A stretch of DNA of 64,000 nucleotides from Fragilaria crotonensis (Eukaryota; Bacillariophyta; Fragilariophyceae; Fragilariales; Fragilariaceae): contig JAKSYS010000098.1 of the NCBI GenBank assembly GCA_022925895.1, positions 59,281-123,280 on the forward strand. The letters run 5' to 3'. Below, in pieces: positions 1 to 64,000 of this stretch (within the stretch, counting starts at the first letter, position 1; each line of letters opens with the position of its first letter). The notes beneath the pieces were generated by a model. That model was given only the letters and a program-made list of their open reading frames with translations, ran no database searches and had not been told where the DNA came from. The position numbers were made by a program, and so were the translations under genes.

Positions 1-527
1 CCATATAGCAGACGACGCACCTTCGACGTGAGCCTGCGTTGCTTGGCTGAGTTCGGAATCACTGCCAAACGACTGTGACGACGGCGCTGAGTGCATTAAG
101 TTCGGAATATCTTCCGACGAACGACTGGGACGACGAACGACTGGGACAACAACAACTGCGACGACAGCGACTGATTGCGAGCTTCTCGTTGGGAGTCGCT
201 CTTGTTGCCGAAACTGCCATATAGCAGACGACGCAACTTGACGTCATCTTGCGAGCGCTATCAACGTTGTTGGGAGGACTGGGAGCGTCCTGTCGCCGAA
301 GCTGCCATATAGCAGACGACACGGCTTGACGACATCTGGCCTGCCCTGCAATCGCTGTCGACTTTGTCGGAAGCGTCTTGTTGCCGAAACTGCCATATAG
401 CAGACGACGCGACTTGACGTCATCTAGCAAGCCGCAATCAACGTCGTTGGGAGGACTGATATTGTCCTGTCGCTGAAGCTGCCATTCAACAGACGACGCA
501 GCTTGACGTCGCCTTCGCTCAACTTCC
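1..527. repeat. 88-bp tandem repeat block
   Basis: The anchor word ccatatagcagacgac (last copy diverged) occurs at about 1, 217, 305, 393 and 482, so the last four copies are spaced 88, 88 and 89 bp. Each unit continues with a cttgacgtcatct-like stretch. A smaller tandem of about 16 bp (acgactgggacgacga) lies at 113-150. The block ends where a + strand ORF opens at 528. It is probably the subterminal or leader repeat of the transposon that follows, and may extend beyond the window start. Confidence 0.8.
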
Positions 528-2930
528 ATGATTCGCAATGATGACAACGACCATTTGGCTACACGTGGTCGGACATCGATCTGTCGTTCGAGCGTTCTGA
601 ATCTTGGGGACAACCCGCGTGTAAACCCTGGAAAAGCTGCAGGTGGTGCACAACGAATGCCACGTTCGCGTGGCCGTAGGAACTACTACCCTGGCCATCC
701 AAAGGTTCTGTCGCTTCTGTTGAAGTGTGTTCCCCTTGGTTTTCGGGGGAGTGTTCGTCGTGGCTTCAAGGCTGCGATGGATTCACGTCCAAAGATGCCT
801 GATGATCTATGTATTTGTGGGACTCCACTGCGGTGGATTCAGGATTCTTTAAGAGAAAAACAGTATCATGTCACACAACTTCGTTCCCTTGATGAACTCT
901 ACTGTAGACCTGGTGTACATGACCATGTTTCGGAATTCTTCTTGCTAGATGTTATTCTTCATCGCGCGCGACCACAACTGGGAGAGGGTGTGGCTCCTCT
1001 GGCCGAACGAGATCCTGACGCTGTCGCTAATGCGTGCGTCTACACTGACAGCGATGACGAGGATGGGAAGGATTATGAGTACTGTGCGGTGCTTGCTTTC
1101 CTTCCCGGTGCTGGCACCTTGTATAGCCACCGCGAGCGACGCAAGGCTGAGACGGGTTTGCAGAATTCGTTTGTACAGCTGGACATGAGCTGGCTTCGAC
1201 TCTCTCGGGCAACAAGTGAATCATCAGATACTGGAATGGACCGATTGGCCTTCGGTCTGGGTGGATACGTGAGAAAACTTGCCTCCGATGCCTCTGCAGA
1301 TGGTGGATTTGTATCCGCTTGGAAAATATCCCGGAGTTATCATCACGAAAAATTGAGTCGCCAGGTGTATTGGGCAAGTCAGTGCTCCGATGCTGACGGT
1401 CCTCGAATGCCACCTGATGTCATCGGTGGCATTGATATTGGTGCGTGGCATCCAGCTGATCGTGGGCAAGCTTTCAATGACCGCTTGGCGAGGTCAAACT
1501 CTGTCAGAATTGGGGGGAGACACTATGCTCCTGGCTGCCATCACTTCCGCCTGCCCAGCGATTGTCTTGTGATTGATGGGGCTGATAATGCTGTGGTTGA
1601 CATTGTTGTGGATATTGCACCAATTGGCAATTGCACATCTCGGAAGTCGATCATCATGGTTCGCCAGATCTTATCGCCAACTCTGGATCCATTGTGTAAG
1701 GGTGAAGCAGGGCGACCACTCATGGTTGAGGACTTGCGTTTCATCACGTTACACAACTCTTTGTTGAGGACGCGTGTTCCTGTCGGCTCGGCTAGGGCCA
1801 GTCGCGGTGATCTTGAAACATGCATCCGATTGGGACTCGCATCCTTCTTGACGGAGTGACAACGGCAGAGTACGCTGCAAACTCGAAAGTTCCCAGCGAA
1901 TGTTGCGGAAGTTTGTTGAGTCGTTGGCTAAGATTGGTGCGAACTGCTTTCCGGAAGTTCTTGCCGTGATGCAAGATGCTGAAGGCGACACCGGTCTCCA
2001 CCCTGTAACACCAATGGCTGACAAGGGAAGTGAAGATCGTGTGGCGTATTCCATTGACATGTCCGTGGACCTTGGAAACGCCTCCCACTTCGATGTGGGT
2101 GACTCCTCAGGGCTTCTCAGTTTGGACTGAAGAAGTCCCTGGCAAGGCGGCAAACTGGTTTTTGTGATGCCAAATCTATTCGGGAACAATAACGGTGCGC
2201 CATTCAATGGCGTTGCTGTCAAGCTATACCATGGAACAGCCATCAGTTGGGATGGCCGAGTCATACGTCACTGTACGTCACTGACTTGTCCTGACGGAAC
2301 TGGCAAGCCATATGGGGTGGCGACCATCCCACACTGAACCATGTGTATGGTACATTCTCCGCCGCTAAAGAGCGGATTGTAAATGCAGGACGATGCAGGG
2401 CAGCTGCGGCTGCGGCTGCTGGATGTCCTGTCACAGCATCCGGTGACGAAATCATTGCACCGCACGTGGGCGTGGATGTTGTTGGAGCCGCTGGAGTTAA
2501 CGGTGATGACAACAGCAATGATGACGATGACCTTGTTCCTTGGTGGGATAAAGTGCTTCCACCTTACGTCCCCAAAATTGAGGATGCGGACCCTGACGGG
2601 CATCCACCGCCCAAAGATGGCTCGGAGGAACACTGGTTGTGTTTTTACGCGCAGAAGAAGGGTTGGGATAAGGTACACCAACCTGATGAAGCGGTGACTG
2701 CTGATGACGACTCATCCCTATTCTCTCGCGATATTGATGATGAATATTCTGACTCCGTGGCGATGGATAACTTTGATGGAGAGGGACATGTCAGTCTCAA
2801 TGAAGACCTTCATCCTCGGGTGATGTTGTCGGGAGACCGTTCACAAGGGACACCAACTGAATCTATAACGGCAGCCATGCTGATGCAGGGCAACTACACG
2901 GTACCAAGAAGGAAGAGGTTGAGGTACTAA
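528..2930 (+). pseudogene. Frameshifted uncharacterised ORF, probably DNA-transposon companion gene
   Basis: Not recognised with certainty. An open frame runs from an ATG at 528 to 1859 (443 aa). Coding-like sequence then continues in other frames at 1900-2130, about 2157-2336 and 2343-2930. The third piece contains the words HGTAISWDG and VIRHCTS, and the fourth begins VYGTFSAAKERIVNAG without an ATG, so they read as parts of one protein broken by indels. The last piece is acidic (runs of D and E) and ends in a basic RRKRLRY tail. I recall similar HGTA-SWDG-RHCTS proteins in diatom genomes beside transposases, but this is memory, not a search. It converges tail to tail with the transposase-like gene at 2950-5857, consistent with both belonging to one element. 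Confidence 0.45.
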
Positions 2931-2949
2931 TTGATACGTACTATAGTTG

Positions 2950-5857
2950 AAGAATGCGGATCACCACACAGATTTGTAAAACAGAGATGCCCACTCCTCC
3001 TTATCCTTCACGACAAAACTGTGTCCGTAAGCTCGCAACCATCGACAAGTACATAACACAAAGAAACAAGTGCAGTGCTGGAAACAACGTAGAATTTTCG
3101 GTCAAAGGTCCACTCAGTGAACAATATGGACTCGCGACCAGTGGGCTGATTGCAAGATTGGACCACGAGGTCGAATGACTTATCCTCCTGGGGATGTCCA
3201 CGTCGGTGAATACAACTGACAATACGACATGGGAAGTCATCCAAGTTTCCTTGATCGTCTTCAAACCGAATCAATGCCCAATCATACCAGGGATATCCAT
3301 CACCTCGAAAATTTGGATGGGCTCGAATGGAAATGCACTTCTCTTCTGAATCAACTTCGTACTTTGTGTATTCAGTGCTACACTCTATCGTACCCTCCCA
3401 TTCTCATCCAAGTCAGTTTCACTGTACGATTGCACTATGAAAAGTGCAAGATTTGGTTCGAGGTGATGGGTTCCCTTGTTTCCGTTATGAAAACAACTTC
3501 ACGAACCAAACGATTGTTCTGATTGGGATCACGGAAGCATCGGATGTGATAGCGAGTGCCACGACCTACTTCTTTCGTTGCTAGTGGACGTGATGTGTTG
3601 AGGGCGTTTTTCACGGAATTCTTCTGCAAACACGGCATGCATTGTGTCTATGACTAATGTGTCGGCAATTCTCCGTGCGCACTGCTGGTCTATCGTCTGA
3701 ATGCACTTTTGTGAACGACGAGCAGGGCGCTTTGCATGGGCCTTGTGATGTTCCTCGGGTCGTGAGGCATTGTAACCACGAGGTGCTCCAAACGTAGAAA
3801 TGAAACGGACGATGTGTTTCAATTCGTGGAATTTTGACACCTTCCAGCCATTACCAGCATCTCGTGGGAGGTACTTCAGAATAAGAGACATGAGCCGTGT
3901 AATTGCATTTTCTGCCAAGGCTGCCTCCCCAACTTTATCTCCTCCTATAGCGTCCCAATAGGTATCAGCATCCAGCCATGCCTCGAAGCACAGAAGGCAT
4001 TCCATTGTACCCAGGACTGCCGGAAGATCGGGGATGTACCTTGAGATGGCATGCCATACCTCAGCCTGCATAGTCAGTGCAGCGAAAGGAACAAAGTACC
4101 TGATTGTTCCGAGCACTCAATAAGTGTTAGGTTGGTGATGCCGCGTGCGAAATCAGTTCGAGGAAAATCTTGACGAATAGTTTGGAGGCATGTGACATCA
4201 AATTTAAGTGCCATGTCATCAAGGATTGCCAAGATCTCGGCGCCAAGACAAGTCTTGAATGACTCAAGTACATACATGATGACACCATGCTGTACAGTAT
4301 GCATGACATCGATGACAGCACACATGAAGATGCCATGAGGATTACGTCCCATCTGGACACGGTTGAAGGCATTGTCAACCCTGTACATTGAGAGCTGCTG
4401 AAGAAAATCGTCTGTCCCATTGCGACATGCATCATTGACATAATCCATGCGAAGAAAAGAACACTCAACATTTGGATTGTCAAGATCATCAAAAACACAA
4501 TCACAGGACCGATGGTGACGCGGTGTACTTCTATGGTGACTGTTTGTACGGCAGCAAAGTTGATCGCCTTGCTTACCATCATTAATCACAAAGCAGTGGA
4601 CAAACAATATCAACAACCACCCACTGACCGCCAAGTTTCAAAGGAACATTCCTCAAACGACAATCATTTCCAGCTTGTGCCTTTGACATGCCATTCAAAA
4701 TTACGTCCATCACTGCATGAAAATTACGTGTGGTGCGTCCTTTGGACTGTGCGTTATTGGCTTGAGAGTTCATTGCGGATGATCGTCCGCGATTCAAGTC
4801 GGGAACATAGCCTAGTACTCGCCAGGATGTGCTCTTTCTCCTGAGCTTCTCAGTGAAGAGATGTTGTGAAGGACACAGGACACACTTCAACATGCCCCTT
4901 GCTGTCAATGGCAGTCCCATCAATATAGAGGATGATAGGGACAAGTAGCTGATTCTTTCGAGTGATAAGTTCATGATAGAGCTCACGGTAGCGGCTTCCA
5001 GTGTGTGCCTCACCAATTTTGTTGTTGCGTGGGAGGTACATTGACGTGGGATCCTCGTGGTTAAGCACAAGATTTTCTGGTGCCATCAAGTCTTCATCCT
5101 GTAGCAACGACAAAAGGATGGGAGCAAAGTCAAAGCAAGCAATCTCTTGAGGTTTGTCACGATCTTCAAGGGCAATGGAGATCACCTGGGGGAGATGGTG
5201 GTGTGAATGTTGCAAAGCCTGATACATCCATCGGATGTTCGCTTTCCTGGACATAGCTTTTGGCTTGAAGTCAAAGCCGCTAGACTTTGCATTGTAAGCC
5301 CACATTAAAACTTTGTGCAGCATGTAGTCAGGACACTGGGCGTCCTCCAGAATCTTCAAAAGTTCAACAATGCATCGATGTTCAACATCATGTTGCAAAA
5401 CCATCACTGCATGCCTCTCATTTGCACGAATGCGTTCCATCAACGCATGGACAACTGCAGGAGATGCAGTATTGTCAATTCCAGGAAAGAGTGTCGTTGT
5501 TATTGGAAGTTGATCTAACTGCTGGGCGTTAAAACACATTTCATTCTTGTCATTTTCATTGTCATCATCATCATCATTGCCGTCGTCATAGCCAGTTGTT
5601 CCATAGTCAAATTCTTCGAATGGCATGTGCGTGGGAGGATTTGTGTCCATTCCTGGATTCAGGCGGGTTGATTCTACACCATAACAGGGACGTCGCACTG
5701 TCGAAACAATTTCGGGGCAACCATCCACGCTTGCCCGAGTTCCTGACTGCTGCCTTTCCATGTAATCCTTACAGGATGAACTCCGCCAAAGGTGCATACG
5801 CAGTCCGCGTTCAGATTTAAACCTAGCATAGCAATTGATGTTAAAGCAATCAAACAT
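2950..5857 (-). pseudogene. Plavaka/CACTA-like transposase, frameshifted
   Basis: The first ATG is at 5857. The N-terminus has a zinc-finger-like Cys/His pattern (CFNINC…RGLRMHL…SSSC), then an acidic D/E/N run. The core reads VPIILYIDGTAID followed by …CPVSFTTS, and in another frame WRVLGYVPDLNRGRS, the layout of Plavaka-type (CACTA superfamily) transposases with a catalytic-type Asp in (Y)xDGT. Further frames continue through 4634-4074, 4116-3529 and 3274-3008. The last holds an HPNFRGDGYPWYDWALIRFE-like segment that straddles frames near 3290-3350. At least four frame changes (near 4855, 4590, 4100 and 3500) have no GT-AG signals, so the gene is broken. Family assignment is by pattern memory; superfamily placement is moderately sure. 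Confidence 0.55.
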
Positions 5858-5887
5858 GACAATTGTCAACAATGCCTGATGGTGCAA

Positions 5888-6279
5888 CTTTGAGGTCTAT
5901 TTTCTGAATTCACAACATAAGATGCATACTGCAACAAATTTTGGCGCGAGACATAGGCAACATAATCCTGAGTCTGGCGCGTGAAGAAAATTGCGCGGGC
6001 ATCCTTGGAACTTGCGCATGAGTGAACATTGGCCCGGTGGTGACCCATTACAGAGAATTCAAGATAAATTACCATTGAATAATGCACAAAGAGTTATTAT
6101 TGTAAAACAATATCTACAACAAAGCTACAAATATCTGAAAATCATACATTGCCAATAAATAGGAGAAATGTGTTTTGTTGTTCATATATATTTACAATGA
6201 AGCAAACATTTCTCAGAAATAAGTAGAAATTGATGGAATATGTGATTAAAACCCACCGGGTGAAGTACAAACCAGAGAT
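5888..6279. other. AT-rich spacer, no gene seen
   Basis: Between the transposase remnant and the LINE remnant. No ORF with recognisable content, no clear terminal inverted repeat and no RNA gene were found. Confidence 0.5.
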
Positions 6280-7195
6280 TTGGGCTCCCTGATGAAGCAA
6301 GCACGGGACAAATGGGGACACTAGGCACGTCAGCAGGAGTATCAAGGAAAGTCGAATCAATACCTTGTAGCAATATCTCTTTACCAACCCATAATGAAAG
6401 GCCCTATCGATGAAAAATCACAGTCAAGGCACAACATCTTCTGCTTCAAGCATGGGACTCCACGGACAACCCATGTGCCTCGGAATGCCTTTCAGAGAGA
6501 TTATCACTTTGTGTAAGCAAATAAACAACAAAAGGATTCGATCTTTTATGGTCGGTGCCTTTAACGAGGAATCGGGAAGTGATCCTGACGGGTTGAGTAA
6601 TCTGGTAGGGGATTTTGGGTTGGTAGACCTTGTTGCGGCAAGTTGAGACTCTTCTAAACTCCTGGCAACTTACTCACAAGGATCAACGATAGTAGCCATT
6701 GTTGCTTACAAAAATGTGGATTCGAGGAGTTCAATTATCGACTTTTGTTGCACCAAAGTTTTTTTCTTCAATAGATTGGAGTTGTTAGAGACCAAAACGC
6801 AGACATCATCAATCTCTTGAAATTGCAGAGAATTGAAATAGTTCAACGCTCATCAAGTTACGGCGTATACACAACGGAAACATGAATTCCTTACTTCCAG
6901 TAATGACTTCAACCGGGCAGACTGTTTGTTGCACCTTGGTAATTGACACACGCATATGCAGAACACATTAATAAAGTCATGCTGTAGGCCATTCTGACGG
7001 CGGAAAAACGTCCCTAAGTTTTGAGACCCAATGGTCAAACCAACTTGTCCAAGCTCGTCTTCTAGCATCTCTTCTCACCAAACACCCCCGCGCATTTCGG
7101 ATGGGTCTAGACCACCATCGCCAAATTCTGGCCAAGGAAAACTAGATGTTGGACACTCCGATTTTGCTATCGTCAATATACTACTAGTGTCTATC
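6280..7195 (+). pseudogene. LINE-type retrotransposon remnant, endonuclease half
   Basis: Pieces of an APE-type endonuclease are readable in several frames on +. One is VAISLYQP at about 6360. Another is QGTTSSASS…GMPFREIITLCK…FMVGAFNEESGSDPDGLSNL in one open frame at 6410-6646, where GAFNEE corresponds to the GDFN endonuclease motif. KCGFEEFNYRL follows near 6715, and near 7030-7120 WSNQLVQARLLASLLTKHPRA, which matches the linker before reverse transcriptase in diatom LINEs as I recall them. Many stops and frame changes show decay. The rest of the element resumes at about 10250, beyond the piggyBac element, so this LINE was split by a later insertion. Confidence 0.6.
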
Positions 7196-7208
7196 CGTCT
7201 GGGCTCAA

Positions 7209-7246
7209 TCTTTAATTAAAGACAGATTTATCTTTAATTAAAGACA
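7209..7246. repeat. Left inverted-repeat cluster of piggyBac element
   Basis: Two copies of tctttaattaaagaca (7209-7224, 7231-7246) separated by six bases. Each has a palindromic 12-bp core holding two overlapping TTAA words. The right end at 10194-10228 has the same pair in inverted context. Confidence 0.75.
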
Positions 7247-7394
7247 ACGTTTTTCGTACGTTTGCAAGACAGGCTCCCGTAAAACTTATACTACGTGCAA
7301 CTCAAAATTTGACTTTGACGATGGTGGATTGTTACCGTCAATAACGCAACAACTTCACAGCTATCAATGCTTTTGTAAACATATAATCCTCTTA

Positions 7395-9686
7395 CTATTC
7401 ATCGTGGCATGAAGTTACGTGTGTGGCAAAACATACTCGACCTGATTTTGAGTAGCAAATCCATACCTCAGATGCGGTTGAATTTTCGTCCATGCAGAGC
7501 GAACAAGAATAGATTGTCAACTTCTTGCACACCCTACAACGTCCCTGCAGAGAATATGGAAGCTCCGAACCATCTCGCGCAGTCTTCCTCCTTTTTGTAG
7601 GTGTGAGATGAGCTGCAGTTCCTGCCCTTGGATTTCCGGTGGTTCTATCGAACAGTTCTGGACTCCTGGCACTCGTATCTTGCTCTTCCAACCTTCGGCG
7701 GCGGCGATTATGCACATGGTCATATGTATTGTCAATGAGCTCCTCGGAGAGCGAGGTGTAGAATTCTTTCTGCTTTTCCTGTGTACCTGTGCACTGACTG
7801 TAAACAAGCCACGTGTCGACCACGATCATGCTGAAGATCGATAAGTTCACTCGCATCGCCCAGCTGTGTGTCCCAAGTTTTAGTTCCAATCCCAGTGTTT
7901 GCTGACGATGCCGGTTGTGTCTATCAACCATGGCACACGCATCATAGTAGATCTCAGCAGCCTTTGGCTGAGGGACTGTGAGCTCCATGCGAGTTGGTTC
8001 AGCATTCGGAGATTCATCAAGCTGTCGCCATCGCAACCGACCATATGGAGCGCCAGCATCAAGTGATGATGCAGTTGATATAAAATATCGACGTTGGCGA
8101 TCCATCCAAACAAAAGCAAGGAGGGAAGGCTGTCCATCACTTCCCCTGGTGACCAGTCCCTTCCTGTCTCCGCGGTCTTGGAGCTCCACCCGTTGGAGGT
8201 ATCCCATTGGATATTGTCGTGTTGCTGTCTTCACAACACCAATAAATCTCATGCCATTTCGACTTAACATCAGGGCTGCGGGTACAGATGCAAAGTACGA
8301 GTCACCACAAACAATGCGATCCGTATGAAGCCATGGCAATACAAGTTCCTTCATAACGGTCGCACCATGCAAGAGTCCTTGTTCATTGTTTCCTTCACCC
8401 GAAGCCAGTTCATGTTGGCGGTCTTCCTCATCAGCTGTCTTAACCAATTTTAAACGAATCATTATCCCGCTTCGCCCACAAGCAGCACTTTGTATCTCAC
8501 ATCCGTTCTCTGGTTTCCTGTCGATAGCAACATACATGGGAAGACCATGGTTGATCCAGTGGCCACCCTTTCCGTACCACCTTGATATTGACTCATCGAC
8601 ACAAATGGTATCGGATGGTTGGAAGGTTGCAGCTCTGTGCTCGTTGAACTTGTCCACAAAATCATCAACAAGTTTCCATCGATACTGTTCAGAGCTCATT
8701 GAATCTGGTCGTTCACTTGGCTGATCGCTCCATCGAATGCATTTCCAAAGATCGTCAAACCGCATACGAGGCATCCCCGTTTTCCCAAATGCTGGAGCAG
8801 GGATATACTTTGCTGGTGCTGTCGTTGCCCACAGACTCCTCCGACTCTGGAACTCAAACTTAGATGCAAGGATGAGCACCCCAAAGAACTTCAGCAACTC
8901 TCCAACGGTTGTCTTTTCCTTATTTGTGGCCGCGAGGCCTTTGTTCGTCAAACGAGCCATCTCTTGTAAATGATTTTGCGGAAACATCATTAGGAAATAT
9001 TCGAGTCTTGACATTTGTAGCTCCTGATTTCCGCGGCCGCCGCGACCGTCACAATGAGGCACCAACACGTTCCCCGCTGCATCACGGACACGCCAATCGC
9101 GTCGTAAAACGGGTCCATTCATATCATGTTGTGTTGCAACGTCATCCTGATACCAGGATGTGTCATGAACAGTCACCGATGGAGAAAGATCATCTCGTGA
9201 TTGCCCAGCAGAAGAAATTGTTCTTTCCTCCACATGCTCTACATTCTCAGCATCAACATTAGGAGGTGGGGCGGGGTTGATAACAGCTGGTGGTGGAATG
9301 CTGACGGGGTTTAAATGTTCTTGAGAACGAGGATTTTGACTTTCGTTGTCAGGCTCTAATCGTGTCCTCAAGAATCTCTGCATCTCCGCATGTGCAGGGG
9401 AACCTTCCGAACTCACAACACTCCTTGTCGTCAACTTACGTCTCTTGATGATTCCACTACCAAAGTAATAGTCAGCGACAACGTATGACGTTGTCCTTCC
9501 ATTGCCACCACAATTTACCTCCTTGATCAAGTCAACCACAATTCCAGGAATCATCTTGGTCTTCGCAAGGGTGCCGTATCGTCGACTGCATTCAGCAAGC
9601 GAGGTCACATGAATGGCCTTTGCCATAACACACCCGCCGCGAACTGTTCTCTGATCAAGAACTCGTTCAGGCAAGTTTGACAACAT
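7395..9686 (-). CDS. piggyBac-type transposase (DDE_Tnp_1_7), intact
   Basis: An uninterrupted protein of 763 aa counted from the ATG at 9686; the frame stays open a little upstream without an ATG, and a Met near residue 22 is an alternative start. The N-terminal third holds a small domain (VVDLIKEVNCGGNGR…YVVADYYFGSG) and a Pro/Glu-rich linker. The transposase domain spans roughly residues 220-640. It has the motif VDESISRWYGKGG (Asp364), CGDSYF (Asp462) and YYDACAMVDRHNR (Asp582/Asp588), the spacing expected for the piggyBac DDD triad. The C-terminus carries a Cys-rich finger (CRVCKK…CSLC…VCF…H…CH, about 717-763), also typical. The gene is unbroken in a window where nearly every other long gene has a frameshift, so the element could be young or active. 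It probably catalyses cut-and-paste transposition at TTAA. Confidence 0.9.
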   Translation of the reverse strand: MLSNLPERVLDQRTVRGGCVMAKAIHVTSLAECSRRYGTLAKTKMIPGIVVDLIKEVNCGGNGRTTSYVVADYYFGSGIIKRRKLTTRSVVSSEGSPAHAEMQRFLRTRLEPDNESQNPRSQEHLNPVSIPPPAVINPAPPPNVDAENVEHVEERTISSAGQSRDDLSPSVTVHDTSWYQDDVATQHDMNGPVLRRDWRVRDAAGNVLVPHCDGRGGRGNQELQMSRLEYFLMMFPQNHLQEMARLTNKGLAATNKEKTTVGELLKFFGVLILASKFEFQSRRSLWATTAPAKYIPAPAFGKTGMPRMRFDDLWKCIRWSDQPSERPDSMSSEQYRWKLVDDFVDKFNEHRAATFQPSDTICVDESISRWYGKGGHWINHGLPMYVAIDRKPENGCEIQSAACGRSGIMIRLKLVKTADEEDRQHELASGEGNNEQGLLHGATVMKELVLPWLHTDRIVCGDSYFASVPAALMLSRNGMRFIGVVKTATRQYPMGYLQRVELQDRGDRKGLVTRGSDGQPSLLAFVWMDRQRRYFISTASSLDAGAPYGRLRWRQLDESPNAEPTRMELTVPQPKAAEIYYDACAMVDRHNRHRQQTLGLELKLGTHSWAMRVNLSIFSMIVVDTWLVYSQCTGTQEKQKEFYTSLSEELIDNTYDHVHNRRRRRLEEQDTSARSPELFDRTTGNPRAGTAAHLTPTKRRKTARDGSELPYSLQGRCRVCKKLTIYSCSLCMDENSTASEVWICYSKSGRVCFATHVTSCHDE

Positions 9687-10191
9687 TATCACCACTTCAC
9701 TAACTGCTGTTGAAAGCAAGAAGCAAAGGTCAACAGTGATTGATCGAATGAGGTATGAAAATGGGGTGATGGTGGTGTAGCAAATTTTTTTGCTACTTTC
9801 AAGTGCGTGCTGCTCCTCAAATACTTGGAATTAAGGAACACCCCACATATGCTCCACCACGTTTTAAACTATGCTGAACACGATGGTGGCCTCACTTTCA
9901 CTTGAAAGAGACACGAACATGATCTAACCGTAGGCTCAAAATCGGTTAAAAAATCAGCAATATGTCGTGGGCTGTGGTATGTATTCTACGTAATTTTCAT
10001 GAGTCGTGATAGGCGCGAAAATTCGTGAAAAATTGATGCCCCTCCTCTGGGAACGTGAAAATGATCATGTTATGATAGGAGTTAAAGCAAACCCTCATGT
10101 GCCAAGGGGTTTGAAGCTATGCTGAACACGATAGTAATCATGGTTTTCGATGAATGTGGTGGGAAGTCCGTTTTCGGCATACCCTCAAATG
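9687..10191. other. 5' noncoding part of piggyBac element with duplicated 16-mer
   Basis: No gene. The word ctatgctgaacacgat occurs twice in direct orientation, at 9869-9884 and 10117-10132, each after a catatg/catgtg-like word. A related word (gctgaacacgacggtag) appears outside the element near 21830. These may be subterminal transposase-binding repeats. Confidence 0.5.
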
Positions 10192-10228
10192 TGTCTTTAA
10201 TTAAAGATTTATCTTTAATTAAAGACAG
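10192..10228. repeat. Right inverted-repeat cluster of piggyBac element
   Basis: tctttaattaaaga at 10194-10207 and atctttaattaaagacag at 10211-10228 mirror the left cluster. The outer word atagacactagtagt (10236-10250) is the exact complement of the left 7180-7194 word. Confidence 0.75.
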
Positions 10229-10249
10229 AAGTCACATAGACACTAGTAG

Positions 10250-11830
10250 TGTTTCCCTCAGCTCTGTCACAGTAAAATTGACGTCAATTCCATTGTTCAC
10301 AACGGTTTCACTCGTCGAGAAGAAGATCGGATCCGACTCATTCAGGAATTTCACAAATCCATACAAGCTGCTGATAGAGCCCAGGCAAAACTTGCAATGC
10401 ATTCAAAAGCGGAGGAGGATCTTAAACAACTATTTGACGAATTGAAGTATGCTGACAGCACACAAGGCTCTCCTCACCAAAGGGTTATCAGGGTCATGAT
10501 TCTTCCCAGTCACCCATCCATGGATGCAAACACATATACCAGCACATGGACACAGATTGATGTCCTACCCGAAGTTCTTAAATTACTACAAGAATGGAAT
10601 TCGCGCCCGTGCTGGTCAAGCACAGGGCACTCCATTCAATGTCTCACCACCGTCCAACCAGCACCTTAGATTTCGTGGCGATGGCATTGCTTGCCAATAT
10701 ATAACCACCGGTGACTATGACAGTACCTCGGATCTCGACAAATATGCCCATCTCCTGATAGAACATATCCAACAAGTTATAGATCTTCAAATCAATCCAT
10801 CACAACCCAGCATCACTGAACAGGCGTTTCAAGACAAATTAAACATATGATCTGAATCAACAACAACGTCCGCTTCAGGGTTACACCTGGGTCATTTTAA
10901 GGCTGTGATCGCACGTCATTCCACCTAGAATGTCCCAGCACACAAAGGGCTTACAGAACAGTTCGAAGAAAATGGGGATCATGACATCAACTTGAAAGAA
11001 CAGGAGCTACTTACATTTCATCTGGCCCAGATCAATGATGCTTTGGAGGAGAGAGGATTGTACTCATTCAAACAATGCTGGCATACGATTGCCAATACAA
11101 TTTCGTTTAAGGATGTGCGACTTTATCAAACCCAATTGATCCATGGAACCGGACAATAGTGCCAATCAGCCAGCAATTTGGTGTTTTCTCTCTCGCTCCC
11201 TCTTGATTCTTGTTATGACAAGAAAGTTTCACTCAGCAAAGTATGCAGACTCCAATGGAATGGCAACTGCTGAATTGGAAATGATTGGCTTTGTTGATGA
11301 CAGCAACGGCCAGACAAATTTGACTGGCTGATGTGGATGGTTTTCCAGAAGCAGTTCATAGATTGCTTGTTACCAGGCATCTGAAATCTGAAATCTGTAT
11401 GAAGACTCATGAACAGCAGGCCAATTCAATAGTGGCATTTGGAGGGAAAAACCACTATTAGCTACTGCTAAGCTTTTTGGTGGCGACAGCACTATTAACG
11501 ATCTTTACCATAGAAAGTATACTTCCTTGCATGATGTGCGCGAGTGCATATCACCACAAAATCCACGACAACCACGACACCAAATAAGCAAGCAAACTAT
11601 GGTTGTAAATTGAAGCCATGGCATTGTTTGTGGTTTAGCTTTATGTTGTTTGAGCAAGGCAGATGCAAGCACAAAGGCAACAAAAATAGCTTTGGTTTGG
11701 TATCAAGTGCTTACATTTTGGCCAAATTGAAATCAATTTATACCTACTATTCAATGAACAACCACAACCAGCAATGCCCTTGGATCACATTCCTTCAGCC
11801 AGTGAATCAAGGCCACCGTGTTTTTTGAAC
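10250..11830 (+). pseudogene. LINE-type retrotransposon remnant, reverse-transcriptase half
   Basis: Readable + strand pieces in order are: NGFTRREEDRIRLIQEFHK (about 10300); KLAMHSKAEEDLKQLFDELKY (10385-10450); VLKLLQEWN and GQAQGTPFNVSP (near 10575-10650); SESTTTSASGLHLGHFKA (near 10853-10905), matching an ESTTTSPSG-LGHYKAL motif I associate with diatom LINE reverse transcriptases; and ELEMIGFVDDSNGQTN at 11273-11318. FVDDS is the catalytic F/YxDD box of reverse transcriptase. Weaker similarity continues to about 11830. Frames change repeatedly and stops are common, so it is dead. It continues the half at 6280-7195 across the piggyBac element. Confidence 0.65.
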
Positions 11831-12270
11831 AATTGCATCACTGACATTAAATTGGCAAAATGTGTGTCCATCTGAGCACAAGAAGACATTCTCTGGAGCC
11901 TTTGCTACAGTGTGTTCCAAGGAACATCAACATTGGAGAGTGACTTCTCTGTTGTCAACAAGTGAGAGAAGTACATGTTAAGCTGCATGGTCACACAGCC
12001 TTTTCTTTGCAAGTTGCTCCGTATTCCAAGCTGTTAACAATAAACTCCACTCCATGTCCTCCCGTTAGTGCATTGTTGTATCGCAAGGGTTTTATAATTC
12101 ACAACTCCAGCAGCACTCTATGAAAAGTGCTGGTAGTAATCCAGCAGTACTGCAGCTATTGGCAGTGACTACTATTAGCCACCATTTAATAGTGTAAAAA
12201 GAGTGGCGTTTGCCTCTACTACTAGAGTCGTATTAAAGATTAAAGTGGCCTGCTCATGAACTAATGAATC
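11831..12270. other. Unassigned spacer, possibly LINE 3' end
   Basis: No convincing coding sequence. It lies between the last readable LINE piece and the left target-site copy (atgc, 12271-12274) of the Copia element. Confidence 0.4.
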
Positions 12271-12274
12271 ATGC

Positions 12275-12535
12275 TGAATGAATCCTGTCATGAGTGCGGG
12301 ATATTCGGACAAGCATACAAGGCGCGTGTCCCACGATGACGTGGAGGACTGCTGACGCGCACGCACGGATAACCTGTTGGTCCATATGGTGGGACCGGTT
12401 TTGGAACTAGATTCTAGATCTGCTCACTCTTTTTATAATTGATCAAGTTGCATGCCGCTTCTTGTCGATTGTTATATTTTAAGGGTCAATCTCCGGCAAT
12501 GGCGGATTTGCCGCACTTGCGGGAGATTTCACTGA
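12275..12535 (+). repeat. Left LTR of Copia element
   Basis: 261 bp starting tgaatgaatcc and ending gatttcactga. Identical to 18926-19186 except for one base (cttgtcgatt here, cttgtcggtt there). Contains ctttttataat, a TATA-like word, at about 12427-12438. Confidence 0.8.
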
Positions 12536-15500
12536 GTTTATCAGACCCACATGCTTTGCAGATGAGCTGCATTGGTGAGTGATGCGAGGACTTGATCAAT
12601 CCGAGCATGATTGCTGATTCTGTGCAAATGCGACCATTGTTGTGTTGGTCACACAACTTGGGCGCGCGGCGGCAATTGACGATGATGGTGACGACACCAT
12701 AGGCGCTATGGTTCAAACCAGAAGCGCAGGAGGCCAGAATCCCCATGGTGGGGATGTGCTTGTCAATGTTGACAGGAAAGCACAAGGACCAACTTCATCA
12801 AGGCAAAATTCCGTGGAAAAGTTTCCTAAAATTAGTCATGCATGATGTGGCGCGTCATGGGTACGCGATGCCCTAAGTACAATTGCTTTATTGAGCCTAC
12901 TTAGGTGGTCAGGTTTGGTATTGTCCCTACGGGACTAGTGTATACCGGACACATTAGCAAAGTGTGCTATTTTACTATGCTCTTTGGCTCATTTTGATAT
13001 ATGTACGATGGCCGTACACGTATGGACAATGCCCACTGACGTGTGTGCAAAGGGTGCACGTATGAACGTGAGAACCGTACGAGCACAACGATGGTCGTTG
13101 TGAGCTCGTTTGGTTTTACTTAGCGCGGTACACGAGTGACGAATGTCACAGAATCCGCCACGTATGTACCGGACGTTCGTGTTACTTCAACATGTACACG
13201 TTCGCACTCACACAGACAGGTCAATTTCACAATTGATCCGGAAGTCGCCTAAGTGTGACCAAAATGTGCGGATGATGTACGACGACGTGTGACCATACGC
13301 ACGATTGGTCTGAAGATTCCTTAAGTAAGCGGTCGTGTGAAAACGAGATTCTTCGCGCTGACGTACTCGAACCACGATTGGTCTGTGTGTCATCTAAGTC
13401 GAAAATTGAATGACGATCGTGTGCCAGCGAGAGCACGTTGAGGTTGAAGTATTACTTAGGCGGTTTGGCCTCGGCATTCACGGATAAAATTTTGGAAGGG
13501 TGGAACGAACGATTGGTAACGCGATTGTGCGTACAAAACATACCGAGTTTCACGGCAAGACTGATGAATGGTAGTGCGTTTCCGCGTAAGGAACATACCG
13601 AGTTCCACGTACCTTGCCAAGAGTGCATTTTGGGCATGGAGTTCACAATTTTGCACGGGATGCCGCATTTTTTCCACACACCTGGTAACTATCAACAATT
13701 CCTCCTCTCACCAGCATGGTGTATCCCCATTCCCTGTTTGTTTTACTCCTTGCTTGGGCTTCAATGTTCTAATGTGTGGACTGTTTGAGGTGCTGGGTAC
13801 TTATACCATATACAACCTACTAACTAGCCTGTCTCTCCTCGATTTTGACTATAGGACCATGGTTTCTACCGGGTGGAGGCCCAAGGTGGCTGATGTTGAT
13901 GTCAACAATCATCCTGTCCCCGGTTGTTTGTCCCCATGTGCTGATTGGTGCAGCATTCTGAGATGTTCTCATGACTTGCTTGGCCAAGAAGATGGGATGG
14001 AACAAAGGAACCACCAATGCTACACTCAATGCTGAGCTGGCTGAAGTGGATGGAACCGTGTACCCGTTGTCCTGATTAACAAATGTGTGTTGTTGCAGGG
14101 ACTCCAAAGGAACATGTTCACCCATTGCAACAGTGAAGTATCTGTAATGACATGGCAACTCGTTTGGTTGATGATGGCCTTGCTGTTGCGCCCATGTTGG
14201 ACTACCAAGATGTTCTTGCATGTCTGACAGGCATGTGCTAGACAGATGCTCATTTCTGTTGTGGAGGAACCTGGCTGGTTGGCCATTTGCTTAGTTCCCC
14301 AATGGAATGTACAATGGATGTGCAGGTCTCCAGTGCCTTTGGCTTGGGGCGGCTTATTTTGCAACTGCTACCAGAGACTTAGAAGTATGCAATGACTGCT
14401 GCTGCCCAGTATGCAATGATTGTTACTGAGGTCTTGTTCAGGGTAAGGATGATACACTTTTGGTCAGTCAAGAATGGATTCAGGATGGTACCAACAGGAG
14501 CATAATGTGTTGCATTTCCTGGAGGAGCCAGAAATGGCATAGTTGAAGAAGTGACTGGTTCCCTTGCAGACTTCAATGAGCTACTGTGTGGTGCAATCAA
14601 GGCTCTAGCTGTTGCTTGTGAGATTGCCAAGGCTGGCAGACACGTACAAGAATGGTAGTCCAAGCATGTGAATAGGAGACTGAAGTGAGGGTGAAGGCAG
14701 CCAGAAGGGAGTGAGCAACTCTGGAAATTCTCCACCAAGGCATACAACACTTTGAAGCCTTATGCAAGGCCCATGCCAAACAGGCCTGTGATGAAAAAAG
14801 AAGGATGTGAAAGGCAAGTCCAATGCAAGTAACAATGCTGCTGCAACTGCAGATTCTCAGGAGGATGAACCTTTGAGGAGGACTAAGCGCCAAAACTGTG
14901 ACTTCCAATGCTGGAAGAAGCTTTGCCACTGATTGGCAGAGTAGAACCGTATGATCTGCAGGCAGGGCCATGTTCTACTGATCACTGTCTTTTTTGAGTG
15001 AACTTGACTCTCACACAGGCAAACGTGTTGCAAGCAATGCTCTGTTTGTCTCTGACAAAGGATGTCAGAACACTGTGCACCTTTCATGGTGAACATTATC
15101 CCATACAGGAGAATTCCATCTGCGCGAATATGTGGACTTACCCTGAGAATGGACAAACAGTACATCCTCAATGTCATGAGGCTCTGTACTATGGGGACTG
15201 AGTTATGTGACTCTGCTGACCCCCAACTCAATTGTGCAAATGATGTCACTAGTCATGGATGTACCTGACCAGTTTGATGCCAAGTTCTTGCATTATCTTA
15301 TCCAACCGCAATGTTGCGTATTCCATATCCTTGAATGGCACTTTGTCACTATGCGTGAGTTGTTAGCTCTTGTTGCATTGATCTCACAGATGTTCTGTGA
15401 TTCCTACTTTGATCGATTTGCCAAAAAGGAGGAGATTTGTATTTCCAGCATGTGTGTTGCTGAAATGTTGTTGGCAACTGATCATATGCGGAATGCACCA

Positions 15501-17299
15501 AGGTTGGTTTCTGCGGTTGAATTGCTGTGTTTGATGTGTGATTACACCGGTCAGGAGGATGGCTCTCTAGGGGACCGTTTTGTGGGCGCATTTTTGCAGT
15601 TAATGATGTCGCTGGAGATGGCTTGTCTGGGCATAGAGGCAAAGTTGTCTACTTGTTGCCGGATGTTAAGAGCCAAAAGTTATTTGTTCTATCGGTGAGC
15701 AAGGAGCAATCTATACTAACACCAGGTGTTCCGTCAGGACAGTGGGGAGTTGGCCTGCTGTTGAGAAATTGTTGCAAGTGGCAACTCAGACTGACGTATT
15801 GGGCAAAGGAAGTGCATCAGAAATGTGGTCAGGTTGTTTACTGGTTTCCATGGCTGTTGGAACTCCGATTGATTCTGAATGTGTTACCTGTCTGGGGACA
15901 TGGCATTGGCGCAGGCGCCTATGAGCGGTCAGGATGCGCCCATCTCAACCTGTGTTTGCATTGATGTCATTACCTAATGAACGGGTATCCCTTGGGCAGT
16001 TGCAGCTGACAATGCGCTGGAAGATGGGTCATGGGCAGCTTGGAAAGTCAGTTGGCAGTTCTCCTGAACAGCTGATGGTGCCCAACAGTCTTCAACCAAA
16101 CCATGCAAAGTCTTTAAGCTGGAATCTTGAGAACTGATGCTCCATGGCACTGAAACAATTTGGTGCAGGGCAGAAAACAAAGTGATGGCGCCAAGAAACC
16201 TGATGGTATCGGGAACGCAACAACTCCAATGAAGTCATTGATGGGGACAAGCTGGGCCCAAGTGGGATTTAATCCAGGATGTCTGATTCAATTGTTTGGT
16301 CAGTGGATTGGATGGAGTTGCTGAAGTTTTGGCATTCCTTCTGTACCCCGGTGACTATAACTGGTGAAGATGTTGTTTGAAAGTTTTTTTGGAATGGGTG
16401 TGAAGATGATCTTGCCAACCCAATTGCCAAGCTTTGCTCAATAGATTGGAGGACAAAGATATTTGCTCCAAAGGTGGGAATGCCTCAAAGCTGAGGACAT
16501 GGACCCGTATTGAAAGGACTCCATGCTGAGGATCCTATTGAGTTCTTCAATGGTGAAGACGGAAGTTGTTTGGAGGCTGGGGACATGGATGACTCAAGGA
16601 GGAGACTGATGGCCACACCCTAGAGTCCAACAATCACAATGAATTCAACAGGCGCTGTTGCCCAAGGCTGAGAGGCTATGAAAGCACATGCCATAGGGTG
16701 AAGCGTGGCTATGTTGGTCAAGCAATTGACAAGTAATCATTGTGCTATGTCTTAGTATGCTATCTGGTGACTATGTGTCCCAGGTGGATTGACAGGTGCG
16801 GTTTCTATTTATACGTCTAACGGAGGAATGAGGCTGCTCTGTGTTGTTGTGGGTGATGGTTGACCAATGGCAGACTGAGCATAAGCCGTCAAAGAGTGAT
16901 GGGCATACTTATGTCAGGGAGACCAGGCCGCCTATCAATACAATGCAAGGTTGGGAACTGAAAGTCAAATGCTGTGATGAGCCAACGATTGCGGTCGTCC
17001 CATAAATTGATGGAATTGAAGAGTTAGGTCTGGTCTAAGTTGCGGAGTTCGATGTTGCCAACAGGGTTGTGGAAATGAGTCTATAATTCCTTGGTGGTTA
17101 CAAGGTCTTGCGCATGGAGGATCAGATTCTGTTAATGGTCAAGGCCAGACATTGGGCATGGAGCTGCATGTTTGGAATTGTGCTAGAAGGTCTTTGACAC
17201 ATGCTCCTTAAGTTCAATGAATGGGGACCAATCTTGAGGACAGGCAATCGAGCTGGAGATGAAGTGCATCCAATCAGCGTTCGAATTAATTGACAATGG
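12536..17299. other. Decayed internal region of Copia element
   Basis: About 4.8 kb without any long open frame. Short open stretches such as 13438-13788 and 15207-15698 on + have no motif I recognise, although gag, protease and integrase should lie here by position. I see no tRNA, structural RNA or host gene. Confidence 0.5.
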
Positions 17300-17700
17300 T
17301 GTCATGCTGAAGTTCCACAAGTATGTTGGCTGTCATATGATCTTTGATGTCGAGATGATCTTGACAAGAACGGCAAGTCTGGTTGCCAAAGGGCACCAGA
17401 TCGATTGTGTCGCGTGGCTGTAAAAGGATTGCATCCACGTTGGCGACACTGAATGAAGTCTTCAATGTTGAAGATAAGTTTGAATGTCCTGTCTACTGAT
17501 GTGCAAGGGACATGACTGGATGCTCCAATGCTGGAGGAGATATACGCAGCTGCAAGGCATGAGCTGGGTGCGGCAAAGTTAGTTGTTGGGTGCTACTGCT
17601 TGTTCGTGTTCCATTTGGTTTGAAGTCGAATGTTGTCCGAAGTTGGGACCACAGCCACAGTATGTGGGGAAGTCTTTATATGTAATGAAGATCCTGACAT
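17300..17700 (+). pseudogene. Copia reverse-transcriptase fragment
   Basis: + strand pieces read HKYVGCHMIFDVEMILTR then TASLVAKGHQ, RIASTLATLNEVFNVED and VRVPFGLKSN. They correspond in order to the CHMIFDVKM, KARLVAGGH, VRIA-LAALNDL and VRALYGLKS blocks of Copia reverse transcriptase. Stops and frame changes separate them. Confidence 0.75.
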
Positions 17701-18089
17701 GTGGATGAGACCAAGGGTTAAGCTGAATGGGGACGTGCTGAAAGTATTTCCTACGCTGTGTGAATGGTGCTCATTGCATCCCACATAGTGAGTCACAAGT
17801 TGTGATGGACTATCTTCCCGCAAAGCCTACCTTGAGGAACGGATGTGTAAAGCAAACTTGATTCTTATGTGAAAACCAAAGTCAAGAAATCGATCAATGG
17901 AACAGGCAAACGAACTAAGTAAAGATGGTAATGATGTTTGGCCTTGGTGCAACTGAAATTGAACGTGAACTTGAGGAGATTGGTGAACATCTGAGCGCAA
18001 GAGTGTTGATCATAATGAGAGATGGTTATGTAATGAGATTGATACCACCCAGAGTTGGATTGCCAAGTGTGTGATCTGTTCCAGGTTGA

Positions 18090-18250
18090 ATCAGCGTATT
18101 GCATTGGACTTGTGAATTTGGTTGGATCGGTATCTCTGTGGACGTTGCAATGTTGTTGCGTTTCCTCGCTGCACTGAGGAGGGGACATCATGACCGTGCT
18201 TTCCATGTCTTTGAAGACCTGAAATGGTACAATCAGTTGAGCGTGGCCTT
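18090..18250 (+). pseudogene. Copia reverse-transcriptase C-terminal fragment
   Basis: One frame reads WTCEFGWIGISVDVAMLLRF then LAALRRGHHDRAFHVFEDLK. This matches the late block W-VELGRIDI-EVS-L-SHLALPR-GHL-AVF-IF-YLK of Copia pol. It is the last recognisable coding piece before the right LTR. Confidence 0.75.
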
Positions 18251-18925
18251 CGACGAGGCGGAGCTAAGCTTGACATGCTTCTGGTTATATGACTGGATGG
18301 AGTATTGCTCTGTTATCAGCAATGCTGCTGTGTAACCAGACGTAACTACCTGATGTCAGGAGTGCTTGATTTTGATGATTTGCCATGTCAACACAAACCA
18401 AGCAGGTTGGTGTGATACATGGTTGAATCAAACGAAGATCTGATTTACGAATTAGATTTGAATTTGTGGCTGCAAAGGTTGCAGTGACCCTGGTTGTGAA
18501 GTAAACGACTGAAGGCGGTGACATACATTATCGACAAATGTACGTTAGCGGTTGGTTTTGTGTGGATTGCTGAGGAAGACTGAGGCAACAACTTAGAGCA
18601 GATGAACTGACTAAGTGTCTTCCGGGGACCGCGACTAAGAGAGTTGTGCTCTCATGTGTGCCATGGTGAAGTGTCCAAAACGGACATGATGCAAGTGGAA
18701 GTACATAATGATTATGGAACCACTTATCCCCTAGGTGGATGTACGCAAGGCGCGGAACCACCGTCATGTGGATGTATGCAATGGTGCAGAACCACAGATT
18801 GAACTGATGGGTGGACGTACATGTGATGACACGTGGAACCACCAAGAATAGCTGATGATGGCCGGCTTCTGCATGGCGGATTTAAGAGTCGAACTAGTTG
18901 TCTGTGACGCCTAGTGCGAGGGGAC

Positions 18926-19186
18926 TGAATGAATCCTGTCATGAGTGCGGGATATTCGGACAAGCATACAAGGCGCGTGTCCCACGATGACGTGGAGGAC
19001 TGCTGACGCGCACGCACGGATAACCTGTTGGTCCATATGGTGGGACCGGTTTTGGAACTAGATTCTAGATCTGCTCACTCTTTTTATAATTGATCAAGTT
19101 GCATGCCGCTTCTTGTCGGTTGTTATATTTTAAGGGTCAATCTCCGGCAATGGCGGATTTGCCGCACTTGCGGGAGATTTCACTGA
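18926..19186 (+). repeat. Right LTR of Copia element
   Basis: Direct copy of 12275-12535 with one mismatch. Preceded by the purine run gcgagggga and followed by the target-site copy atgc. Confidence 0.8.
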
Positions 19187-19719
19187 ATGCTGCCCATGCA
19201 ATCATGAGAGTTACGAGTTTTATGAGGGAGGATTGCTTCCATTTTTTTCATACACTCTTCGGAACTGGGAATAAGGACAGGTACTATACTGGAGTACCAA
19301 TACCAGGACTCGACGGGGGTACCGATACAGTAGGGGCGCGTCGGATCGCGGATTTCGCTCACTACTGGTACTAGTACCAGGTACCATGGTTCATACCGTT
19401 CCTCTACTCCATGGAGTAGAGGCAATTCTGTTGTCGCGACGTCAGGAACTTTCTAAAAGCTGCATGAAGCACATCTGAATGCACGATGATGCTATAGCAC
19501 CTGACCCTAGACGACCAATGATTCAGCTGTATACTCATACAACAAAACTCAAATTTTCAGTCCTCAGACTAGCAAGATTGGCGATTGTTGTGCTGTGATC
19601 GGTGTCTGCCTGCTTCAAGGTACCTTGATCACCCATGAAGGTGCAATACCTCCTGCCGAGCATCCGCTTGTTGACTTGTTGATTCCTGATGCACCAGTTA
19701 CGGTGCAAAACCACCGCTC
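19187..19719. other. Intergenic, GTAC-word-rich
   Basis: No gene. The stretch 19278-19420 is crowded with ggtac, gtacc and tactagtacc words, a composition that recurs in intergenic DNA across the window. Confidence 0.5.
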
Positions 19720-20725
19720 TTGGTGGTGCATGTTGGTCCCCCAAAGACAGGAACGACGTCCCTGCAGCACATGATAAGCATGTATGAACCGCACCTTTTG
19801 GAAGACAACTATTATTATTCAAGCAACTCATCACTTATCGACTCATTCAACATATGCACACGACGCATAGTATCAAACCCCAATGCGACGCATGAATGCT
19901 GGACCAACATTTTAACGTCACGGAGGGTCACAGAAATGCCGGCCAACTTGATTCTATCCATGAAGTCATTGCACAGCGTGCAAAACAAGGACCATTTGAC
20001 CTGGTTCGCAGTCTCATCGACCCGTGGATGCCGAACGTTTTGGTGGTTGTCGGCTATCGCCATTGCATGCTTTTACAGCACGCACTATGAATTGCAAAAG
20101 AACCAGCGGTGGCCTTCAGCTCGCGAACGCGGCAAGTATGTCCAACCGTTTGTCAAGTTTGGCAAGAAAATCATGGACGAGACCTCGTTGGGCCAATGCT
20201 CACACCCGCTACCGCGATCGCTCTATTTCGTGCAGCTCAGTACAACGTATCAGTCTTGGACATTGAGACGAAGGAACAAATTACTGAATTCTTTTGCCAT
20301 GTGCTGCCAAATGCCAACGACACATGCCATCACCATCTATCCCTGCCTCCTACGGCACCGACCCTCAATACGAAGGATGTTGGAAGGCTCAACTATGATT
20401 CCCTCGCAATCCTTGCCTTTGAACGAAGAATGTTGAAGAAATCTCAAACGCGTGCTTATCTTAGGGCTCGAGTTAAGAAATTCAATGAGGAAATCTTGCA
20501 TCACGGGCCGGATGATTTCGAGTTGGATTGCTTGGATTCAGGCCAAGAGGAACTGTTTCTGCAGAATCAATTTCTCATGCGCGAGCATGGATTTTGAATT
20601 TGGAAGATGCTATTCGCTCCGACTTTGCAAAGGCCAAGGAAGGCAAAAATTTTGCTCCATCAATGCTACGATTGTCTTCCGCCAACAAATCTGGCAGGAT
20701 TTTTTCGTGGCGCCCGCAAGTGGTA
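19720..20725 (+). pseudogene. Diatom-type sulfotransferase, frameshifted
   Basis: The N-terminus holds HVGPPKTGTTSLQ, the PAPS 5'-phosphosulfate-binding loop of sulfotransferases (GxPKTGTTxL). The first frame gives way to another near 19896 (…LDSIHEVIAQRAK…NVLVVVGYR, where the last word resembles the strand before the 3'-phosphate-binding Arg). The protein then returns to the first frame (YSTHYELQKN…GKYVQPFVKF) and shifts again at about 20180 to TPATAIALFRAAQYNVSVLDIETKEQ…EFFCHVLPNA. A final frame gives KFCSINATIVFRQQIWQDFF. At least four shifts occur without splice signals. The order of blocks fits the sulfotransferases common in diatoms. Damage is heavier than in neighbouring genes, so pseudogene is favoured over assembly error, but both remain open. 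Confidence 0.6.
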
Positions 20726-21211
20726 GGGATGCAATAAGGATGACGCTACTGCGTCCTTGGGTAGCGATAACACCTGACATGGCAGCAGAAATGCCTTCGG
20801 TGCAAGCCGTCACATGACAACAATGCACAACATGGTCAACTTCGTTGCAACAATCGACTATAATGGACCAGCGTTACAGCACATGAGGGTCGCATCAGGA
20901 TTTAACTTTCTCACGAAAACAGGGCTTACAACTTGCTGGGTTGCGGTCTCTCAGATTTTGAATGAGTCGACAGAGTCACGGGATTGGCATTGTAAGGCCT
21001 ATACAAATATCTGCCGGAACTGATTAACATTCCGAGTGCAAGGAAAGCAATAGCACATAATTCGTTAGGATCTAGACATTTGTTAACCATAGTGCTTGTC
21101 GCGAAGCCTAGATTACAACCTAGTTGTTGGATAATGTATAACTCCTATTCGAATCCGGAGTCCAAATGTTTGAACTTGAGAGAATTACTACATTGTGCAT
21201 CATAATTGAGT
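20726..21211. other. Intergenic, nothing recognised
   Basis: Between the sulfotransferase remnant and the 3' end of QCR9. No ORF or RNA gene recognised; see the rejected tRNA-like word near 21150. Confidence 0.4.
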
Positions 21212-21688
21212 TTACTCGTCGTCTTCCTCCTCCTCTTCCTCATCGTCGCCTTCTTCCTCCGCGTCTTCCTCTTCTTCTTCTTCTTCTTCCTCCTCCTCCT
21301 CCACTACGAACTTCGACCAATCCACTGTCTGGTATGTCTTTCCATAATTGATCGAATTCCAGACGGAGTCGGTAACAAAACCAGTGACCGATTCTGCAAC
21401 CAATACTCCCATTATGATCCACGTCGCGTAGGCTGCATTGGACTTTCCGAAGCTGCCCAACACCAATTGATTGGAACAAGTACAAAGAGATTAGAAAAAG
21501 TGAGTTGAAATCCATCCTCACGCGTAGATATCCGTACGAATTGAACGGCATGAAAGTTTGACTCACGTATTATACCATTTTTGCAGAAGAGAATTAGGAA
21601 CAACAACCTTGCCAGGGGCTGTCGATGCAAAGCGAACAGATTGTACTGTTGTTCGGCGGAATTGATGGCGAACGGCGGCGCTCAACAT
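21212..21688 (-). CDS. QCR9: Cytochrome bc1 complex subunit 9 (QCR9/UQCR10-like) with acidic tail
   Basis: Two exons, 21567-21688 and 21212-21452, joined across a 114-bp GT-AG intron (gtgagt…gggcag), give 120 aa. Residues 1-38 form an Arg/Ser/Ala-rich mitochondrial-type leader ([20 protein letters not shown]…). The core [52 protein letters not shown] matches the single-membrane-span QCR9 family of complex III in length, hydrophobic segment and the G-(K/L)-Y-DW ending. The protein does not stop there: about 30 residues follow, almost all Glu and Asp (a run of 12 Glu, then D/E mixtures), absent from the family as I know it. The tail is encoded by a GAA/GAG-rich repeat that could have expanded in frame. 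Splicing is inferred from exact phase fit (…Tyr-Asn-Thr-Phe…). Confidence 0.8.
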
Positions 21689-22167
21689 GGTCAAAATCTA
21701 CTTGGTCGACTGGGAGTTAGGATTTTGGTGACGTTGTTGTGCATTGTGCAGCTTCAGTCGCCATAGTATGTTCTTGTCTGTGAGATTAACTGGTTTTCGA
21801 CTGATTTATATTTTTCAACGTCTGATCCCTGCTGAACACGACGGTAGAAATGGTTGAACCGTGCTCGAGGCCTCCGTACCAGTAACCATCGGCAGGCGGC
21901 AGGAAACGCAAGCACCTCGTGCTACTCCGCGAGACCGCGAGTACTAGTAGCGGTAGGAGTAATGAGTACATATACCAACGACGCAACAAATACCTACCAG
22001 GTACCGCTACTTTGGCATGCTAATTCAACATTACGACCTTTACTAACTACCTTTATTCTCCGAGCCATTCTACCAATTGATGCAACCATTGTGATATGCG
22101 AAGCTCGTAATAATCATGGTTGTTTTGCTTGACAAGATGTTATCAGGACGTGTAGTTACTCTTGTGA
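21689..22167. other. Intergenic between QCR9 start and intradiol-like gene end
   Basis: Presumed upstream region of QCR9. It has GTAC-rich words near 21950-22010 and a gctgaacacgac word resembling the piggyBac subterminal repeat near 21830. No gene seen. Confidence 0.4.
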
Positions 22168-23085
22168 TCACTTTTTTGAACTACAACTCAAAGAAATCCA
22201 ACATGGAAGGAGCGCAAACCGAAATGGGTTCCAGAAAGAAGGAGGTTGGTGAACCATAAAATGACGATGGGCAAGAGCTTTCGACTTATCAGGTTGCGAC
22301 CCATCTACTTTTGTCAGATAGATGTTGACATCCAACTCAATCGAGTCGCCCTCGACAACCCACTCTTCGATGGAGTAACTCCTCCCTCGTATCTTCTGAG
22401 TAACATACGCCGGCCCTCGCAAGTCTGGTCCAAAGAAAGATCGTGGCTCGAATTTGCGATCGAGAACAATGGGCAAGTGCACGAGTATATGATGGTGTTC
22501 CGAAGTGAATAGCATGTGAATGGCAGGTGCGCCATACGGCATGAAATCCCATCCTGCAGGACCTAAACCACCCATGATCCCTGTCGAACCAGGAGCCAAC
22601 GTCGTGAATGACGTCCCATCCAGAATGGCTCGGCACACATCGTCCCTCTTCGATATCGACGAGTAGCGCCCATTTGGTTTGGCTTGCCATACTTCAATTT
22701 GAACTCCTTCGGTTTCGACGATGGGCACACAGCAGCATTGTTTCTTCTTCGTCTCTGTGGTTGATGAACACTCGTAGAGTTGAAGGTTTACAGTAACTTT
22801 CGGAGCCTTGCGCTTCGACTTTCTCCCAAACGGCCATGTGGATGCTTTGTAGGTAGATTTCAGATTGGCATCACAGACACTGGTCTTGACGGCTGCTCCG
22901 GGTACATACGCCTGTGCAGAACCGCCGCGTTGATATAAAGAGTTGGATGTGCTGCAACGCGATGGAACTCCGCAAACAGGAGGATGTTGCTGACAAACTC
23001 GGCCTTCTTCGCAAATCGATTCCGCTATGCCAGGCGAGATTAGAACACTGATGAAAGTCACGAAAAGGAGAGATCGACGATTCAT
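22168..23085 (-). CDS. Secreted intradiol ring-cleavage dioxygenase-like protein
   Basis: Single exon, 305 aa, ATG at 23085. Residues 1-22 are a signal peptide (MNRRSLLFVTFISVLISPGIAES). A Cys-rich stretch follows (about 25-45), then a basic segment (FGRKSKRK). From about residue 125 the sequence follows the intradiol dioxygenase fold: VQIEVWQAKPNGRYSSI, CRAILDGTSFTTLAPGS, APAIHMLF, HHHILVHLPIVLD. In the family, iron is held by two Tyr and two His. Here the GxY Tyr in NGRYS is present, but the position of the P-x-Y tyrosine is Ser/Thr (APGSTG) and the usual HIH reads AIH, so the canonical site looks incomplete unless the nearby HHH substitutes. It may be a non-catalytic or differently liganded extracellular member. 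Alignment is by eye. Confidence 0.5.
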   Translation of the reverse strand: MNRRSLLFVTFISVLISPGIAESICEEGRVCQQHPPVCGVPSRCSTSNSLYQRGGSAQAYVPGAAVKTSVCDANLKSTYKASTWPFGRKSKRKAPKVTVNLQLYECSSTTETKKKQCCCVPIVETEGVQIEVWQAKPNGRYSSISKRDDVCRAILDGTSFTTLAPGSTGIMGGLGPAGWDFMPYGAPAIHMLFTSEHHHILVHLPIVLDRKFEPRSFFGPDLRGPAYVTQKIRGRSYSIEEWVVEGDSIELDVNIYLTKVDGSQPDKSKALAHRHFMVHQPPSFWNPFRFALLPCWISLSCSSKK

Positions 23086-23793
23086 GATTGAACTACAAAG
23101 GACTCGAGAAGGAAAGGATGATGAGTAAGCGGGAAGGTGCGATTGGTTTTGGCAACAATGTCGTCATCGTCGATTGACAGAACAATGCTTCTCTCGTGGT
23201 GTTGCCTTCATACAGTACAGGTACAACGTAGTACTGGAGTACATCTGGCACAGTACGACAAAAAATGACGAAAAGTATAGAACGTACCGGTATGCTGGTA
23301 CCAGGTACTGTATGTGTTTTGCTGTTGGTCGTGGTGATTACTGCTAGTAGTAGGTGCTAGTAGAGGTATGTCATAGGTATGAACATACAGGTATGATATA
23401 GTGTAGATAGTAGATAGTACTGTACATACAGGAGAAAGCACAAATCTCAACTCCCCAATCCCCAGAGCCCAGAAACGTAAATGTACAAGTATTGTGATCA
23501 AGTTCCAGGCGTTTGTATCATACCTGGTATTCTACACTTTTTGTGTTCCAAGTTCCAAGCGAAAAAAAGGAGAACTCGGAAATATACTTTTATCTCGTAT
23601 CCTGAAAATAATTCACCGATTACGACATTTTCGATAGAAATCCAACTACCACCGGTAGGTGGCTCAAACCGAGTGGCAATACGGAGGGAATGCTGGGAAG
23701 ATCTTGTTGGTCGACGGAAACAGACCATATCCGAGCCGAACCATCAACCGAATCATCACAATATTGTTCCCTACCTCCTCCGACGCCATCACG
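23086..23793. promoter_or_regulatory. Divergent intergenic region, GTAC-rich
   Basis: 708 bp between two head-to-head genes, so it should hold both promoters. 23210-23440 is dense in gtac, agtact and ggtacc words. No TATA box or known factor site can be assigned. Confidence 0.4.
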
Positions 23794-24995
23794 ATGACAG
23801 CAACAGCATCGAAGGTCACATGCCTCCTCACCGTGAGCCTATTTTGTGCTTGCGTGGCTTTCACACCATTAATGCACTCTCGGCGAATAGCAGGAAGCAC
23901 AAAGACATTCGTTGGCGACGACCCATTCGATGGATGGGACGACACTCGCAAAGCCAATTTTTTTGAGATGACACTTCGAGATTTGCAAATCGAAGGCGTT
24001 CCACTTTTGGGGTGCGATGCCGATCAAGTGCACACTCTGCAGGCCGCCTTATGGACGACTATGGCAGAACTCGTTGATCAAGATGAAGCCGGGAAAGCGT
24101 GTCTTATTTTGGAACAGATTCCAATTCCTGCGTTGCAAGCGTTCGTCGACGACTTCTTGATTCTCAGGAACCAATTTGATCAAATGAAGAATCTTCCCGA
24201 ACTTAATCGATTGACAGCATCACTGGTAGGCAAAGGTCTCGGTCCAGCGATTCTTCTGGAAGCGACAGCCAAAACAGAGGAAACCCCGACACCCAAATTT
24301 TCTCAAGATGATGAATACAAGTGTTCGGCGGCCATGAAGATGTTCATGAACCGAGTTATTATTGGCGATGCTAACGATCCCGCATCAATTGGTTTGGGTG
24401 ATGAAGGAAGCGCCAATCCAATCATCTATCGTTCGTCATTCTCTACCAATGTTTGCGCGGCTCTCGCAACGTTTTGGAATTGCATCTGTGAAATGCAACT
24501 TTCTTCGGATGCTGGGACCATTTGCCTCATGATGCCATCGATTGCAACCGCCTCCCACGATCGCTTTACAGCTGTCGCTCAACTTCTGAGTCGGTCGCTA
24601 TGTCTTTATCAAGGAGATGCAGTCTTTCATTGGTGCACATTCATCCAGAGTACGATCGGTCCAAAATTGAACCATTGGACAAACCTGCCTTTGGTCACTT
24701 GCCACCCCTCGGTTGGTTACGACCCATGTTGAAAGCGAATGGCGATTTTTTTGACCTCAACGATGACGCTCTCATGAGTACGAATTATCAACGTCGGTCT
24801 CCCGTGACGGCCGTCAACATCGTTCGAAACTCGTTGCTAGCCGACCCCAAGATTGTCACGATAGAGTTAGAGTCCGGCATGATGACCCAAGCGAGTGGGT
24901 TGGAGGTCTACTGTCCCAATGCATTGGCACTGGCTGATACTGAAGAGAGTGTTTTGAAAGAGGCGCATCAAGCTGAAATAGCTATCCTGTCATAG
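23794..24995 (+). CDS. Plastid-targeted DUF1415 family protein (one frameshift)
   Basis: ATG at 23794; the upstream open frame lacks targeting features. The protein starts with a signal peptide, then CVAF|TPLMHSRR, a plastid-type cleavage context. The C-terminal half follows DUF1415: FMNRVIIGDANDP, then TICLMMPS…HDRFTAVAQLL, VHIHPEYDRS (family: FHP-Y) and NYQRRSPVTAVNIVR (family: N--NRSPYP--HLLR). The frame is lost at about 24631 and resumes one frame over (VHIHPEYDRSKIEPLDKP) to the stop at 24995. No intron signals fit and the match is continuous, so a one-base deletion is the simplest reading; in the window's context an assembly error is likely. The function of DUF1415 is unknown. Total about 400 aa. 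Confidence 0.6.
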
Positions 24996-25039
24996 GCGAT
25001 GGAAACTACTGCACTTCGCAGACTACAGATGCATCGCTA

Positions 25040-26786
25040 TTATTTCATACGAATTTTTCCTGCCTTCAGGCTCTTCATATCCTGTCGCTGACCGCGCCCT
25101 CGATTCCTGTTATTTTCGTCTCGATTGTTTGGCCTGGGAACTCCGCCATTTCCTTTGGGCACGTATCCATAGGGTGAGACAATCGGATTTGGATAGTCTG
25201 CGCCTAGGCGAACACCGTATTCCATCTGCTGGAATTGTGTCATTTTCCATGGCTCGTGAATCAGGTCTGTAGGCACATTCTTGAGTTCTGGTATCCACAG
25301 ACGAACGTAGTCACCATTCTGGTCGTAGTCTTTGCTCTGTTTAATAATGTTGAATTTGTTCAATCTCCCGCCTGTCATGGCTGCTCCGCTACACCAATTT
25401 CCCCAATTTGAATGAACGTCATAATCGAGTAAGACAGTTTCAAAATAATCAGCACCATGTCTCCAATCAGTATTCATATCATGCGCCAAGAAAGAGCAGA
25501 CATTTTGGCGTCCACGATTGCTCATAAAGCCAGTTTCGGCGAGCTCACGCATGTTGGCGTCCACAAGAGGGAATCCTGTGCGTCCTTCCTTCCAGGCAGC
25601 AACATGGCGTGGGTCATACCCCCCAGCGCTTGTCTGAGTCAATTGTACCACCCGCGAAGAAAATCTTGTTCCTGTGTTTGAGAGCAAAGAATTTGAAATA
25701 ATCCCTCCACAGAAGTTCAAAAACTACCCAGTACGTGCTCTTGTTTTCGACTCGTTCTTCTTCGTACTTTTTACACTCCCGAGCAACATGACGAGGGGAC
25801 AAACATCCATGAGCGAGCCAAGGAGCGAATTTCGTCGAGTAGTCTCCACCGATCATGCCATTCCGAGTATCGAAGTAGATTTTAAGTAAATCTTTGTCCC
25901 ATAAGTAGTTTTGAACACGAGCGAGGGCTGCAGATTCACCACCTTTGAAGTCCAAGACACTTCGTGCGTCAACCTTCTCAGAGAATTTGACTTGGTCGTC
26001 TGTGTACCCGAGCTCTTGCAATGTGGGCATGTATGTCCACGAACATTTTGTCATCCCATCGATCTCGATATTGGCAATAGCCAAATCACCTTTGTTGGGA
26101 ACTGGGAGCGGTAGGCCAATCTTGCAAGTCTTTTCCACCTTGTTTCGAAATGGAGTAAAGGTGTCTGGGATGCCGTGGGGCCCATCTTTGAAGGGGAGGT
26201 CTTCCAGGTTGTACATGGTCGATCCCCATATGGTTTCGAGAGAACCTTTCGGGTGGTGTAACGACAACGCTGCTCTAATAGCTTTGTCAACCGACAATTC
26301 TTCCGAGCAAACTTCTTCTTGGCAAATCACGCGGGGTGTGAGTTCCTTCCTTCCATCCACCTTTGTCATGATGTTCAATAAAACATCTTCTGGTTTGCCG
26401 TGCGCGACAATCAGCCCGGATCCTCGTTGCTCAAGCTGCTGCCGTAAATCGATAACACTTTCAAGGATAAACATGGCGCGCTTCGGCCCACACTTGAGAC
26501 TTCCAAAGGAGGATCGAGCATCATCTCCAAAAATTCGCGAGTCGAAACAAAAGATGGGCACAATTCCAGATTTTCCATCCTGCTTCGCCATGGCACAAGT
26601 CTTGGATAACGCTGGATTGTCGTGAAGACGAAGATCCATCAAACGGAACCATTGAAAGTAGATATTCTTCCCACCCGCTGAGTTTGTCGATATGCTGTAA
26701 ACTGGCTTGGCCGCGTTCGAGAGGCCTTGACTCATTCTTGCCATCATGGACAGAAGTGCCAACCGAAACAAATGAGTGAAATGCAT
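25040..26786 (-). CDS. CRY-DASH: Cryptochrome DASH / photolyase family protein (one homopolymer frameshift)
   Basis: ATG at 26786; 1747 bp, one base more than a multiple of three. After a short hydrophobic leader comes the photolyase domain (NIYFQWFRLMDLRLHDNPAL, IFCFDSRIFG). The FAD-binding half has GGESAALARVQNYLW, GGDYSTKFAPWLAHGCLSPR, FELLWRDYFKFFALKH and, after the break, WKEGRTGFPLVDANMREL, TGFMSNRGRQNVCSFL and DYDVHSNWGNWCS, all diagnostic of CRY-DASH. The frame breaks in a run of six C on + (25619-25624). With five the protein reads RWGYDP straight through, giving 581 aa. The C-terminus has a Gly/Arg/Asn-rich tail (RDENNRNRGRGQRQ) as in several DASH proteins. Such proteins bind FAD and a folate antenna, repair CPD in single-stranded DNA and/or sense blue light. 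The organelle is not clear from the leader. Confidence 0.85.
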
Positions 26787-27277
26787 ATCTTGTATTGATA
26801 ACGTCGTCTAATCTCTAATCCATCAGAGGGGATGTGATATTTTTGAGTCAGTATTCCTGGAGTACGTACATAGACAAGAGTCAGCAGATCAGCAGTACCT
26901 ATCATGGTTGACGTCAGATTGTGAGACATCTCAACACTTTTTTTGTATGAAAGGACGGATTGGATTGTCTCCCCCAACTCCCAAACGATGCGCGCAAGCC
27001 GGACCTATGCATACTGTCACAGGTCAGAATGAAGCACAGTATGCAGTACAAGTGCTCGCATGCAGTATGAAGGGTGTTGCCAGGTACTGTAGAATCTTGT
27101 ACAGTACTCCCAGTAGCAGTTTTTAGCACATGGGATTTGGCTTCGTGATGTCGAACGGCCTCTCAGTACTTTGGTATACAACACTAGACTGCTACTGTAC
27201 CTTGCTTGCAATTGACCAACTGCGTTCGACATGCTTAACAGGTTTGTTGTCAAAGCCAATCAACGAGTAAGACAGCC
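26787..27277. promoter_or_regulatory. Divergent intergenic region CRY-DASH / CDK11
   Basis: 491 bp between head-to-head genes. 26860-27130 is rich in agtac, gtact and cagtactc words. No specific motif assigned. Confidence 0.4.
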
Positions 27278-28390
27278 ATGAAGCGAGACAGATGGGAATC
27301 ATCCTCTGAAGATGAAGAGGAGCCGGCTTCTAGGGCCTCCCAAGACGCCCCTGAATCAGAAATGAGGAAAAAGGACGATGATATGCACGTTCGTTTTAAA
27401 ACTCACAATCCACTTCTAACCGGGTGTCGGTCCGTTTACGATAGCTACGAACGGTTGGATCGAATATCAGAAGGAGCATACGGTGTCGTTTGGAGGGCAA
27501 AGGATTTGGCCACAAACGAAGTTGTGGCGCTTAAGCAAATTAAATTCGACGCGGATATGACCAAGGAAGGCTTTCCAGTTTCGGCGCTGCGAGAGATTAG
27601 CGTCCTGCTTGCTTTGAGTCATGAGTGTGTTGTGACAGTCCGAGAGATGGTGGTTGGCTCGGCCTTAGACAAAGTATTCATGGTCATGGAGCTAATGGAA
27701 ATGGATCTTAAGGATGCTATTGAAAAGATGGGCAATGATCCGTTTTCCCAGGGCGAACTCAAGGGGATGATCTTTCAAGTTCTTTTGGGTATGCAGCATA
27801 TCCACAACAAATGGCTACTTCATCGGGATATGAAGACAAGCAATATTCTCGTTCATAAATCTGGTCGAATTGCTTTGGCAGACTTTGGTCTCGCCAGAAA
27901 GTATCAGCATCCACTCAAGCCGTTGACACAAATGGTGATCACGCTTTGGTACAGGCCACCCGAGTTGCTCTTCGGCGAAACAGTATATGGTCCCGCAGTC
28001 GATATATGGAGTGTGGGTTGCATCCTTGGAGAGCTCATAACTAAGGATGCAATCATGCAAGGACAAGGGGAGCTCGACCAAATTGACAAAATCTTCAAAC
28101 TTGTCGGAACTCCCAACAAAAGCAACTGGGCCGATTTCGACAACCTTCCAAATGCGGGCATTTTACGCTGGAAGTCGCTAAGCGACGAATCTGAACTAGC
28201 TCGAAAATTTCCCGTAAACTCACCAGTGGGAGGGCAAACATTTCTAGACGCCAACGGGTTTGATTTGCTGACAAAGCTACTCACACTTGATCCTAAGAAA
28301 CGCATCTCTGCAAACGACGCTGTGCAACATAAGTATTTTATCGAAGGCGTGTCGAAGACAACTCCTAGCTTTAATTTTGATCACAGATGA
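27278..28390 (+). CDS. CDK11: CDK11 (PITSLRE)-type cyclin-dependent kinase
   Basis: Intact, single exon, 370 aa, ATG at 27278. A short acidic Ser-rich N-terminus (RWESSSEDEEEP) precedes CRSVYDSYERLDRI, the CDK11 entry sequence. Kinase landmarks are: glycine loop ISEGAYGVV (64-69, Ser in place of the first Gly), VALK Lys86, helix PVSALRE at 100-106 (PITSLRE in animals), TVREMVVGS typical of CDK11, HRDMKTSN (Asp184), DFGLAR (202), activation-loop Thr217 in LTQMVITLWYRPPE, and DIWSVGCILGEL. CDK11 kinases with cyclin L act on transcription and pre-mRNA splicing in the nucleus. Animal CDK11 has a long N-terminal extension, which is short here. The 3' end overlaps the convergent PPR gene by 20 bp. 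One of the few unbroken long genes here. Confidence 0.9.
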   Translation: MKRDRWESSSEDEEEPASRASQDAPESEMRKKDDDMHVRFKTHNPLLTGCRSVYDSYERLDRISEGAYGVVWRAKDLATNEVVALKQIKFDADMTKEGFPVSALREISVLLALSHECVVTVREMVVGSALDKVFMVMELMEMDLKDAIEKMGNDPFSQGELKGMIFQVLLGMQHIHNKWLLHRDMKTSNILVHKSGRIALADFGLARKYQHPLKPLTQMVITLWYRPPELLFGETVYGPAVDIWSVGCILGELITKDAIMQGQGELDQIDKIFKLVGTPNKSNWADFDNLPNAGILRWKSLSDESELARKFPVNSPVGGQTFLDANGFDLLTKLLTLDPKKRISANDAVQHKYFIEGVSKTTPSFNFDHR

Positions 28391-30538
28391 CAGTTGCTAC
28401 TCTAGCCGCGATGATGCCTTGCATTCGGTGCTTTACTTGGCTGCCCGCTACGGCGGTCCACATTCCGAAACCGAGGATGGTTGGGCACTCCCTTGACCAC
28501 GCGGGTGGCAAGTTGTCGACAGAAGGTAAAGACTTCGCAAGCTGCTTGTCTCGGAAAAGGCGAGCCAACAACTCAGAATCGGGTGTGGCAATTCTTAGTT
28601 CCTTAATGACCAGACTAGAGACTTGACCCGCAGCGCAAGCGTCATCAAAGACTCTTTCCACCATCTGTCTGCGTTCCGTGGAGATGCGATCTGTATGAGT
28701 ATTCACAACCTTGAGCATGCAAGAGAAGAATACATAATCAGGATGTAGGTCGAGACCAAAGGCGTCTGTCAAAATCGCATCGTAAATGTCTAATGCGATT
28801 CTGTACGCTTCTTCCGCGTCGTCGGTAGCGCTGGGATCAGTGTGAGCCACAGCATTCAAGATGGTTGTGAAGGCTACCATGTTCGGTTTCGTCGACATGT
28901 CACCAGCCTCGTATTTGGACATCATCTCCGACAGTATCCTCTTCGCCTGCTGAGCTTTATCAGCATTTTGACTTTTAGCCCACGCGCTCATGACTGTGCA
29001 ATAAGACACGAGATCCGGTTTGCAATGACTATCTAGGTCGCCCGTGTCAATCAACTTGTTGATCAGGTTCAGCAGTTCCTCAGCCGTGCCGGGGTTTCCT
29101 GATCTGGCCAAGGCTTTCAGAGTGACATTCACACTGTGCGCGTCCGGCTTCAGAAACGGCGATTCTACCATGAGTTGGAAGAGTTCTTGCGCACGAGGGG
29201 CTGCCTCGCTCACATCCGCTCTAGCCCAGGCGCTGATTGCAACATTCAATGCAATAGTCAATTGCGTCTTCCAGTAGGCTTCGATTTCCTCTTGGTCAGC
29301 GCCATCGGAAACCTCAGGAATGCACAAGTCAGCATGCTTCTCGAATAACACCATCGCAAGCTCTTCTGCTCTTAAAGCTGCTTCATAGCGTTCCTTGGGA
29401 CTAGTGTACCTATTTGTTTCATTTGCGAGCCCGAAAATTACCGTGTTAAAGGCGTGGGCGCTGACCTTGCTGCCGGCGTCGAGTTGTTCAAACAATAAGT
29501 TCCATGCTCGTTCGCTTGCATTCTTGACTTTACTATTCACAATCGCAAGGATGACTGTCGAAAACAATCGTGAATCGGGAGTCAAAATTTGATGAAAGTT
29601 CTCTGACGGGTTTTGCAAATCGTACGATTTGCAAACTTTGTTTCATACGCCTGCTTCTCCTCTTGATGAATAGCTTTGACGCGCATCAAGATTCTCTCAG
29701 CGTGATCGGCAGCTCCAGTGAGACGAGTGTTACCATGCGCTTTTAATAGATGCGTAAAGGTCTTATTGTTTGGTTTCGTTGGGCATCCGCGAGTCTTGAA
29801 GTTGCGAATCATTTCGTCCACAAGGTTGTCCGCCGTTAAGGCAGCATGAATATCGCGTTCGGCAGCTCGCGCCAGCCCAATCAGTATGGTGTTGTACGTT
29901 TCAGTGGTAGGCGCGCAAGAAGATTCAGAAGACGATTCAACATCTCCATCGGATGATTCGAAATGGTCGAGATCGTATTGATGTTCCGTCTCCATCAGAC
30001 GCAATAACTCAATCATTTTTGCTGGTGACGTGGCGTCAGCCTTGCGAACCCAGCCATAGATAAGGGCTTCAAAAGGTGCACCCGCAATCATCATTCCTTT
30101 TGTCACGCGCTTTTCCAGTAGTATTCGGTTCAAAATGGCTTGCGCTTGTTGCAAGCCGTCCAAGGTACCGAGCTTGCAGGATTCCGTTATCAAATCATGG
30201 GCATATAGATGTACATCGAGGCGGTGAAGATCTCCAGGGGGTGCTTCTAGAAATGCGTTGACGTTTTCATCCAATGAAGATTCGGGGTCAATCCACAGGC
30301 GCTCCTTTTGCGGTGCATTTGAACCCTCATCTTCACCGGAAATGAAGGCACGACCGCCTTTTACAGTCCCTGCATCGTCATACTTTTGTGTATTTCCCGT
30401 GAACACAAGTCTTTGCTGAGAGTGAGAAAAGGCCGGCTGCGATTTCTGATTCCAAACACGAGGACATCTTCTCATAGGTCCATGTTCGACCAATAAACAC
30501 CATCGCCGCAGCGAGGTTTTAGTCTGTGCCGTTAGCAT
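28371..30538 (-). CDS. Pentatricopeptide-repeat protein (one frameshift)
   Basis: Starts at the ATG at 30538; the open frame runs upstream without an ATG. An Arg-rich leader (KTSLRRWCLL…MRRCPRVWNQK) suggests an organellar protein. Repeats of about 35 residues with PPR character include TETYNTILIGLARAAE, NKTFTHLLKAHGN, DSRLFSTVILAIVNSK, SAHAFNTVIFGLA, DAHSVNVTLKALARSGN, KPDLVSYCTVMSAWAKSQ and KPNMVAFTTILNAVAHTD. Two open frames meet at 29612-29635, which is a perfect 24-bp palindrome; the shift of one base lies there. PPR proteins bind organellar RNA. Spacing is irregular, with inserted acidic stretches, as in other diatom PPR proteins. The 3' end overlaps the CDK11 stop (28371-28390). About 720 aa if joined. 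Confidence 0.7.
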
Positions 30539-32254
30539 GTCGTCAAAGAAATGTGAAATGACGGGGAAAATTATGTGGGATCTGTGGGTCACAGCTCACA
30601 GCAAGTATCGTAGTTTTGGACGGTTCACGGGATCCAGAGCCAACCTGCAGACGTGAGTTCTTGCTCGGTCTGACACACAGACAGAGTACAGTGCACCGTA
30701 TGGAATGCTACTGTCGTAATCGAGTATACGCCAATACTACCACCCAAATACTGGAGTGTTCCGAAGTCCAACACTCCAAGCCACAAGCATACTACACACC
30801 AATACACGAACACTCCGGAGTATAAAGGAGTGTTCATACAACAAGACGTCAGATAATTGTAAGTTCAGTTGTCTTTTCCCGGAGTGCTGTCCGCCATACA
30901 AGATAACTGGGTTTGAAGTGTCCAAGTTCTAAACTCCCAATTTTCAACTAGTCAATCAAATGTGAGTATCACTGATGTTCAGCATTTTGTAGCAATATCA
31001 TATGCAACATCACTTGAAAATCACCATGCTTGCTAGTATATCTGAGACAACTCACATGAGAGGCAGGACTGGTGTTATGCAAACAAAATGGAAATAATGG
31101 CTTTTCTTGCTTGGCCTCTATTGTTTGGCAAATGTGGCTGCGGTGGTTGCAGTTGATGCTGTGGGAAACAAAGTTGATAGCTACGCACTGGATGGTACTA
31201 CCTCATCAGACAGTCACAGAAGGAAGAAACTGAGCAGACAAAGTTAGGTTTTGACATAGCATCCCAACTAGAGTTCTTGTTGTTTACAAAAGTTGTGGGA
31301 AGAATTTTCATGTTTCTCCAATTCAACATGTCGGAATGAATAAAACTGCAGCTACTCAATGAGATATGAAACTTTGGTACTTCAACTCGAACAAAATGTT
31401 GCGGCAGACTTGGACATCCAATTCCACCAAACCAGATGAGTCCCACCAAAGGGTCAATCAATGTTGTATGTTGTGTCATGAAGAAACTGGTGATGAGCCC
31501 TTGGAAACTTCAGAACTTGGATCCAAAAGTTATTGTATGGAGTATGGATCCTCCCTGATACACCAATAATGCAATCTCCAACAATCCGGCGTACTGAGTT
31601 CTATATACCGGAGTACTGTAGACTCGTGCTGTACCGATCTACAGGGTACTTGTGCAATGTAAATACCGTCCACAGATATCCGAAGTTAACTCGTTTTGTG
31701 GGGGTGTTGTGCTGTTTTGCTCGGTGCTTGGTCGAGATTCCAGACTCAAGACTTAGCGGTGAGGTAGTATGGTATATGGTAGATGGTGTGTGTGCAGCGT
31801 GATGCGTGAAGTATGATACTCGGAGTACAAGTATTCATACAGTACTACGAACCCGTAGAACAGATCACGTGATGATGTGATATCTGATTCAGTATGTCGT
31901 ACGAAAGGGCAGACCTTTGGTCGTGAAGACAAACCAATTCACTAGTACTTGTAGAGTATGCGTATGCGACACCGTAAGTTGCGTCCTCGGACACACGGAG
32001 TACGAGAGAAGGGTAAATGGGGTGGCATTGAGGCACATGTCCACGTCGGATGGCTCGAATCCCGAGGAACACGTAATCCGAATACGCATAGATGTGTAAA
32101 CGTACAACAGTATGTATTATTGACGTGTGTCATAAGTCTCAGAGGTGAGTCTGGAGGCAGAGGTTCACTGTGGCACGCCGAGTAGTCTTAATGAGTGACC
32201 GTCACACTCTCCGAAGGCGTTACACTTTCGATCGACAACAACCGACACACCAAC
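30539..32254. promoter_or_regulatory. Intergenic region between divergent PPR and EF-hand genes
   Basis: 1.7 kb with no supported gene. 30720-30840 contains repeated ggagtgttc/cactcc words (ccaacactcc, gaacactccgg). 31590-31660 and 31810-31960 are rich in gtact/agtac words. Short open frames here carry no recognisable domain. Confidence 0.4.
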
Positions 32255-32992
32255 ATGATTCAATACGTTGTTGATGACGAAATGAACGTGCCAGTCACAG
32301 TACCCACTGATCCGAAAACGAACTGTGCCTATCAGGATGACTCAGATCTGGAGGATGATTTCGTCCAACGAAATGCTGACAAGGGCACTGGTATGGCAGG
32401 TCGTGATATCATGTCGCGGTTCTTCAACGATTGGGATGAAGACAATTCTGACTCCCTTGATATCGAGGAACTTCTAGCTGGGATTGAAAAGTGCTGTGAC
32501 GCCTTGAACATCGATTATGACTCGCGACGCATCTCGGCGTTGTTCGACAAACTCGATACCGATGGCAACCACAGTTTGGATCGGAAGGAGTTCACCGTAT
32601 TCTTGCAACGCTTCGCCGATGACAGCAACATTGGCATGGAGGACTTAGCCTTTGTCATGGCGGACAACTTGTCGCAACGTGAATACGATCCTCTTGCAGG
32701 TTCGCGAAAGTCGCGAAATGCCCGCACTGATTTTTTCAAAGGACTCTTTTCCGTTGCCGCCTTTCCTATAGGACGAAACGAGGAGGTCGCAAATACCAAG
32801 GATCCCATAGCAGCAGCTGTTTTGCCGTTTGGTCTCACTTCTTTCCTGAAGCAGCTGGGACCCAGGCTGTATGAGAGGAGAGGTAGTACGGAAGTTGATG
32901 AGACTATTGTCGAACTATCTGTTGATGACCCTAATTTCGACGATTCCAAGGAAGATATACAGAACATGATGTGGGATATCGCCACAGATTAG
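32255..32992 (+). CDS. EF-hand calcium-binding protein
   Basis: Intact, 245 aa from the ATG at 32255; the frame opens earlier only with a GTG. Two EF-hand loops lie at residues 61-72 (DEDNSDSLDIEE, with D1, D3 and E12) and 101-112 (DTDGNHSLDRKE, canonical D-x-D-G-N with E12), each between helices. After residue 140 no domain is recognised. The C-terminal part has a moderately hydrophobic stretch (FFKGLFSVAAFPIG) and an acidic end. Probably a Ca2+ sensor. It sits 0.9 kb upstream of, and in the same direction as, two OSCA-type channel genes. Confidence 0.8.
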   Translation: MIQYVVDDEMNVPVTVPTDPKTNCAYQDDSDLEDDFVQRNADKGTGMAGRDIMSRFFNDWDEDNSDSLDIEELLAGIEKCCDALNIDYDSRRISALFDKLDTDGNHSLDRKEFTVFLQRFADDSNIGMEDLAFVMADNLSQREYDPLAGSRKSRNARTDFFKGLFSVAAFPIGRNEEVANTKDPIAAAVLPFGLTSFLKQLGPRLYERRGSTEVDETIVELSVDDPNFDDSKEDIQNMMWDIATD

Positions 32993-33896
32993 TTATTAGC
33001 ATCGATTATAGTTGACCTCCCAGCCCTGGTGAAATCAATCTGCACGTTCTCAAGTTGACAAGGTCCCTTTGTTCAGTAAGTACTTTAGATTTGCATGTTC
33101 TTCATAATGAAAAGAAAAACACAATCCTCTCGTATCATTTGTTGTTTACAAAGGATGTTCGCCTCGTTCTATCATGCCTTTCCCTTGCCCTCGCTATTGT
33201 AGTTCCCTGGAGGGTTGTTCATCGCCCCAAAGCAGCTGTAGGCATATGTTTGCTTGAGTATCGTTTTGGGCACACTCGTACGAGGAACGACAGCTTCCCA
33301 GTGGGTGGCACACTGAGAGGATAGGTCAACAATCGCTGAGAAGGATCCCACCTAGCCACTTCCTTGCAGATAAGAGCAGGTATAGTAGATGTTCGTGCTG
33401 AAACTGTCATACCCTCACCCGCGGAAACAATTAGTCATTCACTCTAGGATGTCTGGAAACTTGTAAATAGTTGCGATCACCACCCTTGTAGGTTACTGAA
33501 TACAGGGACACCGAACGAAGACTTGGAACTCCATTGAGTCTATGGAGCAATTTATTTGGCTTTGCAGGTACTGTAACTTGGAAACATGAGCTCACATAGT
33601 GACGTCGTTCAAAATTGTGGGGAAGGTCATGCGATGCATACTCGGAGTGCTTCCGGGTACAAGATGTACGAGTACCAGTACAATGACTGAAGACTGAGTG
33701 AAGTAGCATGTGGAGGCACATGTGTTAAGATTTTACCGGACTTGTTCAGATGTGCACGGTCTTGGAATGTTTTTAGCTCTAGGACCTCGTGGCTTTGAAT
33801 CATGTGTCCCCGATGTTTCAAGTTTTCATGAAACGGAGAACAGCATTTCACTGTCGCCAAAACAACTGCGTTGGTGCTGTTCAGTGGCATCGAACA
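32993..33896. promoter_or_regulatory. Intergenic, upstream of OSCA-1
   Basis: No separate gene. The OSCA-1 frame is open from 33789 and offers ATGs at 33813 and 33828, so the real 5' end may lie here. gtacgagtaccagtac words occur near 33665-33680. Confidence 0.4.
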
Positions 33897-36800
33897 ATGG
33901 TGCCAGAATTTGTTCACGATCTATTATTCAGTCGCAGATCAATGGAAACAAGTGAATTCACTCCTGGAACTGATGCTCAGGTTATCCAGGATACGTTTCG
34001 AGTTTACGGGTCTGCCTTTGGACTCATGCTATTTGCATTCTGTGTTGTTCGGAAACTTAAACCGCGACTTTTCAATGTACGGCGATGGGCTCCAAAAATA
34101 CAATGCGAGCTTGCCCAGCACAACTATGGCTTTCTGTCATGGATATGGAGAGTATATGGACCCACTGATGAAGAAATTCTTAACCAGTGCGGAATGGACG
34201 CAGTCTGCTTCCTTCGTGTCATTCGATTTGGGCTCAAGGTCTCCTGCGTTGGAATCGTAAACTCCTTTTGGCTACTTCCCATGTACGCGACAGCGGCATT
34301 ATCTAACGAAACAGCGAATGTTCAAGATCCAGTTGAGGAGATGACGACGTCGCATCTGCCGTCCATGAGTCCGCGATTCGTTGGCACTGTGGTGGCTGCG
34401 TACATTGTGTTTCTTTACACCATGAATCTTCTGCTTCAAGAGTTTGCCTGGTATACCAAACATCGCCATGCTTTCCTTTCCAAAAGGACGCCGCGAAATT
34501 ACACAATATATGTTACTGGTATTCCCAGAGAATATCGCTCGTCGGAGTTACTACTTGAATACTTTCGATCGTGCTTTCCGCCGCGTTCCGTGCTTGAAGC
34601 GCACGTGGCAATAGACCTTCCAAATTTGAGCAAATTGATTTCCAACCGGGAAGCTGTAATCGCCAACTTGGAGCATGCCTTGGCAGTGAAACAGATTCAT
34701 GGGTATTCACCGACACATTTGACATTGCAAGGGAAAGTTGGGAGTATCTCGACTTACAGGAAGGAGTTGAGGCTTTTGAACGCATCCATAAGCAGCGCTA
34801 TCAGGAGAATACAAGAAAAAGCGGAAGAAAGGCATAGACAGCTCCAACTAGGTCAAGAAGCATGCATAAGCCGTTTGGAAGGTTACACTGTTGAATCCCT
34901 GGAATCGGAAGAGATGGACCTCTTGTCGCAGAGGCCACATCCACAGTCTGTCGATGGCGATTCAACACAATTCCGCCCTGTGAACGATGTTTCACCGAAC
35001 GATATGCCGGAGAATTTGATCTTTGATCCATACGCCACTTTAAGAACGAAAAGAAGGAATTTCCGAGATCGCCTTTCAATATTCGCCATGCCTGAAGACC
35101 TTGCAAATCGGGAATCCGACCCTTATTCAGACGAAGAAATGGGTGCGGAGGAGCAGTTCCCATCAATGACTCCCACTTCAATTCAAATCAATCAAGAGGT
35201 ACATACCGACTCTCAAATTGAAACCTCTGTGGATGACGACCAATCGATCCATAGACCTGAGCTCTTTTCTTCGCATTTCGATAATGAAACGAGCCCTCAA
35301 GGCGAGGAGAGAAATTCCCCGACTGATGGAAAATTTGCGATAGAAACATACAACCAAACGCCTTCGATAAGTCATTCAGAGCTCCAGGATAGTCTTGATG
35401 CTGCCCTATCATGCAGGTCGGAAAGATACATCCAGTTCCTTGGAAGTTCAGGCAAAATAGTCAAGGTTCTTGTCAGCTCTGGGAAAATCGTTAAAGTTCT
35501 CACAGGATCGTCAACTGACACAATTGCTCGTGAGGTTGGCAATGCCATTAAGGAAGTGAATGTCGACAACCTTAAAAGTGTAACAGATAAGGGAATGAGG
35601 ACCTTGAAAAAATCCGGAGTAAAAGGAATCAAACGTGTGACTTCAGTTGGAACAGTAGCCCTAAGTGAGGTGGTGCACACAGCAAAGGATTTGATAATCG
35701 GAAATGAAGATGGGAATCCTCGCGATGCCGGCTTCGTGGTGTTTACAAAGTTGTCCACGACGCACGCCGCGTTGCAGATGATTCACCACAGCAAGCCGTA
35801 CACGATGAACGTAAAAGAGGCACCCGAGCCACACGATATCTTTTGGGATAATGTTGGAAAGTCTGAGAAATCAAGACAGGTTGGCCAACTCATCAGCTTC
35901 GCGCTGTCTGCTATTCTCTGCTTCTTTTGGACGATTCCAGTCTCTGTTATTTCTGGTTTTTCCGAGATCGACTCCTTAAAGGCGTCCGTCCCGTTCCTTG
36001 CCACGCTCGTAGAGATGTATCCCTGGGTCGCAAATGCCTTGTCTCAAATTGCCCCGCTACTATTGATCGGCCTTAATTCGCTGTTACCGTCAATTCTGCG
36101 AGAGTTCGCAAAGGCAGAAGGCCATATTGCATCGTCGGCGGTAGAAGCCTCAGTGTTCATCAAGCTGTCGGTGTTCATGATTATTCAAACTTTCTTTGTC
36201 TCCGCTATTTCTGGAGGTGTTTACGCTCAATTGACTGAGATATTGAAAGATCCAGCTGCAATTGTGGATTTGTTGGGGAATTCCCTGCCCACGCGAGGTA
36301 CATATTTTGTTCAGATCGTCCTGGTCACAACATTTCTCGGCCAAGGGCTTGAGCTACTGAGAGTGTTCCCCCTTGTTATTGCTTTTCTCCGAAGCAAGAT
36401 TGGTCCGAATTTGACGACAAAGGAACGGAACAAGATATATCGCAAATACCTGCGACCACTTTCAGATCCAAGTGAGTTTGAGCATGCCCAAGTGTTTGCT
36501 ATTGTCGTACTCTACTTCATGGTCATCTTCGTCTACGCTGTCATCTCTCCAATTATAAACTATTTCATGGCACTCTGCTTTTTGTTAATGGGAACTGGTT
36601 ATCGGTACCAATTCATCTCAAATTATCCCCCGACACCTGACAGCGGTGGCAAGCTGTGGTATGGCTTCGTTACCATTTGTTTGTCGTGTATGGTGATCGC
36701 CCAGATCACTCTGGTTGGGTTGCTGGCCCTTAAAAAAGCGACATATGCGCTTCCATGTATGGCACCGCTCATGGCGATCACTGTTTACTTTACTTACTAT

Positions 36801-37001
36801 CTTAGAGGGAAGCATTCCCATGTGACGAATCATCTCCCAACGCGAGACTGCCTTCACTTGGACCGAAAGCACTTCGCAAATGGTATTGACGACTTTGACT
36901 TTGTCAGAAACAAATATCTGCAGCCCGTTTTGCTCGCCAAAGATGAAGAACCAGAGGATGCAATCGCCGAGAGCAGTCAAACTCGACAGCCCTGGTGCTA
37001 A
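33897..37001 (+). CDS. OSCA/CSC1-like (RSN1/TMEM63 family) ion channel, copy 1
   Basis: Intact frame, 1034 aa from the ATG at 33897, chosen because the N-terminus then matches the paralogue at 40706 in length; the next Met is at 33942. Three N-terminal membrane segments (FGLMLFAFCVV; VSCVGIVNSFWLLPMYA; FVGTVVAAYIVFLYTMNLL) precede the cytosolic PHM7-type region, which opens RNYTIYVTGIPREYRSSELL and closes FVVFTKLSTTHAALQ. The seven-span pore domain follows (APEPHDIFWDNVG…, YFVQIVLVTTFLGQGLELLR, RYQFISNYPPTPDSGG). Members are mechanosensitive or osmosensitive Ca2+-permeable channels or lipid scramblases. The cytosolic loop is unusually long (about 400 aa), Ser/Asp/Glu-rich, with a duplicated SSGKIVKVL word near 35444-35503 and an amphipathic Lys-rich helix. 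Copy 2 lacks most of this loop. Confidence 0.85.
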   Translation: MVPEFVHDLLFSRRSMETSEFTPGTDAQVIQDTFRVYGSAFGLMLFAFCVVRKLKPRLFNVRRWAPKIQCELAQHNYGFLSWIWRVYGPTDEEILNQCGMDAVCFLRVIRFGLKVSCVGIVNSFWLLPMYATAALSNETANVQDPVEEMTTSHLPSMSPRFVGTVVAAYIVFLYTMNLLLQEFAWYTKHRHAFLSKRTPRNYTIYVTGIPREYRSSELLLEYFRSCFPPRSVLEAHVAIDLPNLSKLISNREAVIANLEHALAVKQIHGYSPTHLTLQGKVGSISTYRKELRLLNASISSAIRRIQEKAEERHRQLQLGQEACISRLEGYTVESLESEEMDLLSQRPHPQSVDGDSTQFRPVNDVSPNDMPENLIFDPYATLRTKRRNFRDRLSIFAMPEDLANRESDPYSDEEMGAEEQFPSMTPTSIQINQEVHTDSQIETSVDDDQSIHRPELFSSHFDNETSPQGEERNSPTDGKFAIETYNQTPSISHSELQDSLDAALSCRSERYIQFLGSSGKIVKVLVSSGKIVKVLTGSSTDTIAREVGNAIKEVNVDNLKSVTDKGMRTLKKSGVKGIKRVTSVGTVALSEVVHTAKDLIIGNEDGNPRDAGFVVFTKLSTTHAALQMIHHSKPYTMNVKEAPEPHDIFWDNVGKSEKSRQVGQLISFALSAILCFFWTIPVSVISGFSEIDSLKASVPFLATLVEMYPWVANALSQIAPLLLIGLNSLLPSILREFAKAEGHIASSAVEASVFIKLSVFMIIQTFFVSAISGGVYAQLTEILKDPAAIVDLLGNSLPTRGTYFVQIVLVTTFLGQGLELLRVFPLVIAFLRSKIGPNLTTKERNKIYRKYLRPLSDPSEFEHAQVFAIVVLYFMVIFVYAVISPIINYFMALCFLLMGTGYRYQFISNYPPTPDSGGKLWYGFVTICLSCMVIAQITLVGLLALKKATYALPCMAPLMAITVYFTYYLRGKHSHVTNHLPTRDCLHLDRKHFANGIDDFDFVRNKYLQPVLLAKDEEPEDAIAESSQTRQPWC

Positions 37002-37945
37002 TTGACCCCATTCTGCATGATAGGATCATCAGCTAGATGGTTGCCGGCTGGTCCGTGTGGCATCCTAGCGTTTCTTCGGATCGCTTGGACAGCGAAGATC
37101 CGATCGAAGGTGAAGCGTCAAAGTACGCATTCATCCAGATCCAGGGATGCGATCCTGTGTTATTTCGTCGAGACACCGCGCCGGTGTTGGTCAACTTGCT
37201 CACAAGTGCTTATCCGGCACTTCGACGCTCTGCCGACGTTCGTCTGGTTACGTTGGATTGTACTGCTTCCGTTGTCCTATTGCCTTTTCCGTGTCGAAGA
37301 TGATCAATCGCAGAGTGCTGGGGATGTGTGCCGGTGATGATGCTTTGTGCATGGAGTCGCCAGTATCGGGGTCTTTGCAGACTATCATCTCTTATCCACT
37401 TTCCTGGCAGTGCATCCTTACACCTCGTGAAAATAGAGGCAATCTACAAAATCGAGGAAGCCTGCCGAAAAGTAAAAATGAAGCTCACTGAATATTCTAG
37501 ACCCTAAGGACAGATTTCAACTTGCTAGCTTGAATATTCTTGTACAGGTCCCAGCTCCTAATGCTCAGTGCTCCTCAGCTATCTAGGGATCTCCATGACA
37601 CTATGACGTTAAGTACCTGGTACCGTTACAGCAGATGAGAAGTTCCGGGGTACAATTGTACAATACCTCCTCCCTCCTCCTTTAAAACCAATTTGAAAAT
37701 CTTGAGGAGGTCTGAAATGACAAATTTGCTCTGGAGTGGATTTGAGTCCAGTACAAGTACCTGGTAGTATTCCTTTGTACACCGTGTTGTGAACATCTCA
37801 AGGATATCACACTCTTATGTATGCTACATACCACGATTCAGGGAATGCTATGAACTGTGAACGCATGTGCAGTGTGCAGTCCCGTTTTCACAGTCAAACA
37901 GGTTTTGATATACTCCAGCCTCGTATCAAAGAGAAAGCGAAGACG
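37002..37945. other. Intergenic between OSCA-1 and Copia element
   Basis: No gene supported. 37600-37670 and 37750-37770 are rich in ggtacc/gtacaagtac words. Confidence 0.4.
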
Positions 37946-37951
37946 TGGGAA

Positions 37952-38334
37952 TGTCAAGATGTACTGTGCTACAAGTGCTGCTCAAGATGTGTCGAGTAAT
38001 ACTGTGTCATCCGGACACTACTCGAACAACGACAGTACACCAGTATCTAGTATCTGTTCCGGTGATCACGGCAGTGTTGATGGTTGGACTGTAATCCAGG
38101 TCAAGGCTAAAGCAAAGAAGACTAAAGAAGCTCCACACAGAAGGAAGACTGAAGAGTCTATTATTGGTGTGAATGGGATTCACAAGGTGGTGAATGGGAA
38201 TGCAATTGCAGCTGATGGGATTGGAGTCTAGAAATAGAGACTAACAGTAAAGCTCACAATACAGATAAAGGAAATTCAATACGGTTGTAATATCGTACTG
38301 GCTAGTGTTATACTGTATCAAGGATTATTTAACA
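37952..38334 (+). repeat. Left LTR
   Basis: 383 bp, starting tgtcaagatgtactgtgc and ending ggattatttaaca; same as 40242-40624. It includes an open stretch translating to a Lys-rich segment (VKAKAKKTKEAPHRRK), which is LTR sequence and not a gene. Confidence 0.9.
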
Positions 38335-38368
38335 CGTTTATAAACGGTCAGTTTATATCCAAGGCAAG

Positions 38369-39493
38369 ATGGTGGACGAAACGGCTGAATCCGGGACAGG
38401 GTTTGGAACTACGGTCCGCGCATTTGCGTTCGACGGCGACGAAGCTAGATACCGCTCATGGGAGGGTAAGACCCTTGCGCTCGCCAGCTCGAAAGGATTT
38501 TTGCTCGCACTAACCAGAGAGAGTACCGGAACGGCACTAACGGTTGAACAGTTCGAGTATGGAGAGGTCGAAGTCACGCCAGCGACGGCGGCTACTACGG
38601 GCGGCACGGCTGCCGCTACAGTCATGCGTCCGACGACAACGGCAGAGAACCGGAAGTACCTGGCAAAGGCAGCAGCGTGGACATATTTGGTCGCGAGTTG
38701 CACCGACAAGGCCTATGCACTTATTGAACGGTGCGAAGGGGATCCGTACAAGGCATGGTCTATACTACAAGAGAAATACTGTGCAACGGACGCGGAAGAG
38801 AATTACCCCGAGCTGGATCAGGCATTTAGCGATTGCAAGCTTGTTGGGACGAAGAAGGACCCAGAACTCTGGTTCAATGACTTGGACCACTTGAATATGA
38901 GGCTCGCAAGGATCAACTTGAAGTATGAGAAGGACGATCTGCAAATGAAGAGTCACATGATGACAGCTATGTCGAAGGACTATGACAGCGTCATCGTCAA
39001 GTTCCGTGGAGACCTAAGCGAGACGCCTCTTGCGAAATTGCGAAAGGAAGTGGTACTCCAATTCAAGACCCTTGTCAAGGATGGTAGTGGAAGGAGCTCG
39101 GAATCGGTACTCAGCTCCAGCAACACATTTAAGGGAACATGCAGGAATTGCGGCAAGATTGGCCATAAGGCACATGAGTGCAGGTCAGCCAAGGTCGAAT
39201 CTACGGAGGGTCCCACGAAGGAAGCCAGTACTGCCGACGACGTCGATAAGTCAAATGTGACATGCTATAATTGTCAAGGGAAGGGGCATTATGCGAACGA
39301 GTGTGCGAGCGCAAAGAACTTCAAGTCTGACCCTACAGCTGATATGGCAATGTTTGTCGGAGCGTCATGCGTGGATACTATGCCCGTCTACAAGGGCTAT
39401 GACTATTGTGCGGATGTGGAGACAGCTTCTTCGACAACATGTCCGATTCAGTGGCTTTTGGCGAGGTTGATGACACTTTGTTTGGTCATTTGA
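38369..39493 (+). CDS. Copia gag polyprotein with two zinc knuckles
   Basis: ATG at 38369, 35 bp after the left LTR; 374 aa. The region with …AWTYLVASCTDKAYALI, DPYKAWSILQEKY, WFNDLDHLNMRL and MMTAMSKDYDSVI is the typical Copia gag (UBN2-like) core. Two CCHC knuckles follow, CRNCGKIGHKAHEC and CYNCQGKGHYANEC, both with intact C-x2-C-x4-H-x4-C spacing. After residue about 345 the frame appears to change: the overlapping frame continues CGDSFFDNMSDSVAFGEVDD into the protease region. Whether this is a deliberate frameshift or an indel is not clear; Copia elements normally use one frame. Confidence 0.85.
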   Translation: MVDETAESGTGFGTTVRAFAFDGDEARYRSWEGKTLALASSKGFLLALTRESTGTALTVEQFEYGEVEVTPATAATTGGTAAATVMRPTTTAENRKYLAKAAAWTYLVASCTDKAYALIERCEGDPYKAWSILQEKYCATDAEENYPELDQAFSDCKLVGTKKDPELWFNDLDHLNMRLARINLKYEKDDLQMKSHMMTAMSKDYDSVIVKFRGDLSETPLAKLRKEVVLQFKTLVKDGSGRSSESVLSSSNTFKGTCRNCGKIGHKAHECRSAKVESTEGPTKEASTADDVDKSNVTCYNCQGKGHYANECASAKNFKSDPTADMAMFVGASCVDTMPVYKGYDYCADVETASSTTCPIQWLLARLMTLCLVI

Positions 39494-40241
39494 TCCTGGC
39501 CGGTGGTACTTGTACTAAGAACGATACTAAAACTGCACGCATTGAGGACACTGCGGCGGAGACTGAACCAGTTGCCATTGAGGTTGAGTTGGTTGAAGAA
39601 CAGGAATCCAAATGTGACTTGGACGTTCTTGCAACTGACATGAACACCCCTATCATGGCTACCAATGAAACTACGGACAAAAATGATAAAGTCATTGTCA
39701 TGCCAAGCGCTTGTGTCGGATCAGCAGTTACGCTAGGACTTGCGGAGGAATGGCTACTTGATGATGGCGGCGCTACTGGTGGCGTCGCATACGACAACAA
39801 ACATACGACAGATTTGACGGATTCGAATCGTGACGTCACTATCGGAAATGGTGGCGAAGTTCCAGAAACCATGTTGAAGGACCTACCGGATGACAAGTTG
39901 ACATTGGAAATGCCTGGACTTGTTGAGATCGCGGAGGATGTCCCTGCTACTATGGCTGTTACTGGTGTTGCACCGTTGGTCGCAACGATGGAGTCATTTT
40001 CTAAAATTCTGAAGTCACTTGGGCTTATTCGCCAATGCAAGACCGATCCATGCCTTTTCTACCTATTTGACAGGTACGGAAATTTACAGGCAATCGTGGT
40101 TGCGTGCTGCGATGACTGCATTGCTGTTTTTACTGGACACGAGAAATGGTGGGTCACGAAGCTCAAGACTGGAATATCGGGAGGAATGACCATGCCGGAA
40201 GGAATTTCGGACATTTTGTATGATCCCCAGAACACGGAGGA
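39430..40241 (+). pseudogene. Copia protease remnant fused to reverse-transcriptase end
   Basis: The open frame continues through the right LTR to 40521. EEWLLDDGGATGGV resembles the Copia protease active site (WLLDSGAT-H) but the D-S/T-G is changed to DDGG. Then SKILKSLGLIRQCKTDPCLF and AIVVACCDDCIAVF match the SDPCLF…VYVDDCI box of reverse transcriptase. Between them about 2.5 kb of integrase and polymerase expected for the family is missing without breaking the frame. Confidence 0.75.
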
Positions 40242-40624
40242 TGTCAAGATGTACTGTGCTACAAGTGCTGCTCAAGATGTGTCGAGTAATACTGTGTCAT
40301 CCGGACACTACTCGAACAACGACAGTACACCAGTATCTAGTATCTGTTCCGGTGATCACGGCAGTGTTGATGGTTGGACTGTAATCCAGGTCAAGGCTAA
40401 AGCAAAGAAGACTAAAGAAGCTCCACACAGAAGGAAGACTGAAGAGTCTATTATTGGTGTGAATGGGATTCACAAGGTGGTGAATGGGAATGCAATTGCA
40501 GCTGATGGGATTGGAGTCTAGAAATAGAGACTAACAGTAAAGCTCACAATACAGATAAAGGAAATTCAATACGGTTGTAATATCGTACTGGCTAGTGTTA
40601 TACTGTATCAAGGATTATTTAACA
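40242..40624 (+). repeat. Right LTR
   Basis: Copy of the left LTR. It ends 81 bp before the ATG of the second OSCA-like gene, so its 3' end is now part of that gene's upstream region. Confidence 0.9.
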
Positions 40625-40705
40625 TGGGAATACCTATGAATATGCCACATACGACCAAAATCTTCACACACGTAGTAGCCAGAAATCATTTCACAATTCT
40701 ATCGC

Positions 40706-43295
40706 ATGGCGTCGTTGGAATTTGACGAGTTGGGGTACCTCCCTCGTTTCCTTGAAGACAGCAGCAATTCAACAGGGGGAAATACGACGAACGCGTTGGT
40801 GCCTCCTAATGACTCAGTGATAGTGATTTCCACGCTTCGAACGTATGGAAGCATATACCTGGTTTTGATTGTAACCTTCTGTGTCTTGCGCAACCGATTC
40901 CCGCGCAGTTACAATGTCCGCAGTTGGGCTCCTGACATTCAAACAGACTTGGCAAAGATTTTTCGGCTCCGTCAGCTGGTTCTGGAGAGTTTGGTTTGTC
41001 GGTGACGATGATTTTCGGGAGCAATGTGGCATGGACGCACTCAGTTTCGTACGTATCTTGCGTTTCGGACTTCGGCTGGCCTTTGTGGGAGCATTCAACT
41101 CCATATGGCTTATTCCAATTTACGGTACCAGTCCAGTCGTAGAAGCGAACGAGCATATCACAGATCCTCTTGCCATGCTCACAGTCGGCTACATCCCTGC
41201 CGGCTCACCACGATTTATCGCCACAGTGATTGCTGCGTACATTCAGTTCGGAGTGATGATGTACCTACTACTAAAAGAGTTTGAATGGTTCACCGAAAAT
41301 CGTCACAAATACCTCATGGCCTTAGAACCAAGGAACTACACCGTCTACGTCAGTCACATTCCCTGAATACCGTACTAGCGCTAAGCTGGTGGACTACTTT
41401 CGATCATGCTTCTCGCCGCACGCCGTTCTTGAAGCGCACATCGCGCTGAAGATTCCACGCTTGAAAAGCAATTCAAAATTCGAGAAAAGTTGGTGAACAA
41501 ACTCGAACATGCTATTAATGTGAAGCAAGTGACCGGTAAGAATCCAACTCACCGAAGCATTCTGGCGGGCCGCACCACAAAGGTGGACTCGATAGAGACC
41601 TACTCGGACGAATTGAAGCAGATTAACGAGGAAATTGAGCGTCAGGTTCTCGGAATTGAAGAGAGAAACAATCCGATGTCTTTTCGGGCGGATATTGAAG
41701 CCGAGGGAGGGTCCTTGTTGTACACTGGCAGCCTCAGGGGTGGAGAATCCATTTCTTCTCTCGGAATGGACAGGCAAAGAATAGATCCGAAGCTTTCTGG
41801 GCTTTACGACGATATTCCAGAAATCGATGAGAGCAAGCCACTGAGCCGCAGCAGCATGGCTTTATCAGACCACCTCCGCACAACTGTCAGATCTGCGACT
41901 GGAAAATTGAAATCAGCAGATGGGGACGCCGCTGCTTCAGGGTTGTCACTCATCATGGGTCACCAAGACGGCGAACCTCGCGAGGCTGGATTCGTGACTT
42001 TCACCAGTATCAAGACTACTCAAGCTGCGTTGCAGCAAATTCATCACGAGGTGCCATTCTGTATGGAGGTTGCGGAAGCCCCACAACCAGAGGACATATT
42101 CTGGGGAAACGTCGGTAAATCGCACGGGACTCTGCAGCTTGGGAAGCTTCTCAGTGTTAGCTTGACCGCTCTTTTATGCCTCGTGTGGACTGTTCCTATC
42201 GCCTTTATTGCATCAATGACCGAAGTGCAGTCGCTGAAGGGCACACTGCCGTTTTTGGCCGCTTGGAGCGACGCCTGGCCACCTTTGGACTTGGTGCTTG
42301 CGCAACTTGCACCCCTCATTTTGATTTTGGTTAAGATGTTGCTACCGTTCCTTTTGGGTGTATTCAGTAAAATGGAGGGTCCAGTGTCTTCCTCAGTTTT
42401 GGAAGCATCCCTGTTTTTCAAGCTTGCAATGTTCGCCATCATTCAAACTTTCTTTGTGTCGACCTTTTCTGGTTCGATTACTTCTGAGCTCACGAACATT
42501 CTTGAGAATCCAACCTCTGTCGTTGATTTACTGGCGAACAGTATTCCAGGGCAAAGTTCATATTTCATGCAGATTTTGTTTGTTCAGACTTTTCTCGGCC
42601 AAGGTCTTGAGCTTCTCCGAGTGACACCGATCGCCAAAGCGGCCATCAGGTCTCTAGTGGGACCAAACTTGACGGAAAAAGAGCGCAACACCTCTTGGCT
42701 TGGACTCAGCCCGCTTGCTGACCCAGGAGACTTTGGATTCGCCGACACCCTTTCCAACGGAATCCTTTACTTCATGGTTGTCTTCGTGTACGGCACTCTC
42801 GCCCCTGTCACCAATTGGTTTTTGGCGTTCTGTTTCATCCTTATGATCAGTGGGTATCGGAATCAGCTTATATTCATCTACCCTCCAACTCCGGATAGTG
42901 GCGGTCAACTCTGGATCCAATTCTTTAGAATATCCCAGACGATGGTCTTGATTGCAGAGATCACAATCATCGGTTTCCTGGCTCTCAAGAAGGCTGCAAT
43001 CGCTGTTCCACTCATGATTCCGTTGATCATCACCACCATTTTGTTCAACTTTTATATTAGTCAGAGACATTTCCTCGTGTCCCAACGTTTACCTTCTCGC
43101 GCTGCTCTCAAGAAGGATTTGCAAAATCAGGAGGAGGGTCAACTGGACATGTCCTTCGTCCGCGGCGAATACCTTCAGGAAGCATTGAAGTCGAAGGAGG
43201 CAATCTACCCAGAGAACTCCCGTATGTTCTTACAAATGGAATTGCAACAATCTGAGTTCATGACACCGCCTGGATCTGAGAATGAGTTTTACTAA
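40706..43295 (+). CDS. OSCA/CSC1-like channel, copy 2 (three frameshifts)
   Basis: Paralogue of the gene at 33897. The first frame (MASLEFDELGY…NVRSWAPDIQTDLA) breaks near 40955, continuing SWFWRVWFVGDDDFREQCGMD. It breaks near 41363 in ccc (…YVSHIP|EYRTSAKLV) and near 41480, then stays open from 41490 to 43295 (601 aa). The pore domain is complete, with APQPEDIFWGNVGKS, SYFMQILFVQTFLGQGLELLR and RNQLIFIYPPTPDSGG. The cytosolic loop is only about 200 residues, roughly half that of copy 1, retaining LEHAINVKQ-TGKNPTH and EAGFVTFTSIKTTQAALQ. The breaks are single-base changes without splice signals. They may be assembly errors, or copy 2 may be decaying after the Copia insertion next to its promoter. 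Confidence 0.75.
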
Positions 43296-44140
43296 GGGTG
43301 TGATTCTGTTGGAGTGGAGCATTCTTTGTCGTTTGGGACTATACTCTGCACTAAACAACGGACACCTACTTTCAGCCTCGTACTCCAGGGGTATACTGTT
43401 GACATCATTACAGATCTATAACTGGAGTTATAAATAGTGATTTATGGCCCAATGAACAGCAACGAATAGGTGACCGAAATCTCGACCACGAAAATAAATC
43501 CAGATTTGCGACCACATTATGCTAGTAGTCCATGTCCTTATAGGCAGTGCCTCTGGCTCGCCAAAGATGCTTGCCACACGACCAATGTCCTATGTCCCAT
43601 GGTTGCAATGTTGCATCCAGATTGACAGGATTGTATTCCCATTGCCTATACCTGGTGTGCGAGTATGCGATGTCATGGAAAGCTATGATCCTGATAGAGT
43701 TTGGACAGTACACGCTACTTCGATGAGAGATATGAGATATACAGTATCATATTAGACAGCATCCGAAATCTTGTCGAACTCTTCTCCATGCATACTCGGA
43801 GTTGCTAGTGCTAGACTCTTAGAGAGGTGCTACGATACGAGCAGGCTGAAGGGCTCGACCTACTTGATACTGGTGTACAGCGTACGGTGTACCGGTAGAG
43901 AGTTCATGAAATTCCGTAATGTACTTGGAGCTTGGAGGATGAATTACGCCGATTGACATGCGGAACATCGAAACATCGTAAGAACACGATCTCCTATTAG
44001 AGTGAAGAAGGAGTGATTGAAATGACGACGAACTTGACCTCGGGACGTGGTTCAAGTGCTGCAACAACATTGCAGATTCGCATGTCATCCCTCCTACTGT
44101 ACGTTGACTGGGAAAGAAGCGTCTAAACAATCAAAGCCAA
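43296..44140. other. Intergenic, nothing recognised
   Basis: 845 bp after OSCA-2. Scattered gtac words (43700-43720, 43870-43900). No gene supported. Confidence 0.4.
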
Positions 44141-44620
44141 TGGGTTATCGAACCGTACAATTCATCACAATCCTTGTCCTCTCTTGCTTTCGAGGTGACT
44201 GCGGGTTTCGTTCGCAATTTCGGGAGGACGTCAAACCATGCTGCGTTATTAGCGCCAGCTCCTTCCGACGCGAGGTTCCAGATCCATCGTGAAATTTCAA
44301 CAACCATTCCATCATCTGAGCGATCCAAGGCAACAACACTTTTCTATCACGACGAGAACGAAGATGAACGGCGACGTATTGAACTTACCAATAGTTTCCT
44401 CAAAGCCTCTCGCACATCGTTTAAGAATTTCGAAGGCGCAACAGATTCCCTCCTTGACAAGAATCCGCTGATTGCATTTGGAATCTTTATTGGGCTGGGA
44501 TTGTTTGTTGCTTACATTTCTGGCTTTGCGATTTTGGATGGATACATTGATTCAACTAACCCCTTGGATAATGCGGCAGTTCCCTATTGGAACGAAGATC
44601 TTTCTACGCCGCAGTCTTGA
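44141..44620 (+). CDS. Small plastid-targeted single-span membrane protein (one frameshift)
   Basis: The ATG at 44141 starts a hydrophobic leader (MGYRTVQFITILVLS). The reading then needs a one-base shift near 44180 to give SLAFEVTAGFVRNFGRTS, a signal peptide followed by an A-F cleavage context. The mature part has a charged stretch (YHDENEDERRRIELTNSFLK), one membrane span (NPLIAFGIFIGLGLFVAYIS) and a short acidic end (NAAVPYWNEDLS). Length about 158 aa. I do not recognise the family. Size, single span and plastid leader would fit a thylakoid accessory protein, but this is inference only. Confidence 0.55.
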   Translation, partial: WVIEPYNSSQSLSSLAFEVTAGFVRNFGRTSNHAALLAPAPSDARFQIHREISTTIPSSERSKATTLFYHDENEDERRRIELTNSFLKASRTSFKNFEGATDSLLDKNPLIAFGIFIGLGLFVAYISGFAILDGYIDSTNPLDNAAVPYWNEDLSTPQS

Positions 44621-44896
44621 GAGTTGGGATGGGATTGTGCATAATGGATATTCATTGCTTGTCAGCACGTATCTGTACAAAACTGTTTCTTGCTTCTGAC
44701 GGCAATCGCTTTTTATGATAAAGTTCTAGTAAAAACTATCTCTTTATAGCATTTTATTAGTCTGCAGGCACACCGTTTCTGCTGTCGTAGGGCGACTCCT
44801 CGCATGAACAAAAAAGCAACTCCAAGGAGGTCATGCGGTGAATGCTACGAACAAAACAGCATCGAATCGCATGGAAACAGAAAACTGCTAGCACGT

Positions 44897-46019
44897 TTAG
44901 TAATCGTCGTCCTCGGCATCCTCCTCTTCTCGCCTTACGGATGGTGATAGTCTCACAGCCTTGACAAAGTTGAGTGGAATTGTCACCATGCGTCCCTTCT
45001 TGTTAATAATCAAGTCCATAGAATTTCGTTCCAAGAGCTTGCCACGAAGGACGCGGTTAGATTCCCATGGATCTTGCGTTTCTACAATAACGTCAAACCC
45101 TCGATAGGCATCAAACTCGCGTTGCGAGTCCAACACGTCTGTATCGCTAGGTGTGGTGAGAATAACCTCATGTCGAGACAAGATTTGCAAGTCGTCCTCC
45201 ACTTGCTCCAGGCCATCGAGAATTGCCTTTGCAATGGTTGATATCTTGAGGAGTCAACCATGTAGTTTTGATGGAATCCTTCTCGACCGGTGCACGTTCA
45301 AAGTCCCCAAGTTGCTCGTCCGTAAATCCCGCCATATCCTCGCGAGTTTCCCGGTCCAGTGGCAGCTTCTCAAGATCGCGGTCCATCGCTAACTCCATGT
45401 CAATTGTTTCGTCTTCGCCCTCCTGACGAGGAGCCAATCTGTTCTTCTCAATCTCATCTTCGACTGCGGTGTCTCTTTCCCAGAGAAACGCATCCTCTTC
45501 ATCGGGGATGATATCGTCCGGATTCGGATTGTCTGGATTAAGATACTGCACTGGACCGGGCGATTCATACACCACTTCTGGACCACCTTGATATTGCGGA
45601 ACTTGTGAGAAATCATTTTCAATGGCAATGACCACGGACGTTAGAAACCACGTGACATCTCGAACAGTCGATCCCACAGTGGCCGCACTGAGGGTGATGA
45701 TCTCTGCTTGTTGGCGCCATGGTGCGTCAATTGGGTCTTCGCATCCTCTCGTTTCTCCCCGGCGCCAGGGTTGATGGGGAATAGGGTGATTGGCTTCGTC
45801 GTAGTCCAAACCGTAAATGTCTGCGGGGTCAATCACGTCAGGTGGTTCGATTTCTTGAGTAGGAGTGGGACCGTCGAAATCGACAACACGGGAGGGTGGT
45901 CGTTGTGCGGACAAGGCAACGGTCAACGACGAGCGATGGAATGTGGCGGGTTTGTGCAGCACAAAGGCATGAGTAGTCACTGCAGTAGTGCAGAGGAATT
46001 GAAGGAATGAGCGGCGCAT
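44897..46019 (-). CDS. rimP: Plastid ribosome maturation factor RimP-like (one frameshift)
   Basis: ATG at 46019. Leader [31 protein letters not shown] is a signal peptide plus plastid-type cleavage context and basic, Ser-rich transit region. A long acidic Pro/Asp/Glu-rich middle (45410-45900) has no counterpart in bacterial RimP. The C-terminal third reads, across a one-base shift near 45238, [13 protein letters not shown] then [20 protein letters not shown] and [12 protein letters not shown]…[20 protein letters not shown]. This is the RimP pattern Y-(V/L)-EVS-PG-DR-L followed by an Sm-like barrel. RimP helps mature the small ribosomal subunit, here presumably the plastid 30S. Ends [12 protein letters not shown]. 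Confidence 0.65.
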
Positions 46020-46824
46020 TCTAACAATGTGAAACTAGTATTTGATTTCTGTTTTTCGTTGGAGCAATTGAGATGTGTTTGAGTTCTTCTCAGTACAGTT
46101 TTAGCGCAACACAATTGGACTGTTGGTCTCAGCTGCAGTGATGTTGGATTTCTGTCAACGATCCACACATCAAAGCAAGGGTTATCAGTTGGCAGAGTGT
46201 CGTTTCTTCCAGAACTCCTGAACTCGAACTGATGGTTGGGGTTACGGTACTGTATCTGTCACTGTCCACTGATCCTGGGGGTAAGAAATGAAGGTCTGTG
46301 TCCCTGTGGCATCGCCACCAACGACACTTTTTCTTCCTCAATTACTCCTTAGAAGTAAGGTTGGATTTTATCCTAAACGAATAAGATTCCTGCTCATAAC
46401 CTTTTTAATGGACAACACATATATATAAAAGTCTTGAAAGGAATCAGATCGTTCCACGCATTGCAAGCCAGTCAAAAAAGAACCCAATTCGCAAGGGGAT
46501 GAAGAAACCTTGGTTGACCGATACGCTATATACGAGGTTGTGTACGACTACATGGAGCGCATGTAAACATTTCACTGATTCGTTGGTTGGCGCCTACTCG
46601 TCTAGGACGCTGCATACACACAGCAAGGTGTTCTAAACTATCTGTTGGAAGGTTGGGAATACTGACATTCTGTATCCAGGCCTTTCCTCGTTAGCGACGC
46701 GCACGGTGCCATCCGGAAAGGCAACAGAGACCGGAGGGGTACGCTAGAGCAATCAATCGTCATTTCGAATTACAAAGTGCCGAATCTCATTTGTTATTGC
46801 TAGAATAGTGTAGCAGAACAAAAA
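46020..46824. promoter_or_regulatory. Divergent intergenic region RimP / HA-domain gene, with TATA-like box
   Basis: 805 bp between head-to-head genes. tatatataaaag at 46420-46431 is the clearest TATA-like word in the window, 394 bp before the ATG at 46825. A start site about 30 bp downstream of it is plausible, implying a long 5' leader or an unseen intron. Confidence 0.4.
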
Positions 46825-49800
46825 ATGTCAACGGGAGCAACTGAAACTGCGGCGGCGGCGGTACAACTACCGAGTAAGAAGCGAAAAGCATCACATGATT
46901 CTGCCGTCGCCGCGACGGCTGCTGCTGCGGCGGCTGCCTCGACGGCTTCTACTACAACGACGACTACGACAACACCAACAACTCCAGCCGTGGTACCTCG
47001 AAAGGAATCCGAAGGCGGTTCCCAGGCATCAGAGGGTACAGTCTCTTTTAAAAGCACATTGGACGGAACTTCGCTCGGAGGTGTGTCATCGAACAAGGTA
47101 AGGACCAATTTCCCGCCAAAAAAACGAAAAGCATCGTTTGATATAATGAGTTTGACATCCACATCGGATGGTCCATTGCGGAAACGAAAATTATCCGAGG
47201 GACGACCGCGACTTTCGTCCGTGGGAAGTATTGACGATGCGGCTTTGGGTTTGGGACCCTTGGATGTATCGGCAGGTAGTGCGGCAATAGCGGATGGATT
47301 GATTGGCTGTGACAATATGACTTTGGAATCGCATACGTTAGATAATGATCACGAGACCGTTATGACCATTCCGGTGCCACAGACGTCCACTGGAGCGCTC
47401 GATCATTTGGAAGCACTTGGAGACGAAGCGTCCATTGCGAGGTTCAGACAACGTGCGAGTATTCGAGATGAGGAAGAATCGCAAGCATCATCGTCGAACA
47501 ATACCATGGCAAACGGGGATCGACAACTGCTGATTGAAGCACTCATGGGAAATTCACTTAGACGGAGAGATAGACTGGAATCATGGGGTGGTATGTCTGA
47601 TATTTCTCTCACGATGGGAAGCACTGGCTTTAGCGCTGGCGACGCTCCGTTCATGGGAGAGGGCACAGCAGCTGCTGCGGCAATCGCAGCTTCAGCTCTT
47701 CAGAGACCATTCCTAGAGGATGAATCAGACGAGTCGACTGCATCAGAAGCCGACAAACCTGTGCCGTCAAAGATTTCACTGGGAAGAGATCGGTTGTATT
47801 CAATAGCATCGCTGGGAGAACCCTCAGTCAACGGTGCCTACGAGATGGGGCCAGACTTGCAACTGTACGTGGCTGCGGCGATGGCGAATGTAGGAGACCA
47901 TTTGGCAGAACTTGCCGGTGTTGTTGAGATTGTCGCAGGTGGTTCAAATAGTGTTGGTTCTGATCTGTTGAAGGATATCATTAGGGACGATCACTCTGAT
48001 GTCATGAGTACTGCGTCATCATTGCCAGAGATTCAGGCAGAGCTTAGACGGCAAAGACAAGAAGATCGAGCTGCTGGACGAACTAGGTCCTTGTCCACCT
48101 CATCCAATCCCCTTTCTGTTGACTATGATGCTGTTGCTGCTGCGGTTGACGCCGCTGAAGCTGCGACTGGTGCGTTGGGTTTGACGAGCTTTGGAGGTTC
48201 CGGACGATCGAGAGCTGACGACTCGAACAGCAGTCTTTTGCCGCTGATACCTTCGTCATCGAATAAGGATGACCGTGATATGGAGGCGATGCGAGCACGC
48301 GCAAGAGCAGCCGCTGGTTATATACCGCCAGAAAATCTCAAACCAGGCGAAATTCCACCGCCCTCCACCAAAAAACGGCCGAAACCAACGACGCCTCACC
48401 ACAAAACAATATACAACAAAGCGAGACACCACAGCTTCGTGCCTGAGCAGACTTACTCAATGTATAATGCTGCGAACAAGGCATCATCCCAAAAGTGGGA
48501 TGAAATGTATGAGTGCTTGGTGGAGTTTGTCGAAGAACAAAAGGTGGACACCCGGGGTATGACTGAGAAGGAAAGAAAGGAGGTCGAGTGGGATGGAAAT
48601 GTCCCTACCACGTACAGGACAAAGGATGGCAAGGCACTTGGGCGATGGATTAATAATCAGCGGTCTGCGAAGCACAAGGAGTGCTTAAGAAAGAGAGAGA
48701 AATAAAGCTGATGAGCACCGGGCTTAAGTGGAGTGTCTTGTCAACGAATTCATGGCAGGACATGATGGAGGAGCTGCAGTTATATGTTTCAGAGAAGACT
48801 AAGGATGGTTCCGAGTGGGATGGAAACGTCCCAACGAACTACAAGATTAAGGGAGGTACTTGTTTGGATGAAGATGGGGAAGAGCGGAATCTGGGGCGGT
48901 GGATCAACCGGCAGCGAAGTCTGTATCAATCTGGCAAGCTCCGAAAGGATCGAGAAGCTGTAAGATGATGTCACAATCGCATCATTGTGTACTTTGCTCA
49001 TGGAATGTTCATCTCATGTTTGTTCTTCTGTTCTAGGAGCTTGAAGCCATTGGTCTCAAGTGGTCTGTTCTATCGACAACATCCTGGCAATCTATGTATG
49101 AAACTCTGGTGGAGTATGTCGAGGAACGCAAGACGATTGATGGCGATTGGGACGGGAATGTCCCTGCGAACTATAAAACAACCGACATACCCCCCAAGGC
49201 GCTCGGAAGGTGGATCAATCGCCAGCGAACGGCTCACCAGAAACACAAGCTCAAGGGAGAATTTGCGGACAAGCTGAATGCGCTAGGACTCAAATGGTCA
49301 GTCCATGAAAGACGGTCAATTGTGCCCATGTCGCAATTGCCAACGCCGATCAAGAGCAATGTGACTGTCGTTGCACCACCGCGAACTGCCCCGAGCAACC
49401 CTCCAGGACCAATTGCTGCCGCTGCTGCAAGGTTTGCTGCAGCCAAAGTCGATACCGCCCGACCTGATGCAATCACGTCGAATGTTGCTGTTTCGGCGAC
49501 AGCCAAGCCGAGTAGCACTGCAAGTACCACGACCAAACCAAAGGATGCTGCATCGATGCGAACCGTTTCTGCTACGATCAAGGAAGATGCTGCTGCCGGG
49601 ACCGGCACTCAGACCGTTGAGGTTGGAGCACTTCCAAGTCCAGCTATACGTTCTGCTCCCGCCAGGCTTCCTCCGACAAGCTCATTGTCAGTACCAAGCA
49701 GTGCCGGACAGCAAGCAGTTCCTAAGTCAACCGTTGCCGCGTCAAAAACTCCAGTTAAAGTTGAAAGCAAGGAAAAATCCGGTGACCAAACTCCCAGTGA

Positions 49801-49834
49801 TGCCTCAGCAAGGTTGGCTTCGATCCACTCATGA
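46825..49834 (+). CDS. Nuclear-type protein with three helicase-associated (HA) domains
   Basis: ATG at 46825. The N-terminal 450 residues are low complexity (Ala, Ser and Thr runs) with three basic Lys/Arg motifs, PSKKRKASHD, PPKKRKASFD and LRKRKLSEG, all NLS-like. Three HA domains (PF03457 type, W…Y..L..YV…WDGNVP.NYK…LGRWIN.QR) follow at about 48490-48670, 48735-48960 and 49060-49290, joined by GLKWSVL linkers; no helicase core is present. A 77-bp intron (48960-49036, gtaaga…ttctag) splits them in phase 0 between HA2 and the linker to HA3. One missing base near 48686 shifts the frame inside the HA1-HA2 linker. The C-terminus is again Ala/Thr/Pro/Lys-rich. HA domains are small helical DNA-binding modules, often repeated in diatom proteins. 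Likely a chromatin or transcription factor; target unknown. Confidence 0.7.
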
Positions 49835-50158
49835 AGAACAAAGCTTGCGCAGATGATGAACCAGCGACCAATCCGATTTTACCCATGAAACGAGTTGGCC
49901 AAGTCCATGTCGGAAAATAGCTTTATTGACGCTGTAACTGCCTTTCCTGACATCGAACTTGAGAGGTCGATGCATCGCTTGCGAGGATCCTATGGAGTTT
50001 TAATGATACCTGTAGGTTTTCTGCACTAATTGGTGCAAGTAAGATCATTCTATTTCGTCAATACAACTGTCTGTATAGTCAACTACTTGCACATTTACAA
50101 GTTGTTGACAGCCCAAATTCAAAGGCAATGGTCAAAATCACTCCACCAAAGCTAAAGA
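49835..50158. other. Convergent intergenic region
   Basis: 324 bp between the 3' ends of the HA-domain gene and the rubredoxin gene. No gene seen. Confidence 0.5.
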
Positions 50159-50683
50159 TCAAGATTGGAGCATCACCTCCATCAAGTGTCGTTCCGACAC
50201 GGTCACCAACCTTTTCGCATAACGACGGCGGGGACCAGAGCATTGCGGGCATCGGAAGCCGGGACCTTGTTCTTCAAAAAACATTCCAGCACATTCAGCC
50301 TGAGTGGTATAATATATGTATATGTGCGAGAATGGCAATGGTGAATGGTCGTCCAATGTTGCAACGAAAAAACGTTTTGAGAAAATTATTCAACAGTGAA
50401 TGCATCAAGAAGTATAGGCACAACGAGCCTTGGGACTCACACGATTGTAAATGTAACCGCAATCCTTGCAGACCCATTCGCCTTCCCAGTATTTTGATGC
50501 CGCTGCCTTTTCAGAAGCGGTCTGCTCTTTCGTCTTGCGGTTGCCGAACACCATGTTCAGGCTGGTGGTGGTTGACGGTGCAACTGCATTTTTGCGGGTC
50601 ACTGCAGCTAATGGCTGCACAGTGAAAGCTTGAGTGCAAGCAACAAGAAGAAGGAGGAGGAGAGTAGCAACAAAGGATTTCAT
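50159..50683 (-). CDS. Plastid-targeted rubredoxin-type protein
   Basis: Two exons, 50441-50683 and 50159-50299, with a 141-bp GT-AG intron (gtgagt…actcag) between codons; product 127 aa, no frameshift. The leader MKSFVATLLLLLLVACTQAF|TVQP is a signal peptide with plastid-type cleavage context. A Thr/Ser/Lys-rich transit part runs to about residue 45. The core has the two rubredoxin-type knuckles CKDCGYIYNR and, after the splice, CPQCSGPRRRY, giving four Cys for one Fe. The loop between them (AECAGMFFEEQGPGF) is shorter than in typical rubredoxins, which carry PPGT-F--LP-DW-CP. A role in plastid electron transfer or photosystem assembly would fit plastid rubredoxins in plants and cyanobacteria. 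No C-terminal membrane anchor is seen. Confidence 0.75.
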
Positions 50684-51388
50684 GTCGATTTATTAAGGAG
50701 AGTAGTTGATCAAAAGATTGTGACGCAGAGCAATAATAACTGCAAAGACCACATCGCATCATGGCGGATAACGAATCCACGGTGTCAGAGTTGGTGATGA
50801 TGTCAGTGATCCGTTGTCAGTTGATTTTCGCGTCGGTTGTCGGTTCCCGAGTCATCGGGTCGGAAAGGGTCACGCAGGCACGCATGCCTCATTTTTTGAA
50901 GGAAAAAATTGAGGGGTAGTTGTACCATATCGACGTATCCAATTTGAGCAATACTATGCATATCGTCTGCAGTAGTGGTAGGCTATTTAAGTACTAATCG
51001 GAGCACTCCAGCATGTCTAGTAGTAGAGGCGATTCACAATGAGAGCACAAGCCAAATAAAGTTGTTCCAGTAGCATTAGCAGCCTAATGTTGATCGTGTT
51101 CCAAATGTGATTTATTTTGTCAAGCACGTGAACTACTTTTGCTGATGAGCAGGGCTTCGATCGTCGTAACCCGATGGATGAGGATTTCCCTCGATGATGG
51201 TGGCTAATTGAATGCTCAAGTGTCGAATAGACAAACAAAGAGCCACCATGAAGAGAGCCGGGATTGGCCATCTGCGCAACACTATAGCACTAACAATGGA
51301 ACCGGCCAATCCGCAAAACTTTGCGCGTTGAATAACTTTCAGGGCATTGCGACAGCAAGCACATTGCTTGGAATGATGTTTCCAAGGG
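50684..51388. other. Intergenic, nothing recognised
   Basis: 705 bp between the start of the rubredoxin gene and the end of the oxygenase gene, both on minus. No gene supported. Confidence 0.4.
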
Positions 51389-52699
51389 TCAATCTGCTGG
51401 ACCCGATCCAAAGTTTGAGCGACTCGAAGGCGGCAGGTCAAAGGTATTCACAGGAGCGGTGCTAAAGCCGTGGCGTGACCACCATTGACGAAACGCCTTG
51501 ACCCCAACGTCAGACTGAGTCGGAAAAAGGTAGGGTGAGTATTTGGAAGATCGCTTTCTAGCTTGGTACTCCGCGTTGTGCAGCCACACGTCAGTATTCA
51601 GGAATCGATTGGATGCGGCGTGTTTGAGCCAAAGGGGAAGCCAATTGACCATGGCCGAACCGAACAACACTCGAGACCTCCCGGCTTCGATGGGTACGAC
51701 GTGCACGTTAAGGTCGATTTTGTATTCATTGGTGTTGTTTTTTAATGTTCGATAATGATACATGGTGGGCCGTTGAAAGGAGGCTATACCACTGTTCATT
51801 GGAAAAGGAAATCTGCGGTCAGTGACACGGCTGTAGATTCTGCTTGAATACCCACACACTTACACTCGTTTGACGCCTCGTGAATAATCTTCAAAGGATG
51901 TCTCGACGTGCGTAAAGTTCGAAACAAGAATGCTCATGGGGACGGGTGATGCATCCGATCGCAAGCTTTGCAACGCGTGGTGGGCAAACGGAATGTGGGA
52001 GGGGTCCATGAAATTTTCGATCACAAAGTCTGCGGAGTATGGTAGTTCCCGTGCAAAGTAGGTCTTGTTCGTTCGCATATCATGTCGAACGGTAGGGTTA
52101 TGTCTTCCGGCAAGACGGATTGCAAGAACATTTCACCATGCACTGAGGAAGGCAGAAACGCAAAAATCATGTCCCCGCCAGGTGAGTTGGGAAGTAGGAT
52201 GCCCGCGATCCAGCAATTCGATCAATCCTTGTGTCAGGCTCTGCGTGTGGTAAACGAGTAAGGTTCCCTTCCGTGTCAAATTGCCAGCCATGGTAGGGAC
52301 ATTCAATGCATCCAGTTTCTGGATCGACGCGACCTTGGCTGAGGGGTGCCAATCGATGTGGACAAGTGTCAGCCATGACCGACCATTTGCTCTCGGCTTT
52401 CTCATCGGAATTCCAGACGACCAAGTCCAAACCCATCACCCGAATTTGCTGTGGTCCTAGTCCACGAAGAGCGTGCGCTGATGCAATTGGAATCAAGCAC
52501 CTACGTTGTCGTCGTCGTCATTCCAAACTGGGTCGCGATCGACCGTCCGTGAATCCAACGTGGAAAAGCGTATTGATAGGGGCCGTCGTATCGTCGAAGG
52601 CACCAGGTGGGGTGATGTTAAGGCGGATACGTGAAAGGCTTCCGCAAAGGAGACTACCGTTGTCACCAGAAGAATGCTCACCATCTTGATGGGGATCAT
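51389..52699 (-). CDS. Plastid Rieske oxygenase, PaO/TIC55-like (three frameshifts, one 51-bp intron)
   Basis: ATG at 52699; the upstream frame starts without ATG. Leader MIPIKMVSILLVTTVVSFAEAF|HVSA gives plastid targeting. The Rieske centre is complete: CPHRLAPLSQGRV…CIECPYHGWQFD (C-x-H, C-x2-H). The mononuclear iron site DFVIENFMDPSHIPFAHH follows the family pattern NxxDxxHxxxxH. Frames change by one base near 52500, at a gggg run near 52173-52176, and near 52090. A 51-bp GT-AG intron (51813-51863, gtaagt…cgcag) contains an in-frame TAA and joins …GVKRV to FPFPMNSG. The C-terminal CxxC of PaO and TIC55 is not seen in the last part. Family members oxidise chlorophyll intermediates or related tetrapyrroles using ferredoxin; the exact substrate cannot be told. 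Confidence 0.75.
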
Positions 52700-53349
52700 T
52701 CGTTTATTCGCCTTCGCTTCTTTACAAGTGTATGCGATTGGCTCCCTCGTAGAATCTTTGTGGTCGGAACCACGAAGATTTGATGTCAACAGGTCACAGA
52801 CTCGGCATCATCGAGTCGCCTACGTAGAAAGTCTACAGTACTGTAAATACTGAGAATACCAGTCATATTTATCGTTTATAATTTATACAGTACTACCAGG
52901 TACGTTTTTGCATAGTGTCATCCCAGGTACAAGCTACTATAGTACACCGTTCCGAATGCATAGCACAATAGCGCAATAGCGTGCAAATACAGTGTACAGT
53001 GTATTCGTGCTATATGACTTTATGGCATGCATTCCGCCTTCCGCAACTCCTGGTGACAGGCGGCGACACTGTAGATTTTGTACCGTACTCCATTACCGAT
53101 TAGCGTAACAAGGAATTCATCCTTGTATAAACGGTATATATCATTTTTACTTTGATCTAAGTAGCTCAGAAGGCCGTTGGTCGCCGTCGAGGCATCGACA
53201 TGCGAAACTGAACCGAGATTCAAGAGTACTGAGTACTGAGCTAACGACGCCCCTCAGGGAGGCGTTGCTACCGTTACCTCGATTATTTTGTGTTCCATCA
53301 ATTTTGCTGCCTTCTCAATAGAATCACAACAAAAGTCCGACTTCAGACC
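52700..53349. promoter_or_regulatory. Divergent intergenic region, GTAC-rich
   Basis: 650 bp between head-to-head genes. 52820-52940 holds cagtactg, gtactacc and ggtacg words. No specific element assigned. Confidence 0.4.
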
Positions 53350-54759
53350 ATGTTGAGCAGCTTTTTTAGCTTTGCCAAGGAGCCTGAGACTCGGCACGTG
53401 GTGCCATCTCCTTCCAAACCCAACAAATCAATAAGGCATCGTCCAAAGAGGAAAGGCAAACGAGGTGGGCCTGCGTCGACAGACAGCGCGAACATCAACG
53501 CAACCCCTCTTTCCTTCGCGTTTTCAGATGAAAGCATTTCAGTATGCGAAACAAAACATGGCGTCGAAGTTGCATTGGACTGGAATGCCGCTACCGTTAG
53601 TCCTTCCAAAGATGATGTTCTGAATGTCAGCCACTACCTGAGACAAGCTAGGAAGATACAAAAGTGTCAGTTCTCGATGAATTATCCAATACTGCCAATT
53701 GCAGCAATGGGTGAACAACAGAAACAACCCCAGCAGCAATCCCGGCACAGAATTCCACTTTCAGAATCTGTGAACGTATCATCGCTAGAAGACGACGTTT
53801 TCTGTTGCAGTCACATGTCGTCCGTGACGAACTAACGTCCATCGAAGAAGAAATGAGGTCTCGATGCAGAAATACAAGCACTTGAAGACGACCGGATGGA
53901 GCTGGAGCACAACTATTTACAGCTCCCAAGCACTAGTGCTGACTTGCCGTCGTGGGATTTTGAGTTTCTCTTGAAAAAGCAGAAGCCGTCATTGGAGAAC
54001 GTCCAAGAACTTCAACGCCTGCGCGGCCGGTGCTGGACTGTACAGCTGCAATCGATGAAAACTCGAGATACTATTTGTAACAAACTCTGTTCCTCGGACC
54101 AAAATTCTCATAAACGCACAAACAAGTACAAGTCTCGGACGACAGTCACTGCTACGACCCAGGTTTCATACCTTTGCCTCCTCCCTGGAACCGGAAACAA
54201 CAGTACTTTTTCATGCACACTGATTCGTCCGAATCTCGGTTATGTGCCGCCGCGATTGTTCGCACGCATGAAGAAAAACGCTCTCAATATGGATATGTTG
54301 ACATATCTGTCGACTGGACCGAACGGTAGCTACTTCTGTTCCTTTCTTCTGGTCACGTTTTCTGGGGCATTTCAGACCCCGAATTTGATGCAATCGTGAA
54401 GGAGTGGCCTGTTTACAGAGTGGCGTTCGGCGAAACAAAAGCTCCCTCAGCAGAAGCGTCTCTTCAGTTGGATAATCGTGAGTCGGGATGGTCGAGTCGC
54501 TTTCAAGAACCTGCCCCTCCGACTGACGAATTTGTTGAATTCACGTTTGGCTGACGAATCGGCACCGGCTGAAATTGCCTTGGGTAGCGAAGGTGCCTAT
54601 TTTATCCGCTTTCTAAATGGAAGCATTGACTATTGTTTGCCGTCCCACATTACGGAAGTCTGCAACTTCATTGTGCAACGGGGAGGCAAAATCACCAACA
54701 TTTTGCTTCACCCGCAGCTCTCGAAGGAGTTTATCGTACGACACACCGAAATGAAATAG
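53350..54759 (+). CDS. Uncharacterised coiled-coil protein with repeated G-x-Y-F-x-G-S modules (frameshifts)
   Basis: Not recognised. ATG at 53350. A basic N-terminus (RHRPKRKGKRGG) precedes a Ser-rich part. Read across one-base shifts near 53775 and 53860 there is a coiled-coil candidate, RDELTSIEEEM then LDAEIQALEDDRMELEHNYLQL. The C-terminal third shows a recurring short module: STGPNGSYF near 54310, FWGISDPEFDAIVKEWP near 54365, and ALGSEGAYFIRFLNGSIDYC near 54580, followed by LHPQLSKEFIVRHTEMK and stop. The GxxGxYFxxFxxGS pattern with an acidic or aromatic follow-up looks like a small repeated beta-type domain; I cannot name it. At least four frame changes separate the pieces, so boundaries are approximate. 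The protein would be about 470 aa. Confidence 0.5.
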
Positions 54760-55173
54760 ACTGTCAGTAGAAAGACTTGTTAGTATGATAAATAGGTGTG
54801 TTACCGCTTCTCAGCTGATAATGGGGCGAGATAACTGTCAAAAGCTTTTTACAACCGATTGCCAACATGATTTCGCCCCCTTACTCAATCGTCATCTCAA
54901 CGATTCGTTATCGTTCGCCCTACTCCAGTACTCTCGTTGGCGTCGACGGGTTCCCGAAAGATAGGTGCGGAGAAGTTTACTAGTTCGGATTAGCTTGACT
55001 GCCAAAACAAGAATCAAAATGAGAACGTTCGGCTCTCACGATTGATCTCAAAGAATGTGGACCTTTTCGATCAGCACCCTTCTCGTCGCATCTATACGTG
55101 CTTAATGGCATCCGCGTTCTTCATTATTTTCACTTGGCCTTCGTCTCCTTTCTCCATCGCATTGATATACAAG
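54760..55173. other. Convergent intergenic region holding the last minisatellite unit
   Basis: The 55141 copy of the 72-bp repeat lies just past the RNase HII stop. Otherwise no gene. Confidence 0.5.
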
Positions 55174-55430
55174 CTAGCTCTTCCTCGCCCTCTTTGTTCT
55201 TTTCGACTGGCCTTCGTCTCCTTCTTCCTTCCCATTGGTACCGCCTGATCCCGTTCTCGGTTTCTTCGTTCCATTCAACAGACTATCGTCTCCTTCCTCC
55301 TTTTCGTTATCACCAACCAACGTAATCTTTGCCTTCTTCGTTCCTTTCATTTCGTTTTCGGCTCCTTCCTCGTTCTCGTTGCCGCCAGCATACTCATATT
55401 TCAGTGGCGCAAATGTCATGCGATGAATAG
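55130..55430. repeat. 72-bp minisatellite in the 3' end of the RNase HII gene
   Basis: The words tcgtctcctt (55141, 55214, 55286) and tcggctcctt (55358) mark four units spaced 73, 72 and 72 bp. On minus each 72-bp unit encodes 24 residues with a KEEGD…NGTKK-like pattern. The 73-bp interval carries one extra base and ends the frame, leaving the fourth unit outside the present stop. Confidence 0.7.
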
Positions 55431-56239
55431 GCAACGGCCCATGCCGAGCTATTAGCTCCATGTGTTTTGCCGTACCGTAGCCTTTGTGCTGGTCAAGCAG
55501 GTAATGAGGATACTTCTCATGGTATTGATGCATCAAAGCATCGCGTGAAACCTTGGCGATAATCGAAGCGGCGCCAATCAAGTACTCTCGACCGTCGCCC
55601 TTTATCATTACTTCGGCCTCAGAGGAAACGCTGGAGGCATGCGATTGCCATCAATCAGGAGAAGACCTGAGCTGGATCGAGAGGCGCGTTTCCTGAAATC
55701 ACCTCACAGTTCTCATCCGTCGCTCCTGTCACAACATAATTTCCCTCATGAGATGTGGATAAGCTCGACTCATATCGCACAGTATCCAATCCCAAAACGC
55801 CGCTTGCAGCCATGCGCATGGCTTCGTACGTCGCTTGCAAAATGTTGATTTCATCAATAGTCTTTGCATCTACAACAGCCACCGCATACCGTAGATTTGC
55901 GCTTGATACGAGCCTTTGATACAATTCATCACGGACTGGTTCCTTTGTTAATTGTTTGGAATCACAAATACCGTCCACGGTGGGACAAGTTGACAAAATG
56001 GCAGCAGCCACGACAGGACCTGCCAATGGACCTCGGCCAGCTTCGTCGACACCCATGATGAAGGAAATACCTGGGCTTGTCTGCAATAGCTCCATTTCTC
56101 GGGATCGGGGCAGCGTTTCATGTGACGACTTTGGTTTGGTTGTCTTTGGTTCTGGTTTTGCAGGAGCATCTTTGTCGTCGACTACTTTTGTCCTTGTGGA
56201 TCGTTTTTGGTGGCAATTGGTTTGGTGGCGCCGGCGCAT
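55174..56239 (-). CDS. rnhB: Ribonuclease HII (frameshifts; repeated acidic/basic tail)
   Basis: ATG at 56239, after which a Lys/Pro-rich leader precedes GISFIMGVDEAGRGPLAGPVV, the RNase HII signature with the catalytic Asp-Glu pair. DSKQLTKEPVRDELY and DEINILQATYEAMRMA follow. Two one-base shifts between 55620 and 55670 cover LIDGNRMPPAFP, carrying the third catalytic Asp (family: (I/V)DGN--P). Then YLIGAASIIAKVSRDALM holds the fourth (Asp after KVSR), and HKGYGTAKHMELIARHGPLPIHR closes the core. The form resembles bacterial RNase HII rather than the eukaryotic RNase H2A. It removes ribonucleotides from DNA, possibly in an organelle. The tail of about 75 residues is three imperfect 24-residue repeats. 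The true N-terminus could lie in the frame upstream (to about 56300). Confidence 0.8.
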
Positions 56240-56977
56240 CGTCTAGCGGTCCAGTACTACAAAGTCGTTGAAGTCGAGCACTGCGACGATTCTTCGTCAT
56301 TGTCTGATGTGATGAGGGATGCAAAGATTGAACTGGTCCTGTTCGCAGACATGAAAAGCAGATAACCAGAGTGGTTCTTCGACGACCGAACACTGATCGA
56401 AGCGGGAGAGAAAGGTTGGTCAGCAACGAGATGGAGTTTCGACAGAAAGGGTCGAAGGCCATACTCTAAGCTTGCTTTAGTTGTTAAGAAGCAATTGCAA
56501 AGAGTCCGTACGCTGCCATTGTCGGAGTCTGTCTGGGCTCAGAAGTTATGTAGAAAGATAAGAGCAACAGATCCAGCAGCTGCAAATTAGCTGTCGAATA
56601 ATAAAGCTGATACTGAATCATTTCGATGCAAAACAACCTTAAATAAAACGAGGATGCTCATTTTTCAATTTCGAGCATATAACGTTTCTGATAGGTACAT
56701 AAGGGAATGAGTTTATTCGTTTCTATGGTACTGTAGTATACCGTCGTACATTTCGTAGTCAGTTACATTGGAGAACATAACTTTGACAAGTTGTATAGCA
56801 GTAACTTCCGAATGCTCCAAAGCTAAAAAATGAAATAATCCCATATACCTTCCACAGTTTTTGTTGAGACCAGTTGAATTTGGCTCTGCCACTCATACAA
56901 GGAAAAGACAGTAATGAAGTGCCAGTCGCCATGGGTTCCACCTAGAGCGCTGTCTATCTTTCTGCAGTCGAAGAAGC
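56240..56977. promoter_or_regulatory. Divergent intergenic region
   Basis: 738 bp between RNase HII and the secreted-protein gene. An alternative 5' end of RNase HII may extend to about 56300. A ggtactgtagtatacc palindrome-like word is at 56726. No gene seen. Confidence 0.4.
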
Positions 56978-57487
56978 ATGACGCCTCGGCCGGTCTCAGC
57001 AAGGATTGTTTTGCTCTTAATAGTATTGCATCAGACCGTTTCCACTCCTACAATTGAATGGAAAGAATCTGTAAGGAACGATCCTCACGTTCATGTCCGA
57101 GAGTCTGGATCAGAAGTCACAAACGATGCTAGCTACCGTACAAGCACCGTGAACGAAACTGTCTTGCATCCACACGTACAAGAATATGGAGTAGCGGGCT
57201 TGGCCGCCAGCGTACCTGTTGGCGACATCGACGATACTGATATACCTGTGGAAAATCTGCATACGGAGGTTGAGTTTTCGCCCCCCGGGGTTATTTTGGA
57301 TGAGGCGGATCTGGATTTGAGTGTGCTTGAAAAGAAACATGCGAACCGACATCATCGGCATAAAGCGTCGAAAACGAAGGATTTTCACAAGGAGATGCAA
57401 GGGGCTGGCAGCATCTTTAGCAAACCCAACGAAGGAACTGAGGTGGACGCCAAACGGAACAAGGGAAGTGTGCGGGGTCATCGGTAA
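56978..57487 (+). CDS. Small secreted acidic protein, His/Lys-rich C-terminus
   Basis: Intact, 169 aa, ATG at 56978. Residues 1-22 are a signal peptide (RIVLLLIVLHQTVSTPT). The middle is acidic (VGDIDDTDIPVENLHTEVEF, LDEADLDLSVLEKK) without membrane spans. The C-terminal 45 residues are basic and His-rich (KKHANRHHRHKASKTKDFHK). I do not recognise a domain. Codon content and a clean signal peptide support a real gene, but the C-terminus could continue beyond 57487 if an indel is present. Confidence 0.45.
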   Translation: MTPRPVSARIVLLLIVLHQTVSTPTIEWKESVRNDPHVHVRESGSEVTNDASYRTSTVNETVLHPHVQEYGVAGLAASVPVGDIDDTDIPVENLHTEVEFSPPGVILDEADLDLSVLEKKHANRHHRHKASKTKDFHKEMQGAGSIFSKPNEGTEVDAKRNKGSVRGHR

Positions 57488-58426
57488 CGATGTCAGCATC
57501 TGAGGCTCCAACGGATATTTCTAATTCACCATCTCCCCCTCCGACGACGACTGTGCCGTGACACCATGATTAGTAATTTCAGAAATTGTTGAGGGTCCAG
57601 TCCCAGATTCGACAACAGTTGTGCTCACGCGATTCCTTGTAGAGGACAAGTTATGCGTCTCTCCACTATCGGTTCGGATCCTTAAAGCCATTCATGACAG
57701 TGAGATTACTGCTTCTTCCGAAAAACGCATGCTCTCTTGAACTACATATGCGTTGCCTCGGCAACCAACCTGTGGCTCCTGTATCCAGGAGCAGACTATC
57801 AGCGTGGAATCATGCATCAGTTCACCTCAAGATAGCTTAATAAATCAAAACTCAATATACAGTCATTGTAGGGCGTAGGTCGCGAGAAAGACTGTTCCTG
57901 CAGTGCGGGTCGCAACCTGAAGGTGCGTTCATGATGTGTGATTCATTCTGTGCCATATCATTTTTATCCTAAATGGGTACGCAACACCGTGGTACTTGTA
58001 CTGTAGTACCCAATTTCGAACCTCTCAAAGGAATGTAGAATCTCATTTCAACGCACCAAGTGCCTTTTGCAGTTCGTTGTGGTTTGCGGTTCGCATTCCC
58101 TCCCAGTCTTCCAAGGAAGTTCCAAAAATGTGCCAGATGCCAGTAACCAGGCGCAACACGGACCCCCCGTATCTTTTCCCGCTGCGCTGCATTTGCAGGT
58201 GTACTTCTCGTTGTACCTCCGTTACGAAGTGAGAATTCCATTGTGCCAGTGGGGGTTGGGAAATTCTTCAATTGCTGACGTTGAAATCACCCTTCTGCTG
58301 CGCACTTTCAGGATCCTGAGGGACGGACCACTGATCATCTTTCGTTCCTTTCACAGAACTCACGCCTTTGGTTAGTCATCCTGTCATACTCCAAACACAC
58401 AGGTTGCACGAACAACACTGTGAACC
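57488..58426. other. Intergenic, upstream of GOGAT
   Basis: 939 bp. No recognisable gene; a few open frames around 58000-58375 carry no domain. It should contain the GOGAT promoter. Confidence 0.4.
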
Positions 58427-61400
58427 ATGATCTCTTCTGCGGCTCGTCGTGCTGCCCGGGGTGTTCTATCCGTAATGCGAGAACTCTGCGGCGTGTTCCT
58501 CGCTCCAGCATGGCATCGATCCGTCTGCTTGTTATGACCAACGCTGGTGGATCTGCTTCCTACACTACTGAACGTGTTGTTGAACTTCGTTCGGGCAAGA
58601 AGATGCCAACTCTCTACGATGCCACACGCGAAACAGAAAACTGTGGTGTTGGTTTGGTCGCTTCATTGAAGTCGATCGCATCTCGCCGGGTTGTGGAAGA
58701 TGCCGACGAAATGTTGGTTCGCATGTCCCATCGTGGTGGATGTGGCTGCGATCCAGCATCGGGAGATGGTGCAGGTAAGAGTACTCTTGTGTCTCCAGTC
58801 GCAGTATTGCCTTAGTTTCTGCTTCCTGATTGGTTGACAACTTGTCACTACATCTTCATGTTCTAACCACTGTGATGCTTGCAGGAGTTCTTTTTGGTAT
58901 GCCTGACTCATTCATGCGCGCCAAGGCCTTGGAATTGTTCAAATTCGAACTCCCCAAGGTTGGAGACTACGCAGTGTCCAATGTCTTCTTCCCACACGCA
59001 AATCTGAAGGCACTCGAAGATTGCAAGAGCATCCTCGAGCGTCTCTGTCACGAGAGGGGATTAAAGGTTGTTGGGTGGCGACCGGTGCCAGTCGATAATT
59101 CCATGTTGGGCAAGGATCCGCTTGATTCGGAACCGATCACGGAGCAGCTGTTTGTTGCCCATCAAGGACAGTACCATAATCGTACCTTCGAGCAAGAATT
59201 AATGCGTATCCGTAAAATGGCCGAAGATGAAGCAACTGCCATGTTGGGCCCTGAAAGCGGATTCTACATAAACTCTCTCACCAGTCACACCATCACATAT
59301 AAGGGTCAGTTGACGCCTGAGCAAGTCTCTCAATACTACCTTGACTTGAAGGATCCTACCTTTGTCTCTCACATGGGGCTTGTGCACTCACGTTTCAGTA
59401 CCAACACGTTCCCTTCCTGGGAACGTGCTCAGCCCATTCGCATGATGTGCCACAATGGTGAAATCAATACACTCCGCGGAAACAAGAATTGGATGTACTC
59501 TCGTGGCGGCATCATGGAATCTGAAATTTACGGTGATGATACTATGCACCTGCTGCCTGCCACCTCTGACAACATGAGTGACTCTGGAAACTTTGACTCC
59601 GTCTTGGAGCTCCTTACAAGGCTTCGAATAGATCATTGCCGGAGGCTGTCATGATGATGATTCCTGAAGCGTGGCAAGATAATGACAATCTTTCCGATAC
59701 AAAGAAGGCTTCTACAGTACAATTCTTGCGTCATGGAACCATGGGACGGACCAGCAATGGTAGCCTTTACAGATGGCCGCTACATTGGAGCTACCCTGGA
59801 CAGAAATGGACTTCGACCATCACGTTACTACGTCACCAAGGATGATCATGTGATGTTGTCGTCCGAGATTGGTGTCTGTCCAGAGTTGTCCGATGCCGAT
59901 GTTAAAATTAAGCACCGTCTGGAGCCTGGCAAAATGTTTTTGGTTGACTTCGAAACTCAACGCATCGTTCCTGATAACGAAATCAAGGAGCAGGTTGCTC
60001 ACATGCATCCGTACGGTGAATGGGTGAAGGACGGCATGGTTGACTTGGAGAAATGGGCGAAGGAGCGAGGCACGACCCGCAGTAAGATGGATTTCAGCCA
60101 GACGAACCGCAAACTGAACATGTTCGGTTATACATCGGAGAAATTGGAAATGCTTCTTATGCCCATGGCTGTGGGCGGGAAGGAGGCGCTTGGGTCGATG
60201 GGTAACGATGCTGCATTAGCGGTCCTGTCCGAGAAACCTCGTGCAGTTTTTGATTACTTCAAGCAGCTCTTTGCTCAAGTGACCAACCCACCAATCGACC
60301 CAATTCGTGAAGAAATTGTCATGTCTCTGGTGTGCCCTGTTGGCCCTGAGGGAAATCTCTTGTCGGAGCCTAGCCCTCAACACTGCCAACGTCTTGTGGT
60401 GCGCCACCCTGTCTTGACGTTGGAGGAGATGCGCACTCTTAAACACGCCGAACACTGGAAGGGTGGTTTCAACTTCAAGACGAGCATCATCGATACGACC
60501 TATCCAGTCGGAAGCGGGCCAGATGGTATGCTTCAAGCCTTGGAACGCATTTGCCATGAAGCCGCAGAAATTATTCAGGGACACTTCGGAGAAGAAGGTG
60601 CGCAGGCAGTCTGCCTCTCCGATCGTTTGGCAGGTCCGGACCGCATGCCACTTCCATCGCTCTTGGCGGTCGGTGCTGTCCACCAACACCTACTGAAGAC
60701 CAAGCAACGCCCTAAGGCTGCCATCTTCGCTGAGGTTGGTGATGCCAAGGAAGTCCATGACTACGCCACGCTTTTCGGTTATGGATGTGATGGCGTCTGT
60801 CCGTATGTGGCCTACGAAGCCATTTGCAAAATGAACAGCGACGGATTGGTCGAAGCAACAACCAAACGTGAGTTCACTGATGATGAGCTTATGGCGAACT
60901 ATCGTAAGGCCGCTGCCAAAGGTCTTTTGAAGGTTATGAGCAAAATGGGTATCTCCACTCTGCAGAGTTACAAGGGAGCGCAGGTGTTCGAAGCAGTGGG
61001 TCTCGCAGATGAAATCGTTGATCGTTGCTTTACCGGAACTACTACTCGAATTCAGGGCACTGGCTTCGAAGCGTTATACCGTGATATGGAGCGTTTCCAC
61101 CAGACCGCTTATTCCTCTTCTGGACTTGTCCAGAGCGATGGACAATTCCACTACAGAGACGGTGGCGAGGCACATCTCAATACACCTGCAGGGATGGTCA
61201 ATCTGCAAATTGCTGGTCGTACGAACTCTCGCGAAGCCTACAAGGAATTTGCACGATTGACTAATGAGCAGAACAAAAAGGTGACCCTTCGTGGTCAGCT
61301 GAAGTTCAAGTTAGATCCTGCCCGCTCGGTTCCTCTCGATGAAGTGGAGCCTGCTAGTGCCATTGTCAAGCGTTTCGCTTCTGGCGCCATGTCTTTGGGA

Positions 61401-63254
61401 TCCATCAGCCGGGAGGCCCATGAAACGTTGGCAGTTGCAATGAACTCGATCGGTGCCCGTTCGAATACTGGAGAAGGGGCGAAGATCCCGCGCGCTCTTA
61501 GACAATCGTCGCTCTGCTATCAAGCAGGTTGCGTCCGGCCGATTCGGGTTACATCCCACTACCTTGCTAACAGCGACCAAATTCAAATCAAATGGCCCAA
61601 GGTGCCAAGCCTGGCGAAGGTGGTGAGCTTCCTGGTTTCAAGGTTTCGGAGTACATTGCCTCGAACCGCCATACGACTCCGGGCGTGGGTCTCATTTCTC
61701 CTCCTCCTCACCACGATATCTACTCCATTGAAGATCTAGCTCAACTCATTCACGATCTTAAAAACGCCCAACCACACGGTGAGGTTTCTGTTAAGCTGGT
61801 CTCTGAAGTTGGTGTCGGTGTCGTTGCTGCTGGTGTCGCTAAAGCCCTTTCTGATCACATCACCATTAGCGGACACGATGGGGGTACCGGAGCTGCTGCT
61901 TGGACTGGAGTCAAGGGTGCGGGCCTCCCGTGGGAATTGGGTCTTGCTGAGACACAGCAAACATTGGTCTTAAACGGTCTTCGCGACCGTATTAAGCTTC
62001 AAACGGACGGCCAGCTGAAGACCGGACGCGACGTGGTCATCGCATGCTTGTTGGGGGCAGAGGAATTCGGTTTCGCTACCGCTCCCTGATTGCCATGGGA
62101 TGCATTATGATGCGCAAATGCCATCTGAACACTTGCCCTGTCGGTATCGCAACACAAGATGAGGAACTCAGACGCAAATTTTCCGGACAACCTGAGCATG
62201 TTGTCAACTACCTGATGCTCCTGGCCGAAGATGTTCGTGAGATTATGGCCAAGCTCGGTTATCGCAAGATGGAAGATATGATTGGGCAGACGCAGCACCT
62301 CGAGGTCAACACTCGTGGTTTGCACTACAAGAGTCGAGGTCTTGACCTGAGTCCACTCCTTACTCCAGCCTCGGAGCTAAATCCTTCGGCTGGCATCCGC
62401 AATTTGACAGGCCAATACCATGGCTTGGATGTCGCAAAGGACAACGCCTTCATCGAAAAGGCGAAGGCTGCGATCGAAAACGGTGAAAAAGTGATTATCG
62501 AGGACGAGTGCACCAATCTTAACAGAACTATGGGAACCATGCTTTCATACACAATCTCCAAGAAGTATGGTAAGGAAGGTCTTCCCGATGACACCATTCA
62601 AATCAAGCTCAGAGGTCATGGTGGTCAATCCATGGGTTTTACTTTGGCGCGTGGTATTACTATGACAGTGGAGGGTGATGCTAACGACTACACTGGAAAG
62701 GGTCTGTCGGGAGGAAAGATTGCCGTGTATCCCCGCCCTGAGATTGTCACCGATGGCTTCGTGGCTGAAGAACACGTGGTAGTTGGAAACGTCTGCTTGT
62801 ACGGAGCAACGGCTGGAAAAGCCTTCTTTCGCGGTAAGGCTGGCGAACGCTTTTGCGTTCGTAACCCAGTGCACTGGCGGTCGTTGAAGGACTTGGTGAT
62901 CACGGCTGCGAGTATATGACCGGGGTGTCGTTGTGTGTTTGGCAGAAACTGGTCGCAATTTCGCTGCCGGTATGAGTGGCGGACTTGCCTACATTTACGA
63001 TCCTGACGGCAAGTTCCCAGCGCTGCAACATGGGATTGGTTGGCTTGGAATTTGTCGATACTGAAGAGGAGAAGCAGGAATTGTACGACTACATCAAGGA
63101 ACACGTTGCCCACACTGGTTCTGCTGTGGGGCAAGAGATGCTGGATAACTGGGACATTCGTGTCAGCCAGTTTGTCAAGGTCTTTCCTCACGATTTCAAG
63201 CGTGTCCTGCTGGAGCGTAAGGCTGCTGAGGAGGGTTCTGCTGAAGCTGCGTAA
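58427..63254 (+). CDS. Glutamate synthase (GOGAT) large/ferredoxin-type subunit, many single-base breaks
   Basis: ATG at 58427 opens an Ala/Arg presequence ([15 protein letters not shown]) of mitochondrial type. Exon 1 ends at 58774; a 110-bp intron (58775-58884, gtaaga…ttgcag) splits …[11 protein letters not shown]. The glutaminase domain begins at [10 protein letters not shown], whose Cys is the Ntn nucleophile after propeptide removal. Later blocks are [20 protein letters not shown], the FMN synthase domain ([33 protein letters not shown]), the 3Fe-4S motif [15 protein letters not shown] and the beta-helix C-terminal domain ([17 protein letters not shown]). It ends [15 protein letters not shown]…, so no NAD(P)H small subunit is fused; total about 1570 aa. 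Function: glutamine + 2-oxoglutarate to two glutamate. The mitochondrial-like leader favours the NAD(P)H type with a separate small subunit; Fd-GOGAT is not excluded. About ten one-base deletions interrupt it. Confidence 0.88.
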
Positions 63255-63410
63255 AGGAACTCAAAAGTGACTGGAGCACGACTTAGTGAGATTTGTACAC
63301 ACGACGAAGCGTTTATTTTGTGATGGTTGAGGTTCATCTCCCGGCCCTAGAGCGGTGACAACCCAATATTATTAGGTTTATTATGATTTTATCATCCATA
63401 CCTGCCCACT

Positions 63411-63971
63411 TCACACAGTTGCAGTCACCTTGACCTTCTTACCTGGACTTGTACCCCGTTTCTTCCTGTTCTCATCGTCCCCATGAATATCGTCGTCGTC
63501 AACGTATTCCACCACTTCATCCGACACCTCTGCTCCTTGCCCTGCAGCCGCTGATAAGATTGCACGCTGCTTCCAGTGCTCCTTCTCTTCTTCGAAACTT
63601 GCGCCCATTGGCGAGCTACCATCGATATCATTTCTCTCGCCGGGACGTCCGGATTGCTGTCTTTGATGCACTCGTAATTCGCCGTGACGTACATCGTATA
63701 GGCTGTATGCTGTCGTTTGGGGCGATTGGGGTCACGCCCCTGCTTGCGCTTGGAAGCCTTTCGAGTCCCATCTGCTGTGGCATTGCCAATTTAGTGAGGT
63801 CAGACTGATCTCGCATTTCGAGGAACCAACGAGCAAGGTCACAACGCGCTTCGTACTCTTACCTTCGGCTGAGGCATGGCTTTCGATGTTGGCAGCAACG
63901 GTTCGCAAGGCGTTGGCGCGTTCTTCCGCCTGCGTCGCCTCGCAACGAAGAAATGCAATGAAGGCGGGCAC
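63411..63971 (-). CDS. HMG-box protein, 5' end unresolved near window end
   Basis: Read on minus, an exon up to about 63971 (PAFIAFLRCEATQAEERANALRTVAANIESHASAE) is joined by a 91-bp GT-AG intron (63772-63862, gtaaga…agcag) to DGTRKASKRKQGRDPNRPKRQ, then HTAYTMYVTANYECIKDSNP and EMISMVARQWAQVSK…EHWKQRA, a standard HMG-box (basic entry, P--AY--Y, P---E-----R-W--V--EEK--W). One base is missing near 63600 between VSK and EEKEHW. The tail is acidic then basic (VEYVDDDDIHGDDENRKKRG…GKKVKV). HMG-box proteins bend DNA in chromatin. An in-frame stop lies just before PAFIAF, so another exon or the true start probably lies beyond 63971 or in another frame. Confidence 0.65.
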
Positions 63972-64000
63972 TCATGAGATGAACAACTCCCTTAGCATTA

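Follow-up and report, generated by a model that had tools for sequence, protein, structure and literature searches.

Frame breaks in a glutamate synthase gene of the Fragilaria crotonensis assembly are almost certainly consensus errors

The frame breaks in the glutamate synthase (GOGAT) gene near the end of the 64,000-nucleotide stretch analysed here (the window) are almost certainly errors of assembly or consensus, which lie in the deposited sequence and not in the organism. One locus was assembled three times, each copy carrying its own, mostly one-base, indels, many of them in homopolymers. An earlier sequence-only reading had proposed consensus error rather than pseudogene decay, and this proposal was strongly supported because the copies break mostly at different places, the indels do not spare coding sequence, and the probable plastid inverted repeat contains the same type of error. 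Its details, namely a confinement to homopolymers, a limitation to deletions, and a reach to every frameshift of the window, were overstated.

The window forms the terminal 64 kb of contig C3, which belongs to an assembly of 62.1 Mb and 881 contigs. Frame reading revealed the conserved protein to be legible throughout 58427-63254, as the sequence-only reading had stated, and the gene was identified on the forward strand as the large subunit (GltB) of NAD(P)H-GOGAT. The first exon (58427-58774), recognized by reading the open frames, contains the start region and the first part of the protein. It is followed by a spliceosomal intron of 110 bp (58775-58884; GT...AG, phase 1) with splice ends identical in the three assembled copies; this intron, unnamed by the earlier reader, is not an error. 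The second exon (58885-63254) was matched by the large-subunit profile NF008730 in five pieces that fall within positions 59-1475 of its 1490, some of them separated by short gaps; as the frame is broken, no single piece reached the whole-protein cut-off of 1047 bits. Three successive pieces at C3:120477-121542 covered positions 9-368 of the 369 in PF01645 (glutamate synthase FMN-binding domain), and one exon 2 piece matched PDB 7mfm_G with an E value of 3.9e-147. The protein between the breaks was well conserved, with 41-49% identity to 80 bacterial relatives among the matches listed, spanning approximately 630 residues for nearly all of them.

The large-subunit gene ends at 63254, and the small subunit is encoded separately and not fused to it. 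The small-subunit profile TIGR01317 was matched at C571:132043-133592 in two pieces of 436.1 and 273.3 bits, each below the 447.7-bit cut-off. Diatoms are described in PMC4588885 as having a plastid Fd-GOGAT and a mitochondrial NAD(P)H-GOGAT. The window gene resembles the diatom NAD(P)H-GOGAT with separate GltB and GltD, since it encodes the large subunit only while the small subunit is found on C571, and nothing in it is unusual in that comparison apart from the errors. The gene is presumably intact in the cell and, judged from its sequence, would take part in the normal GOGAT reaction with the separately encoded small subunit matched on C571.

Frame breaks were located by a frameshift-tolerant alignment, a purpose-written program using a profile of 40 bacterial GOGATs, to which exon 2 was given; exon 1 was read from a three-way alignment of the assembled copies. 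The window copy of exon 2 contained ten frameshifts and no in-frame stop, with breaks at 59616, 59711, 61479, 61499, 61549, 61593, 62084, 62866, 62922, and 63017. Exon 1 added one break near 58469, where contigs C207 and C331 agree against C3. The ten breaks of exon 2 come close to the earlier estimate of about ten. Eight of the ten exon 2 breaks form a cluster at 61479-63017 on the forward strand, and the stretch 59712-61478 is break-free in the C3 copy.

The sequence context of these breaks was less uniform than had been proposed. Compared with the other copies, four of the ten were clearly placed in runs of at least three bases and a fifth (59711) partly so; two lie in runs of two, and three (61479, 62866, and 63017) lie outside homopolymers, and therefore the description of the errors as confined to homopolymers fails. 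Seven runs had been named as one base short. Run shortening could be seen at four of these sites (61546, 61590, 62083, and 62922), where the longer run is present in one or both of the other assembled copies. The site near 59619 consists of two identical bases, and the differing base at 61498 is positioned two bases upstream, also in a run of two. At 61476-61479, C207 and C331 carry a different base inside the run, which is therefore not a shortened homopolymer. The break at 59711 is two bases short, one of which belongs, by eye, to a run of three T; the MAFFT placement counts neither missing base as a homopolymer event, and at a few sites the gap placement, and hence the run length, varies with the alignment program.

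BLAST alignment revealed that the last 19,153 bases of C3 (window 44848-64000, forward strand) match the first 19,140 bases of C207 end to end: the last base of C3 corresponds to C207 position 19,140, and the first base of C207 to window 44848. Judged by these matching ends, this is an unmerged contig overlap. The region 51085-64000 is present a third time in C331, a contig that terminates at window 51085 and has the locus on the opposite strand. The locus segment in C207 and C331 is 98-99% identical to the window. The BLAST comparison of C3 and C207 produced 26 mismatches and 110 gap openings over 19,218 aligned positions, while MAFFT produced 46 and 103 for the same pair, such counts being program-dependent; C3 against C331 yielded 40 mismatches and 111 gap openings over 12,968 positions by BLAST. 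Private substitutions away from gaps, counted in a three-way alignment of 12,981 columns, numbered 34 in C331, 8 in C3, and 6 in C207, a pattern consistent with C331 being a second haplotype of the same locus. Both the 19.15-kb end overlap of C3 and C207 and the haplotype-like C331 resemble the unmerged overlaps and haplotigs of diploid long-read assemblies.

Comparison of exon 2 among the copies demonstrated 10 frameshifts in C3 and 8 in C207, and C331 had 18 in addition to one stop. Since the aligned part begins at profile position 73 in C3, 98 in C207, and 91 in C331, breaks at the very start of the exon are uncounted in C207 and C331. Where all three copies of exon 2 are aligned, no site was broken in every one of them. 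C207 was in frame at nine of the ten C3 breaks, and C331 was in frame at the tenth (62084); because at least one other copy is unbroken at each of the window's break sites, these breaks are almost certainly sequencing errors. Four of the ten C3 breaks were also present in one other copy (61593, 62866, and 62922 in C331; 62084 in C207), and one C331 break lies 3 bp from the C3 break at 59711. The breaks common to two copies fit both recurrent systematic error and real allelic indels.

Of the 125 gap events in the three-way alignment, 46 occurred in the GOGAT coding sequence (9.75 per kb) and 79 outside it (9.64 per kb), in sequence that includes other genes. Indels that were not multiples of three made up 41 of the 46 coding events and 74 of the remaining 79. 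Single-base gap events were concentrated in homopolymers: 37 of 79 occurred in runs of at least four, which comprise 4.5% of the bases (P ~1e-28; ten times above chance), and 46 of 79 in runs of at least three, which comprise 14.6% (P ~5e-19). Between C3 and C207, the GOGAT coding sequence had no substitution more than four columns from a gap, under a near-gap rule that excluded 42 of 90 substitution columns in the three-way alignment, among them five C3/C207 GOGAT substitutions at 59712-59715 and 62868. The 103 MAFFT gap openings between these contigs were divided into 47 with bases missing in C3 and 56 with bases missing in C207, so the errors could not be regarded as deletions only. C207 and C331 differed by 69 substitutions and 85 gap openings inside the C3 overlap (12.8 kb of bins), and by 15 substitutions and 8 gap openings in the 4.8 kb beyond it, where substitutions exceed gaps as expected of alleles. 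Homopolymer enrichment, coding-blind indels, and assembled differences between sequences expected to be identical, all characteristic of long-read consensus error, were thus found together, while the pseudogene characteristics of disabling changes common to all copies and of substitutions at least as fast as indels were absent from the compared copies.

The same type of error could be observed elsewhere in the assembly. Contig C881 contains Cpn60 (groEL-like) and HSP70 (dnaK-like) genes, each twice and in opposite orientation, and is probably the plastid genome, the duplicated part being its inverted repeat. Aligned over 3.9 kb of this probable repeat, the two copies showed 0 substitutions and 7 one-base indels inside the alignment, each falling in a run of 5-7; two further gaps at the alignment edges are not counted. 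In one repeat copy dnaK is a single open frame of 631 codons, and in the other it is divided into four pieces that overlap, two of which contain stops. Plastid inverted repeats are kept identical in the cell, and therefore the differences between the repeat copies would have been made by sequencing or assembly. Contigs C257 and C485 carry a Cpn60/TCP1 gene at 99.2% identity, which is open across the profile in C257 and falls into three pieces in C485. Their 11 mismatches exceed their 6 gap openings over 3,633 bp, unlike those of the other pairs, C430/C238 (3 mismatches and 27 gap openings over 3,813 bp) and C734/C758 (17 and 35 over 4,451 bp). Further Cpn60/TCP1 loci on C12, C862, and C218 also look frame-split, with no near-identical partner among the matches listed. 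The silicon transporter family (PF03842) was represented by 19 matches in the genome, 18 of which were above the cut-off, which marks the genome as that of a diatom.

A true pseudogene, in which GOGAT was inactivated in the organism or in one haplotype and is decaying by small indels, would account for the many frame breaks in every assembled copy, and no unbroken copy of the window GOGAT locus was found in the assembly. We consider this explanation very improbable, since the breaks differ among the copies with none common to all three in the aligned part, the surrounding DNA has an equal indel density, the probable plastid repeat shows the same type of error, and the protein between the breaks remains well conserved relative to the listed bacterial proteins. 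Moreover, many indels in the C3/C207 coding sequence together with no substitutions away from gaps are the opposite of decay. A second intact GOGAT locus, which the sequence-only reading had linked to genuine loss and which could serve as a functional replacement, was looked for in the assembly and not found. The other locus found, on C734 and C758, is itself assembled twice and is divergent, with 66% and 73% DNA identity to the window gene over only 621 and 173 bases. Its frame is broken 10 times in C758 and apparently twice in C734, where one of the two breaks is possibly an intron; from its N-terminus, we take it to be probably the plastid Fd-type GOGAT.

The presence of the segment on three contigs at such high identity could also be expected of three real paralogues, that is, a recently triplicated segment with each copy broken independently, and the private substitutions of C331, consistent with at least two haplotypes, point in the same direction. 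This is still less probable than decay, because the match between C3 and C207 stops exactly at both contig ends, the signature of an unmerged overlap, their gaps outnumber mismatches by approximately 4 to 1, and C331 can be explained as another haplotype of this one locus. It is just as improbable that the breaks are real in the living diatom, located at haplotype-specific places, and tolerated or corrected by the cell. The most remote reading, that real breaks are bypassed by programmed frameshifting, transcript slippage, or RNA editing, agrees with a protein that looks constrained although its DNA frame is broken, but the copies have no single break in the aligned part that all of them share, the C3/C207 gaps go both ways, and the surrounding DNA is equally dense in gaps.

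The C3/C207 gaps were clustered, with a variance-to-mean ratio of 2.32 per 500 bp that was reached by 0 of 5000 uniform simulations. Genes of the window without a found second copy, chosen for their recognizable relatives and thus not a random sample, were found in both conditions. A 1070-codon OSCA-like frame (33789-37001) and a kinase frame (27278-28390) were uninterrupted. The photolyase gene (25040-26786) has an apparent break near 25620, where six G occur in a row. In a second OSCA-like gene (approximately 40740-43200), which matched only itself in the DNA search, three breaks fall within about 500 bp (40952-41458). The lack of a second copy is to be read softly, as one genome search scored 38 of 84 candidates and missed the C207 match shown by BLAST, while the other searches scored 31 of 32 and 1 of 1. 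Given this clustering and the presence of both intact and broken genes without a second copy, a frameshift anywhere in the window is suspect but not a certain error. The earlier advice to reread every frameshift in the window was thus overstated and calls for grading, as the errors are patchy.

The first expectation had been that errors are limited to the multiply assembled part of the window, where short-read polishing would fail on near-identical copies. The decrease in C207/C331 gap openings, from 85 over 12.8 kb within the C3 overlap to 8 over 4.8 kb past its end, and the two uninterrupted genes were in its favour. Against this limit stand the apparent break in the photolyase gene, the breaks in the second OSCA-like gene, C331, the worst copy despite its own distinguishing substitutions, and the split-looking Cpn60/TCP1 loci on C12, C862, and C218. 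Failed polishing on near-identical copies may still be among the reasons for the clustering. A contig-end effect was weighed as well; C3/C207 indels are dense near the start of C207 and the end of C3, and also at window 50000-55000.

A draft genome of F. crotonensis SAG 28.96 is described in PMC9476933 as having been assembled from Nanopore R9.4.1 reads with Canu, polished by Pilon with Illumina reads, and then processed with Redundans, with 81% completeness. Its nuclear part is given there as 61.85 Mb in 879 contigs with 47.40% G+C (PMC9476933), and the analysed assembly appears to fit this draft. Provided that this species match is correct, the draft had been polished with Pilon, so that the errors are patchy residual ones and the term unpolished calls for caution. 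Under the same identification, redundant contigs had been removed with Redundans, yet the redundancy of C3, C207, and C331 remains.

Residual Nanopore errors are reported in PMC8011154 to be mainly homopolymer indels, which shift frames, with excess pseudogenes in R9.4 assemblies polished with Racon and Medaka. Long-read errors are likewise described in PMC12007338 as mostly short indels at homopolymers, with deletions after runs of two to eight and deletion of some non-repeated bases. The window resembles the R9.4 residual error in that its differences are mostly indels, enriched in homopolymers, and independent of coding status; it differs in being patchy, in having both missing and extra bases, and in that the matching draft was short-read polished. 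Nanopore basecalling followed by incomplete short-read polishing would be the likely source of the errors. Their clustering may come from near-identical contig ends, through ambiguous short-read mapping or thin coverage, an account to which we give about an even chance. With a similar balance of confidence, dense errors could themselves block read mapping, so that islands stay uncorrected. The ambiguous-mapping account has against it that C331, with its own substitutions, is the worst copy and that the C12, C862, and C218 loci look split. In this comparison of assembled contigs, the points against consensus error itself are the three of ten C3 breaks outside homopolymers, the four of ten common to one other copy together with the C331 break close to 59711, and the excess of mismatches over gap openings in the C257/C485 pair.

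Users of the draft are advised to compare any claim of gene loss, pseudogenes, or frameshifts with a further assembled copy, if the locus has one; owing to the overlap of C3, C207, and C331, the assembly also counts some loci repeatedly. With the consensus errors recognized, a false pseudogene is removed and nothing biologically new remains; the GOGAT gene itself is ordinary.

Comparison of the contigs revealed that the last 19.15 kb of the window (44848-64000) and the beginning of C207, another contig of the assembly, represent one and the same locus, and contig alignment further located a third copy of window 51085-64000 in contig C331. These are redundant contigs remaining in the assembly. 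A ribonuclease HII gene, present on the reverse strand at 55174-56239 as two ORFs with a portion of the domain absent between them, falls within the part of the window that was assembled more than once.

Two distinct Cpn60/TCP1 loci, on contigs C238 and C485, carried a frame change at profile position 92/93. Each locus was assembled in near-identical pairs; no frame change at this position was seen in C257, the partner of C485, while C238 was paired with C430. The common frame change in C238 and C485 may be coincidental, or it may reflect a sequence context prone to repeated miscalling.

Repeated elements and a transposase-type ORF were also located in the window. The long elements at 1-6299 and 12263-19187 had at least five and at least nine further near-full-length copies, respectively, elsewhere in the assembly with 97-99% identity, and both are probably recent transposable elements. 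An unbroken 774-codon ORF on the reverse strand (7395-9719) contained an IS4/PiggyBac-type transposase domain (PF13843). A shorter repeated element (37951-40625) looks like a small LTR retroelement; its 50-bp end occurs twice (37951-38000 and 40241-40290) and a zinc-knuckle ORF lies inside it (38369-39493). The assembly search revealed 10 near-full-length relatives of 38001-40625 with 89-100% identity.

Multi-domain silicon transporters are known in araphid diatoms. Elsewhere in the genome, a single open frame of 1456 codons at C97:29749-33762 carried three silicon-transporter domains in tandem, and a frame on contig C771 carried two.

The contig C881, which contains Cpn60 and HSP70 genes twice in opposite orientation, is a probable plastid contig. 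Over the 3.9 kb compared, the only differences between its inverted-repeat copies were single-base indels within runs of 5-7; plastid gene annotations that draw on this assembly may therefore be suspect as well.
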